Of a stretch of DNA of 64,000 nt, positions 1-64,000 are shown in pieces; within the stretch, counting starts at the first letter, position 1; every line of letters starts with the position of its first letter. The notes beneath the pieces are model-generated. The model had not been told where the DNA came from. It saw only the letters and a list, made by a program, of their open reading frames with translations, and did no database searches. Both the position numbers and the translations under genes were made by a program. The stretch spans positions 494,501 through 558,500 of the forward strand of contig NC_087075.1 in NCBI RefSeq assembly GCF_026151205.1, in the 5' to 3' direction. The DNA is from Bolinopsis microptera. Taxonomy: Eukaryota; Ctenophora; Tentaculata; Lobata; Bolinopsidae.

Positions 1-2
1 TA

Positions 3-578
3 GATGCTACAAAACTATCCTCTGCTCATCAAGAAGCACATGTATTTCACTATCCTGGTGGCATTGCAAACGGTATCAATGAACGCTTCCACTCAGATGA
101 AAGAAAGAGGTCAATTGATGCAAATAATGTGAAGACCATCGTACTCATGTGTGGAACTAATGATGTGGACTTAATCCTAGAGAGTCCTCGACACATGAGG
201 AATAGATTATTGTCACCCGATGAGTTCACAGGAAAAGCAAAGGCCCTTGATAACACCAATCGCTCTATTGATAATCTGATCCAGTCACTTCACTCGTGGG
301 CTCCAGCTGCAAAAATTAAGATCATAAACATTTTACCAAGAGAAAGTTTTGCTAGAAATAAAGTGATAAATGACATCAATATCTTTTTATCTAAGATTCC
401 TTCCAAATACTCGTTTGTTAGCTTTATACCCACAGAGAAGAATCGATTTTTGTTTAGTGATAGATCTGGATTTAGGAAATCATCTTGTTTTAGTAGATTT
501 GGGGAAGACAATGTGCATCTAAACAGCGATGGTATCTTTAAACTAGCAAAGCACATCAAGTACCATGCTCACCATTGA
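3..578 (+). CDS. AS-LINE ORF1, C-terminal SGNH/GDSL hydrolase domain (partial, type B)
   Basis: This is the C-terminal 191 codons of ORF1, open from the window edge to a TGA at 576-578. It shows the SGNH block III signature GTND (153-164) and a block V D-x-x-H (Asp 507-509, His 516-518), followed by the family ending KYHAHH. The nucleophile block and the AlkB domain would lie to the left of the window. SGNH esterases in ORF1 are established for CR1-like LINEs, where they may act on lipids or membranes; the substrate here is unknown. By eye the protein is only about two-thirds identical to ORF1 of the copy at 59 kb, although the following ORF2 is nearly identical. The frame is intact, so ORF1 may be functional apart from the unseen 5' part. 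Confidence 0.85.
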   Translation, partial: DATKLSSAHQEAHVFHYPGGIANGINERFHSDERKRSIDANNVKTIVLMCGTNDVDLILESPRHMRNRLLSPDEFTGKAKALDNTNRSIDNLIQSLHSWAPAAKIKIINILPRESFARNKVINDINIFLSKIPSKYSFVSFIPTEKNRFLFSDRSGFRKSSCFSRFGEDNVHLNSDGIFKLAKHIKYHAHH

Positions 579-713
579 AATCGACATGACATTTCCACCT
601 GAATATTTATTTTGATTTCAAGTTTAAAACTTTTCTATTGAAAATATTTACAGGCGGATAATTTTCACCTGATTTTAGTTTAATCAGACACAACGACCAA
701 CACGTTTTGTGAA

Positions 714-2340
714 ATGACAAATATTCACAACTCAGCTGACAAATTTCATAACCTTTGCATTGGTCACTGTAACATTCAAGGTGGTCTCCTAAATTTAGCT
801 AAAAGTAATGAACTTACTCAACTCATTCGAGATCATAAGCTAGACATACTTTCCCTAAATGAGATGAATCTTAATGATACTATTGACACAGACACCATAA
901 ATATTCCTTCCTCCTTCAACATTATGCGATGCGACAGGCCAAACAGTTCTAGGGGTGGTTGTGGCTTAATGATAAACAAAAAACTAGCTTACACAGAATT
1001 AGTTATGGATAGTAAGCTTGATAACATTGAAGCATTATGGGTGAAGCTTAAGAATAGCAAGATCAATGTTTGCTGCTTCTATCGCTCTGGAAATTATTGC
1101 AGTGTTGATAACTTTATTGAGTACATTCATTTTTGCATGAAAAAATTGAACGGGAAAAAGGTTATCTGGATTGGGGATATAAACATTGACCAGAATAATA
1201 TCTCATCCACCCAGTACAAAAAATTAGATATGACCTTGAGATGTTACAATCTAGTTCAAACCATTCAAGGGATAACTAGAGTTGCTAAACGTGGAGACAA
1301 TTTTACCCAGACTACTATTGATGTAATATTCACTAACTGTTATGCAGATTTTGTTCAATCTTCTGTTCTTGATGAACGTATTGGGGATCATCAAGCTATT
1401 ATGTGTGAGATAGATTGTAAAGTACCTATAGCTCCTAAATTTGAAAAGGTTGAAATTAGAAATCATTGTAAACGTAATGTTAAACAATTCTTAGACTATC
1501 TAGATACCTGTTCTGATTACAGTCCACTATTGGAAGTACAGATGTTGAAGCTATCACTGCTGGCCTTTGTCATCATATTGAACAGGCATATGCAACCTTC
1601 TTCCTTGCAAGACCATAGAAAGGCATGAAAAGTTCATACATAAACCTTCTACTGAACTTTTAAATGCCATTAATCATACACATTTTCTCTCTAAAGAAAT
1701 TCCGTAAAAAGAAGGATAAGAGAGACAATGGAAATTGCAATAAATGTGGTATATGTAGCAAATGTATAAAGTGTAATGAGGGCCTGGGATTGCTACAAGA
1801 ATTCAGAGAAATATTAGAAATAATTAGCTAAAACCTGCAAAAAGGCTAATGTAATCGATGATCTACAAGTTAAAAGTGCAAGAATGATCTTAAAGGGGTA
1901 TGGAAAACTATCAAAACTGGCATCAAATATGACCCCTGGTCAACTAATTGTCAAACTATCAATGAATGATCCTGAGCTATTTAACTTCATTTGCAAATGT
2001 TGGATCAAGATTGCAAAATCAGGCCCCCAATATTGAAAGAGTTAGTTTTACTGATTTTTACCTCCTAGAACTTCTAACATCTCATTTGATAGATTCCAAG
2101 AAATAAATGAAACTGATATCCTAATGTATGTCGAAACACTCAAGAATGACAAGGCCTCATATGACGATGTGCCTCTATTTTTACTTAAGCAAGCTGTACC
2201 ACACATAGTTGAGCCACTGACCCATATTGTCAATTTGAGCCTTAATACAGGTGTTGTACCAACCCTTTGTAAAAAAAGCTAGAGTAACTCCCATCCATAA
2301 GGCAGGAATGAAAGATGATCCTAATAATTACAGGCCAATA
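714..2340 (+). pseudogene. AS-LINE ORF2, endonuclease half, frameshifted
   Basis: ORF2 starts at ATG 714, 135 bases after the ORF1 stop. The frame stays open to 1628, but relative to the intact ORF2 one base is missing in an A run near 1533 (GGAAGT for GGAAAGT), so the last 31 or so codons before 1628 are out of register. The part in register holds the whole EEP endonuclease, with HCNIQGG, LNEMNL, GDINID, TTIDVIFTN and GDHQ motifs. Further single-base indels occur at several places between 1680 and 2340, where homology to the cysteine cluster and the start of the reverse transcriptase can still be followed. The coding homology stops exactly at the TA where the TIR element begins. Confidence 0.85.
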
Positions 2341-4438
2341 TTAGGTTGGTTCAAAAAAACCAAAATTTCTCAAATTTTGCCCTGAGTATAAGCTCAAACA
2401 TTGATCCCATGGCTTAAACACCCCCCAAAAAAATTTTTTTGGTCCAACTCGTCCGGGATGGGACTGCACATGCCACGCCCTAATTTTTTGAGGTGCTTAT
2501 ACAGGTAAAATTCTTAAAATTGCCGTTTTTGACCTTTACAACGTCTAGATAGGGTCGCGAAAGCAATGGAGTGGTAATATAAATGTGATAAAAAGGTTAA
2601 CTTTAGTCAAGGTTTCATGTCTCTAACGACCTTAGCATCAACATGTCTCTGCGCCTCCATTTTAAGGCGCGGTCGCGTCTCAACCATTGCTCAGTAAAGG
2701 TCGTAGAGACATGAGACTTCAACTAAAGTTAACCTTTTCCTACCATTTTATATTAGAGGTAGCACAGATTCAGAGCTCTAAACACATTCTTTCATCCTTA
2801 AAATGACAATCATATGAATTTGCCTGTAAAAGTTGATATCTTGATGTCAATTAACATCGTAAGCTTTTGAAATTAAAATTAATAAATGAGTCATATACTT
2901 AACACACAATATTTACACGCAATAGAGAAAATATAAATACAGGAAGTCTTTCTTGGATTCGACATTGAACTTTTCTCGGTCCCTGCACTGGAAAGTGGAA
3001 CTGATCCTTTAAAGAAGTCAGCAAGGTCTGATTTAGGTACCCTGGTTTTCGGATCGCCATGTCTTCACAAGCAAGCTGTCTAATCTTCGTTGCCAAAAGG
3101 AATTTGTTGCCAGAGGAATATTTTTCGTCAAGCTAGGATTTAAATGAGGGTCCTTATAATTTCTTTATGACTCGTAAGCTATAGGATAAGCATGATGAGG
3201 TCCAATAATTCCTTCATAGCTCGTCACTGACAGGATCTATTATCAACGATATCCAATGATTCCTTCATAGCTCGTCACCGTCACTGACAGGGTCACCGAT
3301 CACTATTAATAGGTCTGATGATTTCTTCGTGACTGACGAGGTACAGTAATCTCTTACTGCTTACGTCAAGCCGAGTTAAGTAAATAACTATAAATATCCA
3401 AGCATTTGCTAACAAAATAGCATCTGGTTCTAATTCCTTTACCAAGTTAACAGTAATGGATCTAAATGAATCATTTTTGTAAATCTTCTTAAAGCTGAAG
3501 GACTGATTCCCTCTCCAGTCTCCAAGATGGGGGAAAATTTTTTTTAAAATTTTTGAGGGTTCTTTAAAGGGGAAATTTCCACGGGATGCTTGCGTTTTTT
3601 TTGTAGGATATGCCATAGCTTCATATTCCCCTCTCGAACAGTTTTCCGCAGTGAAAAAGCGATACAAAATTTACAAAAGCTCTTTTTAAACATTAGTCCC
3701 CGGGAAAGCGACTTCATTTTTAAGGAGCTTGGGAAAAGGGCAAATTTCCCCCTAATGTTAGTTTTCACTAGCATTGTAATGCAAGAAATTTTGCAACACA
3801 GTGCAACCAACGAGTTGTTTTACTCTGACAGTTCCAGGGGGTGGGACGTGGTTTCCCAAAAAAGATTTTCGTATTTTTTTAAGGTGTAAATAAAATTTTT
3901 TGTGTTAAATATTTTGACTCATTTAATTAATTTTTTAAATTTTTAAATTACGATTTAATTGACATCAAGTTCAACTTTTACAGGCAAAATTCATTGATTT
4001 CTTTTTAAAAGGGTTTAAAAATTTTTTAAAGCTCTGAATCTGTGTACTTCTATAAATGGTAGGAAAAATTAATTTTGTTAAGTCTCATTTTCTAGACCTT
4101 TATGAGCAATGGTTTAGAGCGACCGCGCCCTTAAAAAGGAGGCGCAGAGACAGTTGTGCCAAGGGCGTAAGGGGCATGAAACCCTTTATAAAGTTAAACC
4201 TTTTTTACATTTATTTTCCTCCTTTTCTTTCGCGACCCTATTAACTTTAAAAATCAAAAAAAGGAATTTTAAAAATTTTTTCCCTTTTGCACCCCAAAAA
4301 ATTGGGCGTGGCATGTGCAGTCCCTCCGGACGAGTTGGACCAAAAAAAAAATTTTTTGGGGGTGTTTTTTGCCAATTGGGCAATTTTGAGTTATACTCAG
4401 CAAATTTGAGAAATTTTGGTTTTTTTGAACCAACCTAG
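2341..4438. mobile_element. Mariner-like non-autonomous element with very long TIRs
   Basis: This roughly 2.1 kb insertion splits the reverse transcriptase of AS-LINE copy 1 at a TA. The left end begins TTAGGTTGGTTCAAAAA and the right end finishes in the complement (...CCAACCTA). The two arms match for about 550-580 bases: 2341 to about 2925 against about 3886-4437. The terminal TTAGGTTGG and the TA target are typical of mariner elements. The left arm itself contains a nested palindrome (2591-2634 against 2695-2738). The interior (2926-3885) has no transposase frame. It carries a short degenerate tandem repeat at 3145-3350 built on TTCCTTCATAGCTCGTCAC. It is therefore likely a MITE-like or foldback derivative mobilised in trans. 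The right arm is noisier than the left, in line with the poor sequence quality of the region. Confidence 0.7.
2591..2738. repeat. Nested 40-base-arm palindrome inside the left TIR
   Basis: The left arm at 2591-2634 starts AAAAGGTTAACTTTAG and the right arm at 2695-2738 ends CTAAAGTTAACCTTTT. The two are complementary over about 43 bases with a few mismatches. The loop of about 60 bases contains a smaller GCGCCTcc...aaGGCGC hairpin. The right TIR of the element keeps only a degraded version of this block. Confidence 0.7.
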
Positions 4439-5707
4439 CCCAAAATTTCCCTCCCTTCCCCTTTAGGAAAACTTAAAAAATACTTTTTCGGCAAGAATCC
4501 CTGATTAATGGAAGAGAAAAAAAATTTTCACCGGCATCAATATGGGGTTTCGGAAAAAACACTCCCAACTTATTTTATGTAGATTGTGGCGAAATATATA
4601 TGAGTAAATCTAAGTCTTATAAACCGGAATCATCTTTTTGTCTTAAAAAGGGCCCTTTGACCAGTGAATCATGAAATATTGCTTAAAAAATTGGCAATTT
4701 TTGGGAAATTGTTGGCATTTCTTTAACCTGGTTTAAAAACCTTACTTGTAGATATAGCACTAGGTCAATGGCAAATAAACCATTTTTAGAAGTTTGGGGT
4801 GGTGTTTTCCCCAAGGGAACATCATTGGGTTTTATTTAGTATCTTATAAAAGAATATTTTTCCCGTAACCCATCTAAGCCCCTTTTTTTTTGCGATATGT
4901 GAATTCTTTGATCAACCCGCGAGCATTTATAAACAGAAAAAACTTATGCAAAACTTTAAAAAGGCTCGTGTAAATAAATACACTCAATGAAAAGAAGATG
5001 AATTCTTTGTTTGATTCTGTATCAAGATAATTAAAAATTGAATGAAAGAGGTAAAATTTCACAATAAGGGTGCAAAGAACAAAATTTTTGGCCCCTTTTA
5101 GTAGTAAAATTTAAAAATTTAAAGCCCGTAGATTATATTTTAGGAAGGTATGAAAGAATTGGGCCATGTATAGAAATAAGCACTGTACCCCTTTAAAAAT
5201 AGGAAAAAGTTTTCCAATGCATCTGTTGCCACAATTCCCATTTTTTAGCCGATCTATGTAGAGTGGCAAGACAAAACTTGCTGACTTTACACTTGTACAA
5301 AAAAAGGGAGCCAAAAAAGCTTCAAGTTCCACAAACAGAGAGCACCCCTTTTGTTTTAGAGCATGAATGGTTAAACCCTTTGACGACCAAATCCATCGTC
5401 AAATTATATGTTTAGAATATCCATGACAAAGTCCTACAAACTTTTTTGAACAAATTAGTTACAATAGGAGGTGTAGGAAAGGGGGAAAGGCAAACCCTTA
5501 TGGTTTTAAAAGATCAAAAATCCATAAAAATTTTAATACTTGGGGGGAAAAAGTTGGAAAAATTTCAAAAGATCTACGAAATTGCCCCCATGTTAAAAGC
5601 TTTGGATTCAATAAAAAAAGTACTCCATTAACAAAGACCCTTAAATTTTAAACCCTCGACAAATTTATAGACAAAATTTTTCATGCAAAATTTGTCGACG
5701 TAAAATA
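4439..5707 (+). pseudogene. AS-LINE ORF2, reverse transcriptase half, unreadable frame
   Basis: Homology to the intact ORF2 resumes directly after the TIR element (compare GGAAAACTTAAAAAATACTT with GGAAAACTTATAGAATACTT) and can be followed to the stop region near 5707. The frame is broken many times and the FADD active-site segment around 4890 is destroyed. Most differences turn mixed sequence into A, T, G or C runs (for example CAAACTTTTCAT has become AAAAAATTTTCA). That is unusual for neutral decay and suggests consensus or gap-filling artefacts. Confidence 0.75.
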
Positions 5708-6570
5708 AGTATTTCTATTTTTTAAATTTGAGCATATATAATTGATGTATCGAAAGGATTTTCCTTTTTTTCCCCCTTCCATTTTGATTGATTTTTCGCT
5801 GATGACTGTTTTGGCTGGGGAAAGGGTTTGACAGTGGTATTTTTTTAAACCCCTTTTAAATTTTTTATATTATACTGGTGGTAGTTTTTTAGAACATTTA
5901 ATTTATTTACTTTTATATAGTATTTTTTTTGGTGATGTATCACCCATTTTTAAATTTGATAATTGGACGTTTTTTGGGCACTTGATGAATGTTATTTTAA
6001 TTTAATTTATTTCTAGATATTTTATTTATTTTTCAACAGACACAGCTTCCCGTTTTTTTTTTTATATTAGTTACTAATTCTTTTAAGACTTTTTACAAGG
6101 ACATTTCAGTTTGGGTCTCCCCTTAGGGATTCATTATGCATCTAAATTATTTCACTTGCATTAGGTTTAGAAATTTTTTTGGTTTAAAATTTCAAATTTT
6201 AAATTTAAATTTTTAGTATGACAGTAAGGGATATAAGAAGTTATTTAATTTTGCTTGGGTTTATATTGATATTGGTTTAAAGTGATATGGAATTTGAATT
6301 TTTATTTTAAATTTTTAAAATGTGGTTGGGCTTTTTCATGTAAATTTGGGTTTTACTCCCCATATATCTATTATTTTTATTTGGGACGATTTTTATTTTT
6401 CTTAGGAAATGTTATTTATTCAATTTGGCTTTAGGTAGGGGGGGCCCCCCAAAAAAAAACTGGTTCTTTCAGGAAGCATCCCTTGCACGACCCTTTGGGC
6501 TCATATATATATTAAATTAAATTTAAACCCTTATTCTGTATGTGCACGAAAAAATTTTTTTTCATCAATT
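5708..6570 (+). other. AS-LINE copy 1, 3' UTR
   Basis: This segment aligns with the 3' UTR of the copy at 63418-64000 and with 33190-34110. Shared landmarks are the GCATATATAATTGATGTATC block near 5735-5755, the GTGATGTATCACCC block near 5932, the AGGAAGCATCCC block near 6471 and the terminal TCTGTATGTGCACGAAAA near 6535-6552. The LINE match ends about 6570. Homopolymers are expanded throughout. Confidence 0.7.
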
Positions 6571-8509
6571 TCAAAAATTGAAAATGAAGAAATAAGTTTT
6601 CAAACAGGGGGGAGCTCGTCCGGGTTCCGTTTTGCTTGCCCCAAAATTGCAAAGCTGCTTTGAAATTTCAAGGATCCCCGATGGTTTACATTTAATGGGC
6701 CCGTGATGAAAAGGGGTTGTCAGAGTTTTGATTACGTTGACTCGGGTTTTAGTATATGGGCACAATGTTTTTTGCCATGTTGAGAGTCATCATCACCAGA
6801 ATGGTACCAATATTTTTAGGGCATTGCAATGCGAACTTTCCACATGTGGATGATTAAATTCCGTTCTCTTTTCTTTGCAATAAATGATTGGGGCCTTTAA
6901 TTTGCCAAAGTTGAGGTGTGGATGCATTATTTTAAATGAAAACGTAAAGATAATTCACAATACCTTAAAAATTATAAAAAGAAAAAATCAGAAAAAAAAA
7001 ACCCTTAAAATGAGGAATTTATTGGTTTTTAGAATTAGAAAAATTTACAAAATTTTTAGAGTTTGCATGATTGTGTGCGGGGCATTCAAATCAGTCAAAA
7101 ATGTTAATTAGATCCCCTTCTAAGGACAAAGAATCTAAATAATAATAATAGTAAACTTATTTGAAGGCATTTCCCCTCCCCACTGCACAGGTAAAAGATC
7201 CAGGGTTTGGAGGACGAGGGCTATAAGTTTTGGGAATCGAACCCAAATGTATTCTCACAAGAGGAAAAAGCACTTTTTACTAAGGAGTATATCGAAGATT
7301 TTTAAAAAGGTATTGAAACCCCGTTCATGGTAGGAAAAGTATACAAGCAATTTTAAAACCCGGGCTGTACCCTTTGTATGGAGCTGGAATTCTTTCTTGG
7401 AAAGCTGGGAAACAAAGCTTGGACGTATGACCCCGGAAATTAAAGGGTAAATGGAGCCATTGCCCCAAGGAAATGTTGATCGGCAACTTCTTATACTATG
7501 GCGTGGGCTTCATGTATAGGGAATTTGTAAAGAGAGAGGGAATGCATCACCACCTATGTGAAAGTAGGACCCGGAACTGATTGTTTTGAAGGATACTTTG
7601 TCAAGACAAGATATTTTAGGTGAAGAGATAGAGAAAGAAACTGACGAACACAACACGGGGAAAACCCATAAGGGGGGGGACAGCAAAATTTTTTAATCCC
7701 CTCGAATATAAAGGCTATAAAATATAACATTTTAAAGAAATTTATGACCTATAAAAAATCAAAAAAAAAATTCAAAAATTTTTAAAGGAGCACGGAAGCC
7801 CCCAAGGCAGGATGGGATATAGATCCGATAACCCCGGAACGGGCTCATCCAAGACTTTAAAAAGGTACAAAGGGTTTGTTGATACAGCCAAGCCCAAGCA
7901 TTTAAGGGGTTTAATTAAGTTTCACTTCCACCACACACATTTTTTGCAGCGTTTTTACTTCAAAGCGTATAAATTTCAAAAAAGGTTTTGGGTACTTTAT
8001 CTGTACCCCCCCTTTCAAGAAATAAAAAAAAAAAATATACATATTTAAGAAATCAAAATCTGATATAAAACTTTTGATAACCAAAATTTAAAAAATTTTT
8101 CTGTTAAAAATTTTACGGCACTCATAGAGGTCATACTAGGTATAAGTCCAAATGCTGTGTAGCAACGTTTTGTTACTTTCTTTTCTTCTTGACCCCTACA
8201 CATAAACTGATCCCACTATGCTTTTAAGATAGCAAAGCATATTTGGGCCCTGATGTATTGATAACATCTGTGTAGCTCCCCTTTCTCTTCTTTGATATCA
8301 ATCTAGAAGACGTTTGTGAAATCTGTAATTCTGGGCTGTAGCCCCCGCTGTAGAAAACACTAGGGAATGAAAAAACGCTCTTTCAGTGTTGTGATGTGGT
8401 TTACTTATTTTTTTTTCTTCCTATTTCTTGTAAAATTGCCCCGGGAACATTAAGGCTTCAAAGTGTATCTGGGGAAAGGGGCTATTGAATTCTTCTTTTG
8501 AACGAACCC
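6571..8509. other. No gene recognised; noisy AT-rich sequence
   Basis: No coding signature, splice-flanked exon or known repeat was found. The sequence is full of short A, T, G and C runs. The longest open frames are low-complexity K/N/F-rich strings without conserved motifs. Confidence 0.5.
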
Positions 8510-8680
8510 GAAGACTAAAAAAAAAAAAGGGGACCCCAACCCTTGTAGCTGAGCACCTCACAAAAGAGACAAAGGGGTCTTTCTTGTAAACAGGATAAAC
8601 CCCCGCTGAAGCGGAAAAGGGGGGTTCCCCCCCGGGATCATTTCGTCCGAAAAATTTGATAAAAATACAAAATAGTACAG
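8510..8680 (+). repeat. Dispersed repeat copy, pair of 25165-25335
   Basis: This block contains AACCCTTGTAGCTGAG, then a CACCTCAC block, and TTCGTCCG(A/C)AAAA about 120 bases further on. The same order occurs at 25165-25335 on the same strand. No coding potential was seen. A tRNA-derived SINE could be considered because of the short box-like words, but no complete A/B box pair was recognised. Confidence 0.6.
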
Positions 8681-8774
8681 TAAAATATCTAATATGTCGA
8701 TCCAAATAATTTAAAGCGGGGTGATGAAACCGGGAATTCCCCCTTTCTCTGATGTAAGATTTAACGCAATTTTT

Positions 8775-9660
8775 TTGTGTTTTTGATTGAAATAAATTTT
8801 CGTGCACATACAGAAAGAATGGTTAAATTTAATATTAGTAGACCAAGCTCTGTCACGGGATGCTTCTGAAGAATCCCGTTTCTTTTAGCGGGGGCCCCCC
8901 AAAAACCAAAATTTAGATATAATAAACATATTCCCAGGGAAAATAGAAATCGTACCAAACAATAATATGATATATAGGTAGTAACCATATTTCTATGCAA
9001 AAAAGCCCAAAATCTAGTGTAAAATTTATAAAAATTCAAATTCCATACCACCCCTAAAACCCCCAAAATCAAAACAAAAAAAAAAAACCCAAACAAATTA
9101 AATAATTTTATATACTTCTACACAATTAAATTAAAAATTTGAAATTTTTAACGAGAATTTAAAATTTTTAAACCCAATGCAAGTGAAATAATTTAGATGC
9201 AATAAAGAAACCTATATGAGTATCATCTGTCAAAGTCCTTGTAGAACAGTTTACAAGAATATGGTAAATAATATAGAAGGAAAAAAAAACAGGAAGTTGT
9301 GTCTGTTGGAAAAAAATAAAATTTCTAGTATAAAAAATTAGAATATAAAATAACATTCGGTGAAAGTGTGTATAAACTGTACAATTTTAAATGTTAAAAC
9401 TGTACTGGGTGTCGGGCACCAAAAATAAAAAATAAATAAGTTATAAATTAAATGGGTCTGTAAAACTCCCACTAGGAAAATAGGCAAAAAAATTAAAAGT
9501 GGTTAATAAAATCCCACTGTGCGCCCCCTTTCCCATTAAAACAGTCACCCATGTGCAGAATCAATCAGAATGGAAGGTGGTAAAAAAGGGAAATCCTTTG
9601 ACCTTAAATTTATATATGTCGATTAAAAGAAATAAAAGATACTTGTTATGTTTTAGTTTT
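8775..9660 (-). mobile_element. 5'-truncated AS-LINE fragment, 3' UTR only
   Basis: Read on the minus strand, this is the AS-LINE 3' UTR. It begins near the ORF2 stop (about 9655) and runs to the terminal block whose complement TTTTCGTGCACATACAGAAA lies at about 8800. The shared landmark GGGATGCTTC (8858-8867) matches the complement of the other copies. No ORF2 coding sequence remains, so the insertion was truncated almost exactly at the end of ORF2. It lies tail to tail with copy 1. Confidence 0.75.
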
Positions 9661-10970
9661 TTTGAAAATTTTCCCTTTTTTCTCTGGATCTATACTTTTG
9701 TACTAAAGTACATATTTAAATTCTGCGTGTCCTACTCATGAACTTAAAACTTATTACTTTTACTATTATGATTAGCTGGTACCATATTATTAACTTATAA
9801 CTTAAACAAAATTAACGATATGTTTTTTTTTTTTTTTTTTGTTTTTTTTTTTTAATAGCAACCTACAAAAACCAAGGGGGGCCCCCCCGGGGTCATTACT
9901 CTCCTTTTTGCGAGAGTGTTAAAAGGTGTGAAATTTACAAGGGAATTTATCCCCTATTTTGTCATTTTGCCCTCTTAATCAAGGTCAATTTCCAATAATT
10001 TGGGTTCGGTAGGTAAGTATGATAGGAAAGTTCTGAAAAATTGTCAGCATATTCATGTTCAGAACCAATTTAAGATATACATAAAAAATACGAAAAAAAA
10101 TCACGAATTTCGTAAAAATTACGCGACTAGGCGATTTTTACCCTACTTTGCCAAAACCCGCGCCCCATAAAATTTGGCCCCCCAGCAAAAACTCACTATC
10201 ATTTCAAAAAGTATGCCCAAATTTGGTGCTGTGAAAATTTTTACACTTAAGAAAAAGATTAGCGAATGACGGCTAGCGGGCCAGTAAGAAAACAATAGTA
10301 CAAAAATTTTTTAAACCGAGAGGTTTATTTTTATCGTGCCCCCTCCTAAACAGTAAACCCCAAAAAAATTTTTTAAACCATGGGAAAATGGGGCGGGGGG
10401 GCCTTTTTTAAATAAAAAAAATAATAAAACGGAAAATGGCCCTTTCGGCATGGCGGCGGGGCCTTTTCCGTTTCATATTGTTTTTTTTTTTTTTTTTTTT
10501 TCACAAAAAAAAAAATTTTTTTCAAAAAAAATAACCTAATATAACAATTCCCCTATATAAAAATTCATAAAATTCAATAGAAAACTAAATAAAATTTTAA
10601 AACCCCCCTTTAAGTGTATAAAAGCCAGTTTAAAGAACTGGCCCCCAAATTTTATATCTAATTTGTATTTTTACTCCCCTACTATTTTAAACCCTCTCCC
10701 CTTTAAAGAGTTTGACGTTTTTCTAATAGGTAAACTTACTCTTTTCCTAATAAATGTCATTCCCTCACTTATCTTTGGCTGTTTTCCTAGATAGTTTATC
10801 CGCTTTTTCTTGAAGAATGATTTTCCCCTTCCAAAACCCCAGGGGTTTGTGGGAATCGGTGTAAACGTCCCTTTTCCCTTCTACAACCCCTTTTATTTTT
10901 AAAAATTTTTTTTCTTCTTGTGGTATTGACATAGGGTTGGGCCCAAGACCCTTTTGAAGGAGTTTGAGCA
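9661..10970. other. No gene recognised; T-runs and homopolymer-rich sequence
   Basis: The stretch contains T-runs around 9822-9853 and 10480-10501, several GGGCCC-type runs and no supported coding sequence. The open frame on the minus strand at 10765-11040 has no motif and is probably chance. Confidence 0.45.
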
Positions 10971-10979
10971 TAAAAAACT

Positions 10980-11216
10980 TTAATCTAAAAAATCCCCTTT
11001 CCAATGGGTTCCATACCCCCTCACAATCAAATCTCTCCATCTGTTTGTTGGCCTGCGGGAAATTCCCCCCGTTGACGGGAAATGGGGGGGTTCAGTGGTA
11101 ACATCTTTCACCCGCATTTCTAATATTGCTTGCACCCCTAAATGAGTTGTGGCAAGAGTAATACCCCCCTTTTTGCATATTAATGAGTGGTTTATTGAGT
11201 TGTTTTTCCCATACAC
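10980..11216 (-). pseudogene. Possible LINE ORF C-terminal fragment (RWRD motif)
   Basis: The minus-strand frame contains a segment reading NRWRDLIVRGYGTHW. It resembles the basic R-G-R-P-x-x-R-W-x-D-I...G-x-x-W tail found at the C-terminus of RTE-like and some other LINE proteins. A diverged second version lies at 12490-12760. The surrounding frame is short and broken, and this region has unreliable sequence. The assignment rests on this one motif and is weak. Confidence 0.3.
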
Positions 11217-12489
11217 ATTTTTTGAGCATTTTTTTCCCGAAATTGTTTTTATTAAATTTTAAATTTTGAATTTTTATAGGGTTTTGTTATATTATTTTAA
11301 AATTTTTGAAAAATTTTTAAAACTTCAGACATGGTGTGTGTCTTTTATGTTTAAATTCGCTGAAACTGCCCTACTGACGTTTTTAAACATTTATAAAAAT
11401 CTTTCAAAAATAGGAAAAAGATGCATAACACGTCAATTTAAATAAAGTTTCGTAAAACTGTCAACTGGGCTGCTATTTTGCCGGGGGGCACAATTTCCCC
11501 CGTCCCTCCGTTTCCTATCGCTGTTTCTGTAAAACCTTTCCCCCTACTTCACCCGTTATAAGGATGAAGAAAAGAATACTAGCCCCAAAAAAAACGCTGT
11601 TAACCAAAATAGCTCGCTTTTTAAATTTCCAGAAGCTGCATGAAAAAGAAAAGAGGGAGAATAAATGCATAAACCTGGGGTTTTCCGAACGGAAACAGAC
11701 TTGAGGCTGTGGCAAAACCAGCGTCCCAGTCAAGGATACCTACCGGTAAAGGACTGAGCGTCCTCAAGAATTTGCTTCCCCTGAAAACCAAGAAGCAAGT
11801 CCGGGTTGGTTGCCCAAACCTACAGCACAGGGGGTGCCCCCTTACCTGCCCGCTTTTGGGGACCAACCAAAAGTGCAAGAGTGATGCAATAAAATAAAAA
11901 ACCATGATTTTGAAGAGTAATCACGAATGAAATCATTGAAAACCCTTTGTTGTAATATTTTCAAACCGCTGTTTTTATCACTTTTTTAGATCACTCTTTT
12001 TTTAAAATTTTACAGATTTCCCTGTTTAATTATGTTTTTTAATATTGACAGGAACGTGGCAACCCAAATTTTTAGGGAAAATATGAGTTAAATTTTTTAA
12101 CGTTAAGAAGAAAAATGTTGTAATTTTGCCCCGTGTGGGGAGAAAGTTTTTTTATGTTGTTTTTTGCTTTAAAAGTTAAGCCCATTTTGGTCAAAAAAAG
12201 TTTTTCCCAATGTAGGGAACGCGCGGGACTTTAAGTATCAGCGCTAAAAATGCAGTCTCCTACCCAATTTTGCGCGCGCCCCTAGCCCCCTGGTTAAAAC
12301 GCGAGCGCAGCTAGTTGTACCCCCGATAGCTAAAACTTCCCGAAGGGGATTTTTTTTAATATTGAACATTGATTGCTTTAAAATTTTTTAAAAAAGATTT
12401 GTTTTTCCCCCTACCCTTAGATTAGTGTTAACAACTTTTTTATTCTACGCTACGTACAACGGGAAAGGGTTTCGATGAAATAATTTACA

Positions 12490-12760
12490 TCAAAAACCCC
12501 TTTCCTTGGGTTCCATACATCCTAGACAAAACATCTAATCTGCCCCTCTGCTTTTTTGGCCCCTGCAGGAATTTTTCTTCCCGTTGAAGGAAGGGTAAGG
12601 TTCTGGTAACTCTTTACACCCAGCAGTTTCTAGAGTCTGCTAAACACTTAATAAATTGTGGTGGAAAAACCCATTGTGGCAAAGGGGGATACCCCCCCTT
12701 TTGCATTTTAAATGAGGTTTTATTAGTTGTCACTTACTAAAATTTTTCTTGGCAGCTTTT
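12490..12760 (-). repeat. Diverged second copy of the 10990-11240 segment
   Basis: The order GGGTTCCATAC, a CTGCAGG/CTGCGGG block, CCCGTTGA and a TGTGG block, followed by CCCCCCTTTTTGCAT-like sequence, matches 11000-11180 with many differences and a similar spacing. It is probably the same decayed element. No frame is readable. Confidence 0.45.
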
Positions 12761-12769
12761 CAATTTTCT

Positions 12770-15700
12770 AAATGGGGGGAAATGGGCCATTGTTACCCCA
12801 AGCTTTGGCCCCCATTTGCATTCCCTACTGAAAAGTAAAATTTTTTCTAAGAATGGGAAAACTGACCTTGTTCACTAAATTCAACCATTTCCCATACAAA
12901 AATAGAAAACCCAAATAAATTTTTTAAAAAAATTACTACAATCACCAAAGAATTTTTTCCTAAATTTACTTTATTAAACTAATTCGGGGTTTTAAAGCTT
13001 TTATTTTATTTATGTTAAAAAGGAATGTAAAATAAAGTTTGTTTCTTTGAAAAAATTGTTCATTAAATTTAAAAAACCTTTGTTTAAGTTGATTCTAATG
13101 GTATTCATATAGGAAAAACAATAGTTTGATTTTCTCACCCAGCTCTGTGAAACAAAAGGTGTTTGGAGTCTTTGCTGTAGCGGGCCCCCCTGTGTTTTCT
13201 GCATTTTGCCCAAACCCAAGTAATTCACAAATTTTTTTTTTAAACTTTATTAAAAAAATTTATAGAACGTTTCCCTCTCTATTTTAACATTAATGACCAA
13301 TGTTGTTTTTTTCTAAAATGGTTGATATATTCTCCAAAAGTTTTCCCCCCGTAAAAAAATTTTAAAAATTTTGACGAAATGTCAAAGTTGGTATCTAGTA
13401 ATTTTCTAATTTTTTATTGTTTCCCTTCACCCCACGTTCAATGTTTTAACCACCATATTTTACTCATCAAACTTTTATTGTCATAGTTTTGTTTGTTAGT
13501 CCTTAAAAGGGGCCCCTTAAAAACGTTTTTTGGCTGATTTAAATGTCCTGCACAGCAACGAAGCGTTTTTCAATTATTTAATTTTTTATTGTTTTAAAAT
13601 TAAACAAAAATCAATTAAACAGTGTAATTTTTTTAAATTAAATTTAAAAATTTTATGTTTTGGGGGGCTGAATTTGGGGTTGATAAAAAAAGTTTCCCGA
13701 TCTCTCGGTGAGACCCCCCCTCTATCTCTATTGCCCAATTTTTTCGTGTAATATTTTAATTTTTCCTTTATCGGGCACGTCGTTTAGCCATTGTTCCCCA
13801 GGAAATTTCAAAGGGGACCCCTGAAAACGCCCCTGTGTGTGCCCTGGACCCTCGCAGCAATGCGGGAAAATTGAGGGATGTGCGGGCTGTCCAAAAAAAA
13901 ATTTTTTTAACCGGAGAATTATTAGATGATCCCTGCAAGGAAAAAAGCAATAGTTGGTGTAAAAAAAAAAAATTTTGCCCTTTCGGGTAAAGGTGGGTGG
14001 GCAAAAGTACAGTAACTGTGAAATTGCTGGGGTTTGGTAAGCTTGTTTTTTTGTTGGTGTATTAGTTTTGATGTATGTGGCCCTTTCCCTTATCTGCATC
14101 ATGGGTGTGAATGGCGAAAGTTCCAAGAGTAGTTCAGGTTGGAGCCCCTTTTTATCCCCTTGATGCATTGCTGTTATGAGTTAGTTTCCCCTAAGTTTGA
14201 GGGGGAGCGTGTATGGGTGGTGCAAAAAGAATGGAAATCAAGGAATTTCTTGTCAGTGGATGGGGTGACCTTGATTTCGATCATTATACACCCCCGGGGT
14301 ACATTGATGAACACTTAGAAATTGTACCCCTTTTTAAGCAAGAAAGGTTTAAATGGGCTTTTTTTAGTGACAACACCTCAAAAAAGTATCTTTGTGATGT
14401 CAGAAAAGAGATCATTTTTTTGTGGGGAAATCAAGACCCCATGTTTGGGCCTTGTTGAAAACATGCCCTCAAACTTCCCAAAAGTCCCCAGACAAATCTA
14501 AATATTTCCTGTATTCGGGGGAGGTAGCACTTGCTGCTTCCGGAAAATATCCCTTACTTTTTTCATTCCCCTTGTCCATTTTTTGGCCGTTAGGGGAAAA
14601 GGTTGCAGTTCTTAGCAAAGCTCCGCTGAAAAAAATTTCGGGGATATAGATCAATTGTAGAACAAATTATTAAATTTTTGAACTTAAGTGATCGCTTTGG
14701 GGGTTTACTTGTAGAACCCTAGGATAATGGGGTTTTTTCGCTACTGAAATTTTAAAAAATAGATTTTTGAAAACCCCCACCCAGAAAGTTAAAAATTTCC
14801 TCGCAATAAAAATTTTTGTTTCTTTGGCCCGCCGTTTCGCTCGAAAATTTTCCCACTTTCGCAATGCGGGTGATGAAGCAAGCAGTTTAAGCTTTTGGAG
14901 GCCCCAAAAAAAATTTTTTGGTTTTTGCTTGGCCACTTTGAAATTTCAAAAACAAAATATCTGAAGCCCCTTAAAAAAAAGTTATTACAAAATGACTTTT
15001 CATCCCCCACAAGAAAACATCCCAGCTTGCAATCTTTCGTAGTTTCAAAAAATTTTTTTTTTCCCTTGCAGAGTAAAGGTAACAATCTGAAAAATGTAGA
15101 GTGATAAAAATTTAAATTTTTCGTACAGACATGAAATTTAAGATTGTTTGCCCCCAGGCAAAAATTCTTGGTTTTGCCCACACAGAAGGCTGAAGCAATT
15201 TGGCAAAGATCATTTTTAAACCGTTTCAAGAACGATTCAAAGAACTGTTATTTTTTCTTTCATTTTTCAAAAATTTTGGATCTCCCATTTACCCAGAAAA
15301 TTATGATAAAATGTTTTTAAAATTAGATCGTAAATTTAAAAATTTCCCTTTGGCACCAAAATTTCCTCTGAAATCGAAAATTTCCTGAGATTATCTGCTG
15401 GTTGCTAAGGTTTTGGCTGTGGGTTTTTTAAAAGTGATTAGGAGGGGTTTAAAAATTTGGTCAAAAAATGATTTGTAGATTTTGTTTGGTTAAAATAACA
15501 GTTTTTACCCTTTTTTGGAGTGTAAAAGACTATTTTATAGCAAATTTTTGCATTTTTTGGGTGTTCATTTTAAGAACTCATTTGTTCGAGATTGCCCAAA
15601 AATAAAAAAAAGGGTATTATTTAATTGTATGATTTTAATCCTGCTTCTTCCCGGTTTTTACTAATTAAAAAAGAAATAAAAATTTAACCAATACGTCTAA

Positions 15701-17760
15701 GATATCAATTAAAGAAGAAGCACAAATTGTGTTTAGCTGACCTAAAAAACATAACTAAAGGGGTTGTTAAACTTGTGTGATGCAGTAGTGAAAAAGGACT
15801 CAGGAATGTCCGGAGAAGGGACTCACCCAAAATTTCTAATGACAAAAACTTTCAAAGTTTGGGTTTTTATATCAGGGATTTGTATGAAAAATTTTTGTTT
15901 TTGTTTTTTTTTTAAAGATCTATTTTTCCATTCAGCCAAGACAAAATATTATATTATATATTATTATACGGGGGGGGGGGGGGGGGAAAAAAATAACGTT
16001 ATTTAAAACGTTGGGCCCCTTTTAAATCAGTTTTTGATTGCCTGATTAAAGGACTTACTATAACCCTCATTCGAGGTTTGTTAACTCAAAGAATATCCAG
16101 TTCATTTTTTTGAATGAAGGGTTTATTGGGCCCCTTTATTTGATGTTCGAAAAAACGGATCGATCCAAATTTCGGATTTCTCTGTAAATAATTTTCCTGT
16201 AAATAAAAAAATCAGCGTATTTAAGCGCCAGATTTCCACTCAAATACTGGCCCGGCATAAAGCTATAGTAGGACCACAAAATCAAATTTACCCTACAAAT
16301 TGTTTATTTTTATATAGTATAAATTTTTTAAATGTTTTTTACTATTTGTAACAATTTGGGAAATTTTTTTAACTTAAAAATTTTTTTAGGGTTGGCTATT
16401 GTGTATTCAATAAAGTAATTTTTCCCCTTTTTTTTTCTGTATCCTTTTTCCCTTTATGCAAGGCAGACAGCATTTTAAAAGTGTGATGAGAAACCGGAGA
16501 AACTATTATATCTAGCTTCACCTTTTCCTTTTTGGGGAGTTCCTTTAACTTTGGGCAATTATTTCCCGATAGAAACGATAAAGCTTGTCGAAATTAGTTG
16601 TTTGATTATTTATTTTATTCATGCTTATTTTCCCTGATTTTTGAATCAAATAATCAATCATTCAAAAGGGGGCGCGATTTTTCCCCACTATTTAAATATT
16701 TTATTTAAATTTTTAGGATACCCCCGGTTACGATTGCGTACAAGCTTTCAAGTTTTAAAGGGAAGAATACCAAAAGAAATGTTCTAAATTATTTGAACTC
16801 TTCGGGGCTGGGGGTGAAATAAGCGCCGTTCAGCACCAAGAATTATTAAATTTTTATTTTTACCTTTTCATATGGGTTTGGAGAAAAAATAATTAATATA
16901 AATGAAAATAAGCAGTGAATTATTTAGCTCGCCGGTCTAAAAAATCAGGGCGTCCCCCATTACGCCAAAATCAAATTTTAAAACGATTTTTTTGGGGAAA
17001 GGGGAAAACATTCCGAAAATTTTCCCCACGATCACACATGTTTAGATATCCGATCAAGTTGGCGGTTTGAAGGGTTTAAAACCTCTTTTCATTATTAAAA
17101 AACATGTTCAGAAGTTCGATTTTACCACGTGACGAATATTCCCATTTTGCATGCTCAAATAAGGGGTATTAGCCACGTGACCAATATCCCTTTTTATGCA
17201 CTGCTCTAAAAATTTTTTGGTCCGTGGTGACTATTTTGGTTAAAATGTCCATTTTTGTGACTTTGTTTACTTTAAGCTGCCCAATTAGTTTTCTTGGGTT
17301 AAAAAGTAAGATTAGGACGATCTAAAAATCATAAAAATAATTGGTTAAAAGGGAGGGGCTAAAATAATATGGCAAAATTTTGGGAAAATTTGTCACACTT
17401 AGAAACGTACTCTTTCCCACATCCAGAAAAAACGCCATTTTTCAGGGAGCCTGGAGGGGAAATTTTTTTTTTGGGGGAAAAACGGGAGAAAAAAGGAAAT
17501 TTTTGAGAAGTTACTCCTAAATTTTGAAATATTTTTTGGAATAAAAACAAATTAAATTTAGGAAAATTTTTTAAGAAAAATTTTTCGATTGTAAAAATCA
17601 AAGAGGAAAAATCCCGTCGTTTGGGGAAAACAGTGAAATATTCTGAAATTTGGGGAAAGCAGTTTTCTGTTTGAAAATTTCCAAATTTACGTGAGTACTT
17701 GATTTTTTTCAATCCCGTTTTTTGCTGCCTACAAATTTCTTAAAGCCAAAGCCGTTAAAA
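12770..17760. other. No gene recognised; homopolymer-rich, poor-looking sequence
   Basis: About 5 kb contain no supported gene. Noteworthy items are a G17 tract near 15970-15986 and many blocks where A-runs abut T-runs. Open frames here are rich in F, K and N and their lengths fit chance in AT-rich sequence. Conserved splice-flanked exons were not found, but exons could be hidden by the sequence noise. Confidence 0.45.
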
Positions 17761-17774
17761 ACCCCATTTTTCCA

Positions 17775-18002
17775 AAAAATTTTGGGGCTGCGCCCCCTAG
17801 CCCCCGCCAAGGGGGTCCCCAAAAGGGCCCCCAAAGGGGGTCCCCCCCAAGGGGGCCCGCCCTGGACCCCCCTGGGGGCGTGCCCCCGGGCCCCCGCCCA
17901 GCTTGCTCGCTTCGCCGCGCGCAGTGGATTGGCACGTCGACTTCTTCGCTCGCCGACAGCCCCCCCCCCCCCCCCCCCCCCAAACTTGCGAGCGAAGCGA
18001 GT
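17775..18002. repeat. GC-rich low-complexity island with C18 tract
   Basis: This is an abrupt island of alternating GGGGG and CCCCC words (GGGGCTGCGCCCCC, AAGGGGGTCCCC and similar), followed by GCTCGCTTCGCCGCGCG, a run of about 18 C near 17960-17978, and GCGAGCGAAGCGAG. It can form many short G/C hairpins. The open frames across it on both strands are proline/glycine-rich low complexity and are not supported as genes. It lies at the boundary between the noisy left part and clean sequence. Confidence 0.6.
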
Positions 18003-18079
18003 GGGCCACAGAATTTAGAAAAAAACGCATCTGGGAGGAAATATAAAACTTTCTGGATGTGGGCATCTATTCTACTACA

Positions 18080-18780
18080 CTAGGTGTTCTCAAAACCCTT
18101 TAAACTCATTATTTGATGGTTCTTCTACCGATCATACCCCTAAAACATGTTTTTTAAATGGAAATTATAACAGTCACTTGGTTATTGAGAAATTATGTCA
18201 ATTCTGTCACATTATTTGGAACTGGGTAAATTGCCAAAATCATTTATATCTGATTTTGGTTTGAAAAGCTGAAAAATCTATGTAAGGACAATACAGTTGA
18301 TTCAAGGTTAAGGGCAGTTCATGCTAACATTGTCACAAAAATGATACGAAATCGTGAATAGGTTAAATTTCGGGAAAAATAGGCAGAGGGCTGCTATATT
18401 TTCTGTATAGATCAATTCTAACTATGTATAATAATAACTGTTGATGTGATCAAAGATCATATTATTTTGACTTTTACATTGATGTGACGGAAATCGGAAT
18501 TAACATTCCTTGCCCCTATTTTGAAGAACCATATTAGAATTCAATATTCTTTCAAAAATGATTAGCAAATCGAAACTCAAGTTCTGAGTTAATTTTGCTA
18601 AGTTACCGAAATGTTATTTATTTCGGTAACAATTTATATTGTTACCTAACAATATAAATTGAATGTGAAAGAATTGGCCCAGGTTTCTATATCTGTAAAT
18701 TAATCAATTCCAACTATATAGTAAGTACTGTTGATGTGAAAGAAAATATATCACGAATCTAACAGATTATTCCTCTTTTG
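18080..18780 (+). repeat. Dispersed repeat (GACGAAATT family), copy 1
   Basis: The segment is homologous to the reverse complement of 49400-50430. Shared blocks in order are GCCCCTATTTTGAAGAACCAT, a GAATTCAATATTCTT block, AAATC(A/G)(A/G)AACTCAAG, AAGTTACCGAAATG, and CTGTTGATGTGAAAGAAAAT. No open frame is shared. It is probably a non-autonomous element with subterminal repeats; the ends were not defined. It lies directly upstream of the first exon of the beta-propeller-like gene. Confidence 0.65.
18602..18661. repeat. Two adjacent perfect hairpins
   Basis: First hairpin: GTTACCGAAAT...ATTTCGGTAAC (18602-18630). Second: CAATTTATATTGTTA and its exact complement around a CC loop (18630-18661). 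They share the base at the junction. The related repeat at 49.4-50.4 kb has only the first arm (ACCGAAATG), so the hairpins appear specific to this copy. Confidence 0.75.
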
Positions 18781-18901
18781 CCTCATTCAGTTTCGCTTTT
18801 CTAAGATACTTTTTCATAAAAATTAAAAGTTGTTGGGAGATTCATATTATTAAACGTTAACTTAAAGAGATTCATATTATTAAACCTTAACTTCTTGTCA
18901 G

Positions 18902-20393
18902 GTAAAGCAGTGTTCGGCTATACCATCTGCATTACAGTGGGTGGAAGTTACTGATATTACTTTAGCTGTAGAGCTAGCTGGTGCAGTCAACTGTGTTAAA
19001 CATATAAAGTAAGTATTTACTTACTGTTAAACATATAAAGTAAGTATTTACTTACTGTTGGATTTAAGTTATTTTACATTTTAAAACACTCTTTCGAATT
19101 TTTATGCCACATCAGACAGCATCAGTTGAACTGAATGATTGGGACTTGGGTTTAAAAATGTTACTGATCAATGAAAGAACTTATCAATAAAATATAAAAA
19201 TCGTTATATATGGTAATCAAACTTTCCCATTCAACTGGTGCCCAATTAAATAACTTAAATTGCTTTAATTGAGATTGAAATGCCCTGAATTTGATATTTA
19301 TTGCATATGGTTCCAGGCATGATAACAGCTCATATATAGTGGTGGGCGGAGAATCATCTGACAAACGAGGAATTATCTGGATCATCTGTATCAAATCAGG
19401 TTAGTCATCTCACATTTTTCTTGGCATGGTTTTCTTTTAAAAAACTCTGATTTTACTGCTGTAACCACACCTAGGCGTTGCAGCCGAAATGAAAGCTATT
19501 AACAGTTAACCAATTAAATATGAATATAATGCTTTCAGTATCGACTCGTTGTTTTGTATCATCTACCTACACAATTATCCCCGGAATTAACTGTAACAGC
19601 ATAATACGCCATTTCTTCGTGTTTTCCATCAACAATTATTTTCCACACTTGGATAAGACCAAAATCGAAGTCAGCCAATTTAACAAAACTTAATTGGATG
19701 TATGTATCATTCATAGCAACTCGTGATAGCTTCAAAAGTTCATAATATTTAGAGCTGATTTCACTCGAGTTACCAGGTACGGTCAGGGGACAGCTTTACA
19801 GAGAGTTTGTGCCCTAAAAATGCAAACTTTTAATCATGTATTTGTGCTATACTGTAAATTGCAATGCGATTCTACTCTAAATGCTGAAAGAATTTCTTAA
19901 ATCATCTCACAAATTGACGGATATATATATATACTGTACTACTAGTAGCCACTATATATCTGACTGTAGGTCGACTGATCCGGGACTGTTTCACGACAAC
20001 CAGGCCGGTGACGAGCCTCTCTTGCTACTCCTCCCCTTCCCTCCTCTCCTCTCCAGGTCTAGTCCTGGTAATAGGTACTCTGCAGTGTCATCTCTACATC
20101 CTTCACATTAATCCTATCACTTCCCCTAACTCCAAACAGGTGAGGCTATCATCCATAAGTTTGGGATTTGGCCAAATAACTATAATGATGAAACGAGTGA
20201 TTCTCCCATATATTAAAATATTAATAATTAATAATTATTGTACGATGTATCAAGCTTTGAACAAGCACTTACAAACCAATCATTCTCCCAGAAACATCTC
20301 CTACCCACTACATTCCTTGAGGACATCTCGGCTGCAACACTGGGCAGCATTACGCATCCCTGTTTTGAAGTGGGCGTTAAATCCAGAGTCAAG
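18902..20393 (+). CDS. Beta-propeller-like protein, four internal exons (partial gene)
   Basis: Four exons join in phase: 18902-19008, 19317-19399, 20057-20139 and 20292-20393 (375 bases, 125 codons). Acceptors are TTCTTGTCAG, TGGTTCCAG, CTCTCCAG and TTCTCCCAG; donors are GTAAGT, GTTAGT, GTGAGG and GTGGGT. Exon phases (2, 1, 0, 0) agree at every junction and no stop occurs. The product has hydrophobic strand-turn patterns such as YIVVGGESSDKRGIIWI and LVLVIGTLQCHLYILHI, which suggest WD40-type or related propeller blades. No start, stop or further exon was found, although upstream exons may be lost in the noisy sequence to the left. I cannot name the gene. Confidence is high that it is coding and modest for the fold. 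Confidence 0.7.
18994..19055 (+). repeat. 31-base tandem duplication of a splice donor
   Basis: The unit TGTTAAACATATAAAGTAAG... occurs twice in exact tandem (18994-19024 and 19025-19055) and spans the donor of the first propeller exon. It creates two identical GTAAGT donors at 19009 and 19040. Using the second would add 31 bases and a stop (TAA) directly after the first donor position. Confidence 0.85.
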
Positions 20394-20403
20394 GTGGGTC
20401 TCG

Positions 20404-21088
20404 GTAGAGAACGGTTTTGCTAAAATGAGTTGTCATTTTAAACAAGACACCTTTAATTGTTTAAATACCCAGTGGAAGGTAAGCTCGGTAAATGCGGCCT
20501 TGGAATTTTTCGATCACTGTGTGTGGGGAGTTGTTACTGACATCGGGTCAAAACTTAGGAACATCAACCTTATTGATGAGGGGACCTATATGGTGTACCT
20601 TTCTCACATGATCACCGAAAGTTACTCATGATCATGATCAGGGAGGTAAAACGATCACCATACCGGACTGTTCCATGGATCCTTAAATCCGAAAAGTCGA
20701 ATTTTATTTCTATTTCACGTGTGTCCTAAACTTTTTGGAAATAAGAGCACTTGAAATTATCCTAGGTTTATCATCCATAGTCATAAAAACAATGAAAATT
20801 TACCAAATACTGACCATCCGGCATGACCAATTTCAGCTTGCAAATGGAGTTGAAACTCGCGATTTTAAGTAAGGTTGTAGAAAAAGGAAAGGAAGAAGAG
20901 ACAGCTTTCTTAGAATTTTCATGTTAAGGCTTTAATTTTTTTATAATTAACGTCGGAAGAGAGGAACGATTAGCGAGAGAATAATGGCGTTATTTTAGCA
21001 AAGGTTAACTTCGTCGTTGCATAGCAACAGCACGAGATTGCACGTGCAAGCACAGATTTAGCAACTTGCGTTGCCATTTTGTTCAAGT
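20404..21088. other. No gene recognised
   Basis: This is probably intron of the propeller-like gene. No further phase-matched exon, repeat or RNA gene was recognised. A short reading frame runs to 20631 but lacks splice support. Confidence 0.4.
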
Positions 21089-22660
21089 ACGAAGGTCCTT
21101 GGGGTAATAGTAGATGAAGACCCAATTTCAAGAATCACATGAGTACTAAAAACTTAAGATGCAAAAGAAGTGGGATTAATCACAAAAATCAAACTAACCG
21201 CAAACTACGGTCTAAACGGATTACAGCTACTCTCCGCTTAAGACATGGTCTCACTAAAACTGTTCTACGCAGCACCTATTGGCCTTCAACATGTGTCTCA
21301 ATCAAAATTTAACAAGCTTCTGGAAATAAAATAATTCTAAAAATATTCTGGATCAGTCCTGAAACCCACAAAGGGAATTAACCGAAACTTTGCTCTCCAC
21401 CTACACCACTGGATGTGCAACTCGAAAGCCTCTCGGTTAAATTATGTGCAAAATACCACACAGGTGACAATCTTTCAGCTACCCTCTTTTTTATTTTTTT
21501 TTTACCAAGTTGATGAAGCAAATTACCAAGCTTTCTTGTCTTAACAATGTCACTGAAAAAAAGTATTCTTTGGGAAGAAACTAAGATCACACGGAAACCA
21601 GAATGATAGACCTAACACAGCAACATTTCAAAGGGATCTGGCCTATTACATCAGGCAGACATAACGAGCTACCAAAAATAAGCTCTGGATGACGCATCGA
21701 AACAATCTGCAATGCGAACTGCAGTAACAACAAGGAGACCCAAGTACTCGGTGTGATCGCAAAGATCAAATAACGGTGGGCAGCTCCTAGACAAAAACAA
21801 CTTTTTATTCGGGCAAAACACGAGCTAAAATTCTGGCCAGCCGAATATGGTACTATCATTCACGGCAGCTCACCACCTCTGTTGCGAATATTCCGAAAGT
21901 TCATGGGTGGTGGCAGTGGGAGGCCTTTCGTTTCTGTAACAGCTTCATTGTTCTCCGTACACCAGCTCTATTGTGTCTGGAGGTGCAAGACACAAGTTAC
22001 CTGCAACTGAAAAGAAGAAATGGGTGGGCAGACTCCCACATTCCTATCTAGCTGAAGTGTTAACAAAACGCAGCACACAAAAAGACATTCATTAGGAGAC
22101 GTCGATTTCTTTGGGGACAAATTGATGCTCTCCAGGATTTTATCCGACTAGAAAAGATCATTAAATAAAGACTCTGCCAAACATCTCAGAGAAATATTAC
22201 ACCATAAGAACAAAAGAGGGGTATCCTGAGGACCCGAAAATCCACACTTTTCTGTACTTTCTGAGGACCAATGTGGCAGGAAACACAGGGTCATGCTGCC
22301 GCTGAGCTAAAGCAGTGAGGGGATGGCGCTTCTCTAGATCTACACGTCTGATGCAGACCAAACACTATGGTCCAACGCCACGGGTGTTGGGATGTCTGCC
22401 CCGGTGCCTGACCGGGTCAATAAAGGCAGTCAAGCATCATGTTATGTTATGTTGTGCATTTCCAACCAAACAAATGTGGAAACTCCCACGAAAAGACCAA
22501 AACCGATCTAAAGAGACACTTAACAACATGGAAAAAATAGACTTCAATTTGTTTATATAATTTAAACAAGCGTATATTTTGCCCACGTTAAGGGGGGCCT
22601 TGGTTAATAATTTAATAAATTATTAGCTATTTTAGATTTAATAATAATAATAATAACTTA
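21089..22660 (+). pseudogene. Decayed LINE with RT tail and RNase H-like remnant
   Basis: Reading through stops and frame changes, 21096 onward gives LGVIVDEDPIS..., the LGV-x-x-D motif that follows the FADD box in many LINE reverse transcriptases. Near 22330-22400 an IYTSDAD...GVGMSAPV segment resembles the start of the RNase H domain (IYTDGS...GVG) of I-clade and related LINEs. The 3' end (22365-22660) recurs at 27585-27855, ending in an ATTTTAGATTTAATAATAA tail. No protein can be made from this copy. The family is unrelated to AS-LINE. The clade assignment is tentative. Confidence 0.5.
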
Positions 22661-23197
22661 AGTTTTCACCAATTTTTCTAATAAGTTTAAAAATTGTTTT
22701 TTTTTTTTTTTTATTATAAAAAGTATTCAAACATATCCACACAATATTGAATATCACAATGACCTATTTAAAATATAGGTAAAAGAAAATCTCTCAATTT
22801 AATGAAAATCACATTGGCCTTGTGGATCCAATATATATTGACATCATTTTTTCTCGCACCTCTGTCTCCCACAATTTTCTTCTAAAGGTGAAGTAACTAT
22901 GGGAAAATACGCCAAACAGATTGAATGGCCTGGGTGCCAGTGGTGCACGTTAATTGAACAAATTAAACACCTTTTTTAATACTTATATCTTGAATTACTT
23001 TTTTTAACATGGTTTATGGTTTTTACCGGCACCGGAAGTTGAAAATGGTTTGTAATTATGTTGTTTGATCAAGTTTTGTATTAATATAATTAGGTGCTGG
23101 CGCGTATTGTGTGCCAATTTGTAAGTATCTTAGTAGAGGGGGTTGGGAAAGACGTTGCATGCACTTTTGCACGCGAAGCGCGCGCCGCCGAAGCCGG

Positions 23198-23475
23198 AAA
23201 AAGGGCACAGGGGGGTGAAACCAGGTTTTTCGTTCCAAATGCTGCCATTTGTAGTCAAATGTCGCCAACAGTTGCCCTCATCCAATGAAATCACTGCATT
23301 TTGTAAGTCAGTATGCAAAATTGTATTCCCATATATTCATATGCGGAGCTTGGCTTACATATGCAGCACGATTTCATTGGCGGAGAGCAACCTGTTGGCG
23401 AAGTTTGGACTACACATGGGCATGGCAGGTTTGATCGGAAAAAAATCCTGGTTTTCTGCTCCCCTGTAGATGGGG
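23198..23475. repeat. Foldback element, about 110-base arms
   Basis: The left arm (about 23198-23305) and right arm (about 23355-23475) are imperfect inverted repeats. CCAGGTTTTTCGTTCC, a TGTAGTC(C)AAA block, TCGCCAACAG and CCAATGAAATC on the left pair with their complements in reverse order on the right. The spacer is about 50 bases. No coding region is present, so it is consistent with a MITE or foldback element. Target-site duplications were not identified. Confidence 0.65.
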
Positions 23476-23739
23476 CTTATAAATTGAAGAAATCGGACTT
23501 TTTCGAGGGACGATATTTTGTGGTCCCTATTATTCTATTTGACCAAATTATGGGGAGTATTGACTGAGATCGCGCGAGCGTGCCACCAAAAAACGTTAAA
23601 TGCATTCATGTTTTTAAAACCAAATTGCCATTATTGGAGTTTACTTGATTTTTGAACTATTTTTATTTTTAAATATATCTATGATATTTGGGATACGTGG
23701 ACATGTATCAAAAGGGGGGGGGCAAAGTCTGTATACGTA

Positions 23740-24800
23740 TTGCTTATCCGAGCCCTTGCGCTTGCAGTAGCGCGCGCCCGCTATGTAAAACAAGGCATCC
23801 CCGCGCCCGCATCGGCGACGATGAGCACATGGTTAGTTAGTATACTTCACTAACCATGTGCTTTCGCGCACTTCGAGCGCGCTTGTTTCACAGTCAAGAA
23901 AAGCACTATCACGAACCCCGATAAGAAGGTTTCGTGCGCGCGTTGCGCCTGTGACTGAAACTCGTCTATGTAGCGCAGGTAGTCTTGGCACTTCTCCCTC
24001 CAGTATGTGCAGTAACCACTTTTCAGGTTTCTATAGTGAATAGTGACAGTGTATAGGGGTTAATTAGGTATAAACCTAAAGTCCAGCTGTACTTACCACC
24101 TACATTCTCCATAAAAGTATGCAAGCTCACCAGGTCTTGTAGCGGCGGATGCACTACTGGGTCGCGAGGCGCGCATCCCAATAATGGCTTCTGTCGCAAC
24201 CACAAATGCAGATCGGCGAGATGCGACGGATGACATCGTGAATCAAACACTGGTCCAAATGAGCGGGAATACGGAGGACAAGGTCGGGTGACGTCATTGT
24301 CACGTGGACTCATAGGCTCATAATCACATGACCTCAGGACCAATCAAGGATCAATTAGTTTCGGCATGGTCGCCCCTGTCCACCGATCATGAGGTGACGT
24401 ACGGACACCTCGTTTACGCAATCAATGTCTGAAAGGCTACACACGTCGCATATGAGGACAAAAAGCGCGGGTAATATTGGCAACACGTAGAGTGGTGCAA
24501 AATCTTGGGTGGGTTCATGCTAGAGACCTTTTTACGCGTGAGGCGGGCGCGCGCTACTGCAAGCGCCAAGGCTCTGGATAGAGCAAAAAAGTTATACCTT
24601 TGTTGGGTTGTAACCACTGCGGTTGCCGTGTTTCATATTTGAGACATGTTGCTTTGCAAATGTCATACCCTTAATTGGCGATTTACCTAACCATGTGGCT
24701 TTCGCGCGCTGCGGGCGCGCTTGTTACCGCCGTTGAGGCGGGCGCGCGTCCACTGCAAGCGGCAAGGGCTCTGGGTAGAGAAATTGACGATGTCAATTCA
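23740..24800. repeat. Repeated GC-rich GCGCGC blocks with a hairpin
   Basis: A block pairing AACCATGTG with CTTTCGCGC and GCGCGCTTGTT occurs near 23853-23886 and 24691-24724. A block of GCGCGC(C/T) with CTGCAAGCG(C/G)CAAG and CTCTGG occurs near 24545-24578 and 24742-24775, and in complement near 23750-23780. Arms AGCACATGGTTAGT (23824-23837) and its perfect complement (23849-23862) form a 14-base hairpin with an 11-base loop. The blocks look like pieces of one repeated element. Confidence 0.5.
24097..24313 (-). CDS. Candidate coding exon (unnamed), weak
   Basis: On the minus strand an ATG at 24313 opens a frame that reaches a strong donor (GTGGTAAGTAC; exon end 24097), giving 72 codons and phase 1. 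The peptide has mixed composition, with words such as SFGPVFDSRCH, HLADLHLWLR and LQDLVSLHTFMENVG, unlike the low-complexity frames nearby. No matching downstream exon was found, and the stretch lies among GC-rich repeats, so it could be part of an element. No function can be assigned. Confidence 0.3.
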
Positions 24801-25164
24801 TGGCAGGTCGGGCGGCACAGTAGCGTTCTCGCCGATCTGCTGTGAGATGCCTTATTAAGTGCGCGCGAGGCACAGTAACGCATCGCTACAAAGTCATACC
24901 GTACTTACTTTACCAAATCATTTGGAGATTTCTGTCGCAAAACTTGAAAATCTGTGTTCACGGCCACAACTCATCAATATTGAATTTGTATACACTTATT
25001 TTTTGTTTGTATCCACGTCGTGATCCCCCACTGTCGTTTTGCTATAGTAAATTTACGAGGCCCCTATGAGTTTCAACGATACAGGGGAGGCCGCGCACGT
25101 ATCCGGTGGTTCATACATACGTTGAAAAAACTTTTATAAAATTTTGTACCAGATCTTTATTTTT

Positions 25165-25335
25165 TAAGGAAAAAAGGGAGACCCCCAACCCTTGTAGCTG
25201 AGACACCTCACTGCGAGTAGACCAAAGTGGCTTCGCTTGTGAAAGATGTATCAACTACCCGCCGTGGCGGTGAATTGGATGTTTTCCCTGTTGATCATTC
25301 CGTCCGCAAAAATTTTACTTACTATAAAATTAGCT
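25165..25335 (+). repeat. Dispersed repeat copy, pair of 8510-8680
   Basis: It shares GACCCC(C)AACCCTTGTAG, the CACCTCAC block, GGCGG(T) and TTCGTCCG(A/C)AAAA in the same order as 8510-8680. This copy is in clean sequence and probably represents the true form better. A 131-codon open frame begins inside it (25227-25622) but has no recognisable domain and is not called as a gene. Confidence 0.6.
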
Positions 25336-25629
25336 ACATTGAAATTATTTATAAAATGTACATAAACAAACTAAACGACCTCATAGCTCGTCTTTTGAGG
25401 TATGAGATTGAAAAATATGTCATTCAGTTGACCATTGTTAATGGTTTGGCCCTGCGCGCGCTTCTTCGTAGCCTTTGCAGCATCCGAGGAGAAAGCGGCG
25501 CGCGCTACTTCGAAGAAAATTTAGCGAGTATCATCCGTCAAGTCATCAGTCCAAGGTGTGGCTTTTTGTTTCCTCTGATGCCCTTAAGTGCTATAAGTGG
25601 GCTCGTAGCAGATCGAACCTGAATCGTAT

Positions 25630-26770
25630 TCTGATGTATTTTGCTGGCTCTTAGCTTCTTATTGTTAGGCTATCCTTTCAGATATAGTAGACGATCTACA
25701 AACAAAGGGCAGAGTGGGCCCATACCTCGGATGTTGTTAAGACTATTGGGAACAAAGGGACTCTTTCTCTGACTGAAGTACTTTTTTTTATAGAGATCTT
25801 TCTTTCTTTCTCATGCGCAATGTAAATAATTACAAATATTTATTTTGTTTTAGTTTAGTTGAGGTTTTAAATCATAGTTTAAAATTTGTCATGTTTCATG
25901 GCAGAGAGATATCATGTGTATATAGTAGTAAGATGTGTTAGGGTTCATCTCGATTTTGGCGGGTAGCAAGTGCTTTTTAGACTTTTATCCAGTGGCTTAA
26001 ATGAATTTGAGTCGCAATTAGGATGAGTGCTCGATTTTTATCGAATTTTTTTCCTGCTTTGCGAGCAAAAGATCGTAGGGAAATAAAGTAAATCGGGTTT
26101 GGATATATGAGTGCAAAATTCGGTCGTTTGATGTGAGAACACTTTTGTTAAAACTTCAATGAAGCTGAGATATAGCAAAGCTGCACGTTTTTTTATCTGC
26201 AAACACACTTTTTTAGAAATTTTACGCGTATCCTCTAAATCACCGAATTTGTCAATTTGAGGTATCCCCATCAAAACAAAGGCAATTAGAACTCCTTAGT
26301 TGAAAAAGAGCATCCATTTGGTTATCCTCACTCCCTCTAAATAGCATGTTGGGTTTTGTCCTTACAAACAAGCATTCTTTGATTGCCCTCACACTCAGAT
26401 AGAATCGTAACTGTCTACATGCTAACAGAAGTCCCCCCGGTGTATGTGGAAATCAAAATCATATCAACCATACTCTAACCTGCAACTCGAGGCTAGTTTC
26501 TCTTTGCCACAATTCACTAAGAAATAAAATAGCTGCAAACTTCCTAATCCACTGTTTGCAAAGACGTTTGAAACAGAACCCCAGCTTCTATCCGTTCCTC
26601 ACACACTTGGAACTATCTACTGGAACAAATAGGACAGGTTGTAGCAAGACCAGTCATCAGTGCGAGATCGTTTGGTCGCCGCTGGACAGGCATTCACAGA
26701 TGTAAAGGGCGTACTTCACCCTCAAGCCCGGTCCAACAGTGACAAGAGCATCACACAGATGTACCAATCT
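25630..26770. other. No gene recognised
   Basis: AT-rich intergenic or intronic sequence. It has no splice-supported exon, no clear repeat and no RNA gene. Confidence 0.4.
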
Positions 26771-26779
26771 CACGAGAAA

Positions 26780-26965
26780 GCAAAAAAAAGTGAGTTACAA
26801 TGACAGAGTCCTCAATGTTGAAATATGGCTACCTTCAAGCCACTGGTGTTCAGTACTAAGGAGGATTGGCAACTGTTCGGCTTCACCAGGTTCTAAAACA
26901 TCTCGCTGAAAAGATCAGCCTAAAGAAAGGCCAACGTATTGTGATGTGATGTCATTTGTCGACGC
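26780..26965 (+). pseudogene. Possible decayed LINE RT C-terminal fragment
   Basis: With one frame change the translation gives YNDRVLNVEIWPLQAT...QY followed by a leucine-rich helix. This resembles the Y-x-x-R-L-x-x-L-x-L-x-P-L-x-x-R-R pattern in the C-terminal domain of LINE ORF2 proteins. It lies about 600 bases upstream of the second 3' tail of the RNase H-bearing LINE (27585-27855) and may belong to the same insertion. The call rests on a single motif. Confidence 0.3.
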
Positions 26966-27584
26966 AGACTCGCGTTTTGATCTACTCAGAACTGTAATAA
27001 TCTCTATCAGGGGGTACAAGAGTAACCAGAACCCTTCCACCCTTCGGCCAATAAAGTGATTTGGACCTTAACCTGATCAAACCACTCTTAAAACCCTAAA
27101 AGGTCATGGCGTGCTCTAGTTGGTTGGGTCTAAACTGCTTTTTGTTGTGATTGTGATTAGTGGATTTTTATATTTATTATTACAAAGGGTTTTATTTTTA
27201 TTTTTTTACTCAGTTTTAATTTGTACCATTTTTACAGAATTTTATATGGCGTCATTGTATATTATGTGTATACTTGTTTGATATTTTTAATATATAGTTA
27301 GATTAAAAAAAAAAAAATTTGAGGGGAGGGGTGCCCAAAGGGGAGGGGTCGCCTAGCAACAGGGGAGGGCACATTTTTTGGCTGGGCCCCCAACAGGGCA
27401 AACGTTACGGCCACTGTTCCACGTATATGCGAAATAGTAATAATATATGGAATGCGCTGCTGCGCCAGAGAAGTACAAGTGAAGAAAATGCATCAAAATG
27501 CATCAAAACAGGTTAACCTCAAAACTTTGGTGCTCAATTTCTCAGGAGTGCAGGGTCAGGTTTTGATGCGGTTTTTTTTTCTAC

Positions 27585-27855
27585 TTATTCCTCTCCTCGG
27601 GGATGTTGCCCCGGTTGCCTGTCGGGTCAATAAAGCAGTCAAAGCATCAGGATGTTATGTTGTGCATTCTCAACCACCAAATGTGGGAAAACTCCACGAA
27701 AGAACAATAACAGATCTAAAGAGACAACTTAACAACATTGGAAATTAGACTTCTATTTGTTTATATATTTATAAAGCGTATCTTATTGCCACACGTATGG
27801 GGCCTGTTAAATATTTATTTAAATTATTAAGCTATTTTAGATTTAATAATAAAAT
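27585..27855 (+). mobile_element. 3' tail of the RNase H-bearing LINE, second copy
   Basis: Matches 22365-22660 block by block: CGGGTCAATAAA, AGCATCA, GTTATGTTGTGCATT, CAAATGTGG, CGATCTAAAGAGACA-like, CTTAACAACAT and the ATTTTAGATTTAATAATAA end. Both copies are in plus orientation and end at the same point, as expected for the 3' end of a LINE. No coding sequence is intact. Confidence 0.65.
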
Positions 27856-27859
27856 CCTC

Positions 27860-28435
27860 GCCAGTAGCATTTTCCATGTGTGATAATGAAATAGTATATG
27901 TTTCCCCTCTGGCCTTAGTATTGGCTGCTGGACCTACGTTGCAGGAGGACATTTCCGTTCTTTGGCTGTGGCGTAAACGTTTGCATATAGTGCGCCCCTC
28001 CCATCTCAAAGTTGAAAGGTAACATTGGACAAATAAGGTGACTTTAATGGATCTGTGTTTAAAATCAAAAAAATCGTGTTTCTAGAGCAATTTTTCCATA
28101 AGTTAAGTTTTCAATTGTCCCACCATCTTAAGGTGGTGTGGCGGCCTTTGGTGCACTTATATATGTTTCAGGGAAAATTACAGACCAAATATTAATATTA
28201 GGAATATAATCAAAAGCTAGGCGAAGTAAAATGTTTTGGAGGATTTTTATAATCATTTACAGTTCACTGAGTAGGGTTGTTTCATTCCAGGATTTTTGAT
28301 TCGCTAAAAAGAATAATGCAGCATCTGTTCTGTCTTGAATGTTGTACAGACGGAAACTGGTTTAAAAATCATTAACTAATTTCGACAGTAGCATCTTTTT
28401 TGTGATAAACTATATCTAGAATACCAGTTGGTCAA
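27860..28435. other. No gene recognised
   Basis: Sequence between the LINE tail and AS-LINE copy 3. A 60-codon minus-strand frame at 27827-28009 has mixed composition but lacks a start, splice sites or a recognisable motif, so it is not called. The true 5' end of copy 3 may lie within this stretch. Confidence 0.4.
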
Positions 28436-28439
28436 GGTA

Positions 28440-30062
28440 CATTACAATTGAGCTATCGAAGGGAATTCTGTCTAAATTCCCCGCAACGGCTCTTGTCCTA
28501 CTGATAAATGTTTCAATTGTTAAACTTATTAAGAGGAATGATAGTCTTCGTCGGCAAATTTCTTTTCTCTATAAACAATTATCAGAAGTGACAGTGCACT
28601 CAAAGTTCCCCTCAGCGATGGTTCCACTTATCCTGTGTTGCCCCAGGAACCTGTCCACTGTGATCTGTCTAACAATGTTCCCTCAGTATATGTCTCTCGC
28701 ATCTTGTTTGAGTTAACCCAAGAGCTATCCAAATTAGCAGAAGAAGTGAAACATTCAGCAGAAATTTTCCAATTTGGAAAATTCCCAAACTCTGTAAATG
28801 TGACAAGATGTGACCATCTCTATCAATCCATACCAAGATTTGAGTTCGAGGAGTTTTCAGTTTGTTGTCACTCGCCAAGTTAGATATAGAAACCCACTAT
28901 ACTCATAAGTGTGTGAGAATAGGCAGTTGCATAATCGGGGGCTTTCCCTACGCTTACAATGGAGGCTTTCATAACACAAGGCCAGTAGCAGACAACCATA
29001 CCTAAAGTCTAGTTTAGGACGCTTACGCTCACAGTTCCCAAAATGGAAGTCAATAGTGCTATGATTACCAAGTATAGAAAATGGTCAGCAAGGAATTCCC
29101 TTTCACTCGGATGGTCGAGATGGTCAATTTCACCAGGCTTTGAATCCCACCATTCTCTTTGGGTAACTAGTTCCTAAGCTTCAGATCCCAAAACTTAGAG
29201 CTCATATTGGCTGACCTCACCTTCCCATGGTGGAATAATGAATATGACCAGACAATCCCAGGACAGCTTTGAACACAGCCTCTTCCTGGACAGTCTGATA
29301 CCATGCGAAGAATAAGCTACTCTGCGCCTAATGATGGCAGCGCAACCTTATCTACTCTGTCTGATAGTTTCCAGTCAAGTTAAGAACACTGTTAACTCGG
29401 CCCCTAAGACTAGATCAATAGAACATTCTGGAACAATCTTGTGTGTTTACTGAGCTCTGTATGTTCTCCAAATTAGATGGGAGGGAAATAAGCTTCGTCC
29501 AAACATATGAGGCGCATGTATTCAGCTTTACCTGGTGCCAGCCAATGCATTTCAATGATCGGTTTCAATCAGGATGCAAGAAAAGGACACTCTACGACCA
29601 ATCATGGACAAAGCATTGTACTTAGTGTGGTACAAATGGGACCGTGGACCTATACTGAACAGCCTCGCAAACATGAGGACTAAACTTCTGTGCCCTGATA
29701 GTTTTCTGTGATGCTCTTTAGAGCTCTTGGACGTTACAAAAACCAATTGTATTGAAAAACTTGTTACTTTTCCTTCACAAGTGGGCCACCTGGAGCTGTT
29801 ATTAAAATTGTCAACTTATTACTGGGAGAGGTTTCTCAGAAACAAGGTCTATACAACAACTGATATCATTGAGTGTATTTCAAATCTGCAAAGAAAATAC
29901 CCTATGTAAATAGCTCTCAACCGAGACAATTCGTTTCTTGTTTAGTGATAAGAAAGGCTTTAGAATTTCGTAATTTAGTAGTTATGGAGAGGATAATGTC
30001 CATCTCATGATGATGGCATAGTTATATTAGCAAGCCATCTTGACGTATCATGCACACATTAG
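28440..30062 (+). pseudogene. AS-LINE ORF1 copy 3: coiled-coil-like N-terminus, AlkB, SGNH
   Basis: About 28450-28620 reads with an open frame including LIKRNDSLRRQISFLYKQLSE, a heptad-like helix. After a frame change, 28635-28850 gives an acidic and helical stretch (ILFELTQELSKLAEEVKHSAE) that runs into the start of the AlkB region (KFPNSVN). AlkB homology follows at about 28850-29340 and SGNH at about 29430-30062, ending near ATCATGCACACAT. Multiple frameshifts break the protein. The copy shows that a full ORF1 begins well upstream of AlkB with a predicted coiled coil, as in many LINE ORF1 proteins. Confidence 0.75.
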
Positions 30063-30212
30063 CATACTGCTGAATACTGACATAACACTCCTACATCAGT
30101 TTGATTTTTTACGTACGACATCCAGACAAAATACAACCTGCTTTTATTCTGTTTTTTAGTTTAAAACACAACTTTACAACTTTTATTCATTCCATTGTGA
30201 ATTAATAAGATT

Positions 30213-33190
30213 ACAAGGACAAATATTATTAATGCTGCTGATAGGTTCACATCCTCTGCATTTGGTCATTGAATTCAAGGAGGGATTCTCAATTTAGCCT
30301 ATTAGTAATGAACTTCCCAACTTAGTAGTGTCATAAATTAGACATACTTTCCCTAAATGAGCTGAATCTTAATGTTACTTATTGACACTGGACACCATAA
30401 AATATTCCTTCTCTTAACCTTATGCGATGCGGAAAGGGCCATAACAGTTCTAGGGGTGGTGTAGCTTTAATGATAAACAAAAACTAGCTTTACACAGAAT
30501 TTAGTTATGGATAGAATTGCTTGATAACCATTGAAGGCATGATGGGTGAAGCTTTAGAATTGCAAGCTCAATGTTTGCTGCTTCTATCGCTCTGGATATT
30601 ATTGCAGTGTTGATAACTTTATTGAATACATTCATTTTTGCATGAAAAAATTGTATGGGAAAAAGGTTATCTGGGATTGGGGATATAAACATGACACAAG
30701 ACTATATCTCATCAACCAGTTACAGAAAATTAGATATGACTTGTGATGTTACAATCTAGTTCAAAACAATTCAAGGGTTAACTAGTGTTGCTAAAGTGGA
30801 GACAAATGTTACCCCAGATACTATTGAGGTAAATATTCACTAACTGTTATGCAGATTTTTGTCCAATCTTCTGTTCTTGTTGACGTATGAGCTCATCAAG
30901 CTATTATGTGTGAGATAGATTGTAAAAGTAACCTATAGTCCTAAATTTGAGAAGGTTGAAAATTAGAAATCTTGTAAACGTAAGGTTAAACAATTCTTAG
31001 ACTATCTAGACACCGTTTCTGATTCAGTCCATATTGGAAAGTACAGTTGTTGAAGCTTATCACAGCTGGCCTTTGTAATCATATTTGAACAGGCATATGC
31101 AGCCTTCTTCCCTTGCAAGACCAAAGAAGGCATTGAAAAGTTATACATAAAACTTTATGAACTTTTATCTTGCCATTAATTCATACTCATTTTCTTCTAA
31201 AAGACATTCCGTAAAGAAGGTTAAGAGTGACAATGGAATGCAATATAATGTGGTTACATGTAGCAAAGTATAAAGTGGTAATGAGGCTGGGCTTGTACAA
31301 GATTCAGAGAAATATTAGAAATAAATTTAGCTAAACCTGCAAAAAGGCTAATGTAAATCGATGATCTACAAGTTAAAAAGTGCCAAGATGATCTTAAAGG
31401 ATAGGAAAACTATCAATGGCATCAAATAGGACCCTGGTACAACTAATTGTCAAACTATCAATGAGAATGATCTGAGCTATTTAACTTTCAATTTTGCAAA
31501 TGTTGGATCAAGATTACAAAATCAGGCCCCCACTATTGAAAGGAGTTAGTTTTGACTGATTTTTTACTCTAGAACTTCTCATATCTCATTTGATTGATTC
31601 CAAGAAATAAATGAAACTGTATCCTAATGTATGTCGAAATCGCTCAGCATGACAAGGCCTCATGTGACAATGTGCCCTCTATTTTTCACGTAAGCAAGGC
31701 TGTACCACACATAGTAGAGCACGGCACCACATTGTCAATCTGATCCTTAATACAGGTGTTGTACCAACCCTTTGTAAAAAAGCTAGAGTACTCCATCCTT
31801 AGTCATGGAATGAAAAGTGATCCTAATATTTACAGGCCAATATCCATCCTTCACTTGTTTTTTTTTTAGGAAAACTTATAGAATACTTTGCGGCAAGCAA
31901 ACTCACTGATTAAGGGAAGAGAACAAACCTTTTCATCAGGCATCAATATGGCTTTCGGAAAAATCTCTCACAAAATTATTGATGTACGATCTGGATGGAC
32001 GAAATTTATATGAGTAACTCTAAGTATTATAAACCAGGAATCACCCTTTCTTGATCTTAGAAGGCTTTTGACACAGTGAAATCATGAAATATGCTCAAAA
32101 TTGGCATATTATGGAATTGGAGGCATTGCTTTAACCTGGTTGTTTAGAATTCTTATCTTGTAGATATCAATGCACTAAGGTAATCAATGGCAATCTAAGC
32201 TCATTTTAGAAGTTCTGAGTGGTGTACACAAGGAAGCATCATTGGGCCTATATATTTAGTATCTTCATAAAATGACCTCATTATGCCTGTAACCTATCTA
32301 AGCCTTTCTATTTGCAGATGTTGGTGCACTATTCTTTGATTCAAACCTGCTGAAGCACATTTTAAACATGAAAATGAACTTATGACAATCTTTAAATAAT
32401 GGCTCAGTGTATAAAGATCTTCATGAAAGAAGATGAAAATTCCTATTGTTTTGATTCTGTTGACCATCATGATGAAATAACCATTGATTGTAAGGAGGTA
32501 ACTTTACAAATCAAGGGGTGCAAAGAGGACAATATCTTGGGCCTCATTCTTGATAGTAATTAAACTTCCAAAAGCCATGTAGATTATTTTATTGGAGGTC
32601 ATGAAGACGAATTGGAGCCAGGTAAGAAGTATAGCCACTGCTACCCATTTAAATATAGGAAAATGTTGCCCAATCGCAACTAATGTTGCCACAAATTCGA
32701 TTATTTAGACACGATATGATTGTAGAGTGAGCAAGACGAAACTTGCTGAACTGTCATCTGTACTAAAAGGTAGCCAAAATAGTCTCATCGTTCCAAAAAC
32801 AGAGAGCAGCTTAATGGTTTATAGAGACAATGAAATGGTTACCACTCCATCTTAGACGACAACTCCTTCTGTCAAATTATGTTTAGAATCATCCATGACA
32901 ATGTCCTCAAACTTTATGAACACATTTAGTTACATATCAGGAGGTAGAGGAGCGGCGAAAGCTGCATCCTTTATGTCAATAGCTCAACATCACATAATAA
33001 TCTTTCAATTCTTGGGGCAAATGTTGGGAATATGTTCCAAAAACAGATCTACGGAATCTGCCCGTTGGTAAAAGCTGTAGTTGTTTCGTATAGATAACAG
33101 CTTACTATTCATCTAGAACATAGACCTAATTATACGTCGACAATTTCATATGACAATTTTTTACACTGCATCTTAGTCGCCGATAACTAG
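30213..33190 (+). pseudogene. AS-LINE ORF2 copy 3 (endonuclease and RT), frameshifted
   Basis: Full-length homology to the 991-codon ORF2 with dozens of single-base indels. The start codon has become AAGGACAAAT. The reverse transcriptase box reads FADV rather than FADD (about 32308-32325). The match continues to the stop region at about 33190. The remaining sequence is close to the intact copy wherever indels are ignored, which argues for either a very recent copy with sequencing errors or an unusual indel-biased decay. Confidence 0.8.
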
Positions 33191-34110
33191 TAACTTCAAA
33201 AATTCTTTTATTGAGGCATATAGAATTGATGTATCAGAAAAAGATATTCCTTTTTTTACCTTACCACTTCTGATTGATTTTGCACTTGGACTGAATGTTT
33301 TAACTGGAGAAAGGGTTCCCAACAGTTGGGAGTTTGATAAACACTTTATATTTATTGAACCTATTATACTTAGTGGTAGTTTTATAGACCCAACATTTAC
33401 AATTTTATTTAAACTTACATACTTTGTTTTTTTTTGGTGACTGTATCACCCAGTTTTTAACATTTGATATGGTACAGTTTATTGACGGTCACATTGACAG
33501 AATGGTTTGTTATATTCTAATATAATATTCTAGTTATTTTATTTATTTACAACAGACGACAACTTCATGTTTTTTCTTCTTATATTAGATACTCTATCTC
33601 TTGTACAGACTTTTTTTACAAGGTACATGGAACAAATGATACTCAAATTTAGGCATTATTATGCCTAAATATTTCACTTGCATTAGGCTTAGTAATTTAT
33701 TCTTGGTCTACAGATGTTCAAATGTTTATTAATTGTTGTATGAAGTAAGGTTATAACGAGGTTATTTTAATTTGCTTGGGTATTATATTGGACTAGGTAT
33801 TGAGGTTTAATGATGATAATGATTTGATTTCTATTTAAAATTACACTATGTGGTTGGGGCATTTTGCCATAGTAAAATATGGTTTACTACTCATATTATC
33901 ATATTATTGATTGGTATTCGATTTCTGATTATTTCTCTAGGGATATGATTATTTTATCTCATTTGGCTTTAGGTAGGGTGCCGCTAAAAGAACGGATTTT
34001 CAGGAAGCATCCCGTGCACAGTGCTTGGTCTACCTATATATTTAAATTATTAAACCATTCATTTCTGTATGTGCGCGAAAATTTATTTCAATCAAACTCT
34101 TCAGCCAAAT

Positions 34111-34845
34111 AAATAATTATTCATCTAGTCTGGACTTTGTCCTTCATATTATATATCTCTTAGATTGATGGGTCCTTGTAAGTACTATTTATCAAAAAAT
34201 TATACCTGTCACTTTCCCGCATATTTGCAACCATTTCAAGGCCACTCAAGGTTAAGGAAATAGCCACAAGGACCTTATATGTTTTGTAAGCTCTCAATCT
34301 TACAAAAGCAAGCTCTAAACGCTTTTGCTATGAACGTTTACTTTAGGGACCCATTTCCAAATGGAATCATATTCCTCTGCTATACTTGAGATAGAGATTA
34401 ATTTCTGAGTTCAAAAGCCAAATTGACCTCTACATGTGGGATAAAAATTCTGCCGGAGGGACTCTGATTATGATATAGATTATTCTCTCGAGGGAGATAG
34501 AGATCGCATGTGAGGGCTGTCTACCTAATGCTAACAATATGTTCATAGAGCTTAAATCCCTGTTGTCTGTTATTTCTCTTCTCATTTAGTGCATAATCCC
34601 TTCATGGATTTCGCTTTATTATATGATTGATTGCTTTTGATATTTTTGTGTGATTCTTTTGATATCTATTTGAAATTCACGATTCGTGGGCCCATACTTG
34701 TGCAGGGGTGCATTTTGCTCTCACATCTGTGTTTTGGTGGACCTCAGGTCCTTTGAATTTCATACATTTTGTACTAGAAAATTCTGATTTTATCGGAGTT
34801 ACTTTTGAGAGATTTATTGTTATTCATTCATTGTGTAATTTGGTT
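34111..34845. other. Unique spacer between two tail-to-tail AS-LINE copies
   Basis: About 0.73 kb separates the 3' end of copy 3 from the 3' end of copy 4. No gene or repeat was recognised. Confidence 0.5.
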
Positions 34846-35829
34846 ATGTTTTTGATTGACATAAATTTTCGTGGCACATACAGAATGAAATGGTTAATAA
34901 TTTAATATTTATGTAGACCAAGGTTGTGCACGGGATGCTTCCTGGAAGAATTCATTTCTTTTAGCGGGGCACCCTACCTAAAGCAAAATTGAGTTTAATA
35001 ATTATATTCCTAGAGAAATATCAAACTCGAATACCAATCAAATCAATTATGATATATAGGAGTTAGTAACCATATTTACCTATGCAACATGCCCACCCCC
35101 ATATAGTGTAAATTATATAGAATCAACTTCCATCTTCCATCATTAAACTCTCGTCAATATAATAGAATGCAACATTAAATCACTTCTTTATACCTTCTGT
35201 CATACACCACCAACAAACCCATTCTCAACATAACACCTATACAACATACAAATCCTACATCATATCCCACCAAAATCTTCACCATCATTCACCATATATA
35301 AACAAATACACATTCAATAACAAATTATACCCCTCTCAATATAACAAACACAATAATAAAAACCCACACACAAAGCGCACAGCTCTCTACTAATCCTTAT
35401 TTAACAAATTAAATATCAACTATCTATACACCTCCACCATATCTAAACAAACCAATTCAATGATTTCGACAATAACACTTCTCCACATAAATCACAAATG
35501 ATAAAAACAGTGACTGATCACACACGTCAACCACCCCCATACCACCACTACCTCACTCCGCAATAAATAAGTACATAAAATTAAAAGTGGTGACTATACA
35601 ACTACCCAAGCTTAAAACTAGGTCATCTCTCTTCTCTTCTCGCCTCGCCTCTAGTCTCTCACCTACACTGTGCGACCCTTCTCCAGTTAAAACATGTCAG
35701 TACATTGTGCAACATCCAATCAAAATGTAAAGGTGGTAAAAAAGGGGCAAATCTTTCGATACATCAATTATATATGCCTCAGATTTATAAGAAATAGGTC
35801 CAGATACCTTAGTAATCGTCGACTATGGA

Positions 35830-38800
35830 TTGCAGTGTAAAATTTGTCATATGAATTGTCGCGGTATAAAATATGAGTCTGTTGTCATAGTTGAGAGTAA
35901 GCTGTTTACTTATAAGAATCATAACAGCCTTTTAACATTCGGGCAGATTTCGAAGAATCTGTTGGAATCATTTTCAAACATTTTGCCCCCAAGTATTGAA
36001 TGTTTTTATGTGTGATTATTGATCTATTAAAAATATTCATGGGACGTCCAAATGAAAATACCCTGGACAACAGATCGTATGGGGCTTGCCACCCCCCATT
36101 GACACATTAACAATATATCGACTCGATACTCGTTCTTCCCTGTTAATATTAAACACGTTAAAAATGAACTGGGATCTGGCACTACTAAACCTTAGTCGAT
36201 AAAATATGTACAGTAATTGTATAACTAGGACTTAAGTAAAGTCTGGAAAGAATATCGAAAACAAAATATATACGTGCTAGAAAGCTAATAATAAAACTGA
36301 CCAAAGAATCGTTAATCGTGATATAAAAGTTGTTCCAAAACGATCAAAGGGGAAAGTGAATAAGATCACGGGGACGAGGTAACATGCATAAGGAATTACA
36401 AGGTTGGCCTCACACACAATTTAATTACATGAAGTCAATTCTTACCTGTGAAATTGTGCCAGTGTTTAAGATGCACGCTGGTGACTGTTAATAATAAATT
36501 AGATGTCTATGTAAGTTTTTCTGTTCAAAATTCTGGTTGTATCAGTTTATCGATTTAATTTAATGTAACATCAGATAAATTCATTCACTACGGAGGAGGA
36601 TTTGCATATCCTATATAGTTCACCTACAAATATTCATATGAAGGTTTCCACAGGTACGTTGGTGGACGGTAGGAAAAGTGGACGACCTTTAAAAACTGAA
36701 ATCACGTCGTTTTGTCAAATAATTTAGTGTAGAAAAGGACTGTTCGTAATATAAAATGTCTAACTCAAGAAAAGTCGTAGATAAAATGCTAGAGTTTGTT
36801 GACTTTACAAATCTTCAACTCTACTGAGTAAAATAATCTTTGCAAATTATCTCGACAGTCTATGACTGATTTTAGGGGTAGTTAAATCATCCTCCTATCG
36901 ACTAGCATGTTTCAAGTGGGAACCACAGGGTCTTGTTTTTTTAAACTTGCAATGTAATGGTAATCTGCTCGTACCAGTATCGGAAATAGGTCAGCGACCT
37001 GAGAGGCATCAATCACTCCCATTGGGATACCAATTACCTGTCTGTAGATCACACTCGAAAACTTAAATAAACTATTATCCATTAACGAATTTAAACATAT
37101 CTATCGGTACTACATGTAAAAGACCACTTAGTCTTATTCAAACTCCGGCCATCTTGCCGAACTGGTCGTTGATTTTGATAAAATCAAGGGTTTCTTTCTA
37201 AAACATAATTTAATCAAGATGAAAATTCTCAATAGTTTATCATGGGGAGGTTGGTGTAAAAGTTTCTTAAAATCAAAACGATATACTGATTAGCGATCAG
37301 GTATTATTAGATAATATAAGTTTTGTAAAAAACAGGGGGGGGGAATATGTCACTTTGTCTTTATTGTTGGACAATTCCAATAACCAGAAGCGTCTAAGAA
37401 CTTAAAGTTAAAATTTTCTTGGTATTTTAAAGTAGGTACCAAGCAGTTTAAATACCCCATCAGATCTTAGAAAGAACTTTTGTGGATGATTTAAACCCCA
37501 GCTGCAATTACCTGAAATCCAGGTCGGTTTATGAATTTCGGCAACATATAGGTTGCAGCTTTCGGCCGGATCCTACTACCTCCTGATATGTAACTAAATT
37601 TGTTCATAAGTTTGTAGGAACAATTGTCATTTGGATGATTCTAAACATTTATTTGACAGATGGAGTTGTAGTCTAAGATGGAGTGGTACCCATTTCAGGT
37701 CTCTATAAACATTAAGCTGCTTCTCTGTTTGTGGAAACGTTGAGAGCTATTTGGCTACTTTTTGTACAGAGTGTCAGTTCAGCAAGGTTTCTTGTCGTGC
37801 CAGTCTACAATATGATCTGTCTAAATATGAATTGTGGCAACATGAGTGATTGGCAAACTCATTTCTCCTATATTTATGGGTAGCAGTGCTTTACTTCTAT
37901 ACATGGCACCAATCTCCTTCATGACTTCCTAATAATATAATCTACATGGCTTTTGTAAGTTAATTTACTATCTGAATGAGGCCACGATATTTTGTTCTCT
38001 TGCATCCTTGATTGTGAAAGTTACCTCATTACATTCAATGGTTTAATTCCATCATGTTGATCAACAGAATCAAAACACATAGGAATTCAGTCTTCTTTTC
38101 ATTGAGTGATAAATTTATTTAACACTGAGCCATTTAAAGATTGTTCATAGTTCTATTTTCATGTTTATAAATGTGATTCTGCAGGTTTGATCAAGGAATA
38201 GTGCACCATAATCTGCAAATACGAAAGGGTAGATAGGTTATCAGGATAAATGATGTCATTTATGAAGTACAAAATATATAGCCCAATGATGCTTCCTTGT
38301 GGTTACACACTCAGAACTTCTAAAACTGACTTATTTAGCCATTGATCTAGGGCATTGATATCTACAAGATAAGAAGTTCTTAAACCAGGTTAAAGCATTG
38401 CCACCAATTCCATAATATGCAGTTTTGAAGCAATATTTCATGATCACTGTGGCAAAGGCCTCTTAAGATCAAGAAAGAGGATTCCTGGTTTATAAGGACT
38501 TAGATTTACTATTTATATTTCGTCATCAGATCGTACATTCACTAAGTGTGGAGGTGATTTTTCAGAAAGCCAATGATGTCCGGATTGAAAAAGTTTGTTC
38601 TTTCCATGCTAATCAGTGTGTTGCTTGGCCGACAAAGTATTCTATAAGTTTTCCTACAAGTGGAAGGGATGGCTTATTGGCCTGTTAATTATTAGGATCA
38701 TCTTTCATCCTGCCTTATGGATGGGAGTTACTCTTGACTTTTTTACAAAGGGGTTGGTACCAACACCTTGGTATTAAGGCTCAAATTGACAATATGGGTC

Positions 38801-40325
38801 AGTGGCTCAACTATGTGTGTTTACAGCTTGCTTAGTAAAAATAGAGGCACTAGTCATATGAGGCCTTGTCATTCTGTGAGCGTTCGAATTACATTAGATA
38901 TCGTTTCATTTATTTCTTGGAATCTATCAAATGAGATGTTAGAAGTTCCTAGGAGGGTAAAAATCAGGTAAAATTAACTCTTTCATATTGGGTGGCCTGA
39001 TTTTGTAAATCTTGATCCAACATTTGCCAAAATGAAGTTAAATAGCTCAGGATCATTCTATTGATAGTTGACAATTAGTTGTACCAGGGGTCATTATTGA
39101 TGCCGTTTGATAGTTTTCCATACCCTTTTAAGATCATTCTTGGGCACTTTTACCTGGAAGATCATCCGAGTACATTAGCCTTTTTGCAGGTTTTAGCTAA
39201 ATTTATTTTCTAAATTTCTCTGATCTTGTTAGCAAATCCAGGCCTCATTTACACGTTATACATTTGCTACATAGACCCACATTTATTGCAATTTCCATTG
39301 TTCTCTCTTATCCTTCTTTTTACGAATTCTTTAAGAAGAAAATGTGTATGAGTAATGCTATTTAAAAAGTTCAGTAGAGGTTATGTATGTACTTGTAATG
39401 CCTTTCTATGGTCTTGCAGGGAAGCAGGTTGCTTTTGCCTGTTCATTATGATTGACAAAGGCCTGGCAGTGATGCTTAAACATGGTACTTTCCAATAGTG
39501 GACTGTAAATCAGAACCAGGTGTCTAGATAGTCTAAGAATTGTTTAACATTACGTTACCAATGATTTCTGAATTTCTACACCTTTTCAATTTAGGAGCGT
39601 TATAGGACTTTACAAAGCTATCTCACCACATAATAGCTTGATGATCCAATACGTTCATCAAGAACAGGGTAGATTGAACAAAATCTGCATAACAGTTAGA
39701 GAATAAATTACATTCAATAGTAGTCTGGGTAAAAATTGTCTCCACGTTTAGCAACTCTAGTTATCCCTTGAATGGTTTGAACTAGATTGTAAACATCTCA
39801 GGTTCTATCTAATTTTTTGTATGGGTGGATTGAGGATATTATTCTGGTCAATGTTTATTCCAATCCAGATAAACCTTTTTCCCGTTCAATTTTTTTCATG
39901 CAAAAATGAATAATGATTAACTCATAAAAGTGATCAACATGCAATAATTTCCAGAGGAGATAGAAGCAGCAAACATTGATCTGCTATTCTTAGCTTCACC
40001 ATAATGCTTCAATGTTATCAGCTTATCTCCCATAACCTAATTTCTGTGTAAGCTAGTTGTTTTGTTTATCATTTAAGCACACCACCCCTAGAACTGTTTG
40101 GCCTGTCGCCTCGCATGATGTAGAAGAGAGGAAAGAATAGTTATGTTGTCTGTGTCAATATGTATCATTAAAGATTCATTCTCATTAGAAGTATGTCTAG
40201 CGTATGATCTCGAATGGAGTTGATTAAGTCATTACTTTTAGCTTAATTTAGGAGACCCCTTGAATGTTACAGTGACCATGCAAAGGTTATGAAATTTGTC
40301 AGCTGAGTTGTGAATATTTGTCAAT
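35830..40325 (-). pseudogene. AS-LINE ORF2 copy 4, interrupted and frameshifted
   Basis: Homology covers the start (about 40325; ATG has become ATTG), endonuclease, cysteine cluster, reverse transcriptase and C-terminal domain. The frame has many indels. The active-site box reads FADY in place of FADD (complement near 38210-38225). The C-terminal domain is split by the 36036-37545 insertion at the GATCTATTGACATAAAGG site of the intact ORF2. Residual readable pieces include 38768-38971 on the opposite strand, which is only a shadow. Confidence 0.75.
36036..37545. mobile_element. 1.5 kb insertion inside AS-LINE copy 4, type unknown
   Basis: AS-LINE homology stops after TTGATCTATT (about 36030) and resumes at GGTTGCAGC (about 37550) with no ORF2 sequence missing, so the segment is an insertion. 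It contains no long frame. One short stretch near 36670-36700 translates to GRKSGRPLKT, a word seen near the helix-turn-helix of Tc1-like transposases. That is suggestive only. Terminal inverted repeats were not found. An unusual run of nine G lies near 37336. Confidence 0.45.
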
Positions 40326-40465
40326 TTCACAAATCGTGTTAGTCGTTGTGTTGATTAAACTAAATTCAGTGAAACATTATCCGCCTGTAAATATTCTTCA
40401 ATAAGAAAAGTTTTAAACTTGAAATCAAATTAAATATTCAGGTGGAAATGTCATGTCGATTCAAA

Positions 40466-42070
40466 TGGTGAGGCATGGTACTTGATGTTGCTTAGCTTGT
40501 TTAAATATGACCATCCGCTGTTTAGTTGCACACTTGGTCTTCCCCCAATCTATAAATACAAGATGATTCCTAAAATCCAGATCTTTCACTAAACAAAAAT
40601 TCGATTGTTCTCTTGTGGGTATAAAGCTAACAACCGAGTATTTCGGGAAGGAATCTTAGATTTAAAAAGATATTGATGTCATTTATCACTTTTATTTCTA
40701 GCATACTTTCTCTCTGCGTGAAAAATGTTTATGTCTGAATTTTTGCAGCTGGAGCCCGAGTGAGGACTGGTCAGATTATCAATAGAGCGATTGGTGTTAT
40801 CAAGGGCCTTTGCTTTTCCATGTGACACTATCGGGTGACAATAAATCTATTTCCTCATGTGTCGAGGACTCTCTGGATTAAGTACAATATTAGTTCCACA
40901 ATGAGTCGATGGTCTTCACATTATTTGCATCATGACCTCTTTCTTTCATCTGAGTGGAAGCGTTCATTGATACCGTTTTGCAAATGCCACCCCGGATAGT
41001 GAAATACATGTGCTTCTTTGATTGAGCAGAGGCATTGTTTTGTGCATCTAACTTGGAGAACATGCTGTGAGATAACATACACAGCAGGGGATTTGCTTTT
41101 GACCTGAAGCAGGGGGTATGGTGCTTTATGAGTGATTGTTGGTGATGATTTCCCTTTGATTGAGGTTCAGTTTCTTCTTACAGAATAACGAAAGGCTACT
41201 TGAGGTTTCGGGTGGAGGCAGACAAGGTTGCAGCCATCATTCTGCGCAGAGTAATGCTAAGTCTCATGTCATCAGTATGGTCCTGAATAGGCTGGTCAAA
41301 GCTTGTCCTGAGATTTTCTGGTTTCATAATCATTATGTCGCCATGGGAGAGAGTAAGATGGCAATGTGGGGCTTTTGCTTTTGATATCAATGAGACTCTT
41401 GTTGCTCCTACAACGATTTGTGGAAAAATCATGGCGCCTGGTGAGATGGACTCTCATCATCTGGATGGAATGGTATTCCTTGCTGCCATTTTAATCGTAG
41501 TGATCATGGCGCTGTTAAATTTCAGAACTGGGAGCTGGGAGCGTTAAACGTTCTAAAATAAGACTTTAATAAGGGTTTGTCAATTTACGGCTTTGTTGTT
41601 ATGGAAGCTCCTTGTAGGCAATAAGGGAAATTCCCCAAGTATTGCGAAGTCCGATTGTTAAACGTTGTGTGATTGGGTTTCCATATCCAACTTGAGTGTC
41701 TCAATACAAAACCGGATACACCTCGGACTCAAATCATGATATGGATTATGGACTTACCACAACGTTAACAATGTTGAAGATTGTTGTTAACATCTGTAGA
41801 ATTCACAAGAGATGGTTGCTATTAAGTTCAGTCACACTGCTAACTTCACAGTTTTGAGTTTTGCTTATGTTCAGAGTTAAGACACTGTCCCCGCAGAGAA
41901 TGGAACCGCATTTTGTCATGGCTGAGCCTTGGGTACGTTTGTTAGAACGAGCAATTTGTCTCTCAAATTGGTCGTTTTTCTAGATCTTAGTGATACACTG
42001 GTAGAACATTTTGCTTTTGCACTGTTAGGTCTGTCACGAAGGCTGTAATTTCTGATATGGATACCGACAT
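40466..42070 (-). pseudogene. AS-LINE ORF1 copy 4: N-terminus, AlkB and SGNH (type B)
   Basis: On the minus strand a plausible ATG lies at 42070, followed by MSVSISEITAFVTDLTVQKQ. A basic and polar helix similar to the copy 3 N-terminus (KNDQFERQIARSNKR) follows after a small frame break. AlkB homology spans about 41780-41190 with the readable piece 41432-41196, which keeps VGATRV, LSHGDIM and the RLSITLR end carrying the R-x5-R signature. SGNH follows from 41085 (SMFSKLD) to about 40466. Stops and indels break the frame, including in the HxD segment. This second, diverged ORF1 with the same domain order shows AlkB is a constant part of the family. Confidence 0.75.
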
Positions 42071-42300
42071 AGTTCAAATAAAACACAATATGCAAGAATT
42101 CAGGATAGAGTCTAAAACCGATGCTACGGTTTTTAGTTATTTTGTGGTGATTTCAGTACCTTTGCAGCAATTCAGAAGTTGGGATGAGTGGTGTCTGATA
42201 TTCTTTATGTGATAGATGGCGTGATAGGTGATAGATGGGAGTTAACAGCTTTAATACGATGTCTGTAGTCTTTAGATGTCTTTATAAATAAATTATCATG

Positions 42301-44415
42301 CAACAACCATTTTGACATCGGACATACAAACTGTAATGGTTGCTACATTTGATTGAGGTGTTTATTTCCCACTAGGTGTCCTATTATATGTAATAGATTT
42401 GTAGTGTTGTAATTAGTTTAAAACTGTAATTGATTGATTTGAAAGATTTCATAAAAAAAAGTGAGGAATTTGATATTCAAGCTGTTTTAGTTGAGATTAA
42501 ATTTATAAGCTGGATAATATTGTTTTCTTTCCAGGCCTTAAATGAGTATTTTTTAATGTCGAGCATGTATTTAAATATTAGAATTGTTTAATTATTTATA
42601 ATCTTATGAGGAAATTCCAATAATACATCCTTTGTCATCTCTGATGGTAATATAATATTTTCCGTGCAATTTCATGATCTTTTGTGCTCATAAATGTCCC
42701 ATACTAGGTAGTGGATTATGATACAACTGCTGTTTCTTCTAAACAATAATCCAATTATTTATCAGTGTTTATGGGATTGTCTGGTAATATTAACAAGCAA
42801 GAATGTCAGAAGGACGGACTTGCCAGTCTGAAGATCTGGATTCTGCCAGGCTCAAAAAACCTCTCGTGGAAACGTACCTAAGCTCGCTGAGTCTCTCCAA
42901 AATGTGTAATAACATTATTAATTATTCTTCATTCTTTAAACATATAGATCTATGAATTTATTATTTAGTTTAGTTGTCTCTATTCACCTAAAACTGTCAA
43001 TTATTAACGAAAGAAAAAAGAAGGCTCACAACGAAGCTAAGTGAAATAGGTAAGTACTAAGTACTGCAAATACGTCGTTATTAAATTTTATTTTCGATGG
43101 CACTTCTCAATAATGGTAATAATCGCGTCAAAGATTGTACCTTCAAAATATGCTATGAGACTAAACACTGAACAGTCTGCAGTTTTATTCTATTTCTCAT
43201 ATATTTTAACACTATGTGACAAATAATGCATTGAAAATAAACCAGAGTTAGATGCGATGAATCACTCTTTCTTTTCCACGCTGTAGCGCTAAAGAGGTCT
43301 ACATTAACTTGAATAAGGAAGGCGCATCAGAATTTGTGTCCCAGATAAGACGCGCACGTACGAATTTTAGCTAGTTTTAGCCAAATTTAACTGCATCATG
43401 CATAGCTCACGCGCTGTTACCATAGCAACCGCCCTTAGTTGTCACTCACTTTACACTTACATGAGTTTAAGAAGGTTCCGGTTAATTTCCTCCTATTACT
43501 CAAGTAATCTTTAAATCACATGTCCCCCACCGTGTAATAAATTATAAGCTCAAAGTGCTGAGAAATTAGAAATGTTTTCATTGGCTTATACCTTACCTTT
43601 AAATCTTACAACAATGAACAATCTCCATTCATCAATCATCGCGTCAACAGGTTTTCGTTAGATTAAGTGTTAGCCCGTCGAAAAATCGTGATTGGTCGTA
43701 ATCGACTCGTGATATAATGCAATGTGGCTCGTATGACAATTGACATGGAACATTCTGAGAAATTGAATGAGCGCCATCAAATTCTCACGTCGAATCTGAC
43801 CACATCTTGCCATATTGAGCCGGAGAACGAAAGGCAATTTTAATAATACAACTTATTTCAACTGCAGTTATTGACAAGCAGAACAAAATTTCCTCGCGGA
43901 CTACTCGCTCACAGTTTTTTTTGTATAGCTACTCTACGGCCGTCATTGCTTCTTTTAAACTTTCAGTTCATAGTTGTTTTAATGCATTTAAGATTCCGCT
44001 TTTAATGATTTTCACATTAAAGTTGACATAATTCAATCTCATTTGATACCAATTGATATGTATCAAATCTGTCGTAAGTCTTCCATGATTTTAAAGCAGC
44101 AATTTTTCTGTTCCCCTGCGAGCTAAAAGTAAACAAATTTTATCAGTTGATGGTAATTTCTAAACAGTCTAAGCTGTTCAATAAGCTACACAATCGCCTA
44201 GTTACATCCCATGTTCCAAAACACGAGCTAGGTTTGTACTTCCAATGAACATTTAAAATCTTAGTGTTCAGATACTTCAGGTGAATCTGTGATCCGATAT
44301 AGATAACATTAACAACCCAAGTTAATAAAATTTGGACAGGTTGAACATCTCAATAATAAGTGCTTACCCATCGGATAATTGAATAATTAAGTAACTTACT
44401 CAGTACTCACTGTTA
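42301..44415. other. No gene recognised, apart from one possible micro-exon
   Basis: AT-rich sequence with no called gene. At 43015-43051 the words AAAAAAGAAGGCTCACAACG... end in ATAG|GTAAGT and would give a charged peptide (KRRLTTKLSEI) whose phase matches the exon at 45929. The acceptor is poor, so this is only a possibility. A 31-base word starting ATAGATTTGTAGTGTTGTAA (42393-42424) recurs exactly at 49126-49156. Confidence 0.35.
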
Positions 44416-44418
44416 CTA

Positions 44419-44584
44419 TGTTCACATATTACGTAATCATCTGAGGGGGGGGGGGGGGGGGGTGGGGTTTCCGAATGATTACGCTAGTGTAATTTTGACA
44501 CAATAGCCATGTGTAAAACTTATTACGGAGGTGGGGGGGGGGGTAAAAATGTTCCAAAAAATGATTACGTAATATGTGAAGCCC
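44419..44584. mobile_element. MITE with GTTCACATATTACGTAATCA termini and G-tracts
   Basis: The left end TGTTCACATATTACGTAATC and the right end ATGATTACGTAATATGTGAA are inverted repeats. The interior carries a G-run of about 18 and a second G-run of about 11, plus GATTACGCTAGTGTAATTTT. It shares ends with the elements at 46147-46397, 47658-48131 and 50475-50556. No coding sequence is present. The DNA transposon superfamily could not be assigned. Confidence 0.75.
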
Positions 44585-44650
44585 AATATTGTTATTAAGA
44601 AGAGAATGATGGGATGGGAACCTCAGGATAAGAATACAAGGTGTTTCTGC

Positions 44651-45463
44651 TTACCTTATCGGACCTTATTTGGACGGACATTACTTGAACGCTGGAGGCC
44701 CTAGCGTTCATCTTAATGTCCGTTCAAATAAAGTCCGTTCAATTAATGTCCGTCCAAGTTAAAGTCCGTTGAATTTTTTTCAAAACTTTTTTCATTTCGA
44801 ACTTTTTGTCCAGAATATAATGACAATTTTTTAATTTCAGTCAATTTCAATAGCTATCATTAGACTAAACTATATTGTTGAATTAATAAAAACAAGGTAT
44901 TATAAAATTTTAACAATCTGAATTGTAAATATCACATTATTGCATGATCACTATCTTGAAGTTGATCTTCGGCTTCTTCTACCTCCACATTTTCTCTTAC
45001 AACTGGTTGTCTGTCCAACTCGTAGTCGTACCGGGCAATGCTCGATCCCAACTGCTCTACTAGAGAGATACTTGAATGCCTAAAGTACAGCTTAAGCTGT
45101 ATCTCTAGCCCCCCACTTGGTATAGGCGACCTTCGGTGGCTTATGTCAGCTACGATGCCTTCTACCATACCACCCATCTCGATAAAATAGAAGACAAACT
45201 GGGATATCTCCCTAGGTATGTGACCAACGGTATCTAATCTAGTCCTATAGGTACCTTCGTACCTTATCTGCACAGCGCAGATAAGCTTACTGTATAAAAA
45301 ATGGATTTAAAAATCATTTGCTAAAATTAAAAAAACTCCAAAAAAAGATGAATAAAATTCGGATTTTTGATGGTTTTGATTGCCTTCTAGCGTTCATATT
45401 AATGTCCGTTCATAATTATGTCCGTTCAAGTAACGTCCGTCCAAATAAGGTCCGATAAGGTAA
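44651..45463. mobile_element. TIR element with GTCCGTTCAA subrepeats carrying a coding segment
   Basis: The ends are inverted repeats: TTACCTTATCGGACCTTATT at 44651 and its complement ending at 45463. The match continues for about 40 bases (one mismatch in GGACGGAC(A/G)TTACTTGAACG). Inside both ends are direct and inverted copies of GTCCGTTCAA / GTCCGTCCAA at about 10-15 base spacing, followed by a TAGCGTTCAT block. The interior carries the HIRAN-like frame at 44932-45299 on the minus strand and no transposase. A clear target-site duplication was not seen. Confidence 0.75.
44932..45299 (-). CDS. HIRAN-like domain fragment inside a TIR element
   Basis: The open frame runs from a candidate acceptor (TTTTTTATACAG; first base 45299) to TGA at 44932-44934, about 121 codons. 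The core reads RYEGTYRTRLDTVGHIPREI, then an aromatic helix (FVFYFIE), GG and GGLEIQLKLYF. The order V-G-H-[IL]-P-R-E ... hydrophobic helix ... G-G-L-E-[IV]-x-x-x-L-x-F resembles the C-terminal half of HIRAN-type DNA-binding domains that occur in many animal transposon-associated and SNF2-type proteins. The N-terminal half of the domain is absent. The tail is acidic. The segment looks like a single captured exon or a decayed transposon gene. The domain assignment is by motif only. Confidence 0.5.
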
Positions 45464-45928
45464 TTGATGGTTCCTGGTCATTGTTAGTTTTATCATCCCA
45501 CCCTTTAATTTAGATACAGGACGCTCGCCGCTCGCGGTATTAACCGGATACCCCTGGCCCTCCCACTAAATCGCTCGCCCAAATTCTAAGAAAGTTCTTG
45601 TGAAAAGGCCCTGAAGGTATACAAGTAATCTTGTTCGGTGTATTTTTGGACGCTGATTCCGAATCACCCCCCATGACGTCGGATAAAAATGCTTCCCTGG
45701 AAAGTTATGGGAAAAAAACTGTTTTGGTCACGTGACATGCTAGTAAAACACGAATTTGATTGTTTAGGGCTCGGGTTATAGGGTTAGGGTTTATATAAAC
45801 CGTTTTGTTCCGCTGCAAAACCATAAAAACCATAGTCACGTGATAATTTTTGGGCGAGCGAATTAGTAAAAGCCACCGAATACAGCACAACTCGATCATG
45901 TGAAATACCGAGGACGTTATTGTTTCAG

Positions 45929-46582
45929 TTAAGTTTCGGGACGAGCAGAGGAAGAAGGATGAGCTCGAAAAGAGGAAAGGGCGAGCAATAGCTGAAAGAA
46001 GAGAACAAGAGTTGCTCAAAATCACCCAGAGAAACGAGGTGGGTTATAACCGTTTGGCTGTAGGCCTGGGAATATTTTGCCAGGGTTGACTGAAAAGCCG
46101 TTAATTTGAGCACTGTTTTGTCGTTTTGACTATTGTATACCTTTTCAGGGTCGTTCACATAATGTTACGTAATCATTGAGGAGGGAAGGGTTACTTCTCT
46201 GGATACTTTCATTAAACTGGTGTAATCTTTTAGAAAGCCCTCTCCCTCTCAGTGATAAGGGGTCGTTCACATACCCCCTACCCCCCCCCCCCCTCGGTAA
46301 CCAGGTTTACACATAGCATTGTGTAAAAATTACACTAGCGTAATCATTTGGAAACCCCCCTTCCCCCTCGGCTGATTACGTAATATGTGAACCCCTAACG
46401 TAGTACCAGTATGTTACTATAAAATTCCCTGTTATATTTACTAATGAATGTTTCAGATTTACGCCCTCAACGAAACAATGAAACGACTCGAAGGCGCTAA
46501 CTTCAAAGAATACGCTGCCAAAAGGAGTTCATGTTGCCATGGAAACGATAACAAAGTTGGAAATCGTTTGGGGGCTGTATGA
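45929..46582 (+). CDS. Last two exons of a highly charged coiled-coil protein (partial gene)
   Basis: Exon 45929-46038 (acceptor TTGTTTCAG, donor GTGGGT) joins in phase 0 to 46457-46582 (acceptor TTTCAG), which ends in TGA at 46580-46582. The product begins KFRDEQRKKDELEKRKGRAI, continues as E/R/K/Q-rich helix (RREQELLKITQRNE, NETMKRLEGANFKEY) and ends with a short cysteine-containing tail. It is almost certainly a coiled coil. The intron contains MITE copies. The upstream exon must end in phase 1. I do not recognise the protein. The composition is common in ciliary and cytoskeletal proteins, but that is only a hint. The gene is convergent with the gene at 48734-55392. Confidence 0.65.
46147..46397. 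mobile_element. Two adjacent MITE copies in an intron
   Basis: GGGTCGTTCACATAATGTTACGTAATCA starts the first copy, here given in part: GGGTCGTTCACATAATGTTA at 46149. GGGGTCGTTCACATA at about 46258 starts the second, which ends GATTACGTAATATGTGAACC at about 46395. The second keeps a C-run of about 14 and the internal ACACTAGCGTAATCATTTGG, the complement of the block in the 44419 element. Both lie in the last intron of the coiled-coil gene. Confidence 0.7.
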
Positions 46583-46589
46583 TGTAGAT

Positions 46590-47240
46590 ATTTAATTAGA
46601 AATGTAATTAACCAATTAAATAATCATTAATCAAGAGTATTTAAGTTCAAAGGTTTTAGTGATTTTATTATTTGTTATTTTAGACAGCCTCGTCAGCATC
46701 TCTTTTATATTCGATAAGTATGCCAATGTAAATTTCTTTTTAGCTGAATTGTACAAACGGAGGACTTGCAAAAATTTTCAGAGATTTTAGAATTGTTGCA
46801 AACGTGATCACATGTCCATTGTCCAGCTCCAAGCACAGCATATTGATTAATGCGATGATATTATACATGATATAATTACGATTGTGATCGATACTTGTGG
46901 GCGAGTAGTCTACCTTTTGTTTTGAATGGGTTCCAAAAGTATTATGATTGTACAACTAACTGTATAATAATTGTAAATATTTCGACTTTTACGATATTTA
47001 AAGAGATTGGATGTTTATTTTTTAGCGATTCTAGTTGACGGATGATACGAGTATAAATTCCAAGTTCACAATTTCTATAAATGATGAAAGCATTACTGGG
47101 GTACGCACCATCGGTTTTGTTTTTTTTGGATTGAAATAAATCTCGTCAGTTTTGTCATGAATGATGGAGGTAACGAAAATTTTCCAAATACATAATCACT
47201 AGAATATTATATTATAATCATTCGCGACGAATAACCCCCC
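46590..47240. other. Intergenic, no feature recognised
   Basis: Downstream of the coiled-coil gene. AT-rich and without repeats or coding signal. The 3' UTR of the coiled-coil gene should lie at its start; a definite poly(A) signal was not identified. Confidence 0.4.
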
Positions 47241-47245
47241 AAAAC

Positions 47246-47646
47246 TAGGGGGGAGCCAAGTGGATATTTGTAGATATTTGTAGATTAATGTAGAATGGAT
47301 AATCCACGAAAAAAGTGGATGTCATTCTACAAATTTATACATTTATGTCCAAAAATTCAGTAGAATTTCTAGGCACATATTTGAGATTACATTTTTTGTA
47401 GATAAATGTAGATATTTGTAGATTATTGTCAATGGATAATTCACGAAAATTCTACAAATTCTACAAATTTATACATTTATCTCCAAAAATTCAGTAGAAT
47501 TTCTGGGCACATATTTGAGATATACATTTTTTGTAGATAAAATTGTAGATATTTGTAGATTATTGTAATGGATAATTCACGAAAAAAGTGGATGACATTA
47601 TCCAAATATCTACAAATATCCACTTGCCCCCCCCCCCCCCCCCCCC
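47246..47646. mobile_element. Foldback element with internal 137-base tandem repeats
   Basis: The ends CAAGTGGATATTTGTAGATA (from about 47257) and its complement (TATCTACAAATATCCACTTG, ending about 47626) are inverted repeats, each flanked outside by a G or C run (GGGGGG / C of about 20). The interior is a tandem array with starts GTAGATATTTGTAGATTA at about 47270, 47408 and 47545, so the period is about 137-138. Each unit carries a CCACGAAAAAAGTGGAT-type mini-hairpin and TCCAAAAATTCAGTAGAATT. The element directly abuts the MITE at 47658. No protein is encoded. Confidence 0.75.
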
Positions 47647-47657
47647 AAACTACCTAT

Positions 47658-48131
47658 GGGGTCGTTCACATATTACGTGATCAGCCGAGGGGGGATTCAA
47701 AATGCTTATGGTTGATTATGAGGGGGTTTGGTCGTTGATTACGTAATCAAAATTTTCTTTTTTAACCCCTAGAATAATAACAATTTGACAATATTTTAAT
47801 TCAAATTCCACTCAATTTCACTCTGATAGTGATAAAATTTAGAAATTTATCGGATACCCGACTATATAGTAAGTAGTTTGAAAGGTGCTTGGCCGGAAAG
47901 GTGCTTGGCCGGATGTTTCGGCTCAACATGATCAGGCCGGTAGCATGAAACGTTAAAAAAATTATTTCCAGGGAAAAAGTCAAAGGGGGGGGGGGGGGGG
48001 GGGGGGTCAGGCCATGATTACGTAATATTGCTGTCAGGAGGGGGGGGGGGGTTGGGTCTTGATTACGGTTGATTACGGAGAGGGGGGTAGAAATTGCTAA
48101 AATATTGATTACGTAATACGTGAACGACCCC
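47658..48131. mobile_element. Longer MITE of the GGGGTCGTTCACATATTACG family
   Basis: Starts GGGGTCGTTCACATATTACG at 47658 and ends ATTACGTAATACGTGAACGA + CCCC at 48131. At 474 bases it is the longest member here. The interior contains a G-run of about 22, a second G-run of about 13 and several GATTACGTAAT words. The open frame across it on the minus strand has a proline run and is not a gene. Confidence 0.75.
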
Positions 48132-48733
48132 AATTCAATGTACCGCAAATTTCCGACAGGAATACAAAGGAAATCTTCATCAACTTGCAACATTCTGCCG
48201 GAAAAGGTATAAATCATAAGAAAATTACAATCTTATCTTCAATATCATCAGCATTAAACACGCCTACCTGTTGTTTTGACTAGACAGGTGAATATATGTC
48301 ACGTGTCAAGACAAAAATTTACGAGATTTGCACCTTCTATATTGGGGTCTTAAGTAAACCGTTCAAGATACAAAATCAGAAAAATGTGATGAGTTAAAAG
48401 ACGTTGAGAGATGATGCAAATTTGTTTTAATGTGTCTTGTGACGTTACAGCGATGCCGATACTGCCCCCCCCCCCCCCCCCCCCATTCCCCCCGATACTG
48501 GGGTTCCCCGCTAAACCCTATTGTTTAGTACCTAAAAGTAAACATATCAAATGTAGCGATTCATTTCAAATAACATCAGAATAATTGTCACGACCGCAAT
48601 GTTTTGATCATCTCATTGGTATGGAAGGGAAATGAATATAATGCCATGCGGCTGCATTCTTCTCATGACATACTAGTCAACAACCACTTTTTGTCTTTCT
48701 GACGTCGTCATCAATCAGATGTGACGAAATGAA

Positions 48734-51700
48734 TCAGAACTGCATGGGCTTGTTGTCATATGGAACATACCAGTCCCACCAATCTGAACTTTGAACCCGC
48801 TTTTTCTCCGTTTTGAAATTGTCCTCTCTGAGTTTTATTATAGCTTTCTGTCTTTCTTTTTCTTTTGTGTCCCATAATTTCTGGAGTCTTCTTCTCTTTC
48901 TCCTGCAATATAAACACTAGGTAGGTTACCATGGTAACACAAATCTTAATAACCTTATGTTTATAAGTAGTTTGAAACCCTTTAGAAATAAATAAATACC
49001 AAATATATATATATATAATATATAATTATATATATATTGTTAGTCAGCCACAACTGTCATTAAAACAACGCCTTGACTTCAAATGTCGGTAAAATATACC
49101 TTTACAGTCATCCTCAATAAATGAAATAGATTTGTAGTGTTGTAATTAGTTTAAAAATTAGTATATATATATTATACAAAATGAATAACACAACAAAATT
49201 AACCACAGACTTACCTGATTCGCTGGGTAACCTGCGGTTTTGGCCTGCCGCGGATAACTCTGAGTCTGTGCGTACCTTTCTGTCGGGTTTTATAAGTTTC
49301 TCTGGTAACTACAGGATCTTCAATCAGCACCTCTGGATCCTGGAGGAAGAAATAGTTTTTATGGACACGTTCATTGAAGTTTGAGGATATTGGTAAATAT
49401 TAGTGACCCTATTAAATAGCACGATGAGGTAAAATTTGTCGCACTATGAAACTATATAAACCCTCAATATTGGCTAGGATAATCGTCTCATCCTCTAGCA
49501 AACTTTGTCACATAACGATATCTTTATCAGATGATAAGATATCGTTTAAATTTGGCCGGCAGTGAGTTGTAAACTTTGTCACACTATAAAAACGTGACAG
49601 AGTTAACATGGCCCCTTGCTGCCGTGTTTGACCAAATTTTCGAATTACCAGTTCATAGGATAGTTGCATATGACTATTATCTACATATTTAGCGACTTTT
49701 TTAGTTAAATGGTATCACCAAGTAAATTCCGTCACACATTTAAGAAATTTATATGAGGGATGTTTATGACATCCTGACAAGAAATGCCGAATAGTCTAGC
49801 ATTATTTTGCGAGCTGAATGTGTTAGAAATTGTTAACATATCTCATTGTTATAAGCAAATAAATTATTATACGGCAGTGATATGTTAAAATTGGCGAAAT
49901 TCGAACACCTGAACATGGTAAAAATATGTAAATTTCGTCACAAAAAATATTATAACTTTATTTGCTTTTTGTTGGAAAAATAACTAGTTTATCGACATAT
50001 ATATGGTGATAAAGTAACATTATATTCTAATATGAGGTATGATTCTTCAAAATAGGGGCAACAAATGTAAATTTCGTCACATCAGTCATTGCATATTAGT
50101 TACTTAGTTAGATAGATTTTCTTTCACATCAACAGTCCTTATTATAGTTGGAATGGATTTACACAGGAAATTTAGAAACCCATGCTAATTTTTCATCACA
50201 TTGAAATTACACTGTTAGGAAAAGTGAATTTCGTCACATTTCGGTAACTTAGTAAAATTAAACTCAGCATTGTTAAACTTGAGTTCTGATTTGCTGAACA
50301 ATAACCAACCAATAATTCCTGGAAGAATATTGAATTCTAATCGAGGTATGGTTCTTCAAAATAGGGTCAAGAAATATAAATTTCGTCACATACGTTATTA
50401 ATTAGCTATTTATTTTGTGGTGAATCGACAATTCACCACACTTTTTATAATTATTAAACGATCACCAAACATTTCTTTTGATTACGGAGGGGAGGGGGGG
50501 GGGGGGCGGAGGGGGTAACAATTTCCAAAAGTGATTACGTAATTTGTGAACGACCGCTTAATGCTTTTAAAGTGATGACTCAGAACAGTTCTACGATTAA
50601 CAATGATAAATATAGACTTTCGCAAACCTGATAGCTCTAACCTAAATTATAATTAATCCGTTGCCATAACAACAGAATAAGAATTGCTACCTCTTCACAA
50701 ACCTGTTCCGGTGCTGATATATTTCCCCAAGACGCTACCCCGTTCGGTGTTATTATACTAGGTGTAATCAGGCTTATAGAAGTCTGCATACGTAACAAAT
50801 TTGATACTTCTGAAAAAGTGATTCGTGAAATCGAAAGCACATGACGTTACATGTTGGCAAGTCGCCAGCGTTGAGAGTAGAATAGAGTCGCTATTTCAGA
50901 GTCAAACGATCTATCGAGTGAGACAAAATAATATCATAAATAATATTAGTGTAACCCGTGCCTACAGCCGGGATTTCACTATCGAAGTTGAAATGCAAAA
51001 GTATAAACCCGCCCATAATATTCGAAAACACGCATTGCTTTGTCGAGTGAATGTATGAACTCTCTCTATAATAGTCCAAACAGACTGCAATGAGCCCCCC
51101 CCCCCCCCCCAATAACAGTAAATCTTGCGGCTGATACACTGCCAAATAACCTAATTATGATTCATGTACCAACGCTGCATATGGCAGAGAGAGCGAGGAG
51201 GGAGAAAAAGTGAGCCATTCAGTGGCGTAACGACCGCCCCTGCTAACCCTGCTAGCAGGGGGGCGGCACCTTAGGGGGGCGGCATTTTTCCGCCCCATTA
51301 CACAATTTTGCCGCCCCCTGTAGCCGGTGATGACCCGTGACTCTTCATACCGAAGTAAAAAAAAGTAAAGAAATTAGTTGAACGTGTCTACTACTCCAAA
51401 ATTCTACACGAATTTATAGCGCAACTTAACCACGCGCTGAGAGTTGCGCAAAAAGTGATAACGATACCACACTTTCATTGTTTTAACTTTAGCGCGGAGG
51501 CCAGTTTCTAATGATGCGCGTTGTGACTAAAGTTTATACGACGGTAATTGTGTGAACTCTAACCTTCGAGGTTTGCAGTTTGCGACTTTTCAATAATTTT
51601 AAATCCGGCTCCTGAGCTCTGGCCATGTTAGTTATCGTAGTAGAACAAATAGAAACATACTTATAAATTATGTTAAGTAAAATAAACATCATGATCACAG

Positions 51701-54700
51701 ATCAAGTCAACCCAATTACAACAATTTACAAAATACAAAAAATAAATAAATGTTCAGTGGAAACGCTTGATGCGCCCTGCTTTTGCACTGGCAAATTTTT
51801 GTACCAGCTTCGAGCGATCAAGTTTGTCAACCTCACTGTTCTCAATTGAGATGAGAGCTAAATCCTTAAGTCTAGATTGTGACATAGTCGACCTTAGATA
51901 GGTTTTTATCAACTTTAACTTCGAGAAGGACCGTTCCGCCGATGCAACAGTGACTGGTATAGCTATGAAAAGCATCAAGGCTGCTACCAACTGCGGACAC
52001 AACAGCGGAAGGTCTCTCTCGAAGATAAAGTTGACCAACTGGAGAGGACTTGTCACATCTTCGGTCCTTAGCTCACTCCCGTAATCTTCCTTCAGGTCAA
52101 TTAACTCGTCTGCCAATGATGGCTGCAAGTCCTTGTGGTAGATCTTTACCAACTCATTCGCAGCAGTTCGGAGGTCCGTGCAACTCTTCGTCAGTATGTG
52201 TTTGGGCTGCAAACACGCGAACTTGCTCACTATCGAGTTGTGTCCCTCAAATCGAAGAAGGATTTGTTCCCGACATGTCTTCAGTGTGGGAAGAAATATC
52301 TGTACCTTAAACAAATCCTTCTTCGATGGTTCTGGTAAGTTCTGGCCACGAAGTTGACCAGAATATCTGTAGAGGTTCCGGGCCATGGTGAGCTGGAATG
52401 ACTGCTCGGCCCCAGCATAGATGGCTTGCTGCTGAGCTTCTACTATGAGAGTATCCCAATTTCCCTCTAGATTTCGGAGAAATCTTGTAAAGCTGCTGAG
52501 AGCAGCTGGCACAACTCCAATGTCCAGGTTTTTAGCCTGAAGCATGTTAGTAATAGTCTGTGCCTTGGAGAGCAGCTTCTCGCAAAACACCAGAGTAATG
52601 GTGAACTCGAAAGTTCTAACTCGACTCAAAAGTCCCGCAGATGTTCGGCAGTTGGTGAGTGATAGCTTCGTCAGAAGTCTGATGATATCTGGCTGCCGAT
52701 TCTTGATGGCCCGAACGCTTTCATGACGAGACGACCACCTCGTTGGGCAAAGTTTTTTTAGGTCTAAGCCCGGAGAGTTCATCTTCAGCTCCTCCCAGCG
52801 TAATGAGCTCGATCCAACAAACGTAAAAACCTGGCCCAGACAGTCGAAGAAATCACTGGTGTGGTTGGTAGCAGCCACAACATCTTTTATCACCAAACAC
52901 AGATTGTGGGTCGAACAGTGCACGAAGGGAACAGGGTTCGTGGTTCTGTTCTTCAGTATCGTCTGTACTCCCCCATAAACTCCCGACATAACACTGGCTC
53001 CGTCAAATCCCTGTCCTCTAAGTTTGTCCAGCGTGATTCCCAGCTTCTGGAGTTCTTCAATAGCGAGATTAGCAATAGCCTCTGCTTTTCCAGATGACAT
53101 TGCGATGAATCCGAGGAAGGTCTCATGCACCTGTACTTGAGAGTCTCGAACGGAAACCCAGCGCACCACCAAACTTAATTGGTCTACCTGTGAGGGAAAT
53201 ATGTCAATAAAATAGCTTCTAGATTCTAATACACATCCGATGGAAGAAATAAATGTACAACATAGTGAAAAGGGAAGGTGCAACGGTATTTTTCTTTACC
53301 ATTGTCCACTGTACAGACATAATCATATTACATAAACAAATTTGAAATCAAAATGTATTTGACCAAAAGATGGAACGAACCTTTCCCAGATCAACTGTCG
53401 AATCAAGGATAATCGAAAAGTAGGGGCTCTTTAGGATATCCGATACCAAGGAGATCCGCATTTCCTCGGCGATAAGGGAGATCAGCTCGTTTTGGATCGC
53501 AGGGCTCAGATATTTAGTCTTCCCCTTGGGCGTGGCGATCACTTGCTTCAGGAGACCGTCAAACTGGGCAAGCAGTTTGACCAACTCTAGGAAGTTGGCT
53601 GTTGGATCCCTCACAAACTCCATCCCCCACAACCTCTCTGTGTCCACGTAATCCAATGTTCATAGAGGCAGCAGCTATTATGATGGCAATAACCCGCTCG
53701 ACGACCAGAGTCCACTTTTTTTCGTTCTCCTCGATGATCTTCAGCTCTTGAAGATCGACTGGGCTTTTGATGAAGTGCAGTCGATTTTTATGCGCCTCTG
53801 CGTGGCTCTCGGACGTCTCATGTGTCTTCATCTTCTTGGAGATGCCATACTTCTTACTGGGAAGAATCTTGTCTGCCCACGGTGATTTGGCTTTATCCCC
53901 GAACAGCCAGCATGTCTCGCAGTAGGCATATTTGCCTAGTGGTGAATAGCAGAGCCATTTTCTTCGCAGTTCGAGTCCATTCTGTTGCTTACTAACATAG
54001 TAGTTCGACAACGTTGAGGGTTGACAAGGTCCGTGTTGCAGTATCGCCCGCTTGTCAGCGATGCTGAGACATTGTCTGTCTTTGAACAGCTCCTTGTCGC
54101 TCGGCCAGTTCACCTCCAGTGATAGAGCAGCTGCAGCTTCCACTACAGCATCGACTTCGTTGCTTCCTTCACCTGGCGCAGATTTCATGATCAACTGTAA
54201 AAAGCAAGCCAAAAATGAAGATGTTTCTGTGAAAAGAAATTTAAGGATGTGGCAGTCAATCTATGATGTAGGTAATATCTAAGATCACACCATTCACGAC
54301 GAGATAATAGACTGATTATCGTATCATACTCCGTATTACTATTTGTTAGTAATTAGTTATGAGTTATGATAACAAGTCAATTATATGTACTATCTTGCAC
54401 TAACAGGAGTTTTAGAGAATCATGTCACTATTTCAGTAAATTAGTAAAGACCTATTATTTTGGGGTTCCTCCAGTAATTTTCTTACCTGTTTCGTCGTCC
54501 GATTCAAATAGGAGAGAGTCCAACTCTTCATCTGGTTCCTCGACTGGATCGGGACGGCTCTCCTCCCGCCAATACACGTCTTGTGCTGCTACTCGGGCTT
54601 CTGCGGCAGTAGGGAACGCTGGTCCTGCAGTTGCAGTGAAGCTTGTTATCTTGGGATAGGACTTCATAAACTCCTCCTTCTTCTTCTTCTTGTTTCTGTA

Positions 54701-55392
54701 CGCTGCCCCAGATTCTTTAGTACGCTTCATGTTAACTGTTGTGAAAAAATAATCAATCAAGAGGTTGGTCGTCGTCAATTACAAATTGCAATGCGATTGA
54801 TTGTCGAATTAGATATATTGTATACATGATGATGAGTAGTGAGCAGCCTGCAGCTTATTATCATGTTAATAATAATAATAATAACAAATTATTATATAAC
54901 CAAGAATGGTACTAGCTACTAATGTCAGAGCGGCTCTCCTAACAAAGAGAAAACTATAATAATTTATAATAATAGTATTGCTAATTTTCAAACCTAAAAA
55001 AAGTGGCTCTCGGGCGGTAGGACAATGGACATATCACATGAGTGATGAGTGACGGAATGTTGGCTATCGCGGAAAATCACAGACTATAACAAAAATGTAC
55101 GCATATGACACATGTAGATTAAATTGGTGGACAACAGTCATGCAACATGCTTTAAAAATCTATGTCAAGTGATGAGTCAACTACATTAAAGCTAATTTTA
55201 ACACATGCTTCAGTAGGGGTACGAGGGTAGGATATTGCACATCAGTACAGGAATAAACGTTATTACTAATATTAATTAACTTACGAAGTTCACGTTGGAA
55301 GACGAAAGTCGGGTGGCCCAAGTGGGTACGTGACCAAGAATACAGTAGCGCTTGCAGTCCTTCCAGTTTCCCATTTGACCGGACGGCGGACT
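48734..55392 (-). CDS. Unnamed four-exon gene ending WWDWYVPYDNKPMQF (partial), hAT nested in intron
   Basis: Minus-strand exons 55392-55285, 50809-50703, 49339-49215 and 48902-48734 join in phase (phases 1, 0, 2) and give 168 residues and a TGA at 48734-48736. Acceptors are ATATTTTCAG, CACTTTTTCAG, TTCCTCCAG and TATATTGCAG; donors are GTAAGT, GTTTGT, GTAAGT. The product reads GLQALLYSWSRTHLGHPTF in the first exon, a Thr/Ser/Pro-containing second exon, a basic third exon (RLRVIRGRPKPQVTQRI) and a K/R/E-rich helix that ends in a striking aromatic tail. No known domain was recognised. The first visible intron (50810-55284) contains a complete hAT transposase gene in the same orientation. The start of the gene lies further right and was not found. 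Four phase matches without a stop make it a confident gene. Confidence 0.75.
49385..50430 (-). repeat. Dispersed repeat (GACGAAATT family), copy 2, tandem ~300-base units
   Basis: Read on the plus strand, AAATTTCGTCACA or close variants recur at about 49430, 49510, 49577, 49728, 49930, 50071, 50231 and 50385. Two blocks about 300 bases apart (50035-50110 and 50335-50410) share GAGGTATG(A/G)TTCTTCAAAATAG and the following motif. The reverse complement of 50095-50400 aligns with 18480-18780. The array lies in the intron between the second and third visible exons of the minus-strand gene. Confidence 0.65.
50475..50556. mobile_element. MITE fragment, right end only
   Basis: GATTACGGAGGGG, a G-run, and GTGATTACGTAATTTGTGAA followed by CGACC match the right part of the 47658-48131 element. 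The left terminus was not found, so this looks like a truncated copy in the intron. Confidence 0.6.
51220..51320. repeat. Probable hAT terminal repeat next to the transposase gene
   Basis: CAGTGGCGTAACGACCGCCC at 51220 has the CAGTGGCGTA start common among animal hAT elements. The 8 bases before it (GAGCCATT, 51212-51219) are the right length for a hAT target duplication. Subterminal copies of GGGGGCGGCA / CCGCCCC follow. It lies about 430 bases beyond the transposase stop, as expected for the 3' terminus. The partner terminus and second target copy were not found to the right of 54730. Confidence 0.55.
51754..54730 (-). CDS. hAT-superfamily transposase (TTF zinc finger, ZMYM1-like), one frameshift
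   Basis: Three minus-strand exons: 54730-54487 (ATG, basic start MKRTKESGAAYRNKKKK, acidic tail, donor GTAAGA), 54172-53381 (acceptor GCGCCAG in phase 1) and 53187-51754 (donor GTTCGT, acceptor CCCTCACAG, phase 0; TGA). Domains in order are a TTF-type zinc finger (C/H pattern in YCETCWLFGD ... SESH), the DUF4371/RNase H-like core with D of ILDSTVDL and D of GQGFDGASVMSG, and the hAT dimerisation region with E of SAERSFSKLKLIKTYLRSTM. The family cuts and pastes DNA. The middle exon is 1 base too long: a five-base C run (53624-53628, plus strand) shifts the frame, and a four-base run would restore it. An alternative middle-exon acceptor (TTTTTACAG, 54200) is stronger but out of phase. About 820 residues are expected if the shift is an error. 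Confidence 0.75.
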
Positions 55393-55399
55393 CTGAAAA

Positions 55400-56840
55400 T
55401 ATCCATGCGACAGTAAGATTCTATGCAAAATGCAAATCAGCCCTCAGGGATTAAATCCTAAGGGCTAAGACCTAACTTATCAACAAACGTCATACAAAAA
55501 CATCATTAATACTGTGACTCGTGAACCGGCCAGCGCAAAGCTGAAAGGCGAAAGCACCGCTGACCTTAGGCAATTCCGATCAATGATCAATGATCAATCA
55601 ACAAAATTGAACGTCGACGGTCGAGTTCACAATATTGCAACTCATTACTAAAAACTAGTCATAGCAGTTAGTCGTGGCAATCTGCACACTGCAGGCAGCA
55701 GGTTAACAATGGAGTCAATTGAATTGATTATTGATCTATAAGATTAACAACCGTTTACACTTTACTATACCGTTAATAATACGAGATCTAAATGAGCTGT
55801 TGAAATACTTAATATAGAATTGATCAACAATTTACTTAAATTAAAACTTAAGATTCAAGATTAAGATTGATAACTTTTAAGTGATAGCAGATAACGATAA
55901 ATGATAACTGTTTACTGTCAACTGATAGCTCATAGGCATGGAACTTATCAGATAACGGCTTAGTTTCTGCACTCAGCAGTCAGCAGTGAGCAGTCAGAAC
56001 TCAGATTTCAGAAGTCACAAGTGACAACAAGTCTACAGTTTACACAATTACAATCAACAATCAATTATCAACAATCAACAATCAACAATGTACACGTATG
56101 ACGTAGACGCCACTCGCCAGAGCCCAGACGGTAGACGCAAGACGTAGTAAAGTACATTCTAGGGCACACGCCATACGGTAAAACCAAGATAACAAACGAT
56201 TAGCATTCTGATAACTACACGTGCGTCGTGTATCGGTGTCTCGCATTGATATCATCGACCGACATGCAATTTCCCACAGTGGAAAATGTTGGGATTTTAA
56301 TTTCGCAGAAAACGATTAAAAAATAATCGTACGATAATCGACGATAATCGTCGCGCGCGCGTTAAACGCACAATAATCGTCTAATCTGACGATAATCGTC
56401 ATATTTGGCGAATAACGCTATTTCGCGACGTTTATTAGGCGATAATGAGCGATATCACGATAATCACACAATAAATCATGGAAATAAAATGTATTTGTTA
56501 TTTCATGTAACGAAGGAAGTATTTCGGTTATGCTTCAATATGGAAATCAGAAATCGGATTCATATTTACAGTCTACTGGTAATGTTCCGCAAGCTTCGTA
56601 ATCGTAGTGAACGCAAAACGAATAAAATTGAAAATGTCATGTTTCACAATGAAATTTGATACTTTAATTTATTGTTATTGATAAGATTAGTTACATATAT
56701 GATATAAGACAGCGGTAGTAAATATTAAATATTTATCATCTATCTAAGTTTGGCACGCAGCGCGCGGGCCGGTATCTTTTGTATAATGTATAATATGTAG
56801 TTTCCTAGTGTAATGTTTAACCCGAGAAGTAATTGCCACA
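55400..56840. other. No gene recognised; simple repeats
   Basis: Intronic or intergenic. CAACAATCAA-type simple repeats lie at 56048-56090. At 56300-56460 the words CGATAATCG and ACGATAATCG recur with CGCGCGCG, giving several short imperfect palindromes. The further upstream exon of the minus-strand gene should lie in or beyond this stretch but was not identified. Confidence 0.4.
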
Positions 56841-56846
56841 GTTTAA

Positions 56847-57419
56847 AACTTTAAACCACATTTAAACTTCTGTTCAATTGTATGGGGGTTTGCAGCAAAA
56901 AATCACATTGAATCACTCTTCTCACGACAAAAACAGGGTATCAGGGCAGTAATGCCAGGTCACATTAATTACTTTTACAAAGACGGTCGACTGCCAGAAC
57001 ACACAAAACAATTTTTCAATAACAATGGTATACTCACGGTGCACAGTGTTGTTGTAAAAAACACACTAATTCTCATGCACCGAATCAAACATTTCCGCAG
57101 CTCAGTCCCTCAACAAATCTGTATGACTATCCCAGAAAATGCACCCACTGCAAACTCAGATCACGTGACTGCAGCATCCTGGTTAGCCGAGTACAACACC
57201 ACACATTTCAGATCTTCGATGTTCTTCAAAGGACCTTTACTCTCAATTTATGCTGTAAATGCAAATGTGAGCACCCTACCCACACTTTTTTCCATAAACC
57301 TTTTTAAATCGGCTACAAAACGCATGCTCTTGAACCTGCAGAGTGAAAATGACGATGACACGTGGCCCAGTTTCTTATTACATAATATTCCAGGTCTAAG
57401 AAGGTCACAACGTGTCTGA
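56847..57419 (+). pseudogene. LINE ORF2 C-terminal fragment (non-AS family)
   Basis: An open stretch of 190 codons ends at TGA 57417-57419. It begins at the conserved L-N-x-C-S-x-V-W-G turn that follows the LINE reverse transcriptase palm, then SLFSRQKQGIRAVMPG, a helical region, and an FFKGPLL...NLFKSATKRMLL block equivalent to the F-x-G-P-x-x-W-N ... F-K-x-x-x-K-x-x-L-L end of many LINE proteins. The closing words are WPSFLLHNIPGLRRSQR. Sequence upstream of 56847 is stopped, and palm motifs are absent, so this is a 5'-truncated insertion. It is unlike AS-LINE ORF2. Within this fragment the frame is intact. Confidence 0.6.
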
Positions 57420-58750
57420 AAGTTACTGGACACAACGGTCATTATATCAGTTTAGTGAATTAGTTAATTAGTTAATTAGTAAATCAGTTATTAGTCATAT
57501 GGTTATTATTAAGTACTATATATTATATGATATTACAAAAATAAACTATGAATATATATTTGCACACAAAAAAAACCAGAACAAACTGATCACAGACTAG
57601 CGGCAACTAATATTAATGGATAAGCCACACATCCTAAATTCCAGGTCCATATTTACACTGCCACATTCCCCACTATCACTATTTTCCTATCAGCACAAAC
57701 CGTAATTAATTGATTTCAACAATCACAAACACTACATATCCAAACTAATGACATGGCATAGCAATATCTACGATATCCTAAATCAGTCCCTAACAAACTT
57801 AGCGCGAGTCTGAAAGGCTGTTGGAAGCACAGAGTGCTCCATATTTTGTTTTATCAATAAACCTTTTTTTTTCATTTTCATTTTCTTTTTTTTATAAATT
57901 TATTAACTGCGTGCAAATTTGTGTTTCAGATTTGATCTATTTATGATATATATTTATGATTATGTAATAAAGTTATTAATATTATATTCGTAAACATTGG
58001 CTGGCTTACAAACCAGTCCCCAAACAGTGAAAAATTAGATTTTATAAAATTATATTATTTATTTTAACTATTGTGTTTAGTGAACAAATTTTAGCGATCA
58101 TTGAAAACATTTGTCAAATTGAATTTAAATTAATGTCTAAGCGGCGCGCCAGCGCGTTATTCTGAGCCGCGCACCAAAACAGATTTTAATGGACTTAGAA
58201 TTCATAATACGAATCGAGCGCCTGTAATGTCGTTCGAGACAGATACGCTCTCCTTGGTAACGAGCCAAGTCTATTGTTTACATTTTGTACGTGATAAATC
58301 TGATCGGGCCTTGTGATAGGAATTTAGTAGTCGGCAGTCAGAACTTTAATGACGATTATTTAGATACATGAAATTGTGTAATTTGCAATCATAACTGTTT
58401 TGACTTTTGAACCACGCAACTAAATTACTCTTGGTAATCAGTAAAAGTAATAACACATTCACAATAGAACTCAAATGGATAATTCGAGACTGGTAATGTT
58501 CGCCGGGCTTACTGAGACGAATCAGCTGAAGCCCCTGGGCTCAAATGAGCTCAGGGGGAAATGCTGGCAGTGAGTTATCTTACCTCAATTATGAATATTC
58601 AAACATAGCATCAAAAAATTTCATTTTGAACAACACTTTAATAAAAAGATTTTATCCGTTGAGAAACTAATAATCACCAATTCAATCCGATTTTATTGAA
58701 TCATAATTTCAGACACTTTCGAGCACGGTACCCCGGGCTGAAGGAGACAT
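57420..58750. other. Intergenic, no gene recognised
   Basis: It starts with the probable 3' UTR of the LINE fragment (GTTAATTAGTTAATTAGT words near 57460, AATAAACTATGAATATATAT near 57540). The remainder is AT-rich without repeats or coding signal. A TTCATTTTCATTTTC simple repeat is at 57870-57890. Confidence 0.4.
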
Positions 58751-58753
58751 CCT

Positions 58754-58916
58754 ATGGTGAGTTACATGAGTGCAATGGTGTCTCTGTCGCACAAAGCGGC
58801 GGCTCATGACAAGAACGAGACCAAAAGCGGCGATATTCTGGCACGGAGAACACCAGTGGCCTACTGCGATGGCCAAGAATTGCTGACAAAAACACTTGTA
58901 ACGTTGAAGAATACAG
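58754..58916 (+). CDS. Candidate first coding exon of an unnamed gene
   Basis: ATG at 58754 (stop TGA just upstream at 58739-58741 in frame) opens 54 codons plus one base to a donor (AATACAG|GTGGTT). The peptide is of balanced composition (SLSHKAAAHDKNETKSGDIL, PVAYCDGQELLTKTLVTLKN). If not spliced, TAA follows at 58922. AS-LINE sequence begins about 80 bases downstream, so the LINE would sit in the first intron. By coincidence or not, this frame is the same as that of AS-LINE ORF1. No function can be named and no second exon is in the window. Confidence 0.4.
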
Positions 58917-58975
58917 GTGGTTAAGTTTTCTCTATTTCTGTTCGTCATAGTATTAACATTAGGATAGAGGCTGTC

Positions 58976-60286
58976 TTGTTTATTATTATTATCAATATCA
59001 ATTTGGAAAATCCCAAACACTCTGTAAATGGTGACAATGATGTGACCAACTCTATCAATCCATACCAAGATTTGAGTCGAGGAGTTTTTCAGTTTGTTGA
59101 CACTGCCAAGTTAGATATAGAAACCCACTATACTCATAAGTTTGAGAATAGGGCAGTTGCATATTACGGGGACTTTCCCTACGCTTACAATGGAGGCTTT
59201 CATAACACAAGGCCAGTAGCAGACAATCCATACCTAAAGTCTATTTTAGAACGCTTACGCTCACAGTTCCCAAAATTGAAATTCAATAGTGCTATGATTA
59301 CAAAGTATAGAAATGGTCAGCAAGGAATTCCCTTTCACTCGGATGACGAGAGGTCAATTTCACCAGGCTCCATGATCTCCACCATCTCTTTAGGGGCTAC
59401 TAGAGTCCTAAGCTTCAGATCCAAACTTAGAGCTCATATTGCTGACCTCACCCTCTCCCATGGTGACATAATGAATATGACCAGACAATCCCAGACCAGC
59501 TTTGAACACAGCCTCATCCAGGACAAGTCTGAAACCATGAGAATAAGCATTACTCTGCGCCTAATTGATGGCAGCGCAACCTTATCTACTCTGTCTGATG
59601 TTTCCAGTCAAGTTAAGAACACTGAACCCTCGGCCCCTAAGACTAGATCAATAGAACATTCTGGTAAATCTTTGTGTGTCTACATTAGCTCTAGTATGTT
59701 CTCCAAATTAGAGGGAGAAAAGCTATCGTCCAAACATCATGAGGCACATGTATTCAGCTACCCTGGTGCCACAGCCAATGCAATCAATGAACGGTTTCAA
59801 TCAGATGTAAGAAAAGACACTCTTAATACCAATAATGTGAAAAGCATTGTACTTATGTGTGGTACAAATGACGTGGACTCTATCCTGAACAGCCCTCGCA
59901 ACATGAGGACTAAACTTCTGTGCCCTGATAGTTTTTCTGGTGATGCTAGAGCTCTTGACTTTACAAACAATTGTATTGAAAAACTTGTACTTTTCCTTCA
60001 CAAGTGGGCACCTGGAGCTGATATTAAAATTGTTAACTTATTACCTCGGGAGAGTTTCTCCAGAAACAAGGTTATAACTGATATCAATGAGTGTATATCA
60101 AATCTGCAAAGAAAATACACCTATGTAAAACTGCTCTCAACCGAGACAAATCGTTTCTTGTTTAGTGATAAGAAAGGCTTTAGAAAATCGTCATTTTTTA
60201 GTAGTTATGGAGAGGATAATGTCCATCTCAATGATTATGGCATAGTTAAATTAGCAAGGCACTTGAAGTATCATGCACACCATTAG
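58976..60286 (+). CDS. AS-LINE ORF1: AlkB dioxygenase plus SGNH hydrolase (5'-truncated)
   Basis: The frame is open from 58925 and is given from 58976 (TTG); there is no ATG before the AlkB core, because the true N-terminus was lost at about 58999. Numbering from 58976, residues about 20-200 are an AlkB-type 2OG/Fe(II) dioxygenase: metal ligands H121-x-D123 (FHSDDE) and H178 (FEHSL), the TISLGATRVLSFR strand pair, SHGDIM, and R189-x5-R195 for 2-oxoglutarate. AlkB enzymes oxidatively remove alkyl groups from DNA or RNA bases. Residues about 232-436 are an SGNH hydrolase: candidate nucleophile in ISSSMFSKL (238-240), G296-T297-N298-D299, and D414-x-x-H417. All key residues are present. A role in repairing or demethylating element RNA or cDNA is inference. 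The spacer to ORF2 is 155 bases. Confidence 0.85.
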   Translation: MFIIIININLENPKHSVNGDNDVTNSINPYQDLSRGVFQFVDTAKLDIETHYTHKFENRAVAYYGDFPYAYNGGFHNTRPVADNPYLKSILERLRSQFPKLKFNSAMITKYRNGQQGIPFHSDDERSISPGSMISTISLGATRVLSFRSKLRAHIADLTLSHGDIMNMTRQSQTSFEHSLIQDKSETMRISITLRLIDGSATLSTLSDVSSQVKNTEPSAPKTRSIEHSGKSLCVYISSSMFSKLEGEKLSSKHHEAHVFSYPGATANAINERFQSDVRKDTLNTNNVKSIVLMCGTNDVDSILNSPRNMRTKLLCPDSFSGDARALDFTNNCIEKLVLFLHKWAPGADIKIVNLLPRESFSRNKVITDINECISNLQRKYTYVKLLSTETNRFLFSDKKGFRKSSFFSSYGEDNVHLNDYGIVKLARHLKYHAHH

Positions 60287-60441
60287 AATACTGCTGAATA
60301 CTGACATAACACTCCTACCATCAGTTTTATTTTTACAGTACGACATCCAGACAAATACAACCTGCTTTTATTCTGTTTTTTAGTTTAAACACAACTTTAC
60401 AACTTTTATTCATTCCATTGTGAATTAATAAGATTCACAAG

Positions 60442-63417
60442 ATGACAAATTTTAATAATGCAGCTGATAGGTTTCACAACCTCTGCATTGGTCATTGTAA
60501 CATTCAAGGAGGGCTTCTCAATTTAGCTAAAAGTAATGAACTTTCCCAACTTATTAGAGATCATAAATTAGACATACTTTCCCTAAATGAGATGAATCTT
60601 AATGATACTATTGACACAGACACCATAAATATTCCTTCCTCCTTCAACCTTATGCGATGTGACAGGCCAAACAGTTCTAGGGGTGGTTGTGGCTTAATGA
60701 TAAACAAAAAACTAGCTTACACAGAATTAGTTATGGATAGTAAGCTTGATAACATTGAAGCATTATGGGTGAAGCTTAAGAATAGCAAGATCAATGTTTG
60801 CTGCTTCTATCGCTCTGGAAATTATTGCAGTGTTGATAACTTTATTGAATACATTCATTTTTGCATGAAAAAATTGAATGGGAAAAAGGTTATCTGGATT
60901 GGGGATATAAACATTGACCAGAATAATATCTCATCCACCCAGTACAAAAAATTAGATATGACCTTGAGATGTTACAATCTAGTTCAAACCATTCAAGGGA
61001 TAACTAGAGTTGCTAAACGTGGAGACAATGTTACCCAGACTACTATTGATGTAATATTCACTAACTGTTATGCAGATTTTGTCCAATCTTCTGTTCTTGA
61101 TGAACGTATTGGAGATCATCAAGCTATTATGTGTGAGATAGATTGTAAAGTACCTATAGCTCCTAAATTTGAGAAGGTTGAAATTAGAAATCATTGTAAA
61201 CGTAATGTTAAACAATTCTTAAACTATCTAGATACCTGTTCTGATTACAGTCCACTATTGGAAAGTACAGATGTTGAAGCTATCACAGCTGGCCTTTGTC
61301 ATCATATTGAACAGGCATATGCAACCTTCTTCCCTTGCAAGACCATAGAAAGGCATGAAAAGTTCATACATAAACCTTCTACTGAACTTTTATATGCCAT
61401 TAATCATACACATTTTCTTCTAAAGAAATTCCGTAAAAAGAAGGATAAGAGAGACAATGGAAATTGCAATAAATGTGGTACATGTAGCAAATGTATAAAG
61501 TGTAATGAGGCCTGGGATTGCTACAAGATTCAGAGAAATATTAGAAATAAATTAGCTAAAACCTGCAAAAAGGCTAATGTAATCGATGATCTACAAGTTA
61601 AAAGTGCCAAGAATGATCTTAAAGGGATATGGAAAACTATCAAACTGGCATCAAATATGACCCCTGGTACAACTAATTGTCAAACTATCAATGAGAATGA
61701 TCCTGAGCTATTTAACTTTCATTTTGCAAATGTTGGATCAAGATTACAAAATCAGGCCCCCAATATTGAAAGAGTTAGTTTTACTGATTTTTTACCTCCT
61801 AGAACTTCTAATATCTCATTTGATAGATTCCAAGAAATAAATGAAACTGATATCCTAATGTATGTCGAAACGCTCAAGAATGACAAGGCCTCATATGACA
61901 ATGTGCCTCTATTTTTACTTAAGCAAGCTGTACCACACATAGTTGAGCCACTGACCCACATTGTCAATCTGAGCCTTAATACAGGTGTTGTACCAACCCT
62001 TTGTAAAAAAGCTAGAGTAACTCCCATCCATAAGGCAGGAATGAAAGATGATCCTAATAATTACAGGCCAATATCCATCCTTCCACTTGTAGGAAAACTT
62101 ATAGAATACTTTGTCGGCAAGCAACTCACTGATTACATGGAAGAGAACAAACTTTTCATCCGGCATCAATATGGCTTTCGGAAAAATCACTCCACAACTT
62201 ATCTGATGTACGATCTGATGGACGAAAAATATATGAGTAAATCTAAGTCTTATAAACCAGGAATCATCTTTCTTGATCTTAAGAAGGCCTTTGACACAGT
62301 GAATCATGAAATATTGCTTCAAAAATTGGCATATTATGGAATTGGTGGCATTGCTTTAACCTGGTTTAAGAACTTCTTATCTTGTAGATATCAATGCACT
62401 AGGATCAATGGCAATCTAAGCTCATTTTTAGAAGTTCTGAGTGGTGTACCACAAGGAAGCATCATTGGGCCTATATTATTTAGTATCTTCATAAATGACA
62501 TCATTTATGCCTGTAACCTATCTAAGCCCTTTCTATTTGCAGATGATGGTGCACTATTCTTTGATCAAACCTGCAGAAGCACATTTATAAACATGAAAAT
62601 AGAACTTATGACAATCTTTAAATGGCTCAGTGTTAATAAATTATCACTCAATGAAAAGAAGACTGAATTCCTATTGTTTGATTCTGTTGACCAACATGAT
62701 GAAATAACCATTGATTGTAATGAGGTAACTTTCACAATCAAGGAGTGCAAAGAGACAAAATATCTTGGCCTCATTCTAGATAGTAAATTAAACTTCAAAA
62801 GCCATGTAGATTATATTATTAGGAAGGTCATGAAGAGAATTGGTGCCATGTATAGAAGTAAAGCACTGCTACCCATTAAATATAGGAAAATGTTTGCCAA
62901 TGCACTCATGTTGCCACAATTCGATTATTTAGACACGATCTATTGTAGAGCTGGCAAGACAAAACTTGCTGAACTTGACACTCTGTACAAAAAGGTAGCC
63001 AAAATAGCTCTCAACGTTCCAAAAACAGAGAGCAGCCTTAATGTTTATAGAGACATGAAATGGTTACCACTCCATCTTAGACGACAACTCCATCTGTCAA
63101 ATTATATGTTTAGAATCATCCATGACAATTGTCCTACAAACTTTATGAACAAATTTAGTTACATATCAGGAGGTAGTAGGAGCGGCGAAAGCTGCAACCT
63201 TTATGTCAATAGATCAACATCACATAAAAACTTTCAATACTTGGGGGCAAAATGTTGGAATAATGTTCCAACAGATCTACGAAATCTGCCCGATGTTAAA
63301 AGCTTTAGTGATTCGTATAAGAAACAGCTACTATCATCTATAACAACAGACCCTAATTATACCGTCGACAATTCATATGACAAATTTTACACTGCAATCA
63401 TAGTCGCCGATAACTAA
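60442..63417 (+). CDS. AS-LINE ORF2: EEP endonuclease and reverse transcriptase, intact
   Basis: Complete 991-codon frame from ATG 60442 to TAA. Residues 10-235 form the EEP (APE-like) endonuclease that nicks target DNA: N20 in HCNIQGG, E50 in LNEMNL, D155 and N157 in GDINID, and D225-H226 in GDHQ. Residues 342-360 form a six-cysteine cluster (C342, 345, 348, 351, 354, 360). The reverse transcriptase spans about 520-760 with RPISILP, QYGFRKNHST, FLDLKKAFDTV, SGVPQGS and the catalytic F699-A700-D701-D702. After it come LGLILDSKLNF and a C-terminal domain (W-L-P-L-x-x-R-R ... KCWNNVP). Domain order and motifs fit the CR1/L2 part of the Jockey superfamily and target-primed reverse transcription. 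No RNase H was seen. The frame is uninterrupted, so this copy may be young. Confidence 0.92.
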   Translation: MTNFNNAADRFHNLCIGHCNIQGGLLNLAKSNELSQLIRDHKLDILSLNEMNLNDTIDTDTINIPSSFNLMRCDRPNSSRGGCGLMINKKLAYTELVMDSKLDNIEALWVKLKNSKINVCCFYRSGNYCSVDNFIEYIHFCMKKLNGKKVIWIGDINIDQNNISSTQYKKLDMTLRCYNLVQTIQGITRVAKRGDNVTQTTIDVIFTNCYADFVQSSVLDERIGDHQAIMCEIDCKVPIAPKFEKVEIRNHCKRNVKQFLNYLDTCSDYSPLLESTDVEAITAGLCHHIEQAYATFFPCKTIERHEKFIHKPSTELLYAINHTHFLLKKFRKKKDKRDNGNCNKCGTCSKCIKCNEAWDCYKIQRNIRNKLAKTCKKANVIDDLQVKSAKNDLKGIWKTIKLASNMTPGTTNCQTINENDPELFNFHFANVGSRLQNQAPNIERVSFTDFLPPRTSNISFDRFQEINETDILMYVETLKNDKASYDNVPLFLLKQAVPHIVEPLTHIVNLSLNTGVVPTLCKKARVTPIHKAGMKDDPNNYRPISILPLVGKLIEYFVGKQLTDYMEENKLFIRHQYGFRKNHSTTYLMYDLMDEKYMSKSKSYKPGIIFLDLKKAFDTVNHEILLQKLAYYGIGGIALTWFKNFLSCRYQCTRINGNLSSFLEVLSGVPQGSIIGPILFSIFINDIIYACNLSKPFLFADDGALFFDQTCRSTFINMKIELMTIFKWLSVNKLSLNEKKTEFLLFDSVDQHDEITIDCNEVTFTIKECKETKYLGLILDSKLNFKSHVDYIIRKVMKRIGAMYRSKALLPIKYRKMFANALMLPQFDYLDTIYCRAGKTKLAELDTLYKKVAKIALNVPKTESSLNVYRDMKWLPLHLRRQLHLSNYMFRIIHDNCPTNFMNKFSYISGGSRSGESCNLYVNRSTSHKNFQYLGAKCWNNVPTDLRNLPDVKSFSDSYKKQLLSSITTDPNYTVDNSYDKFYTAIIVADN
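61465..61521 (+). other. Six-cysteine cluster between endonuclease and RT
   Basis: Codons 342-360 of ORF2 read C-x2-C-x2-C-x2-C-x2-C-x5-C (within CNKCGTCSKCIKC...WDC). Copy 1 retains most of it (1737-1800). The spacing differs from the CCHC knuckles at the C-terminus of many LINE ORF2 proteins. It may bind zinc and nucleic acid; that is inference. Confidence 0.75.
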
Positions 63418-64000
63418 GTAACTTCTAATTCTTTTAAATCTGAGGCATATATAATTGATGTATCGAAAAGATATTCCCTTTTTTACCACCTTACCATTCT
63501 GATTGATTTTGCACATGACTGACATGTTTTAACTGGAGAAGGGGTTCCCACAGTGGTAGTTTTATAAACCACTTTTAATTTATTGACCTATTATACTTAG
63601 TGGTAGTTTTATAGACCACATTTAATTTATTAACTTATCATACTTAGTATTTTTTTTTTGGTGACTGTATCACCCAGTTTTAACATTTGATAATTGTACA
63701 GTTTATTGACGACACATTGACTGAATGTTATTTTATATTCTAATTTATATTCTAGATATTTTATTTATTTTACAACAGACGACGACTTCCTGTTTTTTCT
63801 TCTATATTAGTTACTCATATCTCTTGTACAGACTTTTTTACAAGGACATTGACAAATGATACTCACATTAGGCATTCATTATTGCATCTAAATTATTTCA
63901 CTTGCATTAGGCTTAGAAATTTATTCTCTGGTCAACAGATTTCAAATGTTTAATTAATTTGTAGTATGACAGTAAGGTATATAAGAAGTTATTTAATTTT
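63418..64000 (+). other. AS-LINE copy 5, 3' UTR with 47-base tandem duplication
   Basis: After the ORF2 stop the 3' UTR shares landmarks with the other copies. It contains two adjacent 47-base units (63554-63600 and 63601-63647), each beginning TGGTAGTTTTATA and ending TACTTAG. The same duplication is visible in copies 1 and 3, so it belongs to the family. The 3' terminus lies beyond the window. Confidence 0.8.

Follow-up and report, generated by a model that had tools for sequence, protein, structure and literature searches.

The element and its two reading frames

The window (the whole 64,000-nucleotide stretch analyzed here, positions 494,501 to 558,500 of Bolinopsis microptera contig NC_087075.1) carries two consecutive open reading frames at 58976..63417, in an element that we refer to as copy D. 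A search of 5.8 billion proteins returned 226 relatives of ORF1; ORF1 counts written as n/120 refer to the best 120 of these 226, which may share source genomes or samples and are not independent. The features of copy D are as follows, with residues numbered within each ORF.

58976..60286, +: ORF1 as first read; element sequence starts near 58997, and the TTG and first codons are flanking DNA
59048..59572, +: AlkB-type Fe(II)/2OG dioxygenase domain, residues 25-199 (Pfam PF13532, ALKBH2/3 profile and fold matches)
59336..59344, +: H121-x-D123 iron ligands, each 120/120
59348..59350, +: E125 (H-x-D-x-E, four after the first His), 120/120, common to ALKBH2/3 by alignment
59507..59509, +: H178, third iron ligand, 120/120
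59540..59560, +: R189-x5-R195 (R189 120/120, R195 119/120)
59573..59656, +: unconserved linker, residues 200-227 (pLDDT < 50 at 206-227)
59657..60283, +: SGNH hydrolase domain, residues 228-436, with S240, G264, N298, D414 and H417 (Pfam, fold, conservation)
60442..63417, +: ORF2, 991 aa, APE-type endonuclease and reverse transcriptase (RT), catalytic residues intact
60499..61119, +: endonuclease catalytic residues N20, E50, D155, N157, D203, D225 and H226 (conservation in ORF2 relatives)
62032..62775, +: reverse transcriptase core (RVT_1, Pfam)
63418..64000, +: start of the 3' UTR; the element's 3' end lies beyond the window, and other copies reach a common 3' end

The original prediction had proposed that ORF1 fuses an AlkB dioxygenase to an SGNH hydrolase, a view now supported by profiles, fold and relatives. 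It had named a profile match and the predicted fold as tests: ORF1 matches 2OG-FeII_Oxy_2 (PF13532) at E=2.1e-18, and its predicted structure contains, by fold comparison, the AlkB-type double-stranded beta-helix, closest to ALKBH2/3. Both motifs used in PMC544882 to define the AlkB family, HxD...H and RxxxxxR, are present, and the residues picked out as a complete signature (H121, D123, H178, R189 and R195) lie at the numbers given and are conserved. The SGNH signature was also borne out, its named residues being in place, the catalytic set (S, G, N and D/H) conserved and the fold in agreement. Other profile matches were Lipase_GDSL_2, under the model's cut-off (E=9.7e-5), and an NCBIfam AlkB model far below its cut-off (E=0.0024), all NCBIfam matches of the two ORFs being of this sub-cut-off kind. 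Foldseek additionally aligned the ORF1 model with CE2-type acetyl xylan esterases over ~400 columns; with an rmsd of 18-19 Å, a shared two-domain architecture was not accepted.

ORF2 matched RVT_1 (E=2.1e-36) and an endonuclease family (E=3.6e-7) in Pfam and, far below the cut-off, a group II RT model in NCBIfam (E=5e-16); its sequence matches in the PDB were R2, L1 and prokaryotic RTs. The seven endonuclease residues listed above, which we take to be those of the APE catalytic motif, were identical wherever a letter was present (100 to 117 of the best 120 of 152 ORF2 relatives, the rest being gaps). RT residues D612, D618, D701 and D702 were each found in 119 of the same 120, with one gap. 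With an APE endonuclease and an RT in ORF2, the element is an APE-type LINE (non-LTR retrotransposon). The copies in the window are dispersed and share a common 3' end with variable 5' truncation, as in LINEs. As for target-site duplications, candidates are limited to 7-8-base matches beside two 3' pieces; the 3' end of copy D falls outside the window. In the 3' UTR a 47-base unit occurs twice in tandem (63552-63648, 90% matches), and tRNA and Rfam scans gave no matches. One ORF2 relative, P0186, comes from a MAG labelled as the bacterium Tenacibaculum; it is probably a eukaryotic sequence that entered the metagenome bin.

Full-length relatives and other copies

ORF2 had been described as intact, and this holds for its endonuclease and RT catalytic residues; ORF1 of copy D is 5'-truncated. 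Two relatives that are 98-100% identical to it (P0001 and P0003) extend further upstream, and in a tblastn search with P0003 the match to the window copy begins no earlier than P0003 residue 122, at position 58997 (99.7% identity). Searches with P0002, P0003 and P0004 (tblastn) found no match to the N-terminal part upstream of 58997. An intact full-length ORF1 was rejected for this copy, and a splice joining upstream frames, also considered, finds no support in these searches. Relatives of ~530-590 aa extend upstream, most of them carrying CxxC and a helix that resembles a leucine zipper (the zipper pattern being judged by eye); CxxC fell within the first 110 residues in 100 of 108 relatives of at least 500 aa, and later in 1/108. 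The model of full-length P0004 has a helix at 23-47 and a low-confidence stretch at 49-108, followed by AlkB and then SGNH. On the strength of these relatives and this model, the family ORF1p consists of an N-terminal CxxC/leucine-zipper helix, AlkB and SGNH, the zipper part having been lost from the window copy. The helix presumably serves self-association.

PF13532 was detected in 120/120 ORF1 relatives (best 120 of 226), and the alignment covered at least 90% of the query in 110/120. S240 and N298 were present in 120/120, G264 in 119/120 and H417 in 116/120 (3 gaps, 1 other); the AlkB and SGNH residue sets were both complete in 114/120. Median identity to the window ORF1 was 44% for the AlkB domain and 47% for the SGNH domain, and the linker between them has zero columns with 99% conservation. 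The SGNH region of P0004 as query gave 17 matches, all with PF13532 (17/17), in a search that covered only 429 candidates and may have missed AlkB-less relatives. With PF13532 in 120/120 (best 120 of 226) and 17/17, a chance fusion or annotation artefact was ruled out.

Three longest-contig values occur in both the ORF1 and ORF2 relative lists (203281, 5858 and 834619), which suggests that the two ORFs share contigs outside the window. The linkage there rests on these matching values because no family locus was confirmed in viral_contigs or genome_contigs, where 59 and 27 pattern matches, respectively, contained zero relatives by tblastn; records near the window's genome may be absent from both. 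The sole organism-named relative among the best 120 of 226 was P0060, a gene model of the ctenophore Mnemiopsis leidyi. This annotated protein is a chimera with ~400 residues of AlkB-SGNH ORF1, and P0007, of JGI origin, matches it across 399 residues with 98% identity. Two of the 120 relatives (best 120 of 226) bear the name 'AlkB'. Some 'AlkB' gene calls are thus LINE ORF1s, and gene models like P0060 may inflate AlkB gene counts.

Four further pieces of the family lie in the window:

1..6568, +: copy A, C-terminal part of ORF1 (SGNH) and ORF2, second ORF1 lineage; interrupted by an insertion at ~2342-4437
8783..9649, -: 3'-terminal family fragment (5'-truncated copy)
28440..34096, +: copy B (5' boundary approximate), decayed, ORF1 lineage of copy D; AlkB region and N-terminal part both kept, in shifted frames
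34851..42065, -: copy C, decayed, second ORF1 lineage, AlkB region present; interrupted at ~36029-37543

The order of the copy C pieces suggests that they form a single copy. Similarity between copies, measured in steps of 200 aligned bases, was 82%-98% across both ORFs for D and B. Copies D and C were 74%-94% alike in ORF2 and 54%-70% in ORF1 (70%-73% in BLAST-aligned pieces); copies A and D were 96%-99% alike in the first 1.6 kb of ORF2 and 62%-74% in ORF1, where A and C were 88%-90% alike. Similarity changes sharply at the start of ORF2 (~60450-60600), the ORF1 lineages D/B and A/C sitting on similar ORF2s. This we read as a probable ORF1 swap between two lineages that each have the AlkB-SGNH architecture. 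Past its insertion copy A is 64%-86% like copy D, so that there was either a second step or the two parts of A were never one copy.

Differences between D and A at codon positions 1/2/3 numbered 38/37/107 in SGNH and, for the first half of ORF2, 12/2/26, a pattern that marks purifying selection; in the AlkB part, D and C differ by 45/41/75. Differences between D and B were even over codon positions in both ORFs (AlkB 15/23/17, p=0.39; SGNH 21/26/27, p=0.68), as were those between D and C in ORF2 (67/56/67 and 41/46/48). B (both ORFs) and C (ORF2) therefore behave as dead copies, which give no sign of selection.

Other mobile DNA was also noted. The ~2.1 kb insert in ORF2 of copy A (2342-4437) has ~570-base terminal inverted repeats that are 81% alike, and is by its look a fold-back type DNA transposon. 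A ~1.5 kb insertion interrupts copy C (36029-37543), its flanks being contiguous in copy D (63206/63208). A hAT-family transposase is split over two ORFs at 51754-54212 (- strand), the first matching Dimer_Tnp_hAT (E=3.9e-10) and DUF4371 (E=1.6e-6) and the second having a weak zinc-finger match (E=0.0025).

Placement and possible role of the AlkB domain

Among proteins with solved structures, the family profile matched ALKBH3 at E=8.4e-26, ALKBH2 at 4.2e-23 and ALKBH5 at 0.066. The single window sequence matched ALKBH2 best (3.1e-13 vs. 1.8e-11), and by fold ALKBH2 and ALKBH3 were tied. The nearest AlkB paralogues are, by these profile and fold scores and not by a tree, ALKBH2/3; on the same basis, the domain did not come out nearest to ALKBH5, as in the orchid Gypsy element discussed below. 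This relatedness points to a putative N1-methyladenine/N3-methylcytosine repair activity of ALKBH2/3 type over m6A erasure. ALKBH2 acts on duplex DNA, so the likeness leaves RNA versus DNA undecided. Given the intact iron center, oxidative removal of alkyl marks by the domain is plausible. For the counter-defence function raised in the original prediction, the results offer neither support nor contrary evidence. One active-site position departs from the paralogues: ALKBH2/3 carry, by alignment, the Asn of N-x-Y where the ORF1 family mostly has Thr (position 109: T in 112/120, N in 5, S in 3; best 120 of 226). We take this Asn to match the 2OG-stabilizing N193-x-Y195 of ALKBH5 (PMC9289625); it is absent from the list of totally conserved AlkB residues in PMC544882.

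The reading that we prefer, which we hold about as probable as its negation, is a LINE family whose zipper-AlkB-SGNH ORF1p supplies repair of the template used in target-primed reverse transcription. ORF1p would multimerize on the element's RNA, the SGNH part would position the RNP at membranes or work as an esterase, and the AlkB part would oxidatively clear the template RNA, and perhaps the first cDNA strand, of methyl lesions on the Watson-Crick face (N1-methyladenine, N3-methylcytosine). Because m1A and m3C prevent base pairing and bring reverse transcriptases to a halt, the element would have reason to bring such repair with it, and an RNA-copying element would plausibly gain from an AlkB enzyme in its RNP. 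AlkB treatment is used for reading methylated RNAs (PMC8053708). In E. coli, methylated RNA phage regains activity through AlkB and ALKBH3, and for viral AlkB domains the favored role was to protect the viral RNA (both PMC544882). Against template repair weighs T109, which replaces the 2OG-contact Asn in 112/120 relatives (best 120 of 226; Asn kept in 5). To our knowledge, LINEs such as L1 manage without an AlkB domain, which we also count against it. The zebrafish ZfL2-1 ORF1p is a further argument against: its esterase showed no oligo-A RNA binding, and the protein boosts retrotransposition in HeLa cells yet is dispensable there, as described in PMC3905857.

Alternatively, the domain may erase m6A (or DNA 6mA) and so release the element's RNA, or newly inserted copies, from epitranscriptomic or epigenetic control by the host, a role proposed for the orchid element, whose ALKBH5-like ORF demethylates m6A in ssRNA in vitro (PMC9289625). 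L1 is affected by the host m6A machinery (PMC7873242), and N6-mA rises on young mouse L1s in an Alkbh1 knockout (PMC4982230). The family profile, however, scores ALKBH3 ~79 bits over ALKBH5 (94.0 vs. 15.1), and E125 stands at +4 in 120/120 (best 120 of 226). Moreover, in human cells m6A aids L1 and ALKBH5 suppresses it (PMC7873242), so erasure need not benefit a LINE, and we regard this role as unlikely. An ALKBH2-like use in DNA repair, applied during integration to the nicked target or to the first strand of cDNA, would fit the fold tie and the top match of the single window sequence (3.1e-13 vs. 1.8e-11); the profile slightly favors ALKBH3, and the domain sits in ORF1p, the presumed RNA packager (PMC3905857), and not in ORF2p. 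We hold this use to be improbable.

The fold might instead be mainly a nucleic-acid binding module replacing an RRM, with catalysis incidental. Esterase-type ORF1ps in RepBase are described as lacking a structural RNA-binding domain (PMC3905857), a gap that such a domain would fill, and T109 in place of the 2OG-contact Asn would be in keeping; but the iron ligands (120/120) and R...R (119/120; best 120 of 226) are not needed for binding alone, and we give the idea little credence. Hydroxylation or demethylation of other targets (protein, tRNA, lipid), with the host and not the element as substrate, draws on the versatility of the 2OG oxygenase superfamily; the closest solved-structure relatives are nucleic-acid demethylases, and we think it very improbable.

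A conserved, apparently catalytic demethylase in ORF1p suggests a testable role of RNA/cDNA methylation damage or marking in LINE copying, at a time when the roles of LINE ORF1 proteins are described as poorly understood (PMC3905857). The wider claim, that a broad and ancient class of animal LINEs encodes a nucleic-acid repair enzyme in ORF1p, with RNA-template demethylation built into target-primed reverse transcription, we put forward tentatively, as less probable than its negation; ORF1 proteins would in that case be repair and processivity factors, besides RNA chaperones.

Comparison with known systems

The SGNH part had been likened to the ORF1 of CR1-like LINEs, and the layout agrees: the esterase-type (type IV) ORF1 of zebrafish ZfL2-1, CR1 and L2 has an N-terminal coiled coil or zinc-finger/leucine-zipper, an SGNH hydrolase and a downstream APE/RT ORF2 (PMC3905857, PMC4120745). 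The coiled coil/zipper ahead of the esterase is present in full-length relatives and missing from the window copy by truncation. Here, in contrast, an AlkB domain sits between zipper and esterase, SSS mostly takes the place of GDS, and the likeness fails at H191, a transposon-specific His that in the ZfL2-1 class precedes the block III Asn by four residues (PMC3905857). The equivalent position, assuming an ungapped match over four residues, holds L in 58, M in 47, F in 14, C in 1 and His in 0/120 (best 120 of 226); with H191 missing in 120/120, the esterase may have been captured separately or have diverged. The ZfL2-1 esterase entry was not among the 48 sequence matches or the fold rows among the matches listed, and this absence is no proof. 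A 2014 survey of 448 CR1, L2 and Jockey elements (PMC4120745), whose main text mentions neither AlkB nor oxygenase, recorded esterase ORF1 solely in CR1 and L2 groups of vertebrates. Bdelloid LTR elements and Terminons with a GDSL ORF3 likewise show SGNH modules captured and swapped between retroelements, although there the GDSL lies in an extra ORF and not in ORF1; the word AlkB is absent from the main text of PMC5408684.

The AlkB domain shares with human ALKBH3 and ALKBH2 the fold and H-x-D-x-E...H...R-x5-R, and differs in lying inside a LINE ORF1p and in having Thr for the N-x-Y Asn in 112/120 (best 120 of 226). No LINE with AlkB appeared in titles or abstract starts among the matches listed in the open PMC literature; a description may exist in Repbase, Dfam or the subscription journals, most of which lie outside that literature. 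AlkB passages in PMC6015446 and PMC4982230 deal with the host enzyme ALKBH1. Plant RNA viruses, too, are selfish elements that pass through an RNA stage and bear AlkB domains, and RNA repair has been proposed for these domains (PMC544882). Viral AlkB domains are among the BFVD fold matches of the ORF1 domain, and plant RNA virus AlkB domains are, unlike it, part of viral replicases. We know of none of these replicases with the SGNH, endonuclease or RT of a LINE. Among the matches listed, the nearest prior description is the orchid Ty3/Gypsy element Gypsy_Pa_2799, a retrotransposon that likewise encodes an AlkB-family enzyme, but an LTR element of plants in which the enzyme is a separate extra ORF of the ALKBH5 clade with m6A activity (PMC9289625). 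The AlkB domain of this LINE family thus parallels those of plant RNA viruses and of the orchid LTR element.
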